Shown piece after piece: positions 1 to 64,000 of a stretch of DNA of 64,000 bases (position 1 is its first letter; the number at the start of each line of letters is the position of its first letter). The DNA comes from Lactarius indigo (taxonomy: Eukaryota > Basidiomycota > Agaricomycetes > Russulales > Russulaceae). The position numbers and the translations under genes are program-made. The DNA lies in assembly GCA_025766275.1 (NCBI GenBank), contig JAFKAC010000053.1, positions 124,001-188,000 on the forward strand. The letters run 5' to 3'. A model generated the notes under the pieces. That model saw only the letters and a list, made by a program, of their open reading frames with translations. It searched no databases and had not been told where the DNA came from.

Positions 1-1233
1 GAGATATTCCGCTTGCTGGAGTGTAACCGCCGTTTTCCAATCGTCCCAGTCTATGGGGTGGTGGAACTTGATTGCGTTTATGACTAGCGCATTTGGGAGG
101 CCTTTCTGGAAAATTTCCAGGGTAGTGGCCTCGTCCTTATTGTATCCTGCCTTGTTGGCCAGGTTAGAGAATTTGGCTATATAAGTGTCGATATCTTCTT
201 TGTCCATTCGTAGATTTTGAATGGCGTGGCGGGCTTTTTGTTGTTGAGTGGTGTCGGTGTATGCTTGGATAAACCTTGTTTCGATAGTGTTCCATAGGTT
301 TTCGGCGTTCATGGCTACCCCTCCCGCCAATTGGTCAGCCAGCCACTGTATTTGTTCTTCGACCCAGTCATCCACTAATGGCCCTCGGATGTACGAGAGG
401 AGGGTCATAGCGCGTGAATAAGGGAGGGTCAATTGTTGGACATTCGGGTTCATTCCTCGGTAGAGTGCGAAGGCATTTAGGAAGGCTCTGCTGGCTTCTC
501 GATCCCCGGTGAATTCTGGTGGGGGGTTTCCTCCGAGTCGCCCGTTTGGTGGGAGTCCTCCAACGGCGGGACCTGCTGCTGCTCCGCCGCCTCCACCTCC
601 AGGCGCGCCGCCTCCGCCTCCAGGCGCACCGCCTCCACCTCCAGGCGCACCGCCTCCACCTCCAGGCGCACCACCTCCATGATGACTTCCTGCGCCTCCC
701 GCAGCGCTTCCCCCGCTTGTCGACATACTTCCTCCCACAGGATGTCCTCCACTACTTGCAGGATTCGCTGTCGAGGAGCCTGCGGCTGGTTGCGCGGAGG
801 TGAGGGTGGTGGAGAGTTGGGTGGTGGACATATTGGCATATGATGCGAAGTCCACAGGTCGTTGGATGGTAGGCGTAAGTGTTGGGTTGTCTAAGTCGGG
901 TTCAGAAGATGGTTCCTCGATATCGGAATCAGCCTCGATGGCGCTAATTTGTCCTTTTCCTGGTCCTAGGCCTAGGTGTGTGGGGACGGGTTTATAGGAG
1001 TACCAGGAGTGCTTTGAATCGGAGTAGGCAATGTAGGCCCAGATGTGTTGGTCTTCAATATACTCGATTGGTTCGTACGTGAGTTTATCGGGGTCGTAGA
1101 CGTAATACCCTTCGTCGTGTGGGGTGTTCCTCCAAAGAGCGGTTCCTTTGATAGAAGGCCTTAGGTCGTTGTATGGATGCCGCTCCAGGTACTCTTTTAC
1201 GAACTGTGTTCGGCTTCGGCTGGTGAGAGCCAC
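1..1233 (-). CDS. Ty3/gypsy Gag, 3'-truncated by window edge
   Basis: Reverse-strand frame open from about 1255 to base 1, running off the left edge. It encodes Gag, the structural capsid protein of an LTR retrotransposon. Seen in order: an N-terminal domain with a GTALWRNTPHDEGYYVYD stretch, matching in layout the N-termini of the two complete gypsy elements in this window; an acidic/Pro stretch; a Gly/Ala/Pro linker built of GGGGGAP repeats (about 590-680); then the capsid domain starting PPEFTGDREASRAFLNAF and containing LWNTIETRFIQAY and IDTYIAKFSNLANKAGY, typical of Retrotrans_gag. No ATG precedes the conserved N-terminus. I set the start at the GTG at 1233-1231, which corresponds to GTG at the same place in the other two elements. 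Zinc knuckle and pol would lie outside the window. No stop was seen in the part present. Confidence 0.85.
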   Translation of the reverse strand, partial: MALTSRSRTQFVKEYLERHPYNDLRPSIKGTALWRNTPHDEGYYVYDPDKLTYEPIEYIEDQHIWAYIAYSDSKHSWYSYKPVPTHLGLGPGKGQISAIEADSDIEEPSSEPDLDNPTLTPTIQRPVDFASYANMSTTQLSTTLTSAQPAAGSSTANPASSGGHPVGGSMSTSGGSAAGGAGSHHGGGAPGGGGGAPGGGGGAPGGGGGAPGGGGGGAAAGPAVGGLPPNGRLGGNPPPEFTGDREASRAFLNAFALYRGMNPNVQQLTLPYSRAMTLLSYIRGPLVDDWVEEQIQWLADQLAGGVAMNAENLWNTIETRFIQAYTDTTQQQKARHAIQNLRMDKEDIDTYIAKFSNLANKAGYNKDEATTLEIFQKGLPNALVINAIKFHHPIDWDDWKTAVTLQQAEYL

Positions 1234-1238
1234 TGTGG

Positions 1239-1249
1239 AGACTAGACTT
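1239..1249 (-). promoter_or_regulatory. Primer-binding site of left gypsy element (self-primer type)
   Basis: Read on the minus strand this is AAGTCTAGTCT, two bases after the LTR end. It is exactly complementary to AGACTAGACTT inside the same LTR (minus strand, 1482-1472), 33 nt downstream of the LTR TATTTAA box. This is the arrangement known for Tf1, where the 5' end of the element RNA itself primes minus-strand synthesis. The assignment is inferred from complementarity and position. Confidence 0.6.
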
Positions 1250-1251
1250 AA

Positions 1252-1819
1252 TGTAACGCCACTACAGGGGCGTTAAGTACGACCTGCACTAAGTCAGTCA
1301 ATCGCTCAGTAGTCAAAGCTCAAAGGCTCGACTTCAGTATGGATGATGCACAAGAGTCACAAGGACGCGTGTCACTTGGGCTGTAGAGGAAAGCTAAGAC
1401 TCGAAGGCCTAGCGAAAGCAAGGGTCGGGGGTCAAGGAGACTTCGCGTAGACGAGTGTAGTATTACACAAGAAGTCTAGTCTACCGTACAAGCTAGGTAT
1501 GACTAGGATTAAATAGAAATCGCACTGTATGGTCATTACAAACAGATGGCGCCATTGCCCAATCAAGGAAGAAAGAAAGGGACATATAGGGAACAAGGCA
1601 AGGCTATATCGAGGATAATGGAGAATCACACGGGGTCGCGCGTGAGAGGGAACGAGTCGGAAACTAGCACATGTCAAGCTTTATCAGAAGAGAACGTCGA
1701 TAAGCAAGGCGCGTGATGGAAACCGGGTAATCGTATCGTCCGCGTAGTCGTACAGGGCTCGTATAGTGTGGGAAGGGAATAATGGTAAGAAAAGGGACGA
1801 GTCCAAGGAAATCGTAACA
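1252..1819 (-). repeat. LTR of left gypsy element
   Basis: 568 bp. On the minus strand it begins TGTTACG and ends CGTTACA, the same terminal bases as the LTRs of gypsy element 1. It directly abuts the primer-binding site and gag of the left element. A TATTTAA box lies about 33 nt upstream of AGACTAGACTT. The partner LTR is outside the window, so target-site duplication and LTR identity cannot be read; the outer boundary at 1819 rests only on the CGTAACA terminus. The five bases outside are CTGGT. Confidence 0.6.
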
Positions 1820-2061
1820 CTGGTTCATAACAGACCCAGTATTGTACTCTAGAGGAGTACATAGACTTGGCCCACTGTCTAACGTTGACATGGTCGAGCA
1901 GTTCTTTTGGCATAGACAATTGGTAGTCTGCAAAGACCAATGTCTGCTACAGAATACGTTCTGTAGTCAAAGGGATTAATGCTGGTTTTATTATCTCACT
2001 CAGTATTATGATGAAAAATTCTAAATACTGACGTACTATAAAGCCAACAGATTTACCAACA
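1820..2061. other. Leader region upstream of copia gag-pol
   Basis: 242 bp between the left gypsy LTR and the copia start codon. I see no sequence matching the copia 3' LTR (TGTTGAAACGTGATAAG...), so the copia 5' LTR is not visible here; it may have been displaced to the left by the gypsy insertion. A short palindrome, CAGAATACGTTCTG, lies near 1950. No gene. Confidence 0.5.
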
Positions 2062-5000
2062 ATGTCATCTCAATTAACTACCCTTGTCTCCGTCTTCGAT
2101 GGCTCTAACTGGACCCTTTGGTCCAATGCCATGCAAGCCTTCTTCATGTCCCAAGGCCTCTGGGGTTACGTCGATGGTTCTATCCCTCTCGACACTACAG
2201 CCACCACCGATGTTCAAGCTGCTTGGCGTCGCAGTGATGAAATGGCAAGGGGTAATCTTACCCTTCGCCTCTCTCCTGCTATCCAGCAAGCTGTCACCGG
2301 CACCTCTGCCAAATTGCTCTGGGATGCTGTACAAGATCGCTATGGAGCGGTCTCTTTGCCACACATTTACAAGGATTTTAAAGAAGCAGTTTCTATTCGC
2401 TTCAATCCTAACCAAAACCCAGTAGCAACTTTCGAGAAAATGGCTGCCGCCTTCTCTCGACTTGGTGCTGTTACTATTGGCACTGCTCCTAATCAAACAA
2501 CGCTTGCGATATCTCCTCCCCTTCAGGCTTTGATAGCCATGTCCGCGCTTCCTCAGAAATGGGAAAACCTTATCCCCATTATCTGCAGCGGTGTTGCAAC
2601 TGCTGATCTTAAACTTGCTTCAGTCTCTGGCATAGTTATTGGCCAGTTTGAAACTGAAACTAATCGCGGACAGCACAAGGGAGCACACAACGCGCAGAAA
2701 CTTTCTGCCGTTAAACGCAAGCGCGATAACCCTCGCTTTTCAAAGCAGGGTGGTCAGCAGCAGCAACAGCCTTCCTCTTCCAATGCCCCCGGCCCATCTT
2801 CCCAGCAGCAGCCTAATCGGCAGTGCGGAGGACGAGGCTCTGGTCGTGGCAAAGGAAAAGGCAAAGGCAAAGCGCGTGGCGGCGCTCCCCAGCATTCCCA
2901 CATAGCCTCTGTAGCCGCATTATCTCCGCCCACTTCTCACAAGGTGATCCATATTGGGTCATCTGGCGTCTCTACTCGCACAGAAGTCGAATCCTCTTCG
3001 CCTCAGAGGACCCCTGGCTTCTTTCCCTCCGTTAATACCGCTATGACGCTCGCAGAACGGCTGAATGTACCAGCTACAGTTCAGACCACGAAGACGCTTG
3101 AGCAGCGTTTCGCCGATGTGGACGCCCAGATGCGCCCTCGGATCGATAAATTTATTGACGAAGAGTATGACTCCGATTTCAACATTGACATGACGCGAGC
3201 ACCCCCTGCTGGCGCTCGACCCATTGTTGACATCGAGAGTCTAGACGACTCTGAGATTGCCGCCTATTGTAGTGAGTCTTCAAACGCTCTACAATTAGAC
3301 TTGAGTGATCTAACTATATCGGATGTTGACTCGGATAAAGAAAACCGAGCTCCGACACCGGAATATGTTGATCCGGAGGCAATTGAGGCTGAAGAGATAA
3401 CAAAAATGTGGGAACAACCTTCATTTACTGGCGCTGGTTCTATTCCAAAAATTCCTTCTGCGGAGCTAATTCTTGCCGCATGGACTAGGAATCAGCAATA
3501 TTTATATGACCATGGGCTTCCTACGCACCCTGACTTCGGGACTTTAATATCCCCGTCAGGATCGCGTTCTGTAACCCCTGAACATTTTCTAACCGGTCCA
3601 GATGAGGTCCTGGATTGGGGTTCCGATGAAGAAGAGTACGTTACTCCTTCATTTTGCCTATTACGTGCTGATCACGTTACAGAATTAGTCCAGCCCCCAA
3701 AAAATCTAAGGGGTGGAAGATCTAACTGTAACGTACTGGAGTCACATGTAAAGAAGTTGCCTGAAATGTACAATTATACTAGTGCTCTTCTCGATTTTCT
3801 TGAGTGTGAGCACAATGAGTACTTCAGTCAATGCGCAGAATGTTTGGAGCGTACTAAAAATATGTGGCTTCTTGACTCAGGAGCCTCAGCGCACTTTACC
3901 AATAGTCTTAGTGATTTTATTGAGTATAAGTCGCTAGCCAAGTCTGACAGAATACCTGTCAAAACCGCGGCTCACATGATATATGTTGAAGGAGTTGGTA
4001 CTGTCTTGCTAGAGCATTATATCGCAGACAAACTTGTAACTACACGAGTTTATCCAGTCTTTCACATACCTTCTATGAGCACACGGTTACTATCAATGGG
4101 AGTATTCCTACAGCAAGGATTGCGCGTTTTGGGGAATTCGCAGCATATAGACTTGCTAAGAAAAAATAAAACAATTGTCCAATGTAAACCCCTTATTCAC
4201 GGACAATCACTATTTTGGCTAAATGCCTCTATATCTAATCTAACTGAGTTAGATTACGCCAACATATCTGCATTGCATAATGTGGATTATGACCTTATGC
4301 ATTGTCGGCTCGGACACCCATCTAAAGAGGTTCTAAGACGATCTAAGGAAAGCACTAAGGGTTTCCCTGATGGAATTATAATTCCAACCTCTGATAAACT
4401 ATGTCCAGGATGTGCGCAAGGTAAAATGCCTGCAGCATCTCATCCTCCTTCCGAGACAAGGGCTAAAGCCTCCTTTAGTCGGATTCATTCTGATCTAAAA
4501 AGCTTCCCTATACCGTCATATCACAAGTACAAGTATTTTATCGTCTTCTTCGACGATTATACTTCTTTTGCTTGGATCACTCTCTTACGGGATAAAGCCT
4601 CTGCTATTACTGCTTTAAAGCAGTGGCTTGCGCTGATCAAAAATCAATTTGACGCTACCATAAAAGAGTGGATGTCTGATGCTGGCGGTGAATACAAATC
4701 GGATGCTTTTCTGAAGCAGCTAAAGGATGCTGGCATTACAGTGCAACAGTCCGCGCCACATACCCCACAGCAGAATGGCCGCACTGAGCGCTTTATGCGT
4801 ACAGTCATGGACAAAGCTCAGGCCATGCGCCTTGATGCTTGTTTACCTCAGAGTTGGTGGGAATTTGCAGTTTTACATGCTACACATTGTTATAATAGAA
4901 CTCCAATCAGTCGCCTTCAATGGCAGACCCCCTATGGACTATTATACAATGAGAAACCTGACATTGCTCATCTTCGAGTCTTTGGATCGGGTGCTTATGT

Positions 5001-7314
5001 CCATATCCCTGAAGCTCGCCGGGTGAATAAACTTTCCCCTAAAAGCGAACTTATGATCTACCTTGGTAGGGGATCTGGAATGAAGGCTGATGTCTTCATG
5101 CGCACTCCAAATACCTTATTTTACTCGGACAAAGCCCTCTTTGATGAAGCATTGTTTCCTAAATGTCCATCGGACAGTGTTAGGAGTAAACCCAAAGGTG
5201 TTACTCAGTTAGATGATACAGCTTCTGATGATGAGCTGTTACATGACGATACCACTCCTGGTGTTGATGACGACCCTCCACCTGAGCCTCCTAAAGTGAG
5301 GAGCGCTCCACAAGCCCCTGTGGCACCTCCTCCTAGTATGTCTACTGGAGGAAGTGGATCGCAGCTACCTCCGCCTTTACCGCCGCAACCCGTACCTGGT
5401 CCTAGTCAACCTAGGAGGTCGGCGCGTACAAGGAAACAAACTTCTCGTCCAGATAATGTCTATGGAGATAGGCCTCCTACTGCGATTATTCGTGACATTG
5501 AGCGGACTCGCACATGGCGACAGTTGACTGGTGACCAGCCGAGTAGCTCTCGGTTGCGTTCACGTCAAGATCAGACGGTACCAGGAGATTTTCCTGAGCA
5601 ACCCGGGTCTGGTCCTCCTCGTGCTTCGGGTGATAATCCGCACCTTTCGGACGATGAAGTAGAGCAGCAATTGCTCACCCGCCTTGCTCAGGAAGGGGGA
5701 GTCAAATTTCTAGATCTTCTGCTAGCCAAAGCAGTTTCACCAACAGATCTAGATGCACCTGATACCTCTAATATTCGAGAATGGACTTATCGAGACATTC
5801 TAAAGATGCCAAGCGACTCTCAGGAGGAGTGGCGTAATGCGTGCAAAGAGGAACTAGCTTCCCTTCGCAATCGCAAAGTCTATGAACTTGTTAACCCGCC
5901 GAAAGGCAGAAAGGTTATCAAGAATCGATGGGTATTTGACTTAAAGTCAGATGGCCGAAAGAAAGCCAGGCTAGTTGCCAAAGGTTTTTCTCAGGTTGAA
6001 GGCATTGATTATGACGAAATATTCTCGCCTGTGGTACGGTTTGAGACTGTCCGGATGATGCTTGCGCTTGCAGCGCTAAAAGATTGGCACATCTCTGGAC
6101 TAGACGTCAAAACAGCATTCCTGTATGGGGACCTCGATGAGGAACTCTACATGGAACAACCTGAAGGGTTTAAAATCCCTGGTCAACAAAATAAAGTGAT
6201 GCGCCTTAGAAAAGCCATTTACGGACTTAAACAAGCTGCTCTCGCTTGGTGGAGAGCGCTAGATAAGTCTATGGGTACTCTAAGCTGCACACGTTTACAA
6301 TCAGACTCAGGTCTCTTTGTAAATGAGGAAAAGACAATTGTTGTAATTGTCTATGTTGATGATGTCCTCTTCCTCGGAAAAAATAAAAAACACATTGATT
6401 CCCTGAAGCAGCGCTTTATGAAGATCTGGGAATGCAGAGATCTTGGAGATACCAAGGAGTTTCTTCGAATGCGCATACTACGATCTAAGGGTAGAATCCT
6501 CATTGATCAACAGGACTACCTTCAGAAAGTACTACAGCGCTTCAAACTGATTAACGCCAAATCAGTACCAACTCCATTACCGGAAGGGTATCATCCTACT
6601 CCTAATAAGGAATCTGCATCTCCAGAACTTCGCGCTTCATACCAACAAGTGATAGGATCACTCCTATACATAATGATTGGAATGCGACCAGATATTGCTT
6701 ATGCTGTTACCAAAATGGCGCAGTTTGCTGCCAACCCATCTGAGGACCACTTAAAGCGTGCACTTTATATATGCCGCTATTTACTTGGTACCTCTAATTA
6801 TACTTTAGTCTATGACGGTAAAAGCGATGGTGGTATAATAGCATACGCGGATTCTGATTGGGCCTCAGATCCAGTCACTAGAAAGTCCACTACGGGCTAT
6901 TTAGTAAAAATGGCTAATGGAATATTCTGCTGGAATTCGAGAGCACAAAAATCTATTGCGCTTTCATCCACTGAAGCAGAATATATGTCGCTGTGTGATA
7001 CAAGCAGACAGTTGGTCTGGATACGTTCGCTCTTTCTTGAGCTAGGAATAAATCTAGAACCAATTCCATTATGCGGAGATAATCAAGGCTCTATATTTCT
7101 ATCTTCTAATCCGGTTCAAGAAAAACGGATTAAACATATCGATTTGCGTCACCACTACATACGTGAAGTAATTCGAGATAAGAAGATAGAACTATTCTTT
7201 ATAGAAGGAGCTGAGAACCCCGCAGATCTTTTTACTAAGAATCTGGGTCGCATTAAGTTCCTTAAATTCAGGGAACAGCTTGGGCTGGAGTTTCACTCGC
7301 CTACGAGAGCTTGA
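2062..7314 (+). CDS. Ty1/copia Gag-Pol polyprotein, intact
   Basis: 1,750 residues, single uninterrupted frame from ATG. Order: UBN2-type Gag N-terminus (FDGSNWTLWSNAMQAFFMSQ, residues about 13-32); Gln/Ser/Gly-rich and basic region (about 225-275) without a visible CCHC knuckle; long acidic segment; aspartic protease motif LLDSGAS (DSG at 605-607); GAG-pre-integrase zinc region (HCRLGHP ... CPGCAQGK); integrase with D811, D873 and E909, giving DD(35)E; Pro-rich linker; reverse transcriptase with YVDD at 1431-1434; RNase H with YADSDWASD from about 1595, ALSSTEAEY, and the closing NPADLFTKNL motif. Integrase before reverse transcriptase is the copia order. Gag and Pol share one frame, so no frameshift is needed; the Gag:Pol ratio must be set otherwise. 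The intact frame suggests a young copy, unlike the decayed gypsy copies next to it. Confidence 0.97.
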   Translation: MSSQLTTLVSVFDGSNWTLWSNAMQAFFMSQGLWGYVDGSIPLDTTATTDVQAAWRRSDEMARGNLTLRLSPAIQQAVTGTSAKLLWDAVQDRYGAVSLPHIYKDFKEAVSIRFNPNQNPVATFEKMAAAFSRLGAVTIGTAPNQTTLAISPPLQALIAMSALPQKWENLIPIICSGVATADLKLASVSGIVIGQFETETNRGQHKGAHNAQKLSAVKRKRDNPRFSKQGGQQQQQPSSSNAPGPSSQQQPNRQCGGRGSGRGKGKGKGKARGGAPQHSHIASVAALSPPTSHKVIHIGSSGVSTRTEVESSSPQRTPGFFPSVNTAMTLAERLNVPATVQTTKTLEQRFADVDAQMRPRIDKFIDEEYDSDFNIDMTRAPPAGARPIVDIESLDDSEIAAYCSESSNALQLDLSDLTISDVDSDKENRAPTPEYVDPEAIEAEEITKMWEQPSFTGAGSIPKIPSAELILAAWTRNQQYLYDHGLPTHPDFGTLISPSGSRSVTPEHFLTGPDEVLDWGSDEEEYVTPSFCLLRADHVTELVQPPKNLRGGRSNCNVLESHVKKLPEMYNYTSALLDFLECEHNEYFSQCAECLERTKNMWLLDSGASAHFTNSLSDFIEYKSLAKSDRIPVKTAAHMIYVEGVGTVLLEHYIADKLVTTRVYPVFHIPSMSTRLLSMGVFLQQGLRVLGNSQHIDLLRKNKTIVQCKPLIHGQSLFWLNASISNLTELDYANISALHNVDYDLMHCRLGHPSKEVLRRSKESTKGFPDGIIIPTSDKLCPGCAQGKMPAASHPPSETRAKASFSRIHSDLKSFPIPSYHKYKYFIVFFDDYTSFAWITLLRDKASAITALKQWLALIKNQFDATIKEWMSDAGGEYKSDAFLKQLKDAGITVQQSAPHTPQQNGRTERFMRTVMDKAQAMRLDACLPQSWWEFAVLHATHCYNRTPISRLQWQTPYGLLYNEKPDIAHLRVFGSGAYVHIPEARRVNKLSPKSELMIYLGRGSGMKADVFMRTPNTLFYSDKALFDEALFPKCPSDSVRSKPKGVTQLDDTASDDELLHDDTTPGVDDDPPPEPPKVRSAPQAPVAPPPSMSTGGSGSQLPPPLPPQPVPGPSQPRRSARTRKQTSRPDNVYGDRPPTAIIRDIERTRTWRQLTGDQPSSSRLRSRQDQTVPGDFPEQPGSGPPRASGDNPHLSDDEVEQQLLTRLAQEGGVKFLDLLLAKAVSPTDLDAPDTSNIREWTYRDILKMPSDSQEEWRNACKEELASLRNRKVYELVNPPKGRKVIKNRWVFDLKSDGRKKARLVAKGFSQVEGIDYDEIFSPVVRFETVRMMLALAALKDWHISGLDVKTAFLYGDLDEELYMEQPEGFKIPGQQNKVMRLRKAIYGLKQAALAWWRALDKSMGTLSCTRLQSDSGLFVNEEKTIVVIVYVDDVLFLGKNKKHIDSLKQRFMKIWECRDLGDTKEFLRMRILRSKGRILIDQQDYLQKVLQRFKLINAKSVPTPLPEGYHPTPNKESASPELRASYQQVIGSLLYIMIGMRPDIAYAVTKMAQFAANPSEDHLKRALYICRYLLGTSNYTLVYDGKSDGGIIAYADSDWASDPVTRKSTTGYLVKMANGIFCWNSRAQKSIALSSTEAEYMSLCDTSRQLVWIRSLFLELGINLEPIPLCGDNQGSIFLSSNPVQEKRIKHIDLRHHYIREVIRDKKIELFFIEGAENPADLFTKNLGRIKFLKFREQLGLEFHSPTRA

Positions 7315-7874
7315 GCAGCTCAACGCTATGGTTGGAGGTAGAATAAAAAGGGTCTTTCGTAGCTCCTCCGTGTACATCGTTTCTTCTTTCCCAGTAATAG
7401 GGAATACACAAGAAATGAGTCACGAACGACTTGTTCTTCTCAAAGAACCATACAAGCTTATTGAGTCTTATGACCCTAAGCTTTTATGATTTCTGAGAAG
7501 ACTGTCCCGCGAGAGTTGTTCTCTCACAAATCATAAAAGTTTATTGAGTCATCCGACTCTAAGCCTTCTATGGTTTTGTGTCAAACAACCCTGGTATTCT
7601 TACCAGCAGGAAGCTCACACATCCTGTTCTATCACCAGCATAGTATAACTGCTCACTAAACCAAGGATCGACGACCATTGTTGGGGTTAAGCGTCCCTTT
7701 CATTCTATGAAGGGATGTTGCTATGACCCCACACCTAATCCCCTATACATCCCTCTGACATTTGAGGATCGAAGCATCCTTGGTCAATGCTTATTACCGA
7801 TCCCTCTATAAAATGTCTTTAATGTAAGGTCTTTGCTTAGATGCGCTTTACTAGCTGCACTAAGCAAGGGGGAG
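7315..7874 (+). other. Copia 3' untranslated region with stem-loop and polypurine tract
   Basis: 560 bp without a gene. Contains a perfect 12-bp inverted repeat (CTTTTATGATTT at 7481-7492, AAATCATAAAAG at 7528-7539) enclosing a smaller GAGAG/CTCTC stem, and imperfect direct repeats of TTATTGAGTC. It ends in a purine run, AAGGGGGAG, immediately before the TGTTG of the 3' LTR, which is the expected plus-strand primer. Confidence 0.6.
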
Positions 7875-8303
7875 TGTTGAAACGTGATAAGTACGTAAGG
7901 ACCTTATCTATAGCAGTTACGACATTACTGTACTATATTTACCATATTAGGCAGTCACGATACGTACAATAGCGGGCGTATCATGTCCCGTGATGAGGAG
8001 AAGTCCTATGACTATCTCAGAAGGGCAAAACACATTAGGCGTGTGTAAAAACGCGATATTGTGGACGCCTTTACTCATCACTTAACCGCAAATGGACATG
8101 GTGGGGCCATAGAGCATAAATACCCTCCTATGTGGGGAGAGAGGCGAATTCAGAACATCACCCACTTTGCTTGTGCACATTCTCCTCTCTCATTAGTCTC
8201 TCAACCTACTCAAAGGTGAGAACGTCCTTCCTGCGTGCTGCGCTTTGGCCTATAAGGCTTTTGCTGCGCAACATTTACTTCTAGACTCTCTTTGTTCTGC
8301 GCT
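7875..8303 (+). repeat. Copia 3' LTR, 5' portion
   Basis: Begins TGTTGAAACG directly after the polypurine tract, the usual copia LTR start. A TATA-like AGCATAAATACC lies near 8117. The segment is cut at 8303 by gypsy element 1, whose target duplication GCGCT occupies 8299-8303. The sequence beyond the insertion (16003-16288) may continue this LTR, but with no 5' partner in view its end cannot be fixed. Confidence 0.6.
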
Positions 8304-8763
8304 TGTTACGGTTGCGCATATTGACCCTTACTATACCGGTTGTGACTACGGCAGTAAGGTAAATTAGTCACGGACTCGGAGTTTACGATAGGAGATAGGT
8401 GTTGAACAATGACTCGATCCTAGTACAGGTAGTAGTAGTATTAGGATTGCGGTACTTACGCGATACGTTGGACGCTACGATACGGTGACTCATAGCAGCG
8501 CTTGAAAGCCTGCTCTTCTTGTATTTAAGATAGCTGCGGAAGACCAAGATACGCCATCTTGGTCTTCTTCAATCGTCACTTCCTTGTTCTCGCATTCTCG
8601 ACACCTTCTCCCTATATTCGACTGAAGGGGGAAACCGCAGTAGTCCTAGTGTCTTCGAACATCTAGAAATTGCCTTCGTGCCATACACCTTCCGGTGTGA
8701 TCAGCTAAGTTGACAAGTCGCCTTACCAAGCTCAAGTCGAGCTAACGTCGTGACGGCGTTACA
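8304..8763 (+). repeat. 5' LTR of gypsy element 1
   Basis: 460 bp. TATTTAA box at 8522-8528. Downstream is a hairpin whose arms are AAGACCAAGAT (8540-8550) and ATCTTGGTCTT (8556-8566) with loop ACGCC. The second arm starts 34 nt after the TATA box, where the transcript is expected to begin, and is complementary to the primer-binding site just after the LTR. Confidence 0.93.
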
Positions 8764-8765
8764 TT

Positions 8766-8776
8766 AAGACCAAGAT
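8766..8776 (+). promoter_or_regulatory. Primer-binding site of gypsy element 1 (self-primer type)
   Basis: AAGACCAAGAT, two bases after the LTR. Perfect 11-nt complement of LTR positions 8556-8566, the presumed 5' end of the RNA. Tf1 of fission yeast uses an 11-nt match of this kind for self-priming. I did not compare it systematically with tRNA 3' ends. Confidence 0.65.
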
Positions 8777-8784
8777 CATTCATT

Positions 8785-10804
8785 GTGGCAACTGTCAATA
8801 CCAGAGACCAGTGGATGAATTTCCGTCCCTATCACCTAGACCGGAGAGGAGATCGCAACGTACCAACCCGATTTTTGGGAGCAGCCAGGTGGAGAGACCG
8901 AGGAGACGAGACCGGATACTTTGTGGAATTCAACGGACCTACAAGGTTCAGACCTGTTGAGTTCAATTTTGACCACCTGTGTTGGGTAGAGGTTACGTGG
9001 AACCCCATAGACCACCGCTGGGACGTTATCAGACCAGCAGGAAGACAATACCAGTGCGACATAGACGCGCGAGAGCTCAACTCACGAGCTGACTGGGGAC
9101 CTATTGACAGTCAATTACGAGAACACTCTACAGGGGAAGCGGTCAGTGAAGAAACCGAAGAAGACGAACAAAGCGAAGAAAATCGACCCGCGAGTGTTGG
9201 ACCTATTGAACAATACACCATTCAGCAAGCTGAGTCCTTACACATTTCGGATCAGCCAGAAGTCATTCACATACGATCACCGGCAGCAGAAATGGCAACT
9301 ACCACCATGACGGCCGAAGAAATCATAACTATCAGAGAACAAGCGGCGCGAGAGGCGGCCGATGCAATTAGATTGGAGTCACAACGAAATCTCATGCCCA
9401 TCAACCCTGAAACAGGGCACTGTATGACAGCAGATGACGCAGCAATCTTTCGGGCCATAGGACCCGATCAAGGAGATCCCCCGTCTGGGGAAGGTGTAAG
9501 ACGACAACTACCGCTCGACCCTCCGCCTGGATGGGGAGGACCACCAGGAGGGGACTTCCCCCGACGTCCAGGAGGGGGAGGGAACCCACCGGACCTCCCA
9601 AACAACCCACCAGAAGGGGGGCCACCGGGAGGGGATGGTGGCGGAGGAGGTGGTGCAGGTGGAGGAGGACACGGGCACGGACACGGGCACGAAAAATTAA
9701 CCGGTGAACCTCCCACCATCTTCGACGGAGATCGTACTAAAGTGGATTCATTCCTCACGCAATGGCACGTATACTGGGGAATGAATCTCGATACCCCTGT
9801 TATGCGCAACGACTACCGACGAAGCCTCCTGTTCTTATCATACATAAAGGGGGTATCGGTCAGCGAATGGGTACTGTCGTACCTCAAATGGCTCAACCGA
9901 CAAATACAACGAGGAATTGATCAACACACGAGGGATCTGTGGAATGCAGTGGCAGAGGGTTTCAACCAAAGGTTCGTTAATACCCTTGAACAAGAACAAG
10001 CTCAAGCGCTTCTACGAAAGGGGCTCAAAATGGTGGACGGAGATGTCGACAAGTACGTCAATGAGTTTGAAGAAGCCGCTAGGAAAGCGGGATACCGCCT
10101 CAATGACCCCCAAACCATCGATTTGTTCACCAAGGGATTACCCAAGAAGTTATACAAGAAGACGTACGATTTAGACAAACCAGAGACGTTTGATGAATGG
10201 AAGCGAGCGACGCTTCGGAGGCAGCGCAACTACATCCACATTCGAGCAAGGGTGGACAAATACAAGGACAACAAGCCGAAGAAAACAGGCAACGCTGGGT
10301 GGACCGTCCCCCAAAAACCTTGCCAATCCATGGGCGATGGATACGTCCGCCGATCGAACCAAAGCCAGGCTAGCAGGATCAGAGGAAATTGACTACAGTA
10401 AGCCGCCGTACACAGGCCTACCTCCCTATCCGCCAAGGGGGGGGCCAGGAGCCCGAGGGCGAGGAAGAGGAGGATTCCGACGAGATCTAAGGACGGTGTT
10501 GTGTTATAATTGCAACGCACCCGGCCATCTCTCACGAAATTGTCCCAGCCCTAGGCAACCCTGACAATGGCAGCCACAGAACGCGGGACCCTCAACCGTC
10601 TGAATGACCGAAACAGACTACTATACCCAAGAAACACCCCCGGCTCAGATAAAAGCCGCGTCAACAAACAAGACAGCCAAAGAACGAGCAAAAGAGTGGC
10701 TCACCGGAGTTGCCAACGCCCCCGATGAGGTGAAGGACTTGATATTACAAGACTTGTGGGGAAAAGAGGGTTTTCGGAGCGCCTGGACCCATCGGCCTGG
10801 GTGA
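8785..10804 (+). pseudogene. Gypsy element 1 gag, frameshifted and with nonsense codons
   Basis: Encodes Gag: N-terminal domain (QWMNFRPYHLDRRGDRN... WNPIDHRWDVIRPAG), acidic stretch, a segment conserved with element 2 (INPETGHCMTADDAAIFRAIG), Pro/Gly-rich linker (about 9480-9700), capsid domain (TIFDGDRTKVDSFLTQWHVYW ... DVDKYVNEFEEAARKAGYRL), Arg/Gly-rich segment and a CCHC knuckle, CYNCNAPGHLSRNC (10502-10543). An extra A in the A-run at 10313-10317 shifts the frame; element 2 shows the intact register. TGA at 10562-10564 (CAA in element 2) and 10601-10603 (CGC in element 2) further break it. The terminal segment ends LILQDLWGKEGF, then a stop at 10804. There is no ATG at the N-terminus: the conserved protein begins at GTG 8785, with an in-frame TAA at 8743 upstream. 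Confidence 0.88.
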
Positions 10805-13800
10805 GGGCTTTAAACTGTAATTCTGTAATCATGACGCGCTTTCGTTCTCTTCGAATTCCAGTCTCGATATGCACGAATTACCGAATGGCCGACATAAGAG
10901 CACTGGTGGACTCCGGAGCCACCGACAATTTCATACACCCGAATTTCGTAACGAAAATGGGGATTGGTACGCAACCGCTTGCCCAACCACGAAAGATCTG
11001 GAATATAGACCAAACGGAAAACAAAGCTGGGTCTATCTCACACTTCACTGATCTCGATGTATATGCCAAGGGATATCACAGGACGATGCGCTTCCTAGTA
11101 ACAGATGTCGGAACCGAAGAAATCGTGCTAGGATACCCATGGTTGGCAACTTACGAGCCGACCATCAACTGGCGAGATGCGGTGATACACGAAGAAGTCA
11201 TGCCGGTGGTGATCAGTACACAGGACAGTCTTCACCACCACGCCGTCATTGCCGCCGCCCTTACTAAGGATCAGAAAGAGGAAATAGTCGAAGCCCTAGA
11301 CGAAGAAGATGTATACCTACGCGCCACAACATCCACGGAACTGGCAATTCAAGCAAAGAAAGAAGAACCGCCCGTAGAACTGCCAGCAGTCTACCGGACG
11401 TTCCAGAAGCTCTTCAGCGAAGAAGCCTCCCAACGTTTTCCTCCCGCCAGGCCGTGGGATCACGCAATTGACTTCAAACCAAATACCCCATCCGCAATAG
11501 ACTGTAAAATATACCCATTAACGCAAGAAGAAGAAGGCAAGCTCAAGGAGTTCCTGGATGAGAAACTCAAACAGGGGTACCTCCGCCCCTCCATCTCCCC
11601 GTACGCATCATCGTTTTTCTTCGTTAAAAAGAAGGACGGAAAACTACACCCAGTACAGGATTACCAGGTGATTAATGCTCACACCATACGCAATCAATAC
11701 CCCCTTCCCCTTATTCAGGATCTCATCTACGACCTCAGCAATGCACACATTTACACCAAACTCGACATCTGCTGGGGGTACAACAACATTCGCATCCAAG
11801 ACGGCGACCAAGAAAAAGCGGCCTTCAAGACCAAGTTTGGCCTCTTCGAGCCGACAGTGATGTTCTTTGGCCTCACGAACTTGCCCGCAACATTCCAAAC
11901 GATGATGAACCACATCTATCGGGATACGATTGCAAAACATGAACTGCGCGGCACTATCATTCGGGTCTACATGGACGATATCGGCATTGCAACATGCGAA
12001 GGCCACGACTCTGCGGACCACATCGCGGCAGTCACAGATGTCCTTCGCCTCGCTCAGGACCACAACTTGTATTTCAAACTCGAGAAATGCCTTTTCCACC
12101 AGCCTCGGATGGATTACCTGGGGGTAATCCTTGAAAAGGGGGTAACACGTATGGATCCGGTAAAAGTTCAAGGCATCAAAGATTGGCCAATGCCAACAAA
12201 AGTCAGGGACGTACGCTCCTTCTTGGGATTCTGTAACTTTTACCGCTTATTCATCCGAGGCTTTGCCACCCACGCCTGACCACTAAACCGGCTTACACGA
12301 AAAGATGCCGAATGGCGGTGGACGGAAGAGGAAGACTGGGCATTCAAAACACTCCAACGCCTTGTCACGGAAGAACCAGTCCTGGCGCACCCCGACTTAC
12401 ACGATCAATTCGAACTAGAAGTCGACGCCTCTGGATTCGCGGTGGGTGCAGTCCTCTTACAGAAGAAAAATGACGGGCGCAAGCACCCAATAGGATACTA
12501 CTCTGCTACACTAAGCGAGGCAGAACGAAACTACGACATTTACGATTTGGAGCTCCTTGCCATCGTAAAAGCCCTCCGACACTGGCGCCCCTTACTCGTG
12601 GGATCCCCACATAAAATCAAAATATTCTTGGATCACCTAAACCTCCAATACTGGAAGACGCCACAGAAGATCAGCCAAAGGGTCGCACGAGAAGTACTAG
12701 AATTGATGGAGTACAACTTCGAGATCCATCACATCAAAGGGAAGCACAACGGAAGGGCAGACGCATTATCAAGGCGACCGGATTACAACCAGGGGGAAGA
12801 TGACAACCAAGGTGTGGTCGTCCTACCTCCAGAAGTATTTGTACGGGCCGCTAATGTCGCACGCACGCTGGAAATACACCCCATGATGCAACAACCGAGG
12901 CGACGGCAAGACCCCACCATAATTAAGACATGGGTCGACGCCCACCATCTCAAGAAGATAGAGGGAGAATGGTATAAAGATGGACGACTAGTTGTCACAG
13001 GACCAATGTCAGCGTACCGAGCCATCATACACGACCACCACGACCTACCGGTACACAGACACCCGGGGATAAGTCGAACACAACGGATCGTGGAACGACA
13101 TCACTGGTGGCCAAGTATTCGCAAGGATGTCTACGAGTACGTCACGGGATGCGCGGATTGCCAACGGAACAAAGTCAACACCCGGCCGACCCGTGCCCCG
13201 TTACATCCAATCACCGCCATTACGGACGCCCCTCCTTTCCACACCATTGCTCTGGACTTCATCACTAAACTGCCAATTTCACAGTCATACGATAGTATTC
13301 TGACCGTCACGGACCACGACTGCAGCAAGGCATCTATATTCATTCCGTGTAACGAAGAGATTACGGCGGAGGACACGGCCATTCTGTATGTCGATCATGT
13401 GTTCAAGCGCTTCGGGTTACCGCGTAAAGTCATCAGTGACCGCAATCCCCGATTTACCTCCAAGTTTACCAGAGAAGTATGCCGTATACTGGGCATCCAG
13501 CAGAACATCTCCACGGCCTATCATCCACAAACGGACGGGCAGTCCGAACGAACTAATCAATGGCTTGAGCAGTACCTGCGATTCTGGACTAATGAGCGTC
13601 AAGACAATTGGGCGGCGTATCTTCCCGTGGCAGAATTCGCTCACAATAACTGGCCCCATGAACATACGAAGCAATCCCTGTTCATGCTCTTGATGGGGTA
13701 TAACCCAACAGCTGATTGGATGGATAAGCCATCTCCAATCCCGAACGTGATCACCAGACTGACACAGTTGAAGGAAGCGCGTCAGCTGGCTCAGGACCTT

Positions 13801-14280
13801 ATCAAAAAGGCACAAGATAGCTGGATCCGGCATAAAGACACCCCACGTTATCAAGTTGGCGATCAAGTATGGTTAGAGGGGAAGCACTTGCGGACCAATC
13901 AACCCACGGCGAAATTGGCAGCACGATGCCATGGACCGTTCAAAGTAATCCAGGTGATGTCCCCTTACAATTACCGCCTCAAGCTTCCCATGCAGTGGAG
14001 CATCCATCCAGTGTTTCACATCGATCTTCTCACACCATACAAAAGCACCACCTTTCACGGCGAAAACTTCCCACGTCCACCGCCGGATCTCGTAGAAGGT
14101 GAAGAGGAGTATGAAGTCGAGGCCGTTCTGGATTCCCGGCATTTCGGCAGAAAAAGGAAGCTTCAGTATCTGATCAAATGGAAGGGGTACCCAGACTCGG
14201 AGAATCAGTGGGTCGATAAGGATGACGTATTCGCCCCGGAAGCAATAAAGGAATACCAAACGGGCCGGACGACCGCCTGA
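10756..14280 (+). pseudogene. Gypsy element 1 pol (PR-RT-RNaseH-IN-chromodomain), one internal stop
   Basis: Pol polyprotein, lying in the -1 frame relative to gag and presumably made by frameshifting rather than from its own start. Order: protease ALVDSGATDNFI (about 10900); reverse transcriptase with YMDD at 11968-11979; TGA at 12277-12279 inside the RT/connection region, where element 2 reads through; RNase H with EVDASGFAVGAVLLQKK and DALSRRPDYN; integrase zinc region (HRHPGISRTQ ... CADCQRNK), catalytic core (IALDFITKLP, VISDRNPRFTSKF, TDGQSERTNQW); and a C-terminal chromodomain (EVEAVLDSRHFGRKRK ... YLIKWKGYPDSENQW). Integrase after RT gives the Ty3 order. LDICWGYNN carries Cys (TGC) where Arg (CGC) is expected and element 2 has TGA. 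Without that stop the polyprotein would be about 1,170 residues. Confidence 0.95.
10759..10774 (+). promoter_or_regulatory. Candidate -1 ribosomal frameshift site, element 1
   Basis: Two slippery heptamers of the X_XXY_YYZ form, both in the gag frame: G_GGA_AAA at 10759-10765 and G_GGT_TTT at 10768-10774. Gag continues to a stop at 10804, and pol is open in the -1 frame across this overlap. The identical pair occurs in element 2. Which heptamer is used, and whether a downstream structure stimulates it, cannot be read here. Confidence 0.7.
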
Positions 14281-14349
14281 TACCTTAAAAGTGAGCCCAC
14301 GGACGATCAAGGAGAGTATCACTCCTACATTCGATCCTCTCAGACCTCT

Positions 14350-15507
14350 ATGCCCACTTCTCCTCTCAGACATGTCACCACAGCAATCCTCCTCGACCAA
14401 GTCGCACAAGACGCCGCCAACCTCCTCGAAGATGACCAAGAAACCGTGGTTCAACTGGTCCAGCTCACTCCGTACACACCTGCAAACCTGCGAACGGGGC
14501 ATATCACCGCTCAAGAATGGGCTAACGTCCTACAGAGGTTCCCCGACCTGACTCAACAGCCCGACGACGAGCAGCAGCATGCCGTCCCTCACATCTTCCA
14601 AGACGACAACGGTAACCGGGAACCCGTCGCGGTCATCCCCCCAGGTGACGACCTCATCGGCACAAGGGGAATTCTCCCTGCCGACCGTCCCCTCGAAGAC
14701 CCAACAGGAGTTAGAAGCAGCGGAGGACTGGCGGAGGATGGCGAAGGAGTGGGCTGACGAACAACTGCGCTTAGCACAGAGGAGATTGAGCGAGTTGCGG
14801 CAGCGCAGGCAGCGCTCCCTCACGACAAGGCTCACGCTGACGACGAAGATTACTACCCGGTCAGACACCCCCTCCTTCGAACGCACAGCCACCCTACTAA
14901 TCCCCGAATCACCCCATGGCTCGTTCACACCGACGGAACCACCATGTCTCGAGGATGTGTGCGACTGCCCAGCGTCGCACTTCACACCCCCATTATGCAC
15001 GACGACGACCCCGCGCAGGTCCTTGCGCCTGAGGGGTTCAGGGCGAATCGACAGCCCCATTACATTCATTTCCCCATCACCGGACCCGACGGCATAGAGA
15101 GGAATGCCAGTCATGTGCAAATTGTCGGAGGTGCGAACCCCTTTGTGCTGGGACTCATTCCCGGATCTCCTCATCTCTACGGCAAACCCCTCTACGCTCA
15201 CCCAATGCTATCGGCTGCGGGACACGCCTTCATCGCCCACGAGGACTTGGTCATCCTCACGTCCGACAAGATCACCGACCGCGCGCTTAACCGCATCGGG
15301 GATGAATCCCTCACTGCAGAGGTAACGCATTACCGGGCGGCCGCTTACGAGGAAGAGAGACTTGTGGCCCGTATCCGTCAACTCCAGGCCATGCGGCTGT
15401 CAGCGAGGGATGACAAGAAGGACTGTATCTACCGATTAGAGAGGGCTAACGTGTTTGAGAGGATTAGCGACAAGCAGGCGACTTGGACGGCGCGAGACTT
15501 TCGGTGA
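14350..15507 (+). pseudogene. Third ORF of gypsy element 1, function unknown
   Basis: Downstream of the chromodomain. Starts MPTSPLRHVT at 14350 in the pol frame and continues (ITAQEWANVLQRFPDL ... AVIPPGDDLIGTRG) to a TGA at 14755-14757. A coiled-coil-like segment (EDWRRMAKEWADEQLRLAQR) follows in the +1 frame. The original frame then resumes with ADDEDYYPVRHPLLRTH and a well conserved block (LAPEGFRANRQPHYIHFPIT ... LGLIPGSPHLYGKPLYA ... ITDRALNRIGDESLTAEV) to the stop at 15507. Element 2 has the same three-part pattern. I recognise no family. It is not an envelope-like protein: no signal peptide or membrane segment is visible. Confidence 0.65.
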
Positions 15508-15537
15508 GTCTGGGGTCTCACGCTGAAAAGGGGGTGA

Positions 15538-15997
15538 TGTTACGGTTGCGCGTATTGACCCTTACTATACCAGTTGTGACTACAGCAGTAAGGTAAATTA
15601 GTCACGGACTCGGAGTTTACGATAGGAGATAGGTGTTGAACAATGACTCGATCCTAGTACAGGTAGTAGTAGTATTAGGATTGCGGTACTTACGCGATAC
15701 GTTGGACACTACGATACAGTGACTCATAGCAGCGCTTGAAAGCCTGCTCTTCTTGTATTTAAGATAGCTGCGGAAGACCAAGATACGCCATCTTGGTCTT
15801 CTTCAATCGTCACTTCCTTGTTCTCACATTCTCAACACCTTCTCCCTATATTCGACTGAAGGGGGAAACCGCAGTAGTCCTAGTGTCTTCGAACATCTAG
15901 AAATTGCCTTCGTGCCATACGCCTTCTGGCGTGATCAGCTAAGTTGACAAGTCGCCTTACCAAGCTCAAGTCGAGCTAACGTCGTGACGGCGTTACA
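15538..15997 (+). repeat. 3' LTR of gypsy element 1
   Basis: 460 bp, same length as the 5' LTR, preceded by AAAAGGGGGTGA. Ten substitutions against the 5' LTR, each a C/T or G/A change within a CpG of one copy. Followed by the target duplicate GCGCT (15998-16002). Confidence 0.93.
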
Positions 15998-16002
15998 GCG
16001 CT

Positions 16003-16288
16003 CCTTGTTCTCCATTAGCACACTCTTTTGTCCCACATGTAGAACAATGTCTCTTGTACTTTGTGACCCTGTGTTACTCCTCTTGTACTAGTGTCACTCT
16101 CCTGTATAGTATAAGTAGTAGGCTTGTACGCTCCTGGTCCACATCAGTTCCTCACTGTTGTGTGCCAGGTATGTTCCCTCTTCTCCAATGTAACATCAGT
16201 TCCTCACTGTTGTGTGCCAGACACCCTCTGCTTCACCCCTGCAAGATCTCTCTGTTGCTGCTTACCAGCTGCCCCTTTATCTCACCAC
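16003..16288. other. Pre-insertion DNA between gypsy elements 1 and 2
   Basis: 286 bp that was contiguous with 8303 before element 1 inserted, hence probably copia LTR or its flank. Contains a 28-bp direct repeat starting ACATCAGTTCCTCACTG at 16141 and again at 16193. No gene. Confidence 0.5.
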
Positions 16289-16817
16289 TGTCACGTTTCG
16301 GACTTTCGTATTGCTATACTCGACTGAGGACCCTTACTGTACCGGTTGTCACTACGGCGGTAAGGTATATTAGTGACGGACTTATCTACGATGCACGGTG
16401 ATACGGTAGTACGATAGGAGATACGGTACTGATAGCTGACTGAGGATGGACGCCACACATACTAGTACTAGTAGTACTAGGGTTTGAGCTACTTACGCGA
16501 CACATTGGACGCTTACTTACGGTGACTCATGGCAGCCCTTGAAAGCCTGCCGACTTGTATTTAAACTGGCTTGCGAAGACCAAGATACGCCATCTTGGTC
16601 TTCTTGAATCGTCACTTGTTTCTTTTCTCTTTCTCTTCACTTTCCCTCAAGATCGTCAACTTCTCTCGCAAGACCTTCAACTCATTGGTATACCTCCATG
16701 TATTTACCACGACATAAGCTTGGACCTCCATGTCTTCAAGCCCGCAGGACTGTCATATCGCTAAGTTGTTACCGCTGCTTCGCGCTCAAGTCGAGCTCAC
16801 GCCGTGACAGCGTAACA
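16289..16817 (+). repeat. 5' LTR of gypsy element 2
   Basis: 529 bp. TATTTAA at 16558-16564; hairpin arms AAGACCAAGAT (16576-16586) and ATCTTGGTCTT (16592-16602), loop ACGCC. The second arm starts 34 nt from the TATA box, exactly as in element 1 although the surrounding LTR sequence has diverged. Confidence 0.93.
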
Positions 16818-16819
16818 TT

Positions 16820-16830
16820 AAGACCAAGAT
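16820..16830 (+). promoter_or_regulatory. Primer-binding site of gypsy element 2 (self-primer type)
   Basis: AAGACCAAGAT two bases after the LTR end, perfect complement of 16592-16602 within the LTR. Confidence 0.65.
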
Positions 16831-16836
16831 CCCACC

Positions 16837-18909
16837 GTGGCCATAACAACAAGAGATCAGTGGACGAGCTTCCGTCCTTATTCACTTCCAAGAAGAGGAG
16901 AGCGAAACGTCCCCACGCGCTTTTTACAAGCTGCTAGTTGGAGGGACAGACAAGAAGAAACCGGGTATTTTGTGGAATTCAACGGACCTAGCAGGTTCCG
17001 CCCAGTTGAGTTTAACTTCGACCATTTGTGTTGGGTAGAAGTTATGTGGAACCCGATAGAATCCCAGTGGGACGTAATACGACCGGCAGGACCCCGATAT
17101 CGCTGCGACATCGACATGCGAGAACTCAACACCAGAGCCGACTGGGGCCCCATTGACGGGCAAGTAAGAGAACACTCCACAGGAGAGGTAGTGTCAGAAG
17201 AAGGAGAAGAAGAAGAGGAGGAAGAAAATCCAGAAGAAAGCGAGGGGCGAGAACCAGACCAGACAGAAACCAGCGGAGGAGCTATACAAGATCTCCTCCT
17301 CGAACGAGCTGAGTCCGCCCACATCACAGAGCCAGAACCCATTCACATTCGATCACCAGCCATCATGGCCACTATTACCCAAGCAATGGAGGAAGTGGCG
17401 CTTGAAGAATCGCGCGCCATACAAGCGGAGGCAAGAGAAATACTCCTGCCTATCAACCCAGAAACCGGAAGACGAATGACGGCAGACGACGCCGCGATAT
17501 TTCGGGCAATAGGGTCCGACAGAGGAGACCCGCCATCGGGACGACCCATCGCATTGGAGCTACCTCCAGGAATTGGCGGACCCAGTGGAGACCCGCCGCC
17601 GCCGCCAGGAGGGGGCATCCCTTTCGACATACGAAGAACTGAACCACCGTGAAGACCGCCCAGTGGGCCGCCTGGAGGGGGCGGCGGGGGTGGGGGTGGA
17701 GGAGGCGCCGGCGGAGGAGGAGGACATCACAATGAAAAACTCACCGGCGAGCCACCTTCCATCTTTGACGGGGACAGACTCAAAGTAGATCAATTCCTAA
17801 CACAGTGGCACGTCTATTGGGGCATGAATCTGGACGCCCCCATCATGCAAAACGACTACAGGAGGTGTCTCCTGTTTCTATCCTACATCAAGGGCGGAGC
17901 CATCAGCGAATGGGTATTGTCTTTCCTGAATTGGCTCAATCGACAGATACAACGAGGGATTAGTCCCTATACCCCAGCGCTCTGGGAAGCCGTTGCCGAC
18001 GGCTTCAGCCAGCGCTTCGAGAATACACTAGAACGAGAACAAGCCCAGGCTATACTACGAAAAGGCCTGAAGATGATAGGCGAAGACATTGACAAGTACG
18101 TCAATGACTTTGAACAGCTCGCACGGAAGGCTCACTACCGCCTCAACGAACCGCAAACCATTGACCTCTTCACGTCGGGTTTGCCCAAGGAACTCTTTAA
18201 AAACGCGTTCCAATTTGACGACCCTGTAACGTTCGATGATTGGAAGAGGGCCGTCCTTAAAAGACAAAGGAACTACATACACCTCAAAGCGAGGCTCAAC
18301 GAGTACAAGAATACGACAACGCAACCAAAGAAGCAGAGCGGCAACGCGGGATGGGCGGTCCCACAGAACCTACCGCAGACCAACCCCTGGGCCATGGATA
18401 CTTCAGCCGACCGCGCCAAGGTGAGACTGGCAGGATCCAAAGATATCGACTTTAACAAATTACCGCACCACAACTGGCCCACACCGCCATTCCCACCGAG
18501 AGGAGGGCCGGGATCGAGAGGACGAGGGAGAGGAGGTTCTCGAAGAGACTTAAGGAACGTCCTTTGCTATAACTGTCACGCCCCAGGGCATCTCTCACGA
18601 AATTGTCTGCATCCACGCGTCCAGCAACAGTGGCCCGCCACTGCATCCAGCAGTCGCATGACCGAAACCACCGGATACCTCCAGGGGCCAGTATCCCAAT
18701 ATGCGCCCTCACAATATGCCCCATCATTGCCGGGATACATGTCACCAGCACCAAGCGCAACACCCGTACCGCAAATCAACGCGGCAAGTACAAAAACGGC
18801 CGGAGAACAAGCAAAGGAATGGCTCACACAGGTGGCCAATAGTACGGACGAAGTAAAAGACCTCATACTGCAGGACCTATGGGGAAAAGAGGGTTTTCAG
18901 GACGCCTGA
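16837..18909 (+). pseudogene. Gypsy element 2 gag, one internal stop
   Basis: Gag with the same domain order as element 1: N-terminal domain (QWTSFRPYSLPRRGERN ... FNFDHLCWVEVMWNPIESQW), Glu-rich stretch (about 17195-17260), INPETGRRMTADDAAIFRAIG, Pro/Gly linker, capsid (SIFDGDRLKVDQFLTQWHVYW ... DIDKYVNDFEQLARKAHYRL), Arg/Gly-rich segment, CCHC knuckle CYNCHAPGHLSRNC (about 18568-18609), and a tail rich in Pro and Tyr. TGA at 17650-17652 (CCG TGA AGA) lies in the linker and is the only break. The N-terminus has GTG at 16837, preceded 18 nt upstream by an in-frame TAA; the first in-frame ATG of any use is more than 60 codons downstream, inside sequence conserved with element 1. Gag ends at 18909, just after the frameshift site. 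Confidence 0.9.
18882..18897 (+). promoter_or_regulatory. Candidate -1 ribosomal frameshift site, element 2
   Basis: G_GGA_AAA at 18882-18888 and G_GGT_TTT at 18891-18897, both in gag phase, 12 nt before the gag stop TGA (18907-18909). Pol is in the -1 frame. Sequence and spacing are identical to element 1, although the following bases differ. Confidence 0.7.
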
Positions 18910-21900
18910 ACCCGTCAGTCTGGGTGAGGGCCTTACGTTGTAATTCTGTAATTGTGACAACGCGCTATTGATCCTTGCGAATTCCAGTAACTGTCCGAAC
19001 GGAATACCAAACGACTGAAACCAACGTGTTGGTTGACTCTGGAGCGACCGACAATTTCATCCGACCAAGCATGGCAAAACGGGCAGGAATCCCGGTACAA
19101 CCACTAGAAACACCACGCAAAATATGGAATATAGACAATACAGAAAACAAAGCTGGGTTAATCACTCATTATGTTAACCTGGAAGTAAAAACACGAGGAC
19201 AGATAAAGAAAATGACCTTCTTGGTCACAGACCTCGGAAGTGAGGACATCGTCCTCGGCTACCCCTGGCTCAGCGCCTTCGAACCCACGATCCAGTGGGC
19301 TACGGCAACTATACACCCCGACATGCAGCCAGTAGTGCTGGCCACCGAAGAAACGCTGCTCTCAACAACTGCAACTCGAGCTCTGATAGTAGCCGAGAAA
19401 GAAAACATCGTGCGAGAACTAGAAGAAGAGACATACGCAAGAGCCACCACATCAACAGAACTGGCCATACAAGCAAAACAACACCAAGTGACGACCGTCC
19501 TTCCCCCCGAATATGCCGCATTCAACAAACTATTCAGCGAGCAAGCCTCGCATCGCTTTCCCCTGGCCCGGCCGTGGGACCACGCCATCGACTTTAAACC
19601 GTCCGCGCCGGCCGCCATAGACTGCAAAATATACCCTATGATGCAGAAAGAGGAAGGCGAACTTAAGGCGTTCTTAGATGAAAAGTTGAAACAGGGCTAC
19701 TTACGCCCTTCTATTTCCCTGTACGCATCATCTTTCTTTTTCATCAAAAAGAAGGATGGAAAACTACGCCCGGTACAGGACTACCGGGTCATCAACTCGC
19801 ATACCATTCGCAACCAGTACCCCCTTCCGCTCATTCAAGACCTCATCCTGGATCTCAGCAACGCCCACATCTACACCAAACTCGATATTTGATGGGGCTA
19901 CAATAATGTATGTATCCGCGACAGCGACCAAGAAAAGGCGGCTTTCAAAACCAAGTTCGGCCTTTTTGAGCCTACGGTCATGTTCTTCGGTCTTACCAAC
20001 TCCCCAGCGACCTTCCAAGCCATGATGAACCACATATACCGCGACACGATCGCGAAGCATGAACGCCTCAGAACCACAATACGTGTCTATATGGACGATA
20101 TTGGAATCGCCACTCACTTTGATCACAACCTTGCAGCCCATGTTGCGGCAGTACGCGACGTACTCCGTATCGCGGAAGAACATGACCTGTACTTCAAGCT
20201 GGAAAAGTGCCTATTCCACCAGCCGCGAATGGATTACCTGGGGGTAATCCTTGAAAGGGGGGTAACTCGTATGGACCCCGTAAAAGTTCAAGGGATTAAA
20301 GACTGGCCAACGCCCACGAAAGTCAAGGACGTCCGATCCTTCCTTGGCTTTTGCAACTTTTACAGACTGTTCATTCGCGGCTTCGCCAACCACGCCAAAC
20401 CACTCACCAGATTAACACGAAAAGACGAAGAATGGCGGTGGACAGACGATGAAGACAAGGCCTTTAACACGCTCAAAAGCCTCGTAACCGAGGAACCGGT
20501 CCTAGCACACCTGGTACTTCAAGATCCATTCGAACTAGAGGTTGACGCGTCAGGATACGCGGTGGGAGCTGTCCTACTACAGAAAAAGTCTGACGGAAAG
20601 CGACACCCTATAGGGTACTACTCCGCAACGCTCTCAGAAGCGGAACAAAATTACGACATTTATGACTTGGAGTTATTAGCGATCGTCAAAGCCCTGAGGA
20701 ATTGGAGGCCACTACTCGCAGGGGCTCCACACAAGATCAAAATCTATTCCGACCACCTCAACCTACAGTACTGGAAATTGCCACAAAAGATTAGTCGAAG
20801 GGTTGCCAGGGAAGTACTCGAACTTTCCGAGTACGACTTTGAGATTCACCACATTAAAGGAAAGAACAACGGAAGGGCGGATGCTTTGTCAAGATGACCC
20901 GACTACGATCAAGGGGCTGAAGACAACGACAAGGTCGTTGTCCTTCCCCCCAAAGTCTTCGTAAGAACCCTCAACGTGGCGCGCACCTTTATTGCAAATC
21001 CGAATCTACAACAACCGCGTCACCAACAGGACGAAGAAATCATCAGAATGTGGGTAGACCCCCATCAACTCAAAAAGATACAGGGAGAATGGTACAAGGA
21101 CGGCAGGTTCGTGATCACCGGACCCACATCCACACATCGTGCGCTGATACATGACCACCATGACCTGCCAATACATGGCCATCCGGGCATTGCAAGGACT
21201 CAACGAATCCTGGAACGACACTACTGGTGGCCACGACTGCAACGAGACGTATGCGAATACGTACAAGGATGTGCAGAATGCCAACGTAACAAAGTAAACA
21301 CTCGACCCATACGGGCCGCACTACATCCCATCACGCCAATACTAGAGGCCACACCGTTTTATACAGTGGCAATGGACTTCATCACGAAACTCCCCCCGTC
21401 GAAGGGGTACGATAGCATACTGACAGTCACGGACCACGATTGTAGCAAGACCTCCGTCTTTATCCCATGCAAAGAGGAAATCACGGCCGAGGAAACGGCG
21501 GCTCTGTACGTGACTCACGTCTTCAAACGTTTCGGACTACTGCGTAAAATCATTAGCGACCGCGACCCACGCTTCACGTCCAAGTTCATCCGAGAAGCGT
21601 GCCGAATTTTGGGGATCCAGCAAAACATATCAACGGTGTACCACCCACGCACGGACGGACAGTCCGAAAGAACTAATCAGTGGTTGGAACAGTACTTGCG
21701 CTTCTGGGTAAATGAGCGTCAAGATAACTGGATAGCTTACCTACCAATCGCTGAATTCACGCACAACAACTGGCCACACGAACACGCCAAACAGTTGCCG
21801 TTCCAACTCCTGATGGGATACAACCCTCAAGCGGATTGGACTGATAAGCCATCTCCAATCCCTCTTGTAACTGCACGACTGACACAACTGAAAGAGGCTA

Positions 21901-22880
21901 GAGACGACGCCCAACGCCTCATAAAGAAAGCCCAAGAATCCTGGGTGCGCAACAAAGATACACCCAAATTCAAAGTCAACGACCTCGTGTGGCTTGAGGG
22001 TAAGCATCTTCGGACAAATCAACCCACGGCAAAACTAGCGGCGCGACGCCACGGACCCTTTCGGGTGACACAGGTGATGTCCCCTTACAATTATCGATTG
22101 GAGCTTCCCACGCAGTGGAGCATTCACCCAGTGTTTCACATCGATCTTCTCACCCCATACAAGCAAACCCTTTTGCATGGAGAAAACTTCACACGACCAC
22201 CGCCCGAATTGATAGAAGGAGAAGAGGAATACGAAGTCGAGGCCATTCTAGACTCCCGGCACTTCGGCAGAGGAAGGCGCCTCCAGTACCTCATCAAATG
22301 GAAGGGGTACCCAGACTCGGAGAATCAGTGGGTCAATAAAAACGACGTCTTCGCGCCGGAAGCGCTCCGTCTGTATCAAGAAACACAAGCCCACGGAAAA
22401 AGAGATAAAGTAGGGGTCATTCGGACAGAGGACAGTCATCCCCTTTTCCTTTGCTCAACCACCACTCTCATGCCCACTTCCCCATTGCGACATGTCACCC
22501 AGGCGCAGCTCCTCGACTCCCTCGCAGAAGATGCCCGCGCCCTCTTGGCTGAGGACGACGACACCGAAGTTCCAAACACTCAGCTCACGCCATGGACACC
22601 TCTTGCACCAACAGAGGGGCCCATCACCGTGCAAGAATGGGCCAACATCATCACCAGATTCCCAGACCCGACAACTACCCCTGACGACGACCGAGCCGTC
22701 ATCCATGTCTTCCGAAACGATAGCGGCGAACGAGAACCGATCACCGCTATCCCCCCAAGCGACGACCTCATCGGCGTTCGCGGAGTTTTCCCGAGCAATG
22801 ACCAGCGTTCAAGCACTGATGGAGTACGAATTGGAGGGCTGGAGGAGAGTAGCGGCGGAGTGGCAGAAGGAGCAGCTTGA
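18888..22880 (+). pseudogene. Gypsy element 2 pol, three internal stops
   Basis: Pol in the -1 frame after gag. Domains: protease VLVDSGATDNFI (about 19030); reverse transcriptase with YMDD at 20088-20099; RNase H EVDASGYAVGAVLLQKK; integrase (HGHPGIARTQ, CAECQRNK, VAMDFITKLP, IISDRDPRFTSKF, TDGQSERTNQW); chromodomain (EVEAILDSRHFGRGRR ... YLIKWKGYPDSENQW). Nonsense TGA at 18969-18971, 19890-19892 and 20895-20897; element 1 has CGT, TGC and CGA at these codons. After the chromodomain the frame stays open without a stop into MPTSPLRHVT (22470), so here the first part of the third ORF is fused to pol, whereas element 1 has a stop between. Frame ends at TGA 22878-22880. Confidence 0.95.
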
Positions 22881-23618
22881 CTCAGCAGCGGCCCGACTGC
22901 GGGAGATGCGCGAGCGACGGCAGCGATGGTGGCAGCTGAGGCTGGCCATGATGACGAAGATTATTACCCGGCGAGACACGCCTTCCTTCGAACGAAACGC
23001 GACGCTGATAATCCCCTCGTCACGCCCTGGCTCGTCCACTCCGACGGCTCCCCCATGTATCGAGGACGTGTGCGCGTGCCTGGTGCCGCCGATCACCGTC
23101 CGTTCACCGCCGCCGAGGACCCCACGCATGTCATTGCGCCTGAAGGGTTCCGGGCGAACCGACGACCCCATTACATTCAATACCCCATCACCGGGCCAGA
23201 CAGAGTAGAGAGGGACGCATCACACGTCCAAATCATCGGAGGGGCAGACCCCCTCATATTAGGAGTTATACCGGGCTCGCCACATGTCTACGGTAAGCCT
23301 TTCTACGCCGAGCCCCACGTCTCCGCCGCACTCCGCCGCACGTACCCACACGAGGACCTCGTTGTCTTCAAGGCCGACAAGATTACCGACTGTGCGCTCA
23401 ACCGAATTAACAACGAGTCGCTCACCGCGGAGGTCACGCGCTTCCGCGCAGCCAGCTATGAGCTGGATCGACTCCACGCTAGGGTGAGTCAACTCTGCGC
23501 GATGATCGAGTGCGCGCAGGGCGACAGGCACGACTCTATCTACCATCTGGAGCGCGCTACCGCTCTGGAGCGCATCGCTGATGAGCAGCGCGATTGGCCG
23601 CCCCGCGACTTTCAGTGA
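22470..23618 (+). pseudogene. Third ORF of gypsy element 2, function unknown
   Basis: Counterpart of the element 1 third ORF. N-terminal part MPTSPLRHVTQAQLLDSLAE ... ITVQEWANIITRFPDP ... AIPPSDDLIGVRG in the pol frame to 22880. The coiled-coil-like segment (LEGWRRVAAEWQKEQLDSAA) is in the +1 frame; then the first frame resumes with DDEDYYPARHAFLRT and the conserved block (IAPEGFRANRRPHYIQYPIT ... IPGSPHVYGKPFYA ... ITDCALNRINNESLTAEVT) to 23618. Conservation in all three segments suggests each is translated, but how the frames are joined is unclear (frameshifting, splicing, or an ancestral indel). The PPT and 3' LTR follow at once. Confidence 0.65.
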
Positions 23619-23648
23619 GTCTGGAGCCTCACACTAAAAGGGGGGTGA

Positions 23649-24177
23649 TGTCACGTTTCGGACTTTCATATTGCTATACTCGACTGAGGACCCTTACTGT
23701 ACTGGTTGTCACTACGGCGGTAAGGTATATTAGTGACGGACTTATCTACGACGCATGGTGATACGGTAGTACGATAGGAGATACGGTACTGATAGCTGAC
23801 TGAGGATGGACGCCACACATACTAGTACTAGTAGTACTAGGGTTTGAGCTACTTACGCGACACGTTGGACGCTTACTTACGGTGACTCATGGCAGCCCTT
23901 GAAAGCCTGCTGACTTGTATTTAAACTGGCTTGCGAAGACCAAGATACGCCATCTTGGTCTTCTTGAATCGTCACTTGTTTCTTTTCTCTTTCTCTTCAC
24001 TTTCCCTCAAGATCGTCAACTTCTCTCGCAAGACCTTCAACTCATTGGTATACCTCCGTGTATTTACCACGACATAAGCTTGGACCTCCGCGTCTTCAAG
24101 CCCGCAGGACTGTCATATTGCTAAGTTGTTACCACTGCTTCACGCTCAAGTCAAGCTCACGCCGTGACGGCGTAACA
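23649..24177 (+). repeat. 3' LTR of gypsy element 2
   Basis: 529 bp, preceded by AAAAGGGGGGTGA and followed by the target duplicate ACCAC. Fourteen differences from the 5' LTR, all transitions at CpG. Confidence 0.93.
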
Positions 24178-24182
24178 ACCAC

Positions 24183-25398
24183 AGTACACTTTGTCTCACT
24201 GTGAGTATTGGATCTCTGCATGCTGTTCATCATTCGATACCCTTGTAACCCTTGACTTACCCTTACTCATTTGGGCGGGTATCTTTACCCCTCGCTGCTA
24301 GTAAGGGTTGTGATGGGTACGGGTACAAAAAAACACCTGTGGGTTATTCAGGCCACACGATAGTCAGAGTTAGTGCCCTAGAGGCGCCGGTACACAAAAA
24401 TCTGATAAGGGACCACTATACCCCCCCTACCCCCCTAACCCAGGTATGGGCGCTTAAAATCCCGCAACCCCCTTGGCTGAGATACAATTAGTAAAGGTAG
24501 CATACGGGAAAGTAAGGTAAAGTACTAACCTCAGTCTTCGGGAGAAAAGACTGAGGTGTCACTACTGTAGCTACGATGTATATAAGTACGGCGAATGAAA
24601 ATTTTCTGTACTAAATCTATAGTGGTATAGTGGGCATCTGTACTCGACTTGGTCGTTTCCGACCTTAGCCGTGTCGGAGTTTCCCGACGCTTACTCATCG
24701 TGTGTGGCTGACACCGAGGAACTCCAACAGATTTTTGTGCGTCATGGAAAGACGCTCAAGAAGTTCGAACTGCAAAGTTGCATAATCTGCGTTTCATGAG
24801 ATAGGCCCCACACCGGTTCGCCAATGAGCTAACTGAGTTGGTTAGCCTAGTAGTGGGATACAACTTTAATCAGCGATATGTTTGCTTCCTGCAGGAATAT
24901 GGCTTCGACTCTAATTCAGCCTACTCCCTACGTGTCACAGAAGAGGACGCGCCTGCGCTCGGAGCACTTGTTACGATTGTGAAAGGGCTACAAAGGGGCG
25001 GGGTTAACCTCTTGTGATGGCGACCAGTGGGTGAGAAGAGAATCGCTTTACAGTACCCCTTACTAAAAAACTGTACATGGTTTATGCTACGACGAATCGC
25101 TGTACGGCCTCCTGCTTTTCCCCTCACCCAATATAACATCCACAGACTGGGTCCTCAGTCGGCGAGTATGTTATTTTAATTCTCAAGGAAACCGGGGCAA
25201 TTGACGCCAGCAGTCATCGGTGCAGTAATTGACACACATTCAAGTACTACGTGTGGTATAAAGTGGTACTGGCTGCACTGGCAGGTGCGCACGGTGGGTG
25301 GAGCAAGAAGCATTAGCACGGCCACAAGGATGAGTAAACATTGGGGTTGAGCTCATGTGGCGACACTACAGTAATCCGCGAACTTAGACACATACACA
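24183..25398. other. Non-coding stretch after the nested retrotransposons
   Basis: No protein match. Contains a perfect 11-bp stem-loop (ACCTCAGTCTT at 24528-24538, AAGACTGAGGT at 24547-24557, 8-nt loop), a TATA-like ATGTATATAAG near 24577, and a CT-rich run near 24421. Its left part may be residual copia LTR. Confidence 0.4.
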
Positions 25399-26201
25399 AT
25401 GGCCCACTGCCCCCCACTTTGCACGACTAAGCCATGGCCGGTTGGAATGCTTACGCTACAGGATGAACTCTTGGGAAAAATTGTAGAAGACACGGAATTG
25501 TCTGCACATGACATCCTCAACCTGTGATGTGTAAATTCAACCTTCCATGAACTCACGACTCAAATATTTTGGGAAATTTTAGTCCATACGACAGACGAGA
25601 GTACACTGGGCTTTCTGAAATTGTTGGTTACACCAGACATTACCGAGTATGTCAGGGAAATAAAAATTGTCGAGGATTTGGGCCCGGGTGAGTATAGACT
25701 TGTTGTGCGTCGTGCAGTGCTGACCGTGTACTACTTCTCTCAATAGTTCCCCACACAGTGGGGGGAAGGCGAGAGGTATAAGTTACTTGTAGTCGGGCCG
25801 CGGTCATTGAGCTATATTATTTGGCCTTCTTGTGTCGATGCTCCGAGTCTAAAATCGGCAACCGCTATTATATCAGAACGGACGGCGTGGCGAAATCAGT
25901 GGAAAATACTTTCAAAGAAAACGTACATGGGTGTTTGGCCATGCTTTTCAGAAAAGCCGATCGCCCAGCTCGCAGGACACATTTCGTCGGGCAGACCAAG
26001 AGCCGGAACTTGCCAGTGCACCTCATATATCCAAATCGATTCCATACGTGCCTTGGGGGGTCGGCACTGGCCGCGGCGCGTGCCAATGTTTTCTCTCTTG
26101 ACGCTCTCATCACACTACCATCTTACAATCTTCAAGCTATTATATGCCCACCTATTAAACTCGTGAATCGACTCTCCAGAATCGAGAAAACATGCGACTA
26201 A
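25399..26201 (+). pseudogene. F-box-like protein relic
   Basis: From ATG 25399 the frame reads a short leader, then MLTLQDELLGKIVEDTELSA and HDILNL, a TGA at about 25527, then CVNSTFHELTTQIFWEILV and EYVREIKIVEDLGPG, followed by a GTGAGT donor. The Leu/Pro-spaced start and the VNSTFHELTTQIFW core resemble agaricomycete F-box proteins, which recruit substrates to SCF ubiquitin ligases. The downstream exon is not securely in frame; an open frame at 25821-26201 may be its remains. The stop sits where Arg (CGA) would fit. The F-box label is inference from the general pattern. Confidence 0.4.
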
Positions 26202-26301
26202 ACTGTTCCCCGTCATCACACCACGACCCTCGGTCCTTTGAAGCTAGAGAGACCGTTCGATGCATCGTCCAAGCTCCACGGCACCATTTGTCTCATGCTT
26301 C

Positions 26302-26511
26302 ATGACATCTCCCACTCCCACTCCCGAACTTGCGTTCCTCTCCGCATACCTTACGGCGCAGATGACGGATTGAAGCACTGCCGACGATGCGCTCCGCTTC
26401 ACTACGGCAATGGAGTATCGACAATTCCGAAGCGTGCTCAGACCGGCGCGGGAAATAGCGGACATAGACGGACAGGACCACTTCTACACGCCAGTATTTC
26501 TGCCCAACAGG
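26302..26511 (+). pseudogene. CHAT-domain protein relic (copy 1)
   Basis: Reads TPELAFLSAYLTAQMTD, TGA, STADDALRFTTAMEYRQFRS, VLRPAREIADIDG ... HFYTPVFLPN, ending at a GTAAG donor. This matches the C-terminal part of CHAT (caspase-HetF-associated with TPRs) domains, whose hallmark is a SAC-H-T-A segment with the catalytic Cys. Here the Cys is replaced by Tyr, and the TGA stands where the second copy (36928-37145) has AGA. Both changes mark it as dead. Only this exon is recognisable. Confidence 0.5.
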
Positions 26512-27341
26512 TAAGACGCCCCCACTTACGAGAAATAGGCAGAGGGGCTTCTCGAGGAAGAAGCGAGCATTGGGTAAACTTCGTATCTTACGGAGCGCAT
26601 TCGACGGACTGTTTTAGGCACCTTTGTGATCGGCCCTGTCTCTCGTGAGCCTCGTTCATCTGTCGCTCACCCTTGAACGGGGCGAGGTGTGGTCTACGGG
26701 ACATACCAGCGGGTCACCTGACGTCTCGATAACTCGGCGCCGGCGGCAGTGTTAATTTAGCACATCTATTTCGAGTCGACGGACGAGGCGCCTGAAGTTG
26801 TCGAGAACCTGGAAGATATTGGTGAATGTGAATGTGGAGGGATTTGCGAGGCCCGTGAATGTCATGGGTTGGGTCACGAACAAAATGCTACGAGGAAGTG
26901 GAGAATTGGCCGACCTTGATGGGAAAAGGGAAAAGACGTAGCACAACTTGTGAAGCAAAGTTACTATCTTCGTCTGCCCCCCAATGTTCCGTCATCGTCT
27001 TGTCCCCTTCGTCTACCACCGCGAAGGATATATTTACAGAAGAGAGGCCCTGTTCCGTCCTCGAAGTTAGCCCGGGGTTCCCAAGATCTTACAGACCGAG
27101 GCGAGAAATGCATTGGGTGGGTTGGACGTCAGTCGCGCAAGTGGGAGCCATGCCGTACTCTTGTTGATATTCTCTCGCACGGATATGTGGCTTGGGGTTC
27201 GCGAATTTCGCCTTAACATTTGTATTACGCAATAGGACAGTGTACACATCAGATGATGAGGAAGGAATCAAATAGTATCAGTATGGCGGTATCGAGGACC
27301 CAAAAGGAAGATGTAACTAAAGTGTTAAACGTTAAACGATA

Positions 27342-30047
27342 TCATACCGGTGACGTGAAGGATGCAGAGGAGGAGCGACAATCTCCTGTACGCTCGGCAT
27401 TTGGCTCCCACCCTGAAGAACCCGCGATAACTACATCCGAGTCAGTAACAAACGTTAGTGATAGGGGTTGTGGTGGACGGTCTAGAGCTGGCATGGTGTT
27501 CGCGTGGATTGTCCGAGTCGAGGGGGTGTCAAGAGCGTCATTGTTATTGCGCCAACCAGGCTTCTGGCCACCATCGTCTTCGGTAGTAGCACCCAGATTA
27601 TGAGAAGAAGTAGGTCCAGGAGAAGCGCTAGAGGTAGCGGTGACTATTATCGGGACAGTGAGATATAGGATTGGATCGTCGGAGAACGAAGACAGCGGCG
27701 CACCTGTAGCAACTATATTGTCGAGAACTGGACCTGACGAAGCCGAAGGTGGGAGGTTTGGTAGATCTGAGAGTGTCGGTGGCTTTCCATGTTTCTTGAT
27801 GGAAATGGAAGCGGGTTGGGAGGTCGAGAAAAGAGGAGGGGATGTAGAAGTTTCGCAAGTTGAGTGGGGCATCTTTATACCTGAGTTGACAGTATCCTGT
27901 GATGCACTAGCGGTGGCTGAAGCTCTTGAGGCAACAGGAACGTGGGGGCTTTCGGTAGTTGACTGTAGACGGGGGTGGAAAGTGTCAAGCGGTGGCACAT
28001 CGGTGAGGCCTTCGGTAACACAAAGTGGGGCAGGCTGGGACGTGGAAGGTACACCAGGACTGGAAATGGCAGGGACCAACGCTGGATTATGATGCAGGAC
28101 AGCGCACAATGGATACGAGGATGGATCGACGAAGAAGGGTATTGGTGCAGAATCAGTACCACGATGTAGAGACACATAAATGTCGCGAATCGGTTCGAGG
28201 ATATCGTACACCACCATCCTATCGTCATCATTCTGAGCTTTGAGAACGACTTGATTCCAGAGAGCACAGAACTCGTGCTGCAGTTCAGGTGATGTATCCC
28301 GTACATCGAATTCAGAAGTTGCGTATAGAACGTCCAAGAACCAGCGAGACGGCCAGAATGATTCCCCAAAATGGTCAAATTGCTGGCGAATGACGTGAAT
28401 CCCAATGGCAAATGACAGGCTGTTACCATTTGCGGCGTAGTCTCGAAGGACAGATTCCGGGACGCCGAGTTCACTTGAGGCGAGAATGAACCACGAGTCA
28501 TCGCGCTGTTTTGACCTTGCAATGATATTGGTGACGATAACCTGTGTCACCAATCCAGTGTCTTGATTTCCGCCATTTCCCCAGCCTCTTAAAATACAGC
28601 CGAATTTGCTGGTTTGAAGCCCCCTACATTTGTTTTCGAACATGATACTGCGCATGACGGCAAGAAATTGAATGGGAAATAGTTCCGGATCAAGGGCCCT
28701 GGCGCAGATGATAGCTCGCCAATTTTTGACAGACTCCGGAAGCAAATCTGATGAGAATGTGCGGTAAAATAACCCTTCCAATGCCAACGAAAGCTTCTTC
28801 TTTTGCTCTTCGGTGAGAAGGGGAAGAGGATCTTCGACAACTTGCGAGCTGCGGAAGCCAGGTAAGCCAGAAAAGAAGCGCTCGAGTTCGTGGTCTTCGT
28901 CCAAACTGTCAAACGTCCACAGAAATGCGCGAGTGTGAATCTCCGAAGGTGATTCCAGAGCGGTTTCCTCGGCTGTCTTGAGCATGCCTTGCAAGAGTAG
29001 TGTGCGATATCTTCCCTCAAGATATTTAAAGCGATAGTAGGTTTCATGGCTGAAACGGCCAAACAAAGTGAGCCTTTGAAGAGCCCGGAATGCGAGCCAT
29101 CGTGTTCCGGCGACAATGTGCCAGATCGGCAACGAGAGTGGGGTGTGGTATGGGCTGTCGTGGCGTAAGATTGGGACAAGCGTGATGCATCCGTATAGTG
29201 CAGTGCAAATCCCGATCCATGACACCACCGACTTAAAGATTGTGAGATCAACGTTCCAAAGGAACGCGGATATGCCGGCAAAGAATAGGAAAAGGGAAAC
29301 GTGCAGCAGTGTTGGCAATGCTTCAACCGCCCACGGAAGGAGAAACTTCTCGACACCCTCAAAAAAGAACGCACGGATCCTCGCTCGCTTGTGTAGACTG
29401 TAGCGTGGCTGAGTGACCTTGAGATATCTTCGTGCCCACTGCTGAAGTAGCGTCGCAAGTAGAGCACAGCTGATGCTGATCACCAAGCTCAAGAACAAAA
29501 GCGCGTTCACCCAGACTGCATAGTTTGGCGGAGAAAATGGGGGCGGGAATGTAGGGAGGGAAGTGGAAATGTTGGATCCAGGGCCAGCGAGAGTAGCCCG
29601 ATAGATATTTGCAAGGTAGAAATTGGAAGTGTCCTGTGGGTTCGGTCGAACGTCCTGAATGGACACTGAGATCAATGAGGCGACAGCGGCGGAGAATAAA
29701 CCGGTCTGTGCGAGATCAGCGCGTGTAAATTGGTCAGAAGATAATGACGCACAAAGATGAGAATGCCATCGGCATCCGCTTTCCATCCTTCGACCATCTT
29801 CTTGTCTTCTTCCGTTGCCATGTTTAGATACATCGAGAAAATAGTCCCTGACCCATCGACGAAGTTCGACATTCCCCGTGGCTCTTGAGTCTGTCCCGAC
29901 AGAGGTGGATACGGGTGGTCACCTATGAGGATCACAGTAGTGGGTGAGAACGATGAGGATCATGATGGGGCCAAGTGGGAGTACGGTACCTCTGCTTGGG
30001 CCTATATCTGCCCCGGTCATACCGACATTCTCGAAAGCTTGGGGCAT
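27342..30047 (-). CDS. DUF6535 membrane protein, copy 1
   Basis: Three exons inferred: 30047-29990, 29922-29753, 29705-27342, introns 67 and 47 nt with GT-AG ends, giving about 863 residues. The splice at 29752-29706 joins KADADGILIF to TGLFSAAVASLISVSIQD, which restores the typical DUF6535 opening; start MPQAFENVG at 30047. Four membrane segments: about 70-92, 138-165 (WVNALLFLSLVISISCALLA), 205-227 and 232-254. Then a long cytosolic helical region, and a Ser/Thr/Pro-rich low-complexity tail of about 200 residues. DUF6535 proteins are expanded in Agaricomycetes; their biochemical role is unknown. Neighbour copies 2-4 lie in the same orientation. Most similar in N-terminus and 3' flank to copy 3, not to adjacent copy 2. 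Confidence 0.88.
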
Positions 30048-30551
30048 TGAATACTCTGGAGCGAGTCGATATTATGGAGAATAAAATCTGGGAGAGTAGA
30101 ATGTGTTAACGGTGACCGGTGACCGCTCTCAGCCAGTTGCAAAGCGCCATGATCTTGACCATGAGTGCACCACGAGGCAACGGGGTCAGCCGAATGCAAG
30201 TGCTCGAAGCGCAACAAATTGTGATTGCGAAATAAGCTGCAGCGCCTCATATTTCCATTGCAGGCGTCTACAATACTAAGACCTCTGTCGGTGGGAGTTC
30301 CTACGGTAATTGCATCGTGAGTCGAGATATACTTCAGGTTGTATCTCACGACCACGTAGTCTTCTTCCCCACAATGTCCTTGTCGTTCAATTGCCCCGCC
30401 TATCCGCAATGTTCATACCGACGCGATTGAGATGCCTAACACCGCTCCTTAGCTGTGTCAGTATCTAAACTTCACACGCATCAGTCTATTTCGTGAGCTC
30501 ATTCCACTCTGTATCAACTCCACGGTCCGGCATGTATCCGACGAACATATA

Positions 30552-30671
30552 CATCAGCAAAACAAAATTCGACTAGCCGTGACTAGGAGAACTAGCTCCT
30601 ACCATATTTGGGTGTCACTATTCAGCACTAGTCACGGCTAGTGCTCCTAGTAACGTTTTGTTTTCCTGATG
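30552..30671. mobile_element. Foldback MITE-like element
   Basis: 120 bp. Terminal inverted repeats CATCAGCAAAACAAAA and TTTTGTTTTCCTGATG (one mismatch in 16), plus an inner perfect 15-bp inverted repeat ACTAGCCGTGACTAG (30572-30586) / CTAGTCACGGCTAGT (30628-30642). No coding capacity. No clear target-site duplication. It lies upstream of DUF6535 copy 1. Confidence 0.6.
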
Positions 30672-31551
30672 ACTAGTCACCACTGCACGGCAAGTTTTCG
30701 ACATCCACAATGCTCATGCATTCAAACCACAATCTCATCCACGCGTGCATATATCGGAGATAGTCATGGGTAGCGAATAGGAGGTCGCTGGGGAAGGGTC
30801 GGCACCGGACGAGTCTCGACTCCGCATGTTCAGACTTTCAGACTGACTCGGAACTGGCTCAGACCTTGTCACATGACCTGTTCTCTCGCGCCCATCCCGA
30901 CCTCTCTGGCACCGTCATGGTGGCGAACATGCCGTTCACCGGAACACTTTCGCTCCCTCTTGAATCTTTGGACGAAATTACATACTATGTGGAAACTCCT
31001 CTACAATCAACGTTTCCACAGGAAATCCTCGTCCTGCAACTTGGATGAAATAGCGAAAGCAGATGCTGTCATATTCGTGAAGGGAACATTGAAGATTAGG
31101 TATGTGGGAATTTCGTTGTGTGCTGCAACTTCTGCCTGATTGATGACGAAGTACAGGTCGCCAGGCCCGTAGGTTATCTCTGTGGTAATGCCAGATATGG
31201 TGCGTGCACTTTGGGTCCGATCGATTCGTCAGAAACCGGTGGTCGAAGAGAGCCAGACTCGTCTATATTGTGATGTTGTGCAGAGAAGAGAGGTCTTTTT
31301 TGTCATATTTGGAGATTTCAAGATGCTAGACAAATCTCAGTGCACCGACTGAGGTGCGTGCATGCGTTTTTTTTCCCCCGATGCTCTCGTCCCACCATCG
31401 TCTTAAAATGATGGAGATTGTAGCTTGACATTGAAGGATTCAGACCTTTCATATAACCGAATATCTGACTTGCGGCAGATATATTCTCTGGAAACCAGAT
31501 TTATGACCGCCGAGTCCGTGATCAAATACCGCATGTACGTTTCCATCTCAA
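30672..31551. other. Spacer with short unrecognised ORF
   Basis: Contains a 60-codon frame at 30866-31048 (MSHDLFSRAHPDLSGTVM...) that I cannot assign, then low-information DNA. The T-rich stretch near 31365 aligns with 42555 in the second duplicated block. Confidence 0.35.
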
Positions 31552-32111
31552 ATGTTCCCTAACTCTTATTTATATTCTACTGAAGCTCGAAAAATGTCTT
31601 CAACATGTTCTCACAACAATCTGCTCTCGGTCTCCCGGTCTACAACCCCATTCTTAGAATGCGCCAGCACAAATGGCGAGCCGCATGTGCCGCAGGTCTC
31701 CCACGCTAACATCTGGAAATGGCCAAAGGAAAGAGAGGTCACGCCGTTAGAGATGAGCGCCTTCTTGGAGCGCCTTGACGGCATCTTTTCCAAAGCGGAA
31801 GTCGTACGTCCTCTGCCTTTCCCCGCCTCACCTGCTGACGCGCTTCTTTCTTTGTGCCGAGAAAAGGCCTACCATTACTAGCTCATGCAAATCCGTTCGC
31901 TAGACCCCACATCATAGTTGCCGCGGCCCAGTCCGACCTGATTATCATTGACTTTGACCAGCCCTCCAAACTCAACACCGCTCTCGCTATGCAAGCGCAC
32001 CTGCTCTTCGCCCTCCTCCTTCGGAAGGTCTCAAGTAGCAGGCCGGACAACCTGCACGCCTGGCAGGAAGCGCACTTAGACACCCTCGAGCAATTTGGTG
32101 TGCGACTGTGA
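31552..32111 (+). pseudogene. Unrecognised gene fragment (unit Y, copy 1)
   Basis: Two overlapping frames: 31552-31881 (ANIWKWPKEREVTPLEMSAF, LERLDGIFSKAEVV) and 31854-32111 (HIIVAAAQSDLIIIDF, MQAHLLFALLLRK, AWQEAHLDTLEQFGVRL). The same order recurs, more decayed, at about 42780-43090, also with a GTAAG-like donor 30-50 bases beyond the stop. The repetition suggests a former gene rather than chance, but I recognise no family. Confidence 0.35.
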
Positions 32112-32960
32112 CCCAAGTAGAGCGGCTGTGCCATCGACGGTAAGCCTTCCATTCGTCCTGTCTCCTACCAAAGTCTTTCTTTCTTTTTCTGGGAGAAAGA
32201 CCCCACTTCGACACTATCATAAATAAAAGTGATCCGCGCCAGCTTTTGAACTTCCGATCCCGCGCAGACATTGCGCTCGTATCCGGTCCACAGGAGTGAA
32301 CTCTATTGGTCAAGTTCCTCGGGTAGTAGCGCATCTGGGCCTCGACATCGTCACTTTCACCCAGCGCTGTAACGAGGCAGTCACAGCGGCGGAGGCACCG
32401 GCGGCGAAGCAATCCGAGATTCATGTGGTAGGATGATGTGCTCACCTAAGTTTCAAACATGCACAAGGATCGGTCGTTTTCGACGTTGACGCCAGCAGCG
32501 TTCTCTCAACCAAGCGCTACGTACGTGTCTACTCGTGCTGACCCATTAGGTGACTTACTAAGGGGCCCTGCGACTCCCACCCTCCTGCAGCGTTGTTCTT
32601 GCTCATCTAGGAGCCACTTCCCAGTGTCGACTCTGAAGAGGGTTGACGCTGCTTTTAATAAGAGACTTAAGCAACCAGATTTGCGGACACTATCGGGGCT
32701 GAGGAAATAGGGACGGCTGGCCGGATGCGTGCAGAGGCTTCTGGGTTACTTTTAGGAACGCTCCCAACCTGCATTGTGCCAAGACCCATTCAAATCACCC
32801 TACTTTATTCGAGTTTACACATATTTCGCCACAGTATTGTACCGCGTAATACGACAGCATGGACATGAGAGTAGAAAAAGGATTGAAAGTATCGGTATGG
32901 CAATGTCGAGGGTCCAACAAGAATATATGGCCCACCGAATCTAAGAGAATGTGGGATGCG
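32112..32960. other. Spacer before DUF6535 copy 2
   Basis: No supported gene. Its last 130 bases (GCTAAACGATATTGTACTGG... at about 32957) match the 3' flank of DUF6535 copy 4 (about 43950) more closely than those of copies 1 and 3. Confidence 0.4.
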
Positions 32961-35709
32961 CTAAACGATATTGTACTGGCCATGCGAGGGATCCGGAGGA
33001 TGACCTCCTCTATGCTCGGTATTCGGTTCCCACATTGAAGGAATTGTGATGACTACGTCCGAGTCAGTAACTGACGGCAGTGACGGGGGTTGTGATGGAA
33101 GATCTATGGGCTTTGCGTAGATAGCCTGATTCACTGAGGGAGGGCCAAGAGCATCCTTGTTGTTGCACAAGCCAGGCTCCTGGCTATTGTCGCCCTCGAT
33201 AGCAGCACCAAGATTAGGTGCAGAGGTCAGTCCTAGAGAAGCGGTGGGAGCGGCGGTGGCTATTGTCAGGTGACAGGGTCCTGGGAAAGACAGTGAGGTG
33301 TAGGATTCGGTCGTCGGCGAGAGTGAAGACAGTGACGCACCTGTAAGAAGTATATTGTCGAGACCTCGACCTGAAGAGGCCGAAGGTGGGACGTTTGGTA
33401 TACCGGAAGCCATCAGGGTTTCAGGGTTTTTGCTGAGGGAAACGACAGCGGGTGAGGAAGTAGGGAAAAGAGGAGGGGATGTAGACGTTTCGGGGATTGG
33501 GTTGGGCGTAGTTATACCCGAGTTGACAGTGTCTTGTAATGCACTAGCGGTGGCCAGAGTCGATGAGGCAACAGGAATGCGGATGCTTTCGATAGTTGAC
33601 CGATGAGCGTGGTGGAAGTTGTCAAGCAGTGGCTCATCGGTGAAGCTTTCGATGACACAAAGTGGGCTAGGTGGGGACGAGGAAAGTGCTTCGGGAGCGG
33701 AAATGGCAGCGACAAACTCGGGATTATGATGCAGGACAGCGCACAATGGATACGAGGATGGGTTGTGGGAGAGGCGTGTTGGTGCAGAATCGGTACCATG
33801 ATGTAGAGACACATAAATGCTGCAAATCGGTTCGAGGATCCGGGACACCATCCTCCGATCGTCGTCCTTCTGAGCTTTGAGAACGACTTGATTCCAGAGA
33901 GCACAGAACTCGTTCTGCAGTTCAGGTGGTGTATCCCGTACATCGAATCCAGAAGCTGCTTCTAGAACGTACCTAAACGAGACAGACGGCCAGAATGATT
34001 CCCCTGAATGGTTAAATTGCTGGCGAACGACGTGAATCAAAACGGCAAGTGGCAGGCTGTTACCATTTACGGCATAGTCTCGAAGGACAGTTTCCGCAAC
34101 GCGCAGTTCGCTTGAGGCGAGAATAAACCACGAGTCATCGCGCTGCTTCGACGTTGCAACGATATTGGTAACGATAGCTTGTATAACCAATCCTGTGCCT
34201 TGGTTTCCGCCATTGCCCCAGCCTCTCACAATACAGCCAAATTTGCTCGTTTGCAGCCCCATACATTCGTATTTGAACATGATCGTGTTCATAAGCTGAC
34301 CGTATTCATAGGAAAACAAAGCCGGATCAAGGGCCCTGGCGCAGATGATAGCTCGCCAATTTTTGACCGACTCCGGAAGTAAATCTGATGAGAATGTGCG
34401 GTCAAACAACCCATTCAATCCCACGGAAAGCTTCTCCTTTTGCTCCCAAGTGAGAAGGGGAAGAGGATCTTTGACGACTTTTGAGCTGCGGAAGCCAGGT
34501 AAACCGGAAAAGAAGCGCTCGAGTTCGTGGTCCTCGTCCAAACTGTCGAACGTCCACAGAAATGCACGAGTGTCGATCTCTGAAGGTGAATTCAGAGCAG
34601 TTTTTTCCATCGTCTTCTGCATGCCTTGCGAGAGCAAATTTTGATAACTTTCCTCCAAGGATCCAAAGTAATTGTAGGCTTTGTCAGCAAAGCGACGAAG
34701 AAAAGAGTGCTCAATACAAAAGTGCTGAAAACAAATGAACGCAGACAGGGTGAACAAGTGAAGGACCCAAAACGTGACAAATTGTATTCCAGTGATAATG
34801 TGCCACGCTGGCAACGAGAGTGGGGTGTGGTAGGGGCTGTCATGACGAAAGATCGGGAGGAATGTGATGCATCCATACAGAGCAGTGCAAATCCCGATCC
34901 ATGAGACCGCTGACTTGAACATCGTCAGATTAACGTTCCAAAGGAACACAGAGATGCCGGTAAAGAACAGGAACAGGGAAATGTGCAACAGTGTTGGCAG
35001 CGCTTCAACTGCCCATGGAAGGAGAAACTTCTCAACACCTTCGAAGAAGAATGTACGGATCCTTGCTCGCTTGTGCAGGCTGTAACGTGTCTGGGTGACC
35101 TTGAGATATCTTCGTGCCCACTGCTGAAGTAATGTCGCAAGTAGAGCACAGCTGATACTGATGACCAAGCTCAAGAACAAGAGCGTGTTCACCCAGACCG
35201 CGTAGTTTGGCGGAGAAAATGGGGGTGGAGAAGCAGGGAGGGAAGCCGAAATGTTGGATCCAGGGTCGGCGAGTGTCTGATAGATATTTGCGAGATAGAA
35301 ATTGGAAGTGTCCTGTGGGTTCGGTCGAATGTCCTGAATGGACACTGAAATTAACGAGGCGACGGCAGCGGAGAATAAACCGGTCTATGAGAGATGAGTT
35401 GGTGTGAAGCAGTCGGAAGGTAGAGACGCACAAAGACAAGGATTCCATCGGCATCCGCTTTCCATCCTTCGACCATCTTCTTGTCCTCTTCCGTCGCCAT
35501 TTCTAGATACATCGAGAATATAGGCCCTGACCCATCGACAAAGTTGGACACTCCGTGTGACGCCTGATTAGGCGCTGACTGGGGTGGGTACTGGTCACCG
35601 CCTATACACGCGGTTGGTGAGAACGATGGAAATACAATAAGTGGGGTCAGGTAGCTGTACCTATTCCTGCGTTGCGTATGTCGCTAGCGTCGTGAGGAGC
35701 CCTGGACAT
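32961..35709 (-). CDS. DUF6535 membrane protein, copy 2
   Basis: Exons 35709-35661, 35601-35432 and 35384-32961 (introns 59 and 47 nt), about 880 residues. Start MSRAPHDASDIRNAG differs from copies 1 and 3, while exon 2 (VDGSGPIFSMYLEMATEEDK) has the same 170-nt length as theirs. Four membrane segments as in copy 1. A Ser/Pro-rich C-terminal tail. Frame intact. Phase and length of exon 2 are conserved in copies 1-3, supporting the splice model. Confidence 0.87.
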
Positions 35710-36880
35710 TAAAGAATATGCGGTGGGGGTGGGGTGGAGGGCGTTGAGAGAGACTAGTTACCGCGCAGCGTTTCCGTTGGCGAGTTATAAAGCACCACGA
35801 GGCCATCCATCCATAGGGTCTATCGAACCCCACTTGCACAGTTCACGAGGACTGCAACTTGTTCGATCTCACATGCTGGCCTCATGACCGGTCCCGTCTC
35901 CAAAGCTTCTGCAGAAAACATTGATATCGAGCTCTGATTCCATATGTTCCAAGAAGGACCAAGAGAAATGCGCCAGCGCTCTCACCCCGTCTCATATCAC
36001 AGTGACCTCTTGTCCCATGAAGTATTCCCTGGCCTCGTCTCACTCATGTCGACATCTCGCCTCATGCATGCCGCGCTCGAACGGTTGCCTAGCATCATTC
36101 ATAACACTTCCAAACCCTAGTAGGCCCTGGGTCCTTCCCTCTCACACTTCACAACTCATTTGAGGCATTGGCCCATCGACGAACCACTCCAGACCCTGTG
36201 TTGGCTTCAAAAAGCACGTGCACAAGTAAGTCTTGCGGAATTATTCCCCTCTACCCTGAAACGCACACTCCTTAGCTTGAGCGCCCGTCCATATCCGGAG
36301 CGGACACCAACATCCACACAGTGCCACACCTCACTTTTTATGACACTCCGTCCACATCCACTATAGACTCTCACATTTGAGAAACACGCTTTCTCATTAT
36401 ACATGCACCTTCGCCGTGCCTCCCTCCCACGCCGACCTACTCCGGGTAGCCCCCACGTGGCCTTATGCATGCACTGGCAAGCGCCGTGCATACGACTTGT
36501 GGAAGCTGCGAAGAATGCACACGAGAGTTCGGTAGAAAATCACGAGATTAGGCGATAATGGCGACGGTAATGGGATGAGTTGGAGGCGGAGGACATCCGT
36601 CGGTACTTTCACACGTGAGGCAGGCTTGCGTGAGTTACTGTGTCGGTTTCTCGCTTCAACGGCTCACACCCTTATGGATTTATGGTCCTGGCAAGGGCAT
36701 GCACGGTCCAGCGCGGGCTTACCTTCACCATGCATGAGAGCCGTTGGTTGTTGGTCCATACAGTACAGTATTGTGCCACAGACCCTCTCGCGAAAATTCG
36801 CATAAGGCGCCTTTGAAGATGACATATGTACTTTGAGCGAAATACAGGTCGCCCAGCTCACAATTTATATGTCGTGGGAG
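35710..36880. other. Spacer between DUF6535 copy 2 and CHAT relic 2
   Basis: Several short frames without recognisable content, e.g. 36160-36230 (RHWPIDEPLQTLCWLQKARAQ followed by a GTAAG donor), perhaps another exon of the CHAT-type gene. I cannot support a gene. Confidence 0.35.
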
Positions 36881-36927
36881 ACTGTTCGACAACTTGTCCG
36901 TCTCACGCTCTTTGGCTTCGTGTGCTC

Positions 36928-37145
36928 CCGACTTCCCACTGCCGAACTCACCTTCCTCTCCGCATGCCATACAGCGCTGATGAAGGACAGAAACGTCGCT
37001 GACGAGGCGCTCCAACTCACTCCGTCAGTGCAGCATTTATTGCCGATTTCGAAGCATGATTGAGACGGTACAGGCCATTGCAGACATGGACAGACAGGAC
37101 CTTGCAGAGTGCTTCTACACGCCAGTGTTCCCGCCCAATGGGTAA
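36928..37145 (+). pseudogene. CHAT-domain protein relic (copy 2)
   Basis: Reads LPTAELTFLSACHTALMKDR, NVADEALQLTPSVQHL, then after a frame change CRFRSM, AIADMDRQDLAECFYTPVF and a GTAAG donor. The SACHTA motif with its Cys is kept, unlike copy 1, but the frame break near 37030 inactivates it. Its position left of DUF6535 copy 3 matches that of copy 1 left of DUF6535 copy 1. Confidence 0.5.
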
Positions 37146-38208
37146 GGCGCCGCCCTGTATTGGAAATAGGCGGAGGCGCTTCGTGGTGAAGAAGCAAGCG
37201 TCAGGTGAACTTCATAAATTACGGAGCGTGGCACATTGTGAGTGGTCCGGTCTCTTGCGAACCAAAGGCCTATTTTTCGCTCATGTTCGAACTGGGTGAG
37301 GAGTGGGTCTACTGGACGTGCTAGCGGGTCAGAGCCATCTGGCGCCTCAGTCTACGCCGGCGGTAGTGGTAATTCAGCACGCCCATTTCGAGTCAACGGC
37401 CATGGCGCCTGAGGCCTGAGGGCTGTTGAGAACCTGGCAGATATCTGGCGAAAGAGAATGCGAATTAATCTACGAAGTCTAGTGGATGTCATTGGTTGAG
37501 CCACGAACAAAGGGCTACGTGGAAGCGGCGAATGCACTGACACACCAACCTGAGGTTGATGCAAGAAGGGAGAAAGCGTAGCACAACATGCGAAGTAAAG
37601 TTGCTATTTGTGTCTGCGCACCTCAACGCTCGACCTTCAGTACTTCATTGGCAGTGACTCATCACCTTATCCTCTTCGTCTGCGAAGTATATTCTGCACC
37701 TAAGTGAGACCCTGTTCTATCCTCGAAGTTAGCCTGGGGTTCCCAAGATCTCGTAGACGGAGGCGGGAATGTATCAGGGTGATTTGAGGTCCGTCACATA
37801 ACTGGGAGCTAAACTACACCCTCATTTATATCATCTCATACGGTGATGTGCCTTGGGGTTCTACATATCTTCCGCCACGGTAATTGTATTGGGTAATAGG
37901 ACGACGTACACATAGATGGTGGGGAAAGGATCGGATAGTATCAGTATAGTGGTATCGAGAGCCCAGTAGGAATATGTATCTAAAAGGTTAAACAATATCA
38001 TACCGGTGATGTGAAGGGTGAGGGGAAGGATCTCCTGTACGCCCCAGTTTTGGTTCCTTCAGCGAATGACTCGTGGTGGCTACGTTAAAGTCAGTGATCG
38101 ACGGTAGTGATGAGGATTGTGGTGGAAAATCTAGGGAGGGGGGGTCAAGATTGTCCTGTTCCTTACGCAAATCAGGGTTTGGGCTACCAACATCTTTGGG
38201 AGTTGCAC

Positions 38209-40767
38209 TCAGATCAGGTGGAGAGGTCGGCCCCGGAGGAGCGCTGGGAGCGGTGGTGACCAGTACCGAGCGATAGGATTCTGAGAAAGACAGTTAAAGT
38301 TGTATCGAGTCTTTGGGGAGTGTGAAAACCACGGCGCACCTGTAGGAAGTATATTACCAACTAGGTCATAGGAAGCTGAAGATGGGGGGCCAGGTTCCAG
38401 GGGGTCTTCGCTGTGCCGAGGGGAAATGATAACGGGTGGGGAGGTAGGGGAAAGAGGGGACGTGGAGGTTTCGGGAGTGGGATGGGGCATTGTTGCACTC
38501 GGGTTGACGGTGCCCTGTATGGCGCCAGCGGTGGCTGAATTGGGTGAGGAAACAGGACTGCAGAGGCTTTGGATAATTGTCTGATGAGCGCGATGGACGT
38601 CGTCGAGCGGCAGGTCTGTGAGGTTCTCGACAACACGAAGCGTGGCGGTAAAAGACGGGGAAGGTGCATCGGGGCTGGCGAGGGAAGTAGGGACTAGCGG
38701 AGCGTTATCGCGCAGAGCAGTGCGAGTAGAGGTGGGGATATGACCAGCGATGTTGCACACTGGATAGTAGGACAGCTCGCCCAGAATGTCGTTCCAATTG
38801 CGCGTGGAGGCGGAGACCCGCGTCGGCGCAGAATCGATATCTCGATGTAGAGATACGTAAATCTTGCGAATCGGTTCGAGGATCCAGGACGCCATCCTAC
38901 GATCATCGACATTCTGCACTCTGTGAACGAGTTGATTCCAGAGAGCACAGAACTCGTGCTGCAGCTCAGGTGACGTATGTCGTACATCGAATTTAGAAGC
39001 TGCTTCTAGAACGTCCAAGAACCTAAAAAATGGCCAGAATGGTTTCCTGAAGTGGTCTAATTGCTGGCGTACAATGTGAATCAAAATGGCAAGTGACAGG
39101 CTATCACCTTTTGCAGCGTAGTCTCGAAGGACAGATTCCTGGATGCCCAGCACACTAGAGGTGAGAATGAACCACGAGTCATCACGCCGTTGCACCCTCG
39201 CAACAATGTTCGTAGCGATAGCTTGCGTGGCTAATGCAGTGCCTTGATTTCCGCCATTGCCCCAGCCTCTCACAATACTGCCAAATTTGCTCGTTTGCAG
39301 TCCCCTGCATATGTTTGAGACCATGATAGAGTTCATGAGCCAATCATATTCGTAGGAAAATAAAACCGGATCGAGAGCCCTCGCGCAGATGATAGCTCTC
39401 CAATTTTTGACTGAATCTGGAAGCAAATCCGATGAGAATGTGCGACGAAACAACCCCGTTAGTGCCGCTGAAATCTTCTCCATTTGCTCTTCGGTGAGGC
39501 GGGGCAGAGGATCATTGACAACTTTTGAGCTGCGGAAGCCAGGCAGGCCGGAAAAAAAGCGCTCGAGTTCGTGGTCTTCGTCTAAACTGTCGAACGTCCA
39601 CAGAAATGCGCGAGTGTCAATCTCCGAAGGTGATTCCAGAGCAGTTTTCTCAATCGTCTTCTGCACGCCTTGCGAGAGCAATCTGTGATAAGTTTGCTCC
39701 AAGGAGTCAAAGCGACGGAAGGCATTTTCAGCAAAACGCTCAAGAGCAACGCGCCCAAAACAAATGCACGGGAAACAGAAGACAGTAGAAAGAGCAAACC
39801 ATCGAAGGACCCGAAATGTGACGAGTGATATTGCAGCAACAATGTGCCACGCCGGCAACGAAAGTGGAGTGTTGTAGGGGCTGTCATGACGAAAGATCGG
39901 GAAAAACGTGATGCACCCGTACAGAGCAGTGCAAATCCCGATCCATGACACCACCGCCTTGAAAATAGTCAGGTCGACGTTCCAAAGGAACACAGATATG
40001 CCGGCAAAGAATAGGAACAGGGAAACGTGCAATAGCGTCGGAAGCGCTTCAACTGCCCACGGAAGGAGAAACTTCTCGACGCCTTCAGAAAAGAATGCAC
40101 GGATCCTCGCTCGCTTGTGTAGACTGTAACGCGGCTGAGTAACCTTGAGATATCTTCGTGCCCACTGTTGAAGCAACGTCGCAAGCAGAGCGCAACTGAT
40201 ACTGATGACCAGGCTCAAGAACAAAAGCGCGTTCACCCAAATGGCATAGTTCGGCGGAGAGAATGGAGGCGGGGAAGCAGGGAGGGAAGTAGAAACGTTG
40301 GATGCAGGGCCGGCGAGAGTAGCCTGATAGATATTTGCGTGGTAGAAGTTGGAAGTGTCCTGTGGGTTTGGTCGAATGTCCTGAATGGATACTGAGATCA
40401 ATGAGGCGACAGCAGCAGAGAATAAACCGGTCTGTGAGAGATCAGTCTGTGTGAAGCAGTAGGAAGACAAGGACGCACAAAAATGAGAATGCCATCTGCG
40501 TCTGCTTTCCAACTTTCGGCCATCTTCTTGTCCTCTTCCGTCGCCATTTCTAGATACATTGAAAAAATGGGCCCTGATCCATCGACAAAGTTGTTCATCC
40601 CCCGTGGTTCCTGAGTCGACGCTGACTGAGGTGGATATTGGTGGACACCTATGGGGTCGGCAGCGGCAGGTGAGAACGGTAAGGACAGAGCCAAGTAAGA
40701 GTAAGGTACCTCTGCTCATGCCCATATCTGCTCCGGTCGCATCGACATTCTCGAAAGCTTGGGACAT
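38209..40767 (-). CDS. DUF6535 membrane protein, copy 3
   Basis: Exons 40767-40710, 40648-40479 and 40431-38209 (introns 61 and 47 nt), about 816 residues. Both introns happen to be open when read through, so a naive frame spans the gene, but splicing is needed to obtain GMNNFVDGSGPIFSMYLEM and ADADGILIFTGLFSAAVASL. Start MSQAFENVDATGAD parallels copy 1. Four membrane segments, helical middle, Ser/Pro-rich tail shorter than in copies 1 and 2. Intact. Confidence 0.87.
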   Translation of the reverse strand: MSQAFENVDATGADMGMSRGTLLLLGSVLTVLTCRCRPHRCPPISTSVSVDSGTTGDEQLCRWIRAHFFNVSRNGDGRGQEDGRKLESRRRWHSHFCASLSSYCFTQTDLSQTGLFSAAVASLISVSIQDIRPNPQDTSNFYHANIYQATLAGPASNVSTSLPASPPPFSPPNYAIWVNALLFLSLVISISCALLATLLQQWARRYLKVTQPRYSLHKRARIRAFFSEGVEKFLLPWAVEALPTLLHVSLFLFFAGISVFLWNVDLTIFKAVVSWIGICTALYGCITFFPIFRHDSPYNTPLSLPAWHIVAAISLVTFRVLRWFALSTVFCFPCICFGRVALERFAENAFRRFDSLEQTYHRLLSQGVQKTIEKTALESPSEIDTRAFLWTFDSLDEDHELERFFSGLPGFRSSKVVNDPLPRLTEEQMEKISAALTGLFRRTFSSDLLPDSVKNWRAIICARALDPVLFSYEYDWLMNSIMVSNICRGLQTSKFGSIVRGWGNGGNQGTALATQAIATNIVARVQRRDDSWFILTSSVLGIQESVLRDYAAKGDSLSLAILIHIVRQQLDHFRKPFWPFFRFLDVLEAASKFDVRHTSPELQHEFCALWNQLVHRVQNVDDRRMASWILEPIRKIYVSLHRDIDSAPTRVSASTRNWNDILGELSYYPVCNIAGHIPTSTRTALRDNAPLVPTSLASPDAPSPSFTATLRVVENLTDLPLDDVHRAHQTIIQSLCSPVSSPNSATAGAIQGTVNPSATMPHPTPETSTSPLSPTSPPVIISPRHSEDPLEPGPPSSASYDLVGNILPTGAPWFSHSPKTRYNFNCLSQNPIARYWSPPLPALLRGRPLHLI

Positions 40768-42540
40768 TGAATACTTCGGCGTGAGTTGATATGGAGAGGA
40801 CCGTGTTCAGGGCGACTGCTCTCGGTCAACTGACGGGGTCGGCCGAACCACAAGCGCTCGATGCACAACAGTTTGTCATTACGAAATTAGTCATTTTGTG
40901 CGCCTTCCTAAATCGTTTTTGCATTGCAGGTGTCGATGTGAAGCACCTCTGAGACCCCCTAATTGCACTGTAAGTAGTGTGGGATTGTTTACATACCTAT
41001 TCAGAAAGAATGTCTTCCGTTCAGGTGGTTTCCTGGCCTGCAGGTCCACCACAAGAAAGCACATTGAGGACAACAATGATGCTCGATGATGGGCGCGTGT
41101 CTTATAATACGGTTGATTGGGCAGGCACTTCAGCTGCTCGTACCAGAGGCATCTATCCTAGGCGATGCCAGCTGTTGGTGGAACGGTGTGTATCAAAGTC
41201 TCGCCCTACGCATGCTATGCTCCGGAAATCCCCCTGAATGGACCCCGACTTCGCTGATGTACCACCGCCCTCGCTGCATCGTGCCGTGCTTCCTTGAGAC
41301 GGATCGCATTCCTTGCCCCCGGAATCAAGATACGATATACAAACAAGTACAAATGTACATAAACATTACCGTACGTGTGCGGTCGTTACAGTATGGTGGC
41401 AACATTATCAACATCCAGTGTACTTAATTACCGGAAATACACAGGTTCTCGCTACAGCCTTCCTGGGAGTACTCGGTAGCCCACTCTACCATCCAAAAAA
41501 TGTCCTTGTCGTATCAACGCTCCGTTTTTCAAAACTCTTCCCTACCGACTCTATCCAGCGATTCCAGCAGCCGCCCAACACCTGTCCCCTAGTCCACCGC
41601 GAAAATGTTTTTGTCTAGGTATCTGGCTCTACCTACATATGTGCTAAGAAGGATCAAGTGAAATGAACTGCCTATTGGGGTTTGTTCCATGAGAGCATGA
41701 AGACCAACTTCGAACTCGAAGGGTGTCACTTGAGCCTGGGCGCTCCCCCTGGTCTTAACGCGAGTCGATCGACTCTGACTATTTGTCGCAAGCGAGCTGA
41801 ACTAGCGCTCTAATCTGTGCGTTCTTACACTCTCTTCTCTACTACGTATCTTACTATTTTGTATCGCTGATTACTCAGTACTCAGCGGTGACCAAAGAAT
41901 ACTGTACCACGAAGTATTCAAGCCTCCGTCGCGCTTCATGCGTTCCCTGTTCGAACGGTTTCCCCGGCACTATTCATCACACTTCCCATTTTTATACTCA
42001 CTTACAACCCTCTATGCCTCCAATTTACCCGCGTTCTCCCAAATCTGCGACCCATCGGATGCGCTGACCCACGTATGTACCTCCTCACGACACCATATGA
42101 GCACCGAAATCGCACATGCACGAGTCGATATCGCAGACTCGTCCCAGTCTGCGTCGATACCATCACCGACTGCCGCCTAACCGCGCGTCGCGGAACAATT
42201 CCCGAAATGAGCACTGGAGCGTGTTCAGCATGTGTTCAAAGATGTAATACCCATTTGTATGCGTCATCGAGGGAAGTGCGTTCGCTTGATAGAAAGAGTA
42301 CGCCGCTCAGAAGCGTGGCCGGGCCGCAAAAGGCCCACCTGAAACAGCTACCAGAATTAGTAAGCGGTGCATGTGACGCACCTTGTAGGCCAGATCCGGG
42401 GACGTGCACTTGAGTCCAAGCAATTCGCCGAACTCCTCTGTCTTGTGATATTGATGTGGTGTCGTGGTGTCGTGAGTCTCCGAATAATCGAAACCCCAGT
42501 TCAAAAATAAGCATATGCAGGCCCAGCGAAGGGACTGATC
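40768..42540. other. Spacer between DUF6535 copy 3 and unit Y copy 2
   Basis: No recognisable gene. Short frames at 41086-41427 and 42075-42413 lack features of real proteins. Confidence 0.4.
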
Positions 42541-43830
42541 GGGGTGCGTGCATGAGTTTTTTTTTTTTTTGGTGATCCATTTATATTTTGAGCTTTTTTT
42601 CTCCCTCGATGCTTCCCTCTCACTGCCACCGTATAAAAGAGTTTGCAGCTTAAAACTGAAATTACTGAAAGTTCAACCTTTTATATGCCCGTGTATTAAA
42701 CCTACAGCCGATCTATTCTCCAGAAATCGTATCATCATATCTGCGACTCGCTAGAACTCCACGAATTTCTTCGACACGCTCACACGACCATCTGCTCACC
42801 GTCTCAGGCTCTCGGACTACAACACGCTCTTAAACTCTTTCCAAAGTGGGGCAGCCGTATGTCTTCTGCCTTCGTCTCAGCTGACGCGCCTCTTTCTCTC
42901 TGCAGGGATAAGGCCAACCACTACAGGCTCGCGCACATCTGCTCGCATCGCTCTTCAAGCTCGATGCGGCTCTCGCTGCACGTGCTTACCCACTCTTCGC
43001 CCTCTTCCGGACGTTCTTAGATGGCGCCCAGACGAATTGCACGCATGGCAGCAAACGCACGCAGACCTCCGGGGAATTTGATACGTGACCACGACACAAG
43101 TAGAGCACTGGGCTATCAACGGTAAACGGTAAGCCTTCCATCCGTCCAGCCTCCCACTAAATTTCTTTCCTCATGAGAAAGACCCCGGATTGATGCTGTC
43201 ATAGATCAAAGGTCATTTGCGCTGGCTTGTTAACTGCCCAGCCCGCATAGACTACGTGCGTATGTTAGTCCTGCAGGGTTGAACTCTGTTGGTCAGGATC
43301 CTCGCGAGGACTACGGGGAGTAGCGCGTTGGGATCTCAACGTTGTCGCATTTTTCCGGAGCCGTAAGGCAGTCACGATGGTGGTGGCGCCGGCAGCGAAG
43401 CAACCTGAGACTCCTGTAGTGCCCACATAAGTTTCGAACATGCATGTTGCCTTCGATATGAATGGAAGCAGCGTTCTCTCCGACCGAGCACCAAATATAT
43501 GTCTACTCACGCTTACTGACTCGTTAGGTAACGTACTACGGATTCCTTGCGACTCGTTCTACCCTCCTGCAATGTTCTTGTCCCTCACCTAGGAGTGGTT
43601 CCGTAGTGTCAACTCCAAAAGACGATCGACGCTCTTCTCAACAAGAGACCCAAGCAACCAGTATTGGTGGGCACTATCGAGGCTGAGGAGATAGGGATGG
43701 CTGACCGGATGTGCACAGGAGCTTCCGCATCATCACTTCCAAGAACACCCATCCACCCGCAGTTGGTCAAGACGAAGGTTATGACTCCTCATTCACTCCT
43801 CTTCACTTTACTTGAGCTTACACCACAGCC
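42541..43830 (+). pseudogene. Decayed duplicate of unit Y (copy 2)
   Basis: Follows the 31.36-32.75 kb region segment by segment: GTGCGTGCATGAG plus T-run, the CTCCAGAAA segment, the CRDKANHYRLAH-like stretch, the HAWQQTHADL-like stretch, CAAGTAGAGC and GGTAAGCCTTCCAT. No long open frame remains. The T-run at 42557-42570 is 14 long. Confidence 0.45.
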
Positions 43831-44283
43831 TTGGACCGCGTCATACGACAGCATACACACAGACTGAGAAAAGGTTTTGAATGTATCGGTGTCGTAATAT
43901 CGAGGGCTCAACACGAATATATTCCCTATCGAATCTAAGAGATTAGGGGATGCGTCAAACGATATCGTACTGGCTATGTGAAGGGTGCCGGGGATGATCT
44001 CTCGTACGCTCAGCATTTGTTTCCCACATTGAAGGACCTGCGATGACTACGTCCAAGTCAGTAACCGACGGCAGTGACGGGGGTTGTGGCAGATGATCCA
44101 AGGTGTTTGGGTCGATGGCCAGATTCAGCGAGGGGGGGTCAAGAGCATCCTTGCTGTTGCGCAAACCAGGTTTATGGCCATCATCGTCCTCGGGAGCAGC
44201 ACCCAGATCAGGTGCAGAAGTCGGTCCCGGGAATGTGCTGGGAGCAGTGGTGACTGTTATCGGGAGACAGGGGCCTGGGAAAG

Positions 44284-46250
44284 TCAGTTAGAGGGTAGGA
44301 TTAGGTCGTCGGTGGAAGTGAAGAGGAACTGCGGTGCACCTGGAGGAAGCATACTGTCGAGAGCTAGGTTTGAAGCTGAAAGTGGGAGATTTGGTGAATC
44401 TACAGGCGTCAGGGTTTCTTCATTTTTCTGGAGGGGAATGGCAGCGGGTGGAGGGGAAGGGGAACAAAGAGGGGATGTGGACGTTTTGGAAGTGGGGTGG
44501 GGCGTTGTTGCACCAGCGGCAGTTGAGGTAGGAATGTGAGGGCTTTTTATTGTTGTCTGAGGAGCGGGGTGGAAGTCGTCAAGAGGCGGTGGCATATCCG
44601 TGGTGCTTTCGACAATACGAAGTGGGGAACGTACAGATGGTGAAGGTACATCGGGGCTGGCAACAGAAGCAGGGACTGGCACTGCGCTATCATTCAGGAC
44701 AGTGTGAACAAGGGTGGTAGAAGTAAAGTCGCGAATATGGCCAGTGACGTTGCACACTGGATATGCGGATGGCTCATACAGAATGACATTCCAATTGCGC
44801 GTGGAGGCTGAGAATCGTGTTGGCATACAATCGCTATCTTGATGCAGAGATAGGTAAATCTTGCGAATTGGCATGAGGATCCAGCACGCCCTCTGCTCGT
44901 CGTTGTCATTCTGAGCTTTGAGAACAATTTGATTCCAGAGAGCACAGAACTCGTGCTGCAGTTCAGGTGACGTATCCAGTACATCGAATTCAGAAGCTGC
45001 ATCTAGAACGCTCCGGAAGTCGCTAGATGGCCAATAGGGTTCCATGAAATGGTCAAATTGCTGGCGAATGACGTGAATCAGAACGGCAAGTGACAGGTTG
45101 TTACCATTTGCGGCATAGTCCCGAAGGACAGGTTCCGGGACGCGCAGTTCACTTGAGGCGAGAATGAACCACGAGTCATCGCGTGGTTTCGACCTTGCAA
45201 TGATATTGGTAACGACAGCTTGTGTAACCAATCCAGTGCCTTGATTTCTACCACTGCCCCAGCCTCTTACAATACAGCCAAATTTGCTCGTTTGCAGTCC
45301 CATATATTTGTTTTTGAACATGATATTGCCCATAAGCCGATGGTATTTGTAGGAAAACAACGCCGGATCAAGGGCCCTGACGCAGACGATAGCTCGCCAA
45401 TTTTTGACCGACTCTGGAAGCAAATCTGATGAGAATGTGCGATCAAACAACCCTATCAATGCCTTCGAAAGCTTATCCGCTTGCTCCCAGGTGAGAAGGG
45501 GAAGAGGATCTTTGACGAACTTTGAACTGCGGAAGCCAGGTAAGCCGGAAAAGAAGCGCTCGAGTTCGTGGTCTTTGTCCAAACTGTCGAACGTCCACAG
45601 AAATGCGCGAGTGTCGATCTCCGGTGGTAATTCCAGAGCAGTTTCCTCGGCTGTCTTCTGCATGCCCTGCACAAGCCGTTTGCGATATTTTTCCTTCAAT
45701 GTTTGAAAGCGACTGTAGGATTTACCACTGAAATAGAACAACAAAGTGAGTCTCCGAAGAGCCTCTAAAATGAAATATGGTATCCCAATGACGATGGACC
45801 GGGCCGGTAATGAGAGTGGGGTGTGGTATGGGCTGTCGTGATGAAAGATTGGGAAAAATGTGATGCACCCATACAGAGCAGTGCAAATCCCGATCCAAGA
45901 CACCACCGAATTGAAAATCGTCAGGTCAACGTTCCAAAGGAACACAGAGATGCCGGCAAAGAACAGAAACAGGGAAACGTGCAACAACGTCGGAAGCACT
46001 TCAACTGCCCACGGAAGGAGAGACTTGTCAACACCTTCAAAAAAGAATGCACGGATCCTTGCTCACTTGTGTAGACTGTAACGTGGCTGGGTGACCTTGA
46101 GGTATCTTCGTGCCCACTGCTGAAGTAATGTTGCGAGTAGAGCACAGCTGATACTGATGACCAAGCTCAAGAACAAGAGCGTGTTCACCCAGACTGCATG
46201 ATTCGGCGGAGAAAATGGGGGCGGAGAAGGAGGAAGGGTGCTCGAAATGG
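44284..46250 (-). pseudogene. DUF6535 membrane protein, copy 4, truncated and with nonsense codon
   Basis: Body closely matches copies 1-3 from SPPPFSPPNHAVWVNTLLFL onward: membrane segments 2-4, the middle region and a short Ser/Pro tail. TGA at 46063-46065 replaces Arg CGA of the other copies in SLHK-R-ARIRAFFF. Exons 1-2 and the first membrane segment are missing: homology stops at about 46250, where the sequence passes into DNA leading to the 44-bp minisatellite. The copy therefore lost its promoter and N-terminus by a rearrangement at that junction. Its 3' flank matches copy 2. Confidence 0.85.
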
Positions 46251-46434
46251 AGCCCATGACGCAAATCCTTGCGATAGACTCGGTAAAGCCCATGTGCAAT
46301 TGTGCCATGTCAGTCGGCAAAGCCCATGTGGGCCCATTGTTAATATAATGTGCATATATTTGTATGGGCCCATCAGGCTTGTCTGCAAACAGTCTCGTGT
46401 GGGCCCACATTATCTGTACCGCTGGTAGGATAGC

Positions 46435-48325
46435 TGCCGAACGAATCGCTTGCATGGGCCCACAATGCACCTATGACATTTGTCCCGATGAGATTGTAAT
46501 TGGCCCATGCTGCCAAGGTGCGCATGCTGCCGATGAGCTTGCATTGGCCCATTCTTTGCATGAGTGAATTCTGCCGAACAGCTTGTATTGGCCCATTCTG
46601 CCCATGGGTGAATTCTGCCGAACAGTTTGTATTGGCCCACACTGCCAATGTGTACATGCTACCGATGGGTTTGTATTGGCCCACGCTGCCAATGTGTACA
46701 TGCTGCCAATGGGTTTGTAGTGGCCCATGGTGCTCATGTATTTTCTGCTGACAAGCTCGTATTGGCCCATTCTCCCCATGGGTGAATTCTGCCGAATAGC
46801 TTGTATTGGCCCCTGGCGCCGATGTGTGTATTCTGTCGATGAGCTTGTATTGGCCCGCCGTACTCATGTACGTATTCTGCCGATGAGCTTGTATTGGCCC
46901 ATTCTTCCCATAGGTGAATTCTGCCAAACAGCTTGTATTGGCCCACGCTGCCAATGTGTACATGCTGCCGATGGGTTTGTATTGGCCCATGGTGCTCATG
47001 TATGTATTCTGCTGACAAGCTCGTATTGGCCTATTCTTCCCATGGGTGAATTCTGCTGAATAGCTTGTATTGGCCCATGGCGCCGATGTGTGTATTCTGT
47101 TGATGAGCTTGTATTGGCCCGCTGTACTCATGTATGTATTCTGCTGATGAGCTTGTATTGGCCCATTCTTCCCATGGGTGAATTCTGCCGAACAGCTTGT
47201 ATTGGTCCACGCTGCCGATGTGTACATGCTGCCAATGGGTTTGTATTGGCCCACGGTGCTCATGTATGTATTCTGCTGACAAGCTCATATTGGCCCATTC
47301 TGCACATAGGTGGATTCTGCCGAACAGCTTGTATTGGCCCACGCTGCCAATGTGTACATGCTGCCGATGGGTTTGTATTGGCCCATGGTGCTCATGTATG
47401 TATTCTGCTGACAAGCTTGTATTGGCCTATTCTTCCCATAGGTGAATTCTGCTGAACAGCTTGTATTGGCCCATGGCGCTGATGTGTGTATTCTGTCGAT
47501 GAACTTATATTGGCCCGTTGTAATCATGTACATATTCTGCCGACGAGCTTGTATTGGCCCATTCTCCCCATGGGTGAATTCTGCCGAACAGCTTGTATTG
47601 GCCCACGCTGCCAATGTGTACATGCTGCTGATGGGCTTGTATTGGCCCATTCTGCCCATGGGTGAATTCTGCCGAACAGTTTGTATTGGCCCACGCTGCC
47701 AATGTGTACATGCTGCCAATGGGCTTGTATTGGCCCATTCTGCCCATGGGTGAATTCTGCCAAACAGTTTGTATTGGCCCACACTGCCAATGTGTACATG
47801 CTACCGATGGGTTTGTATTGGCCCACGGTGCTCATGTGTGTATTCTGCTGACAAGCTCGTATTGGCCTATTCTTCCCATAGGTGAATTCTGCCGAACAGC
47901 TTGTATTGGCCCATGGCACCGATGTGTGTATTCTGTCGATGAGCTTGTATTGGCCCACTGTACTCATATACATATTCTGCTGACGAGCTTGTATTGGCCC
48001 ATGGTGTTTGTGTGTTTATGGCTTATATTGGCCCATGGCGCCGAAGTGTACTTGCTGCCGATGAGCTTGTAATGACCCACGGTAGAAGCGTGTGTATTCT
48101 GCCGAATAGCTTGTATTGGCCCATGGCGTCAAGGTATGTATCCTGCCGATGAGCTTGTACTGGCCCATTCTGCCAATGTGTGCGTCCTGCCGATGTGCTT
48201 GTATTGGCCTGCAGTTTCTTCTTCCAATGAAGTTGGCTCACAGTGTTCATATCTGTACTCTTCCAACAAGCATGTATTGACCTGCAATGCCCATGCATAC
48301 ATCCTGCCGATGAGCCTGTATTGGT
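46435..48325. repeat. 44-bp minisatellite with 264-bp higher-order repeat
   Basis: About 43 units of 44 bp, most beginning CTGCCGA (or CTGCTGA) followed by AGCTTGTATTGGCCCA. Unit ends fall into types: ...CAATGTGTACATG (A), ...TGCTCATGTATGTATT (B), ...CCCATGGGTGAATT (C), ...GCCGATGTGTGTATT (D), ...TACTCATGTATGTATT (E). The order D-E-C-A-B-C repeats in the middle of the array, a six-unit period of 264 bp. Units decay toward both edges. Long open frames on both strands inside the array come from lack of stops in the unit, not from coding. Confidence 0.93.
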
Positions 48326-48338
48326 ATAAGGAGTGTAG

Positions 48339-50006
48339 CTATGGCATGAGATCATAGTTCTCCCCAAAATATGTAGTATTCAGGCTCTTCCCTCTCTCAT
48401 GGAGACCCACAATTTGCTGCCGAAGTGACTCAAGGACCTTCTCATGGCTATCGCATCTGGATTTCAGATCCTTAATTGTTTTCTCTTGCCAGTCACATCT
48501 GACCTTTAGACTCTGGACCTCCCGTTCGAGCTGTTTAACTATATTATTGTTATCTTCGCCCTCAGCTGCTGATCGATGTGGTGAGCATAGAACCAATGGA
48601 AACTAGACCCAATGCACCTGGCGATGCCTCCTCATTGGTTCCCTCCATTGGTTTATTGAGAGGTTGAGCTTCGACCTCCCGGTTGTTGTCAAGGTCCTCT
48701 TCTGGGTGTAGAGGCTTGCCCTTCCTTGAGCTTGTCTTCATATCCTGTTTCCCCTTACCTTTGATATTTGGCCTAGCTGCATTTGGATTATTATTTCCTG
48801 CATGCCTCCTAGTCTTGTATATAGTGCTGATAGCTGCTTCACCAATATCATCGGCAACACTCCTTTTCGCTGCCGATCTGGTAACAATTTCTTTAGCTGC
48901 CAGTAAATGTGATGAGCATAGAACCAATGGAAGCTAGACCTAATGCACCTGGCGACGCCTCCTCATTGGTTCCCTCCATTGGTTTATTGAGAGGTTGAGC
49001 TTCATCCTCCCAGTTGTTGTCAGGGTCCTCTTCTGGGTGTAGAGGCTTGCCCTTTCTTGAGCTTGTCCTCTTATCCCGTTCACCCTTACCTTTGATATTT
49101 GGCCTAGCTGCACTCAGATTATTAACTCCTGCACGCCTCCTAGTCTTGTATGTAGTGCTGATAGCTGCTTCACCAATATCATCGGCAGCACTCCTTTTTG
49201 CTGCCGATCTGGTAACAATTTCTTTGGCAATTTTATTCCTCAACACATCTGCATGACAAAATTCAGGACTCACTGCGAACACCACTACCAGATGCATACA
49301 AATCCTTCTTCCTCCTGGGAATAGGGGCTCTTGGATTGCCTATCTCTGCTGAGGGCTCTTGAGGTTCAGATGCCATAGGTTCTAGACCAGAAGCTGCCGC
49401 TGAGGTAGTCATTATGTTTCCACCTGCTGAGTTTTCTTGATGCTCAGGTGCTATAGGAGCTGGACTGGAAGCTGCCGATGGCATATTTATCATCATGCCG
49501 CCTACTGACGCCAAACTGTCCATGCATTCTTGACAAGAAGCTGCCGATGTCAGTCGACAGACATGAATGTCAGAGAGAGGATCCACACCATTTTGGCCTG
49601 GTAAATGTATATTCAGTGGTGGGAGATCCATTGGTGAAGTATAATAGTTGCTCATCAAAATCCTTGGATCCTTCACTGAGACTGAACTTATTTTCACGGA
49701 GGTTCCACCCTCTCTGATCACTTCCATGAGGCTTAACAACAGTGGGTGAATGCGGGGAGGTACAGAGCCTCTTCTATTGGCACCAAAATAATAGTCCACT
49801 GAAGTCTTCTGCATAGACCTCAGCTCAGCTTATAGAAGTGGATTGTAGGAAGACTAGAATACCAAGTGCGTTCTGAATTTCTTCCTCCACACCTTTTCAT
49901 CTCTGGGTATGCATGCATGATAGGCTTCTAGTTCCTTCTCGAGCATAGCTGCATAGTGGTGAAGAGTTTGTTCGTCCTGGGTTAGACTGAGATTGGAAGT
50001 TGACAT
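48339..50006 (-). CDS. Unrecognised coiled-coil gene with tandemly duplicated segment
   Basis: Multi-exon minus-strand gene beginning MSTSNLSLTQDEQTLHHYAA at 50006; an intron of about 39 nt joins RTHL to LRSMQKTSVDYYFGANRRG. Then an acidic/Ser-rich part (SAASCQECMDSLASVGG ... AEIGNPRAPIPRRKKDLYA), two copies of a basic segment (KEIVTRSAAKRSAADDIGEA, NIKGKGERDKRTSSRKGK, PLNKPMEGTNEEASPGALGL), and a C-terminal coiled coil (VKQLEREVQSLKVRCDWQEK ... SHEKVLESLRQQIVGLHERG). The basic segment resembles a nuclear-localisation region. The repeat unit is a 331-bp DNA duplication. Exact internal exon borders are unsure. Inside the KDZ-like block; function unknown. Confidence 0.6.
48576..49228. repeat. 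331-bp tandem direct duplication
   Basis: Copy 1 about 48576-48897, copy 2 about 48907-49228. Corresponding bases are 331 apart at both ends (48583/48914 and 48870/49201) with roughly 90% identity. It duplicates one coding segment plus an adjoining probable intron of the coiled-coil gene. Confidence 0.9.
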
Positions 50007-50769
50007 GGTCACAGAGGAAGGGTGGTGTCAATGGTCTTATGGATCAAAGGCAAGAGGTGTCGGGAGTAGATATAGGAGGAAACAGTAGGAGCGTGGCCTG
50101 GGTATGTCCATCTATAATTATCAACTATGCAGATAGATATATTGTGAAACATCCTATTAGGGGATTGTAGTTTCATCGGCAGTGTGTGTGGGTGTACTAT
50201 ATGGGCCAGGCAAGCGCTTCACTTGCCGGCATATTGTTGGGGCTGCCGCAAGTTTGTTGGGAGCTCACACATGGATTCCATTGACCCACACAGGCACGTT
50301 TCAGAAGATGTTTCAGGAAAGATTATTGGGTGTTATGCGTGCTGCTTGCATGGGCTTAATTTGTTCAGCCAGCAGTCAAAACACAAACATATGGCTGGCC
50401 TATGCCCGTGTCTAACCCGGCAGCTCTTGTATCCAGCTCGGCAGCTCATGTGTCTATCCCGGCAGCTCTCATGTCTAACCCGGCAGTTCTCTTGCTTTTG
50501 GCCTGTTCCAACTAATTAGAAGGGGATATAGATTGTTGCCACCCCATGCAACTTGTTTCAGATTCATAGATCCACATGTGTACATAAGCGCTTATGACGT
50601 CATACTGTGAGGGACATCTGCTGATATCCAATCAACAATCTATCAACCATGCAGGGGAAGTCCTCAGAGATGAAACAAGGTGTCTATGAGTCAGAGGAGA
50701 ACAGCTTCAAGGAGGCGGTGTGTGTATCAAAACTAATGCTTTACTAGAACACTGAGCCGATGCCTATAG

Positions 50770-51161
50770 ATGCGATCTGCATTCTGGAATGGGGTCAAAC
50801 TCCTCAATGGAATGGAGTCTGATGTGGGTCAACACCAGCAAGGAATGGTGGGACCCTCCGGCCCAACAGCAGATGCCGAAGGTTTCAGCGAGGTCCCGAA
50901 AAGTGTGACACTCTTACAACCTGTGATTGGAAAGCTCATTGACAAGGTAACTCAAGTGTCATCTGATTGACATCAGCTAAAACAATCCAGGATCCTCCAA
51001 AGGGTGTCTCTCCGCGATGGCTTTCAATTGCCAGAGATCGAGCTAACCTCCTGAAAGATAAGCAATCAGAGAAGATCGAACTATTGGAGGAACTTCTGCG
51101 TGATTTGGACAATGAGATGGTTATGGCAGACGCCTTCATTGGGGAGGATCGGCAGCTGTAA
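50770..51161 (+). CDS. Small unrecognised gene, two exons
   Basis: Exon 1 from ATG 50770 (GPSGPTADAEGFSEVPKSV, TLLQPVIGKLIDK) to a GTAACT donor at about 50948. A 44-nt intron ending CCAG at about 50991 restores the frame to DPPKGVSPRWLSIARDRANL and KDKQSEKIELLEELLRDLDN, stop at 51161; about 115 residues. The second half is a likely coiled coil. It points away from the flanking minus-strand genes. No family recognised; the splice is inferred from phase and consensus. Confidence 0.45.
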
Positions 51162-51195
51162 TCATATTCTGTGATGTGTAGAACTACAGTAATCA

Positions 51196-51887
51196 TCAAC
51201 CAGAGTTTTCATTCTCCAAACGAATAGCCTCTGCCTCAAAACTGCGATAAGTATCATCGAACATGTGATAAATGGAATCGCGGCAGCTCTCGATATTCTT
51301 GGACAGCTGCCGAGCTTGTTTGAACCCCTCTGTTACCCTAGTGCGAAGACTTGAGCTAGCTTCCTGCTGCAGTTCCAGTTACTTTGAGGACTTGTAAATG
51401 AAGCAGGGTGCATACCATCTCTAGAGAACGCAACAACTCTGCTACTAACTCATCGCGGACATCAAATGGTTCTTTCATAGTCACCCCTTCTCCAATTTTC
51501 CACCACTCCGTAAGTTTAAATCGTGGAATGGCTAATGCCTCAATCTTGCATTTCAGCCTCTGGTCCGCATCATGTGCTGCATAGGATGCCGGGTTCCTGA
51601 TGTCCGAAAAATGGTGAAAGGCAATCCTGACTGCCTCTGGCACATGAGGGGGGCTGCCGCTAGACGATAAAAGGCCAGTGACCCATACGGCAGCAAGCTA
51701 AATCCAAATTCTGATCAGAATGTGTTCCACTTGTTTTAGATGGAAAATTAATGCTTGCCACTTCATTGTGTAAGCTGGCGATATACTTTTCATCTTTATC
51801 GGCAGAGTTGAGCAAGATAGAGGATATTCTCTTGCCGATGCAGGTGAGCACAGCATCTAATATAGAGGTGCCTGTTTCAGCTGACAT
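51196..51887 (-). CDS. Unrecognised three-exon gene
   Basis: Starts MSAETGTSILDAVLTCIGKR at 51887; middle exon PEAVRIAFHHFSDIRNPASY ... RFKLTEWWKIGEGVTMKEPF ... ELVAELLRSLEM; final exon QEASSSLRTRVTEGFKQARQ ... YHMFDDTYRSFEAEAIRLEN, stop at 51196. The last intron, GTATGCACC...ACTGCAG, has good borders; the first is not resolved. About 200 residues, mostly helical. Adjacent to the KDZ transposase gene and in the same orientation. Function unknown. Confidence 0.45.
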
Positions 51888-51995
51888 AGTATGTAGTGTG
51901 TAACGTGAATGGAGTGTGATATTGCCTTTGGAAGCTGCCTATGAGTCCTAATAATCTAAGGTAGGGTTACGCTGCCAAATCATACACGTGATCCT

Positions 51996-52260
51996 GGGAC
52001 CATGCTCGGCAGCTCTCCCGACAACTTTGGACCAGCACAATGGGTTCTATGGGCCAATGGGTGACCATAGACAGAGACTATAGGCCCATATGAGGTGTTG
52101 GCTCGGCAGCTCAACCCATCGGCCTACACTCGGCAGCTCTCCTAACAACTTTGGGTCAACACAATGGGTTCTGTGGGCCCATGTGAGGATGTTGTTTGCC
52201 AGTTCCCTGCCAGCTATTGGCCAATACAACGTCATCAGCAGCGATTCCACTGTCTACATG
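51996..52260. repeat. 124-bp direct repeat with GGCAGCT motifs
   Basis: CTCGGCAGCTCTCC-GACAACTTTGG at 52005 recurs at 52129 with CACAATGGGTTCT...GGGCC after it. Each unit contains one or two TCGGCAGCT motifs and TGGGCC, the same words found in the 44-bp minisatellite. Confidence 0.6.
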
Positions 52261-52374
52261 GCTTCCCTTTTAGTAGATAGAAACAAGCCCAACTTGCCAT
52301 TAGATGCTGCCAATATTTTAACCCCCAATGACTACCAACGACTAGTTGAGATTACTGTATGTATTTGAATAATT

Positions 52375-55300
52375 TTATCTACTCGTTTTTGGCTGTAGTA
52401 GGACCTTGGCAAACTCAGGAGGTGGGTCACTCTTAAGCAAAGCAGTAAACTTGGACCCCGCCTGGACAGCCATTGAACTCCACATAGCGCTTTGTCTTGC
52501 TGCCCACACAGCATGCCCCGGCTGTGACTGGGGCTCAATGAGCTCCTGCTTTGTTTGCCAAAATTTCTCTTGATGTCTGAAGAACCTAATGGCAGAGTCC
52601 ATCTCGACTTGGAGACACTGAAGCTCTTCAATCCACCGCATTTTTTGAGCTTTTGCTCGAAGCCAATGGACCCGGTAGACTGTGTGGAGTGTTAGATTTC
52701 TTAAGCATGTATGAACAGAGTAGCCCGTACAATCTTCCATCCATTCCCCAACGTTGGCATCTCTCCGAACATCCATTGTCCAAAACCAAGGCAATGATTT
52801 GTTCCGTTGTCCACGCACATGGGGCGCAATTACGCTTGTCTTGACACTCAAGTCCTGGCGCCTCAAGACTTTGTACCTGTCAAGGAGAGAGCTGCCGGCG
52901 CCAAGGTCTACTATTGCCTGCCGTGCACAAGTATACACCCGAGCATGATGTTGAACAGTTGACTCGGCAGCATGCACCTCTGTCCAAGCACGAGTTTTGA
53001 GTCTCTGTGTACGTGCTGGACGAACGTCATGTCTGAACAGATAGGATTTGTGTCCCAGGGCAATGCGAATATGATGCAGAGTGTCATTGAGTTGGCCCTC
53101 CCTTAGGTGAAGTTCCGCCTTCGCCAGGTCTTCGGCACCATTTTTGTCACACCAGTCATATCCGAGATGTGAGGGGAGATGCAATGGGATATACTCCGCA
53201 TCAATACTGCCGTCAGTGGAGTTATTTCCTGATACTTGCAATTGATCATGTTCTTCGGCAGATGATGCACACTCGTCATCGTCTTCTCCTTCACCGATGC
53301 CATCAAATTCGATGCCGATATATCTTTCTCTTAAAGGGGTGTTATCCCAGGAGTCACCTCCACTGTCAGGGGAAGCCCGGAGAATGTTAGCTGCCTGCTT
53401 TTGGAACGTGTCAACTCTTTCTTGAAGCCGAGCATGCTTCAAGGCAATATCTCTTTGTTGATCTGGTGTTGGATGGGACCCAATCTTCCTTTCCAGTGCT
53501 TGAAGGGATAACCTACATTTTTTGTGAAACCATGATCAGAAGTCTCCCTCAGAAAGCTGCTGAAAATCATACTGCATCTCCTGAATCTTCAACCCGCTAC
53601 TGAGCCACGTAGCATGCCCCTTATGGCCAGAGCCCTCTATCTCCTTCTCTGTCAAATCAAGAAGTATTTCTGCACACGATGGGACTGAATCCTCATGTTA
53701 GGCAAAAACAATCATGGAGTAACCAGACCCACATCGTTTCATCTTGATGTCATAGATGTCCATCACTTTTACATCACGACCTCGCTCCCTTTGTGCGTGC
53801 TCCTCTTCGGCACCCCAAGCCTTAATACGTTCTGGACTTGCCGATGCACTTATGGACTCAAATGCTGCCATGCTCAGCATAGCTGCCAAAAGTGCCTTTC
53901 GGTAGCGTCTAGACACGGCATTGACTACACAACCAGAGTGAGCACCAGTGCGGCATCCATAGGAAAGAACTTGCCTAGGTCGATAAGTTTCTTCCAATTG
54001 GAGTCGTTCATGTGGTCGTCTATGACCTCCCTACGGTGTGATGTTGACATCCCCCTTGTGCTTCTGGTGATCTCATTGAGTGGAGCCCAAAGTGTTTCAA
54101 TGGCCTCGCCATCGATTTGTCGTCCACCTTTGATAAAGCTGGGTGAGTACCTAGCTAGGCAGGTATCTTGGTGTCCATGTATGTGAAAAAGGCCGATGCC
54201 CAACCTAAGCTCCAGGTTATCAGGAACTTCAAGATAGTTGCTGCCGACAACCCTCTCCGCCATATGAACACTCCATTGACACATGACATCGTAGCAGATG
54301 AGGGCGGCCTCTATTCCCTCCATATTAAAGTTCAGGGCCTTGAAAATGGAGTAGTCCATGTTCTTCTGGCTTTTGGAGGTTGGTTTTCACCTAGCATATG
54401 TTGATAAATATGAAAACTCACGCTTCTCCCTTTTGAAAGTCAACAACAGAATCAGGGACAAAGGCCCCATGAATACAGGCTGTGGCGCCAATTCCAGTTG
54501 ATTCAAGGTGTGAGCTATGCTTGTTTACATTATTTACTGCACGGTGATCATGGCATGTCGACCTCTGCTTGAGTGTGAGCTTTCCTCTGCCGAAATACAA
54601 GACGTAGTACCGACCTGCCGCCTCTCAACTGCCGATTTCAGATGCGATTCGTATGGTTCTTGGCTGACCATGAACCCTGTGCCTTCGGAAAGTGGAATAT
54701 CATTCTCTGGATTTCTCATCTTCATGTGCTCTGCCTGGAAGTTGCCATCCATCATGAAACCTCGCATAAAAAGGACGTCGCTAAAGTGATATATGTCGGC
54801 AGCTGCCAGGTACCGATGTCTATTAACACACCTATTTTCATACTCTCTCCAATCTTCAGGGAGGTTGATCCCGGGTTGTGCACACAAAGCACAAAATATA
54901 GCCATCGATCCTGACTTCTGTTCTTCATCCCCTCCATACCCAAAACCAAATCGCTTTTGGGAAATGAGCACTCTCCACTGTCGGCAGGCCCTAAGAAGCT
55001 CCTGATATCGGTCCTAAGTATTCCACTTAGTTTACCGTCGGCAGATAGGCTTGTAAATCCTCCTACCGGCACTGTATTCGGAAACTCATCATTTGTGAGT
55101 CTCCTTAGGCGACTGAAAAACTGGCTCGGGGTTGTCTTGCATTCAAGATTATCCAAATGGAAGTCTTCTAGCACCCGGAAGGTAAATGCTGTCTTTGGGT
55201 TGCGAAATGTAGCTGGAAAGAGCCCTGCCGTCATCAACTGCATGTCGTGCTCGGGAGCTTCAGGGCAGCAGCACCAGCTGACACCAATATCATGAACACC

Positions 55301-56144
55301 AGACCTATCAATAACAGTAATGATTGGGTTTCCGTCTTTGTCACGACGACCAGGTTTTGAGTTGTTGTAACCAAGGTTGGCAGCTGTGCCGAAGCCAAAG
55401 TCAGCAGCTGTGTCATATTCATTTTGGCTGCCGACCTGGCAGTCTTCATCGTCACAGTCCATCTGTGACTGTGTCGATTGGGATGTGATTTAAAATATAA
55501 AAGGGTTCGCAACACACGCTTTGATTCAATTGATTGGGGCATAAATCTCCAGAGTGTCCAAGACGCAAGCTTACCCCAACCTCCCACATCCAAGATGAAA
55601 TAAAGTATTTTCCTGTCCATCTCTGGACCCTGTGGAAAGGGAGCCACTGGTGGGACTTCCGGCAACACTCCTTGCAGAGCACCAGAGTAGGAAAGCATTC
55701 AGTGCACCTCCACTCAAATGGAGCAGACATGCAGCTCTGACACGTTGTCATAGCAGGGACGCCCTCAGAATCGAGGAGGCAGCGCAGGTAAGGGCCAATC
55801 CTAGGAATAAACTCCTCCATATAGGTACGTTGGGACTGAGACATGTCAATTACTGTCAAGGACAGACGTGTGAGTGAACTCACTCTTTTCTGTTCTGGCT
55901 CCTCTATCCAGAATGTGTCGTCGATATCCATAGGTGGAGGATCAGTTTCATGCAAAGTTGCCTCATGATTGTCTATCTCTCTTCCACCAGCACCTCTCCT
56001 TGGTACTGGCAAATCTGTTGAGGTGATCACTTCAACTGGGACGCTTCTAGTTCTTCGAGAGCTCTCCCGAGTCACCCAGTTGATTATCTTGGCCTTAGAC
56101 TTTCTCTGGAAGACTTTGGATGCCTTTATACCTTTGGGTGCCAT
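52375..56144 (-). CDS. KDZ transposase with CxC2 cysteine cluster
   Basis: Multi-exon gene, start MAPKGIKASKVFQRKSK at 56144. Order: basic N-terminus; CxC2 zinc cluster with C135, C138, C147, C150, C157, C160 and the following HQWLPFHRVQRWTGKYF; CxC2 C-terminal part (VIDRSGVHDIGVSWC ... LFPATFRNPKTAFTF ... NLECKTTPSQFFSRLRRLTN); then the KDZ RNase H-like transposase domain: CALCAQPGINLPEDW, Asp of DGNF (about 54748), CHDHRAVN, FVPDSVVDFQKGE, Asp of YDVMCQW (about 54290), GIGLFHIHGH, Glu of ETLW (about 54098), and a C-terminal part (LREGQLNDTLHHIRIALGHK, RNKSLPWFW, VHWLRAKAQKMRWIEE). Introns show short GT-AG pairs, and one GC-AG donor is likely near 53985. A TGA at 53536-53538 falls between exons or is a nonsense change; I cannot decide. 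KDZ enzymes mobilise large fungal DNA transposons. Confidence 0.9.
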
Positions 56145-56366
56145 GGGGAGCCAAGATAGGTGGGGTTTTGCATTGTGGCGTATATGCTTGGAGGAGTGCC
56201 TCTTATCAGCCTACCGGAAAAGTTGGCGGTCCGAGTATTGTTCTGGCAACTTCAGTGGCTTCGGTAGCTTCGGCAGCTTCGGCAGTCTAGATATTTCATT
56301 TACAGCTTTGGCAGGCCAGGCATTGTATTTGCAGATCGGATAGATCTGGACCTATAGCTGCCCACT

Positions 56367-57397
56367 CTACTGTTGGTGGATTTGAGGGACCGGCATCGGC
56401 AGCCTTGCAAACCACTCTGGGATGTTCAACGAGTCCAATGTCTGTTGGAGACATTCTCTGGACATCTTCCTTCCAATGCACCTGATGTCCTCACCGATAG
56501 CCAATGGCCACTTCATGAATGTAACGCATTTTTTATTTACTTTATATGGATATGGGACGATAGACCATATGTAGCTAAATACACATGTAGCTTGAACAAG
56601 TGCTGGGAAATTGGTATCACCAGCCATAACGCTGCCGAAACTTCCTCGAATTAACTCTGAGAAGGTGTGTGAGGCAAGGACACAGCAGATAAGTTTTTAA
56701 TCACATACCCTCGACCATCCCATATAATAGCGCCATCCTCCCTAGCACATGTAGCGGCATACCCAGGTTGCTGTACCAGCTCCACTTCTTGAATGGCGCC
56801 AGCTACCAAGCGTCGTAATCCATGAAGGCGGATTGAGTCTTCTTCTTCTATTCCTGGTACTGCTATAATACTTGCTGCTTCTGAAAGCCGCTCTTGAATA
56901 AAGTCTTCAACATGCTTCTGGAATGGCTCTATCCACGGGAAAAGGCAGAATGTTTGAAGTATGAATTTCAACTCATCGAAGCAGTTGCAAGCCCTTTCTT
57001 CCTCCTCTATCATGTCTGGGGTTCTTCGGGAATCTGCCGATTTGGATTGTAAGATGAGAGAACATTCATAGCCCCTTGATATCCATGTGAGAACAAAGTC
57101 ACTGGAGGGGGTAGCAGACGCACCAGGAAAGAGCAGCCTTTGAGCACTTCGGCAGGTCCTCCACTGCCATTAGCATGCACCTCTGCGCACACCTTTCCTC
57201 CAATAGTGCACGCTCTGCTTTGCTGACCTTTCGGTACCCAGGTGCTCGCTTCCGCCGAGCATATTCCCGCTGGTAAGTCTGGAGGGGTTTTTTGTTCCTA
57301 GGAATTTAGCACATAAGATATCTGGCCACTCATATTGAAGAGCAGGGAAACAGTGCCATAATATTACTCACCTTTGATAGTATGCTGTTCTCTTCAT
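56367..57397 (-). CDS. Unrecognised KDZ-block gene with basic N-terminus
   Basis: Start MKRTAYYQ at 57397. Exons joined by GT-AG introns give a continuous protein of about 280 residues: QREYARRKRAPGYRKVSKAE (very basic), TPSSDFVLTWISRGYECSLI, EEERACNCFDELKFILQTFC, IEPFQKHVEDFIQERLSEAA, AGAIQEVELVQQPGYAA, EDGAIIWDGR, then PALVQATCVFSYIWSIVPYP and KWPLAIGEDIRCIGRKMSRE, stop at 56367. Lies between the transposase and TET/JBP genes in the same orientation. The basic start suggests nucleic-acid binding, but I recognise no domain. Confidence 0.55.
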
Positions 57398-57644
57398 CGT
57401 TTGCTGTAAGGGAAAAGGATTGTGGGACAACAGCCTGTTATACATCCACAAATGGGTCCTGTAAAAGGCAGTTATTAAGGCACCTGAAAGTGCAGCCAGC
57501 CATCATTTTGGAGTCTGTCATCTGGGCGCATCAGTTGGTAGCTGCCGAAGCACGATCTAGGGTCCTTAGATGGCCTGGTTTTGCCAATGTTGCAACCAGA
57601 CCCTATTTACGATATCAACAGTGCCAAGATAGATAACCGCTAAG

Positions 57645-57980
57645 ATGGGTCTGTCTTGACAAAAAAACAAAGCATTTATCTTGTGCAGCCAGGTTGAGAA
57701 ATAAAGCTCGATAGTATAGACTCTGAGGATGCAGTATGAGCACGCCCCATTAACATCATGAGGATTTTGATTGTTCGGCAGCTCAGAGGAGGGAGCACTC
57801 TGCATTCACAAATCTAGATCCTCAGTCACTGTAGACAAAAAACAACAGATTTGTCTCGCACAGCTAGATTGATACATAAAGCTTGATAGTATAGTCTCTA
57901 TGAAAGCAGTATGAGCACGCCCCATTAACATGGAAAGGATTTTGAATTGTTCGGCAGCTCAGAAGAGGGGGAATAGGCAA
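57645..57980. repeat. 175-bp tandem repeat, two copies
   Basis: CAGTATGAGCACGCCCCATT at 57732 and 57907 lie 175 apart; similarity runs about 160 bp, including GTTCGGCAGCTCAGA near each end. Lies downstream of the TET/JBP gene; probably non-coding. Confidence 0.7.
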
Positions 57981-58236
57981 ACTCAGGTTCTTGGCCACTA
58001 CAGACCACCATTTCACTTTTCTTGGGAAGATGTACGCGCTTGAGACATTTGGTGAGCTGCTGCAAAAAACAACATTTCTTCGCATCTGCAAAACATTGAG
58101 CCAACAGATGAGCTGCCAACCCCATAGATCTGCTCCAATGGCTATGCCCCATTTCACCTATGCTCATTGCTAGGGACATAGAAGTCTGACTTCACTGAGG
58201 GAAGGAAATATATATAGGAGAAAGCACTGGAATTCT

Positions 58237-59540
58237 CTACGCTACCGGATAGCAGTCTACTGACATCCAAGATTTCCCTGGCACCTTAGCCCACTCGTGC
58301 ACTCTATCCCTCATAAAATATACATAGCACACTCTTTCTCCTTCAAAGTGCTCCACTTCATGCTCCAACATTGCTGCTAACACTCCAACTACCGAACCAG
58401 GACCATACTCAAGTGAAAGTCCAAGACCCGGCAGCTTCAAATTGCAATTTCGGTAGCTTCCTACAGACGCCAGTAGGTCATACCATTGTTTTCTGGAACT
58501 GACATCCCGATGTGGTGGCGTGAGGCGGTTGCATATGACAGAGATGCCGCTGTAAACGGATGTCCATTTGTGGAGGATCTCCTGGGGCTTGATCTCAGAG
58601 CAGCTTCTTAGCACTTTGAAGGTATCCCGACCGGCATCATAAAGTTCCAGATGAATGACAGCCAGTATCGCACCCATTATTGAATTCGTTTCAGTGGCGC
58701 GATCTAGCCAGTCTAAGGCAGCTGGATTTTTCAAAGACACGGAGACCTGAGGGAAATTTTGTACCGTCTCAATTGAAATCAGCTACCGAACAAGAAAATA
58801 TTACATGATTAAACAGCTCACCTCATGCCCTTGTTGGAACCATGCAGGTGAAAGGTCAATTAACCCTTGATGGCCATCTAATCCCGAAGGAAAGTATCCT
58901 GGATCAAGGCGCCAAGAGGTGCCTGTTCGGCGCTTTTCCAGCAATGGATGTAACTCCGCCGTCGCGGCCATCATTTCACTCTAAAATGCATATTCAATTT
59001 GATGTGGTGATCGGACAAGGTGAATAAACTCACTTGCCTAGAATCATTCAAGATTCCAGGAAGGTGCCATGCCAATATAACTCCCTGCATATCAACAATA
59101 ATGCAGGGTCTTGAAATGGGAATGTCGGCAGCTGAATCATTCCGTGGAGGATATTGCCTTCTCATAATGGCCTCGCCAGCGTCTGCGGCAGCAGTTCCCG
59201 GCCTTGGGAACTTCTTTGGGAGCTTCTCCGCATAACGCGTAGCATCCCACTCTATCTTCACTGCTCAGATTATTTCAGAAATTGATGCCTGAGTGGCTGG
59301 TCTACATAACTGACCGCGGTTCATGAAGGCCTCCACCAGAGTGAGTGCCATTCGGTCCAGCTCCAAAATTAGATGCACCGGCAGCATCAGGGGGACTTGT
59401 GGCGCCATGGCAGCGTCAATCAGCTCAGAGGAGCGCTCATCTAACTTGAATCGGAACTGAGCTTGGAGATATTGGGCACAGAGATGCGAGAGACTCAGGG
59501 GAGTGAGTCTGCGGGAGTTAACAGGCTGGAAAGACTGCAT
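58237..59540 (-). CDS. TET/JBP 2-oxoglutarate-Fe(II) dioxygenase
   Basis: Four exons inferred: 59540-59315, 59260-59034, 58980-58822 and 58746-58237; introns 54, 53 and 75 nt, all GT-AG with phases that match; about 373 residues. The C-terminal catalytic domain carries the iron-binding HxD motif (CNRLTPPHRD, H283 and D285), the distal His (LEHEVEHFEG, H333) and the 2-oxoglutarate-binding Arg region (GERVCYVYFMRDRVHEW, R342). Spacing and the YFMR-VHEW ending are those of fungal TET/JBP proteins, which oxidise 5-methylcytosine. N-terminal part (DAAMAPQVPLMLPVHLILEL, EWDATRYAEKLPKKFPRPG) has no domain I know. Fungal TET/JBP genes are known to travel with KDZ transposons (Iyer and colleagues, 2014), and that fits the neighbours here. 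All catalytic residues are present, so activity is plausible. Confidence 0.88.
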
Positions 59541-59710
59541 ATTCTAACCGTTAAGGAACTTGGTGCAGAAGACTAGCTGCCGATCCACCCGAATTCCGTA
59601 GTTTTTCTAGCTGCCGATAAACAAACCCACGCTGCCAAGCATGTGATATCGTCACTTAAACTGCCGCAGATTGTCAGACCTTCAGTCTGTCCCTCCCGTG
59701 AATCTTCCCC

Positions 59711-62597
59711 ATGCCTGAAAAAACAACCAAGAAAGGTGCCAAGCCCAATTCTGTGCATCGCAGTAAGGGGGAGAAGGATGTAGCTCTGTCAGATGATGAA
59801 ACCTCAGACGAAGACTACGACTCAGGTCTAGAGTCTGAGGGCTCGTATCCATCTTCTGACTTCGGGTCAGTTGCATCTGGCGAGTTACGTTGGCTCGCTG
59901 CCGATCTTGAGGACGAGGTGGGAGGTGCCACGAGTGAAGAAAGGTGTGTATAACCATTGTATTTACGCAAACGCCCTCTGTTGATGTCACTTCACAGCCC
60001 CTCAAAGCAGGACATTGAAATCACAGATGAACAAGCGAGCATGTTGCAGAAGCACACTGCCGAGTTCCGGGCTGCTGATGCAGATGGTCGGTTAAAAATC
60101 ATCCAAGATTCAGTGGACCGCATTGAGAGACACTGGCGACAAGGCACCAAATTTGATAGAAAGGTCGTAGAAACAGTATGTGCACTCTTGGCTACATTGT
60201 CCAGCCCTGATATTTTGCAGCTTGTCCGCCGGTACCTTTACAACAAGTGCCAACAGGAGCGCAAAAGATTCAGCTTTCGTCGCAAACGATGGACATATCA
60301 CGACATTTTGATTGACCATCACCGGCAGGAACTGGACAAGATGGCTGTTGAAATGTCTGGGTCAACGCCAGGATCACGAAGCTACCTCGGCTGTTACAGG
60401 AAGGCTGTGAAGTTAATTGGCGAAAGGTTGGATGAAGACACACAGGTGAAGTACCGAGCAGAGGCAAAGAAATGGGCAGAGCAAGGTGTACCTCCTCGGC
60501 AGCAGCAGCGGTATGTACATGCCAATCATTTTACCAGATGGAAGTTGACTAAATCTCACCAAGGATGTTTGAGAAGCACGGTATTCATACAATCCGGGAC
60601 TTTTCTGAGACCATGTACCGCCAATATGGAGTGCGCGTTGCTATTTTGGGGGGGTATTGTGATGATGACGGACCCTCGATCATGTTGTGCGTATACAAAG
60701 CTATATACTTACAATCTAACAACCTATCAAATAGCTATGACAACAATGACGAGCTGGGCGGAACTTCTTTCAAAGCCCGGTACAAAGGCTGGTCAAAGGA
60801 CCCACTGGTTGAGGAGTTCTCAAGATGGACTGCCGAGTCTTTTGGTTAGCGTCTATTTCACTTCAAGAGAAATGTGCTAATATGACACCTTCGTAGGGGA
60901 ATACCCTGCCGATAGCGGTGAAGAGGACAGAAAAAGGAAGGATAAAACCCCTAAGGTGAAGCTGCCGATGGACGAAAATGGGTACCCTGTGCTGCCGAAA
61001 TGGGAAGACATTGATCGCGAGGGCCTCATGTACAAGAAGGTGGTCATTGGCAAGTTCATGAGTGAGATGTACCGTGAGTGAACTACAGTTCCCTGTTGCC
61101 AACCTAGCCAGTTATCTGATTCTCAGAGATTGCTGCCGGTGGGAGCAAGGGAAGGGTCCCATGGGCCAGAATACATGAGGCCCAAGGCGACTTTATTGCT
61201 GCCGAGTACCTGCCGGAAGGGGTCACTCTGACACAATACCATCACATTCGTCTCCATGACGCCAACTCCCTACTCAAGCACTGGATACAGAGGCAAGCTG
61301 CCGGCGAGATCCCATTCCGCTTCAAGAAAGTGGATAAGGCTAACAGGCATTATGATGGTGAGCATTCAACCGGGGGTGGGTCTAATGGACAAAGCCAAGA
61401 AGATGGTGCTGGGAGTCCAAGCAGTGTAAGTAACTGAGCTCCCTTATGTTTCTGTAACTTAGGCCTCACCCTCACCAGAGCGCCAATGGTCAGCGGCCTC
61501 ATTGTCATGAACTCCCTTGTTACCTTTTTCTTTGCTGCCCCTTATCTGATCCATTCCCTTTCCTGGCAGTTACCTATGCTTCCCTTTTATCTGATCATTC
61601 TAGCACCTTCCATGCTATTCTTGTTCACCCTTCTCCTGCCTTGCTGGCACGACACCATCTTGTATGATGTTGACACCATCTTGCCAGCACATTACTCTAT
61701 CTATAGCAACCAGTAGCACTATTCGCTCAGGCGCAATCCTGTACTATATAAGGAACCCTGTAGTGCGCCTTAGCTCCTTAGCTTTGGCTTAATCAACTAT
61801 CTGCGTTGTATCTCCACTGTCTCCTTGAGTGCCTCAGTCCCTTCAGCACTCAAGCCCTTGACCCAGAACCTCTGATCCTTGACCCTCATCCCCTTTGGGT
61901 CATTCCCCTCTCAGCCTCTGTGCAGGCCTCCCCTTGACTTCGCTCTCATCCTCTTCCTGTCTTACTGGTCAGCCCAGTGACACGTGACCTTTGGACTTCG
62001 ACCACCGAGCTTGTCCATTGCTCCAGACTCAGTCACCTTAACACAAGGGGCTGTTACAGATGGACCTTCCCACCTCAGTATAGGGGGATTGCCACAGACT
62101 CAGCTACCTTAGCATAGGAGCTGTTACAGAGGACCTTAGGAGTTGTTGCACACAGTGCCGATCCGACTTGGCTGTCGACTGCCATGTGACAGGAAGCCAT
62201 TACAGAAGACCACGCCCCCGCAGAGGCGTGACACTCATGAGGAGCTGCCAATGCAAGAAGATGGGGGAATGCTGCCCCCACACCCTCCCAACCCCCCACC
62301 TCCGCCTCCACCTCCTCACACTCGCACTCGTCCTCGCCCTCGCATCATCACGCAGCACCCAGCTCCCATCGGCAGCTCAAGGGCGGGTCCTGCCCAGGAA
62401 CGCTCCCCTGACGACCAAGTAAGTGACCTAAATTCAATCTAGCGCCTTGAAACTCAGGGCCTCTCACCCAGGTAACTGCCGATACCCCCCCCTCCAAGTG
62501 CCAGAAAGTTGATCGCCGTTTGACAAATACACAGAATGACACTCGGCGCTCAGCGCGCGTAACGTGGCCTACAGAGCGGGCTAAGCAAATTCAGTAA
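59711..62597 (+). pseudogene. KDZ-associated HMG-box-like gene, interrupted by solo LTR
   Basis: Exons inferred: 59711 to about 59943 (acidic/Ser-rich), 59997 to about 60512, then MFEKHGIHTIRDFSETMYRQ, NDELGGTSFKARYKGWSKDP, KRKDKTPKVKLPMDENGYPV, IAAGGSKGRVPWARIHEAQG, then a Pro-rich exon (QEDGGMLPPHPPN) and a last exon ending RRSARVTWPTERAKQIQ, stop at 62597. Introns are about 45-60 nt with matching phase. WTYHDILIDHHRQELDKMAV followed by YRAEAKKWAEQGVPPRQQQR resembles an HMG box, the type linked to fungal TET/KDZ clusters; this is moderate inference. The Pro-rich exon is split at 61502/62239 by a solo LTR (61503-62233, TSD CTCAT). Without the insertion the frame runs through, so the gene was intact until then. 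Confidence 0.65.
61503..62233 (+). mobile_element. Solo LTR with 5-bp target-site duplication
   Basis: 731 bp starting TGTCATGAAC and ending GCGTGACA, flanked by CTCAT at 61498-61502 and 62234-62238. TATA box CTATATAAGG near 61745. Inside, an imperfect tandem repeat of about 70 bp (GACTCAG...CTGTTACAGA...GGACCTT) lies near 62028-62140. No internal retroelement genes, so it is what remains after recombination between two LTRs. Inserted in a coding exon. Confidence 0.85.
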
Positions 62598-63219
62598 GTG
62601 ATAGCTTCCTCATTGACTCTAGAAGGTGAATGTGTCCAATAGGAGCAGCGGCATGTCTGCCAGGACCAGAGTGGGTCGCTAGAAGGAGGAGGGGCAAGGG
62701 GCATACACCGCTGCGGATGATTAGTATCTCCCTCACATCCCTTTTCTGGGTTCTCACTTGTACCAAGCGTCACTCAGAGTGTAACATAAATATCTATCTA
62801 TACACGTGTTGTGCAAATTTTCAGCACCATTAAATGCCTTGACAATGATATAGTGTTGCGGCAGCTCAAGCCAACATTTTTGCTGCCTTGGGAAATAAGA
62901 TGTCAGAGATCTGAAAATATTTGGGGAGGTAGATATTCTCAAATGCTGAGGAATCCTCCGCCAACTCTAAGCGATAAAATCGGACCGTTTGTGAGTTATT
63001 TGACCAGTTCTGAACAGCTGCCGAAACATCACAACCAACTCACAATCACGCAGGGCGAAACAAGACAGCAAGTGGAGATTGTATTTGATACAGACATGGT
63101 ACAGTAGGGCAGTGAACTAGCTAGATGTGAGACAAGTATGTAAAGAGATACCGAGGCAGAGGGAAATAGTAAACAAAACAAAAACGATGCCAAAAAATGC
63201 GTAAAGTAAGAAAAAGGTC
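62598..63219. other. Spacer with TGCCGA motifs
   Basis: No supported gene. An open frame at 62811-63107 lacks family features. Contains GGCAGCTCAAGCC (62861) and CAGCTGCCGAAAC (63018). Confidence 0.4.
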
Positions 63220-64000
63220 TTACAATCCGCCCTTCCAGTTCTCATCTTGCGTGCGTATCCATTCTTCAATCGCAGCTACCCTTCTCTCCAAGGCCACCAT
63301 GCTGCTGCTGCTGGGAGACGGCACTTGTGACTCCTGGGCGGCAGAGCTTTGCTGTCGCGAGGAGACCGAGGGTGGTGGGTTCGGCACCAAGACATACGGC
63401 ACGAGTTTCTTCCTCTTCGATGACATGTGCCGACGGAGAGCGGGGGCTATGGAGGGGGAGTGGTCGTCAATGGGAACAGGAAAGTCGGCAGCAGGGGTAG
63501 GGGGAATGGGAGTGGCGGCGGCAGGGGGAATGGCGGTAGCAGTGGTAGGAGGAACTGCAGCAGCAGGGGAAGGGGCGGCGGCGGCAGAGATGATGGGAAT
63601 TGAAGTGGGAGTAGGGACAGAGGGCTCAGCAGCTGCGTCTACAGCAGGGAACAGCTCCGCAGAGGGTGGGACGGGCGACTCAGCTGCAGACGGTGAAACC
63701 AAAGCTGCCGAGCGAGAATGGCCATGAGACGACCCGCTGTCCAGCTTCATCCTCCCAACCATCCTTGAGGCAAACACTACCGAGTCTGAACCCACCCTGA
63801 CCCCACGCCTCGGCTGCTTCCCCTTGAGCTGCTCAAGGCGGAACTTGAAGACCTGCTTGGCCGTCAGTATCCGCCGATCTGCCTTGCCTGTCTTCGCGTT
63901 TATGGGCATCAGACTGCATTGCTGCTTCTTCTCCTTGCAGCGAATGCAAGGCCCTGTCGGCCTTGTCTGGCAGTCGACCCCTGCACGGGTGCATCGAGAG
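63220..64000 (-). CDS. Zinc-cluster protein, N-terminus beyond window edge
   Basis: Open on the minus strand from base 64000 to the stop at 63220, at least 260 residues, 5' end outside. Near the edge: RCTRAGVDCQTRPTGPCIRC followed by KEKKQQC, giving C-X6-C-X7-C-X2-C-X6-C. With one more Cys upstream this is the fungal Zn2Cys6 binuclear cluster pattern, a DNA-binding domain. Then a basic stretch (KADRRILTAKQVFKFRLEQL), a long Ala/Pro-rich low-complexity region (about 63480-63700), RRHMSSKRKKLVPYVLVPNP and a short C-terminal coiled coil (MVALERRVAAIEEWIRTQDE). Likely another passenger of the KDZ block. No break seen. Confidence 0.65.
   Translation of the reverse strand, partial: SRCTRAGVDCQTRPTGPCIRCKEKKQQCSLMPINAKTGKADRRILTAKQVFKFRLEQLKGKQPRRGVRVGSDSVVFASRMVGRMKLDSGSSHGHSRSAALVSPSAAESPVPPSAELFPAVDAAAEPSVPTPTSIPIISAAAAPSPAAAVPPTTATAIPPAAATPIPPTPAADFPVPIDDHSPSIAPALRRHMSSKRKKLVPYVLVPNPPPSVSSRQQSSAAQESQVPSPSSSSMVALERRVAAIEEWIRTQDENWKGGL

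Follow-up and report, generated by a model that had tools for sequence, protein, structure and literature searches.

The window analysed here, a 64,000-nucleotide stretch of Lactarius indigo DNA, raises the question of why one transposon should be filled with a single six-base word, TGCCGA, and of what might read it. The element carries a KDZ transposase and a TET/JBP dioxygenase, a combination that Kojima (2025, PMC12730594) describes for TET-bearing KDZ transposons (AG-type Kyakuja) in Agaricomycetes. A sequence-only reading had put the number of copies, complement included, at about 55 between 48.35 and 64.0 kb, in both orientations, and had proposed counting them against shuffled and Markov expectations. 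That count gives 59 in 48351-64000, where a second-order Markov model predicts 6.8 and 300 dinucleotide shuffles have a mean of 5.9 and a maximum of 15, so that the estimate is borne out. Only its figure for the first 46.4 kb (15-20 copies) was too low, as both strands of 1-46434 hold 24 (Markov expectation 20.2); the enrichment of 48351-64000 itself stands. Over the whole of 46435-64000 there are 79 copies against 8.4 expected. The word has a fuller form close to AGCTGCCGA, and the leading 8-mers of the element are GCTGCCGA (34 against 1 in 1-46000; shuffle mean 0.41, maximum 3, for 48351-64000) and AGCTGCCG (28 against 0).

The repeat-filled unit proved larger than the block first described, and the features that define it are collected in the table, where "extended" coordinates run on beyond the window. 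A second copy on another contig (C1:432988-469064) has different flanks and includes a 12.6-kb aligned block that is 99.3% identical. Each copy is flanked by its own 7-bp duplication, CGAAATG for the window copy and TATCCCC for the one on C1. The element starts with GA and finishes with TG, and its ends are imperfectly inverted (GAGCCCATGACGCAAAT / CACATAATGACGCAAAT). In both copies the TET/JBP gene, with a PF12851 match above cut-off, lies within the matching ends. The word follows these limits: 46251-68842 holds 110 copies, whereas the adjoining 10 kb on the left has 4 and the adjoining 15 kb on the right has 6, and the C1 copy has 115 in the 22,005 bp that it has in common with the window copy, against 1 in the 14,066 bp of two inserted stretches. 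Among the frames of the further gene, 59954-60877 has no Pfam match at E 0.01.

Table. Features of the KDZ-TET element and its surroundings (window positions unless marked as extended).
Feature	Position	Strand	Evidence or remark
KDZ-TET DNA transposon	46250..64000 (left 17.75 kb of 22.6 kb), to extended 68849 (C241:192849)		Second copy, ends, 7-bp duplications
Left 7-bp target-site duplication CGAAATG	46243..46249		Right copy at extended 68850-68856, beyond the window
Left terminal minisatellite	46485..48209	+	44-bp unit, 39.5 copies, with CTGCCGA and GGCCCA; TGCCGA all on + strand
Right terminal array	extended 67374-68621, beyond the window		TGCCGA all on - strand
Element body inside the window	48351..64000		59 dispersed TGCCGA, 34 of them GCTGCCGA
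21-bp tandem repeat	50407..50491		4 copies, with CGGCAGCTC
KDZ transposase frames	53928..55013	-	PF18758 E=1e-30 (53928-54386), above cut-off; second piece 54537-55013 E=0.002, below cut-off
CxC2 cysteine-cluster frame	54755..55489	-	PF18803 E=3e-26
TET/JBP dioxygenase frame	58240..58782	-	PF12851 above cut-off (E=1e-15); HRD and histidines further downstream can be seen
Open frames, one further gene	59702..61434	+	Exon structure judged by eye
Candidate reader frame with CSRCTRAGVDCQTRPTGPCIRCKEKKQQC	63223..64000, ends at extended 64002	-	260-aa open frame

Such a count could in principle arise with no recognition at all, through codon or protein-repeat bias, retention of CpG or dispersal of a minisatellite. 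Some copies do lie in tandem repeats, among them the 44-bp minisatellite already said to carry CTGCCGA, and those in open frames often read Ala-Ala-Asp/Glu or Ser-Ala-Ala. With the arrays masked, however, GCTGCCGA still occurs 35 times against 0.6 expected, and beyond about five bases the flanks of TGCCGA carry almost no information, so that the copies are not pieces of a dispersed longer repeat. Coding bias is ruled out by the mixture of orientations and phases: the element body has 38 copies on the plus and 37 on the minus strand, and the 20 that fall within eight open frames (including those with the KDZ, CxC2 and TET domains), where the sequence-only reading had also placed some, lie in both orientations and all three phases. 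Nor does CpG bias account for the word, since CpG observed/expected is 0.54 inside the element and 0.92 and 0.97 in its flanks, which makes this a CpG-bearing word enriched in CpG-depleted DNA. The highest CpG 7-mer z was 7.6 or less in 29 control windows of 5 kb, as compared with 20.6-30.6 in four windows of this element; together with the shuffles and Markov models, this rules out chance, composition and CpG bias. The controls for these windows and for the matrix scan below were 10 of the 11 loci originally picked, one (L025, on C50) having been dropped as a copy of the window's own TET family (TET match at C50:53206). An origin without recognition is thus hardly credible. Nucleosome-like even spacing of the word was also considered and rejected, the sites being randomly spaced in the window's family and mildly even in the related family described below.

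The word had been thought confined to one transposon, which turned out to be too narrow. A second, diverged TET-KDZ family (B, the window's being A) is enriched for the same word, and a matrix trained only on B scores 35.5 sites per 10 kb of A, the other sequences giving 0.7-2.3. Aligned blocks of A and B have 72-83% identity, so the word that they have in common must be counted as of one origin. Where the two can be aligned, B preserves 15 of the 28 sites present in A (54%); the rate is 22% for CpG 6-mers other than the word (binomial p 3e-4) and 29% for 6-mers of every other kind (p 0.005). CpG words are lost through deamination, and 8 of the 18 sites private to B are found in A as decayed TGCCAA or TGCTGA, a further point against mere CpG retention. 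Two outcomes had been named as refuting the enrichment, the same density in ordinary genes on a genome-wide scan and no enrichment at other KDZ elements; each test was run in part, and neither went against it. Family B is enriched, and on contig C1 25 of 56 AGCTGCCGA lie inside the TET element, and the rest of the contig is at chance density (7.8 against 7.6 per Mb). The word therefore marks both TET-bearing KDZ families read, and occurs at chance density in the other sequence sampled.

This distribution bears on the proposal that TGCCGA is the binding site of the KDZ transposase itself, through its CxC2 or another cysteine cluster, in a subterminal role that has spread inwards. The element does have a CxC2 frame, and the word is present in both terminal arrays, all plus on the left (20 copies in 46435-48350) and all minus on the right (13), as paired end sites should be. 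Against this, 75 of the 110 copies lie between the arrays, in 18 kb, and the word is not enriched at any of six KDZ loci that lack TET (classes C-H), from which it follows that TGCCGA is not a general site for KDZ transposases. Moreover, another word, GGCCCA, keeps to the two ends, with 38 copies in the terminal 2.1 kb on one side, 62 in the terminal 2.4 kb on the other and 11 across the 18 kb between them, and is the better candidate for end recognition by the transposase. We consider the transposase unlikely to be the reader of TGCCGA.

The KDZ classes without TET have words of their own. Classes C, D and E carry different CCG-containing words, mainly in arrays. In class C, one gene is surrounded by four arrays of GTCCGAGAT, their units being 38, 14, 23 and 16 bp long; some of them lie between the KDZ match and the candidate reader gene, which again speaks against sites for the transposase. 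Among the 100 matches to this word listed on C1, 7 lie beside a listed class C gene, 5 are scattered and 88 fall in two arrays (59 and 29) without a listed KDZ match. The class D array word, GTTAACGGAAT, has 48 places in the genome, of which 36 are 1.8-2.6 kb downstream of the seven class D genes; its reversed control has 23 places. In class E, one 5-kb piece contains GTTTCCG 12 times where 0.8 would be expected, there are arrays of ATTTCCGGAAA as well, and 20 of the 50 matches listed for the class E palindrome, on contigs up to C168, lie beside class E genes. By the CpG 7-mer measure one of three class D pieces, the one with the array, and two of three class E pieces, one of them barely (z 7.9), exceed the controls. 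For classes F, G and H we found no convincing word: F and H score no higher than the controls (6.6 and 6.5), the 15.5 of class G rests on 4 copies of another word, and CCGCTT, promising at first, was rejected because it does not rise above the control windows.

What these words have in common is CCG, and CCG/CGG is the half-site bound by fungal Zn2Cys6 factors, whose cysteines are spaced C-x2-C-x6-C-x5-12-C-x2-C-x6-8-C. The shared CCG, with half of a cluster already seen in the window, led us to note beforehand that a protein of this type was to be expected; complete clusters were then found in classes A, C, D and E, and later in B, so that all five classes with enough sequence have a six-cysteine cluster with Zn2Cys6 spacing. 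Across these candidate readers the spacing is 2-6/7-7/11-2-6, namely 2-6-7-2-6 in A and B and 2-6-11-2-6 in D and E, with 7 in the first loop of C; some relatives have 13 in the middle loop. Positions 1-46250 of the window contain no complete six-cysteine cluster. Other full-length class A matches are 91-98% identical to the candidate in the window, and in the classes whose CCG words differ the protein is found in different versions. An intact cluster is present in the annotated model of only 19 of the 34 relatives examined, and profiles for fold searches were built from relatives that have one. Against PDB, the cluster profile gave six matches at E up to 10, all of them Zn2Cys6 proteins (best E 0.4); for a longer profile the best of 29 matches was LEU3 (E 0.014, spanning all six cysteines), about 16 of the 29 being unrelated and mostly one periplasmic protein. 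The Pfam Zn_clus family, searched at E up to 10, matched 10 members of a set of 14 (best 5e-4); in other searches it matched 4 proteins out of 10, none of which reached the 21-bit cut-off. For C, P0010 and P0014 it is the second half of the cluster that aligns to the start of the profile. An NCBIfam search returned nothing useful. The N-terminal part of the A reader was also compared with that of C, D and E, and homology was rejected as not significant (probability 2%).

The gene is tied to the transposase. Upstream of the transposase, most KDZ matches in the genome are accompanied by a related gene: one lies within 30 kb of 114 of 133 KDZ places, on the same strand in 113 and upstream in 112. 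What identifies this gene in F, G and H is a 24-38% match to the N-terminal part alone.

We are therefore left with a choice among proteins that might bind the word. A host protein, for example a Zn2Cys6 factor exploited by the families or used to silence them, comes to mind because the word is short and fungi have many such factors. Such a host binder is very unlikely, given that the word is at chance density outside the elements, that other classes are marked by different words and that the elements bring a cluster protein of their own. We favour, as slightly on the probable side, the reading in which the word serves as the address in a system of transposon self-recognition and is read by an element-encoded zinc-cluster protein. 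The earlier suggestion of a dedicated binding site thus survives as the best reading, and the binders then proposed are probably not the main ones: the transposase fails as a general reader, and a separate element protein with Zn2Cys6 spacing fits better than CxC2 or TET/JBP. Each such protein would read the CCG word of its own family, probably as a dimer, as a coiled-coil-like, heptad-like stretch after the cluster (judged by eye) suggests. With many sites covering the element, and in the TET families spread through the whole body, the reader could keep its own family transcriptionally competent, as VANC does for VANDAL in Arabidopsis; it would activate or unsilence that family, perhaps steering TET, and each family may find and wake only itself. 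The same anatomy, a dense family word and an encoded binder, would equally suit a self-repressor or copy-number controller that holds its own family in check. This we judge quite unlikely, as both A and B carry TET as well, which speaks for relief of silencing, and the analogous plant system is one of anti-silencing (PMC5735166).

With less confidence, the self-recognition reading can be carried one step further, to a reader that concentrates the co-encoded TET dioxygenase on the element. It is possible, and rather doubtful, that in some families the zinc-cluster readers guide the element's TET to self-targeted demethylation and hence mobility, an independent counterpart of VANC with a catalytic eraser. 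Since classes without TET have the system, recruitment of TET would not be its original function. A family word and a linked zinc-cluster protein offer a concrete and cheap test of whether transposon-borne TET proteins of mushrooms are targeted. If the reading is true, sequence-specific anti-silencing arose independently in fungi, the coexistence of many KDZ families per genome without cross-activation would be easier to explain, and natural pairs of word and binding domain could be used for targeted DNA demethylation.

Among known systems, the closest in gene content are the elements of Kojima (2025), which likewise have a KDZ transposase, a TET/JBP gene, a 7-bp target-site duplication and Russulales among their host orders; in the main text the terms subterminal, minisatellite and zinc are absent, we found no mention there of a DNA word particular to a family, and section 4.2 offers the speculation that TET of the AG type has no specificity for its targets (PMC12730594). 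Two Kyakuja families of L. bicolor have CA..TG ends and no inverted repeats (PMC12730594), unlike the GA..TG and imperfect inverted ends found here, and for this reason we file the present element as a KDZ-TET element rather than as Kyakuja. In the open-access literature that we searched, we found no report of the family words or of the zinc-cluster gene.

The candidate readers resemble Gal4-type Zn2Cys6 factors in the six-cysteine spacing, the basic cysteine loop, the heptad-like stretch and the CCG/CGG in their candidate targets, and differ from them in falling below the Pfam cut-off in the searches with four matches in ten, in being transposon-borne and in the swapped half that aligns to the Zn_clus start. 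TnpA of maize En/Spm is an element-encoded protein that binds many short CpG-containing subterminal motifs and has a reported role in demethylation; this is much like what we propose, except that its sites are confined to the ends and the protein is unrelated. VANDAL elements belong to the Mutator-like superfamily. With VANC they form a system of sequence-specific anti-silencing in Arabidopsis (Hosaka 2017, PMC5735166; Sasaki 2023, PMC10398659), in which a short family motif, there of nine bases, is dense in the element, sporadic elsewhere and present in tandem arrays, related families have different motifs, and the DNA-binding protein is encoded by the element (PMC5735166), the binder here being a candidate. 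The superfamily and the protein are different (the VANC domains DUF1985 and DUF287 find no match in the readers at E up to 10, so that these are not of the VANC family), the fungal word contains CpG and lies also in open frames in both orientations, and the fungal element can bring a TET enzyme of its own. What the Lactarius element has in common with VANDAL is a short family-specific motif, dense within it, arranged in tandem arrays and rare elsewhere.

In the right part of the window (C241:124001-188000) lies a DNA transposon whose frames code for KDZ transposase, CxC2 and TET/JBP domains; it is a KDZ-TET transposon, a known kind, and we call its family A. The host is a milk-cap mushroom of the Russulales, with a genome of 90.3 Mb in 291 contigs. 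Both ends of the element could be fixed because it was compared with a second copy (see the table; extended coordinates run past 64000). These ends are imperfectly inverted, and the two copies have 7-bp duplications, CGAAATG and TATCCCC. The left minisatellite is bordered on its inner side by a tandem duplication of 331 bp (48576-49225, two copies at 92%), each copy carrying an inverted TGCCGA pair 20 bp apart. A stretch of about 731 bp (61503-62233), missing in the C1 copy and found at 89% identity in L017:3167-3904, is probably a small nested insertion. The eight frames checked in the window's left part gave matches to LTR retrotransposons and DUF6535, the latter above cut-off in three frames and weak in a fourth (27342-45999, adjoining the element).

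Element A and annotated relatives of its candidate word-binding protein
Feature	Position	Size or period	Remark
KDZ-TET element A	46250 to 68849 (extended)	22.6 kb	comparison with second copy C1:432988-469064
Left-end minisatellite	46485-48209	44-bp unit	
Right-end minisatellite	extended 67374-68621	44/87/175 bp	
P0024		503 aa	class D relative
P0028		529 aa	class E relative
P0035		538 aa	class C-like relative

Between 48351 and 64000 we counted 59 copies of TGCCGA vs 6.8 expected (second-order expectation), which bears out the excess (about 55 copies) noticed in the sequence-only reading; for the left part, put there at 15-20 copies, at or below expectation, the chance level stands but the number does not (24 in 1-46434 vs 20.2 expected on the same basis). 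The word stops at the element ends: 46251-68842 has 110 copies, the 10 kb on its left 4 and the 15 kb on its right 6; in the C1 copy there are 115 in 22,005 bp of element vs 1 in two inserted stretches (14,066 bp together). Copies lie in both orientations, as had been claimed, and equally often; within open frames they occupy every phase, and they also lie outside such frames. TGCCGA is indeed enriched, but the word was drawn too short: the information spans about AGCTGCCGA and is nearly nil outside that span, and with tandem repeats masked GCTGCCGA still occurs 35 times vs 0.6 expected. The observed/expected ratio of CpG is 0.54 within the element vs 0.92-0.97 in its flanks, so that a CpG-bearing word abounds in DNA otherwise poor in CpG.

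The role of subterminal transposase site, earlier proposed for TGCCGA, fits another word better. TGCCGA does occur in the end arrays, where its strand at one end is opposite to that at the other, but the body holds 75 of the 110 copies. It is GGCCCA, not AGCTGCCGA, that is distributed as expected of transposase end sites, with 38 copies in 46251-48350 and 62 in 66401-68842 vs 11 in the intervening 18 kb; often palindromic (TGGGCCCA) at the element ends (46250-48350; extended 66401-68842), it is a candidate end site. GGGCCCA is also dense in the locus L017, some 12 kb from a TET gene of family B, a second and diverged TET-KDZ family.

Genome-wide, AGCTGCCGA occurs 1739 times vs 589 for the reversed control. 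Among the 100 places listed by position, which cover contig C1 fully, 25 of the 56 on C1 fall inside the TET element, and the remaining 31 (7.8 per Mb vs 7.6 expected from equal bases) put the density outside it at chance level. The genome gave 39 matches to TET/JBP and at least 175 to KDZ. Family B (C13:1250001-1260000) can be aligned with A in blocks that are 72-83% identical, and holds 20 GCTGCCGA per 10 kb. A weight matrix trained on B only (sites at 11 bits or more) finds 65 sites in 18.3 kb of A, or 35.5 per 10 kb, vs 1.3 in the left part of the window, 0.7-2.0 in those KDZ loci that lack TET and 2.3 in controls (ten loci of 10 kb; an eleventh, L025, was excluded as a copy of family A). 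In the DNA alignable between the families there are 28 sites in A and 33 in B, 15 of them at the identical place, and sites of A are kept in B at 54% vs 22% for other CpG 6-mers and 29% for all other 6-mers. Eight of the 18 B-private sites read TGCCAA or TGCTGA in A, which, judged from the alignment, are marks of CpG decay.

The enrichment foreseen at other KDZ elements extends to family B, but is absent in all six classes without a nearby TET match (C-H, defined by the open-frame length of KDZ matches; one locus each, 5 kb around one gene, 15 kb for three). Words of their own are found in some of these classes. In class C (C46) the word is GTCCGAGAT, set in four tandem arrays (units of 38, 14, 23 and 16 bp) and present at 2689 places genome-wide vs 406 for its control; in class D (C168) a 24-bp array contains TTAACGGAA and TTCCGT, and 36 of the 48 places of its 11-mer GTTAACGGAAT (control 23) sit 1.8-2.6 kb downstream of the seven class D genes; class E (C90) has dispersed GTTTCCG, ATTTCCGGAAA in 33-bp arrays, and the palindrome TTTCCGGAAA at 142 places vs 31 for its control. 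In 29 control windows of 5 kb the z of the best CpG 7-mer never exceeded 7.6, vs 20.6-30.6 in four windows of A, 19.5 and 20.8 in two of B, 21.8-27.0 in three pieces of class C, 15.8 in one of three pieces of D and, for E, 12.3 and 7.9 in two pieces out of three. Classes F and H (6.6 and 6.5) are at control level, and the 15.5 of class G comes from four copies of a different word. On this comparison, family words can be claimed for A/B, C, D and E, least securely for the last two. As to placement, 88 of the 100 GTCCGAGAT places listed fall in two arrays without any listed KDZ match. These arrays, of 59 and 29 copies often spaced 81 bp apart (C1:329382-333384 and C1:828191-831386), could be non-autonomous elements or satellites sharing the class C word. 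At the class C locus itself (L036/L041/L042, C46:1043501-1058500) the arrays stand between the KDZ match and the cysteine cluster described below, 2-3 kb downstream of the former.

CCG/CGG, common to the family words, is the half-site of Zn2Cys6 proteins. We wrote down the expectation of such a protein, here called the reader, before a six-frame scan, when half of the A cluster was already visible in the window. The scan found complete six-cysteine clusters in the A copies on C241 and C11 and in C, D and E, none in any frame of 1-46250, and none in pieces ending short of the gene (the 5-kb pieces of F, G and H; L017, L025, L030); a family B exon located by search (C13:1249170, 691 bases) also carries one. 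Relatives of the reader are annotated hypothetical proteins of Lactarius species, and in 19 of 34 compared the annotated model keeps the cluster intact; each of the three tabulated has a conserved N-terminal part, then the cluster and then a stretch that looks heptad-like by eye. In alignments of 14 sequences, which leave out relatives without an intact cluster, none of the six cysteines varies. Against PDB, the cluster profile gave six hits at E up to 10, all Zn2Cys6 proteins (best E 0.4), and a longer profile gave LEU3 as best (E 0.014), 13 of its 29 hits being Zn2Cys6 by name and the others unrelated. Pfam Zn_clus matched 10 of the 14 members (best E 5e-4) and, in other searches, 4 of 10 proteins, all under cut-off. 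On these matches, a Gal4-type cluster is likely. In the Zn_clus alignments the second half-cluster fits the profile start in C, P0010 and P0014, and the first half-cluster fits the profile end in A and D; the two halves may possibly stand in swapped order.

When 133 KDZ matches and 137 reader matches were compared place by place, a reader match lay within 30 kb of 114 KDZ matches, on the same strand in 113 and upstream in 112 of these. It was within 10 kb of 87, although no more than 2.9% of the genome is so close to a reader match, and 4.2-4.9 kb away for 30 of the 39 TET matches. In F, G and H the linked match covers only the N-terminal part, at 24-38% identity. The top-scoring TET match (C112:436940) differs in frame length and has a reader match 12 kb off at 42% identity; it is possibly a third TET lineage.

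Most likely, the zinc-cluster protein of each family would bind its own family's word and keep its own copies active. Three things speak for this chain from word to protein: the two occur together, the family words share the CCG half-site, and clusters turned up in C, D, E and B once the expectation had been noted. In A and B, the TET families examined, the word is spread through the whole body, and the reader would bring the dioxygenase there; such recruitment would be secondary, because classes without TET have word and reader. Specificity would come from the density of words rather than single sites, as reported for VANC21 (PMC5735166).

We found no report of these words or of the zinc-cluster companion in the open-access literature searched, and Pfam searches of the reader proteins revealed no VANC domain. 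Element A has in common with TET+ Kyakuja the seven-base length of its target duplication (PMC12730594). Self-recognition by a dense family-specific word has a plant precedent in VANDAL/VANC, and the placement of the class C arrays recalls the noncoding VANC targets of Arabidopsis.
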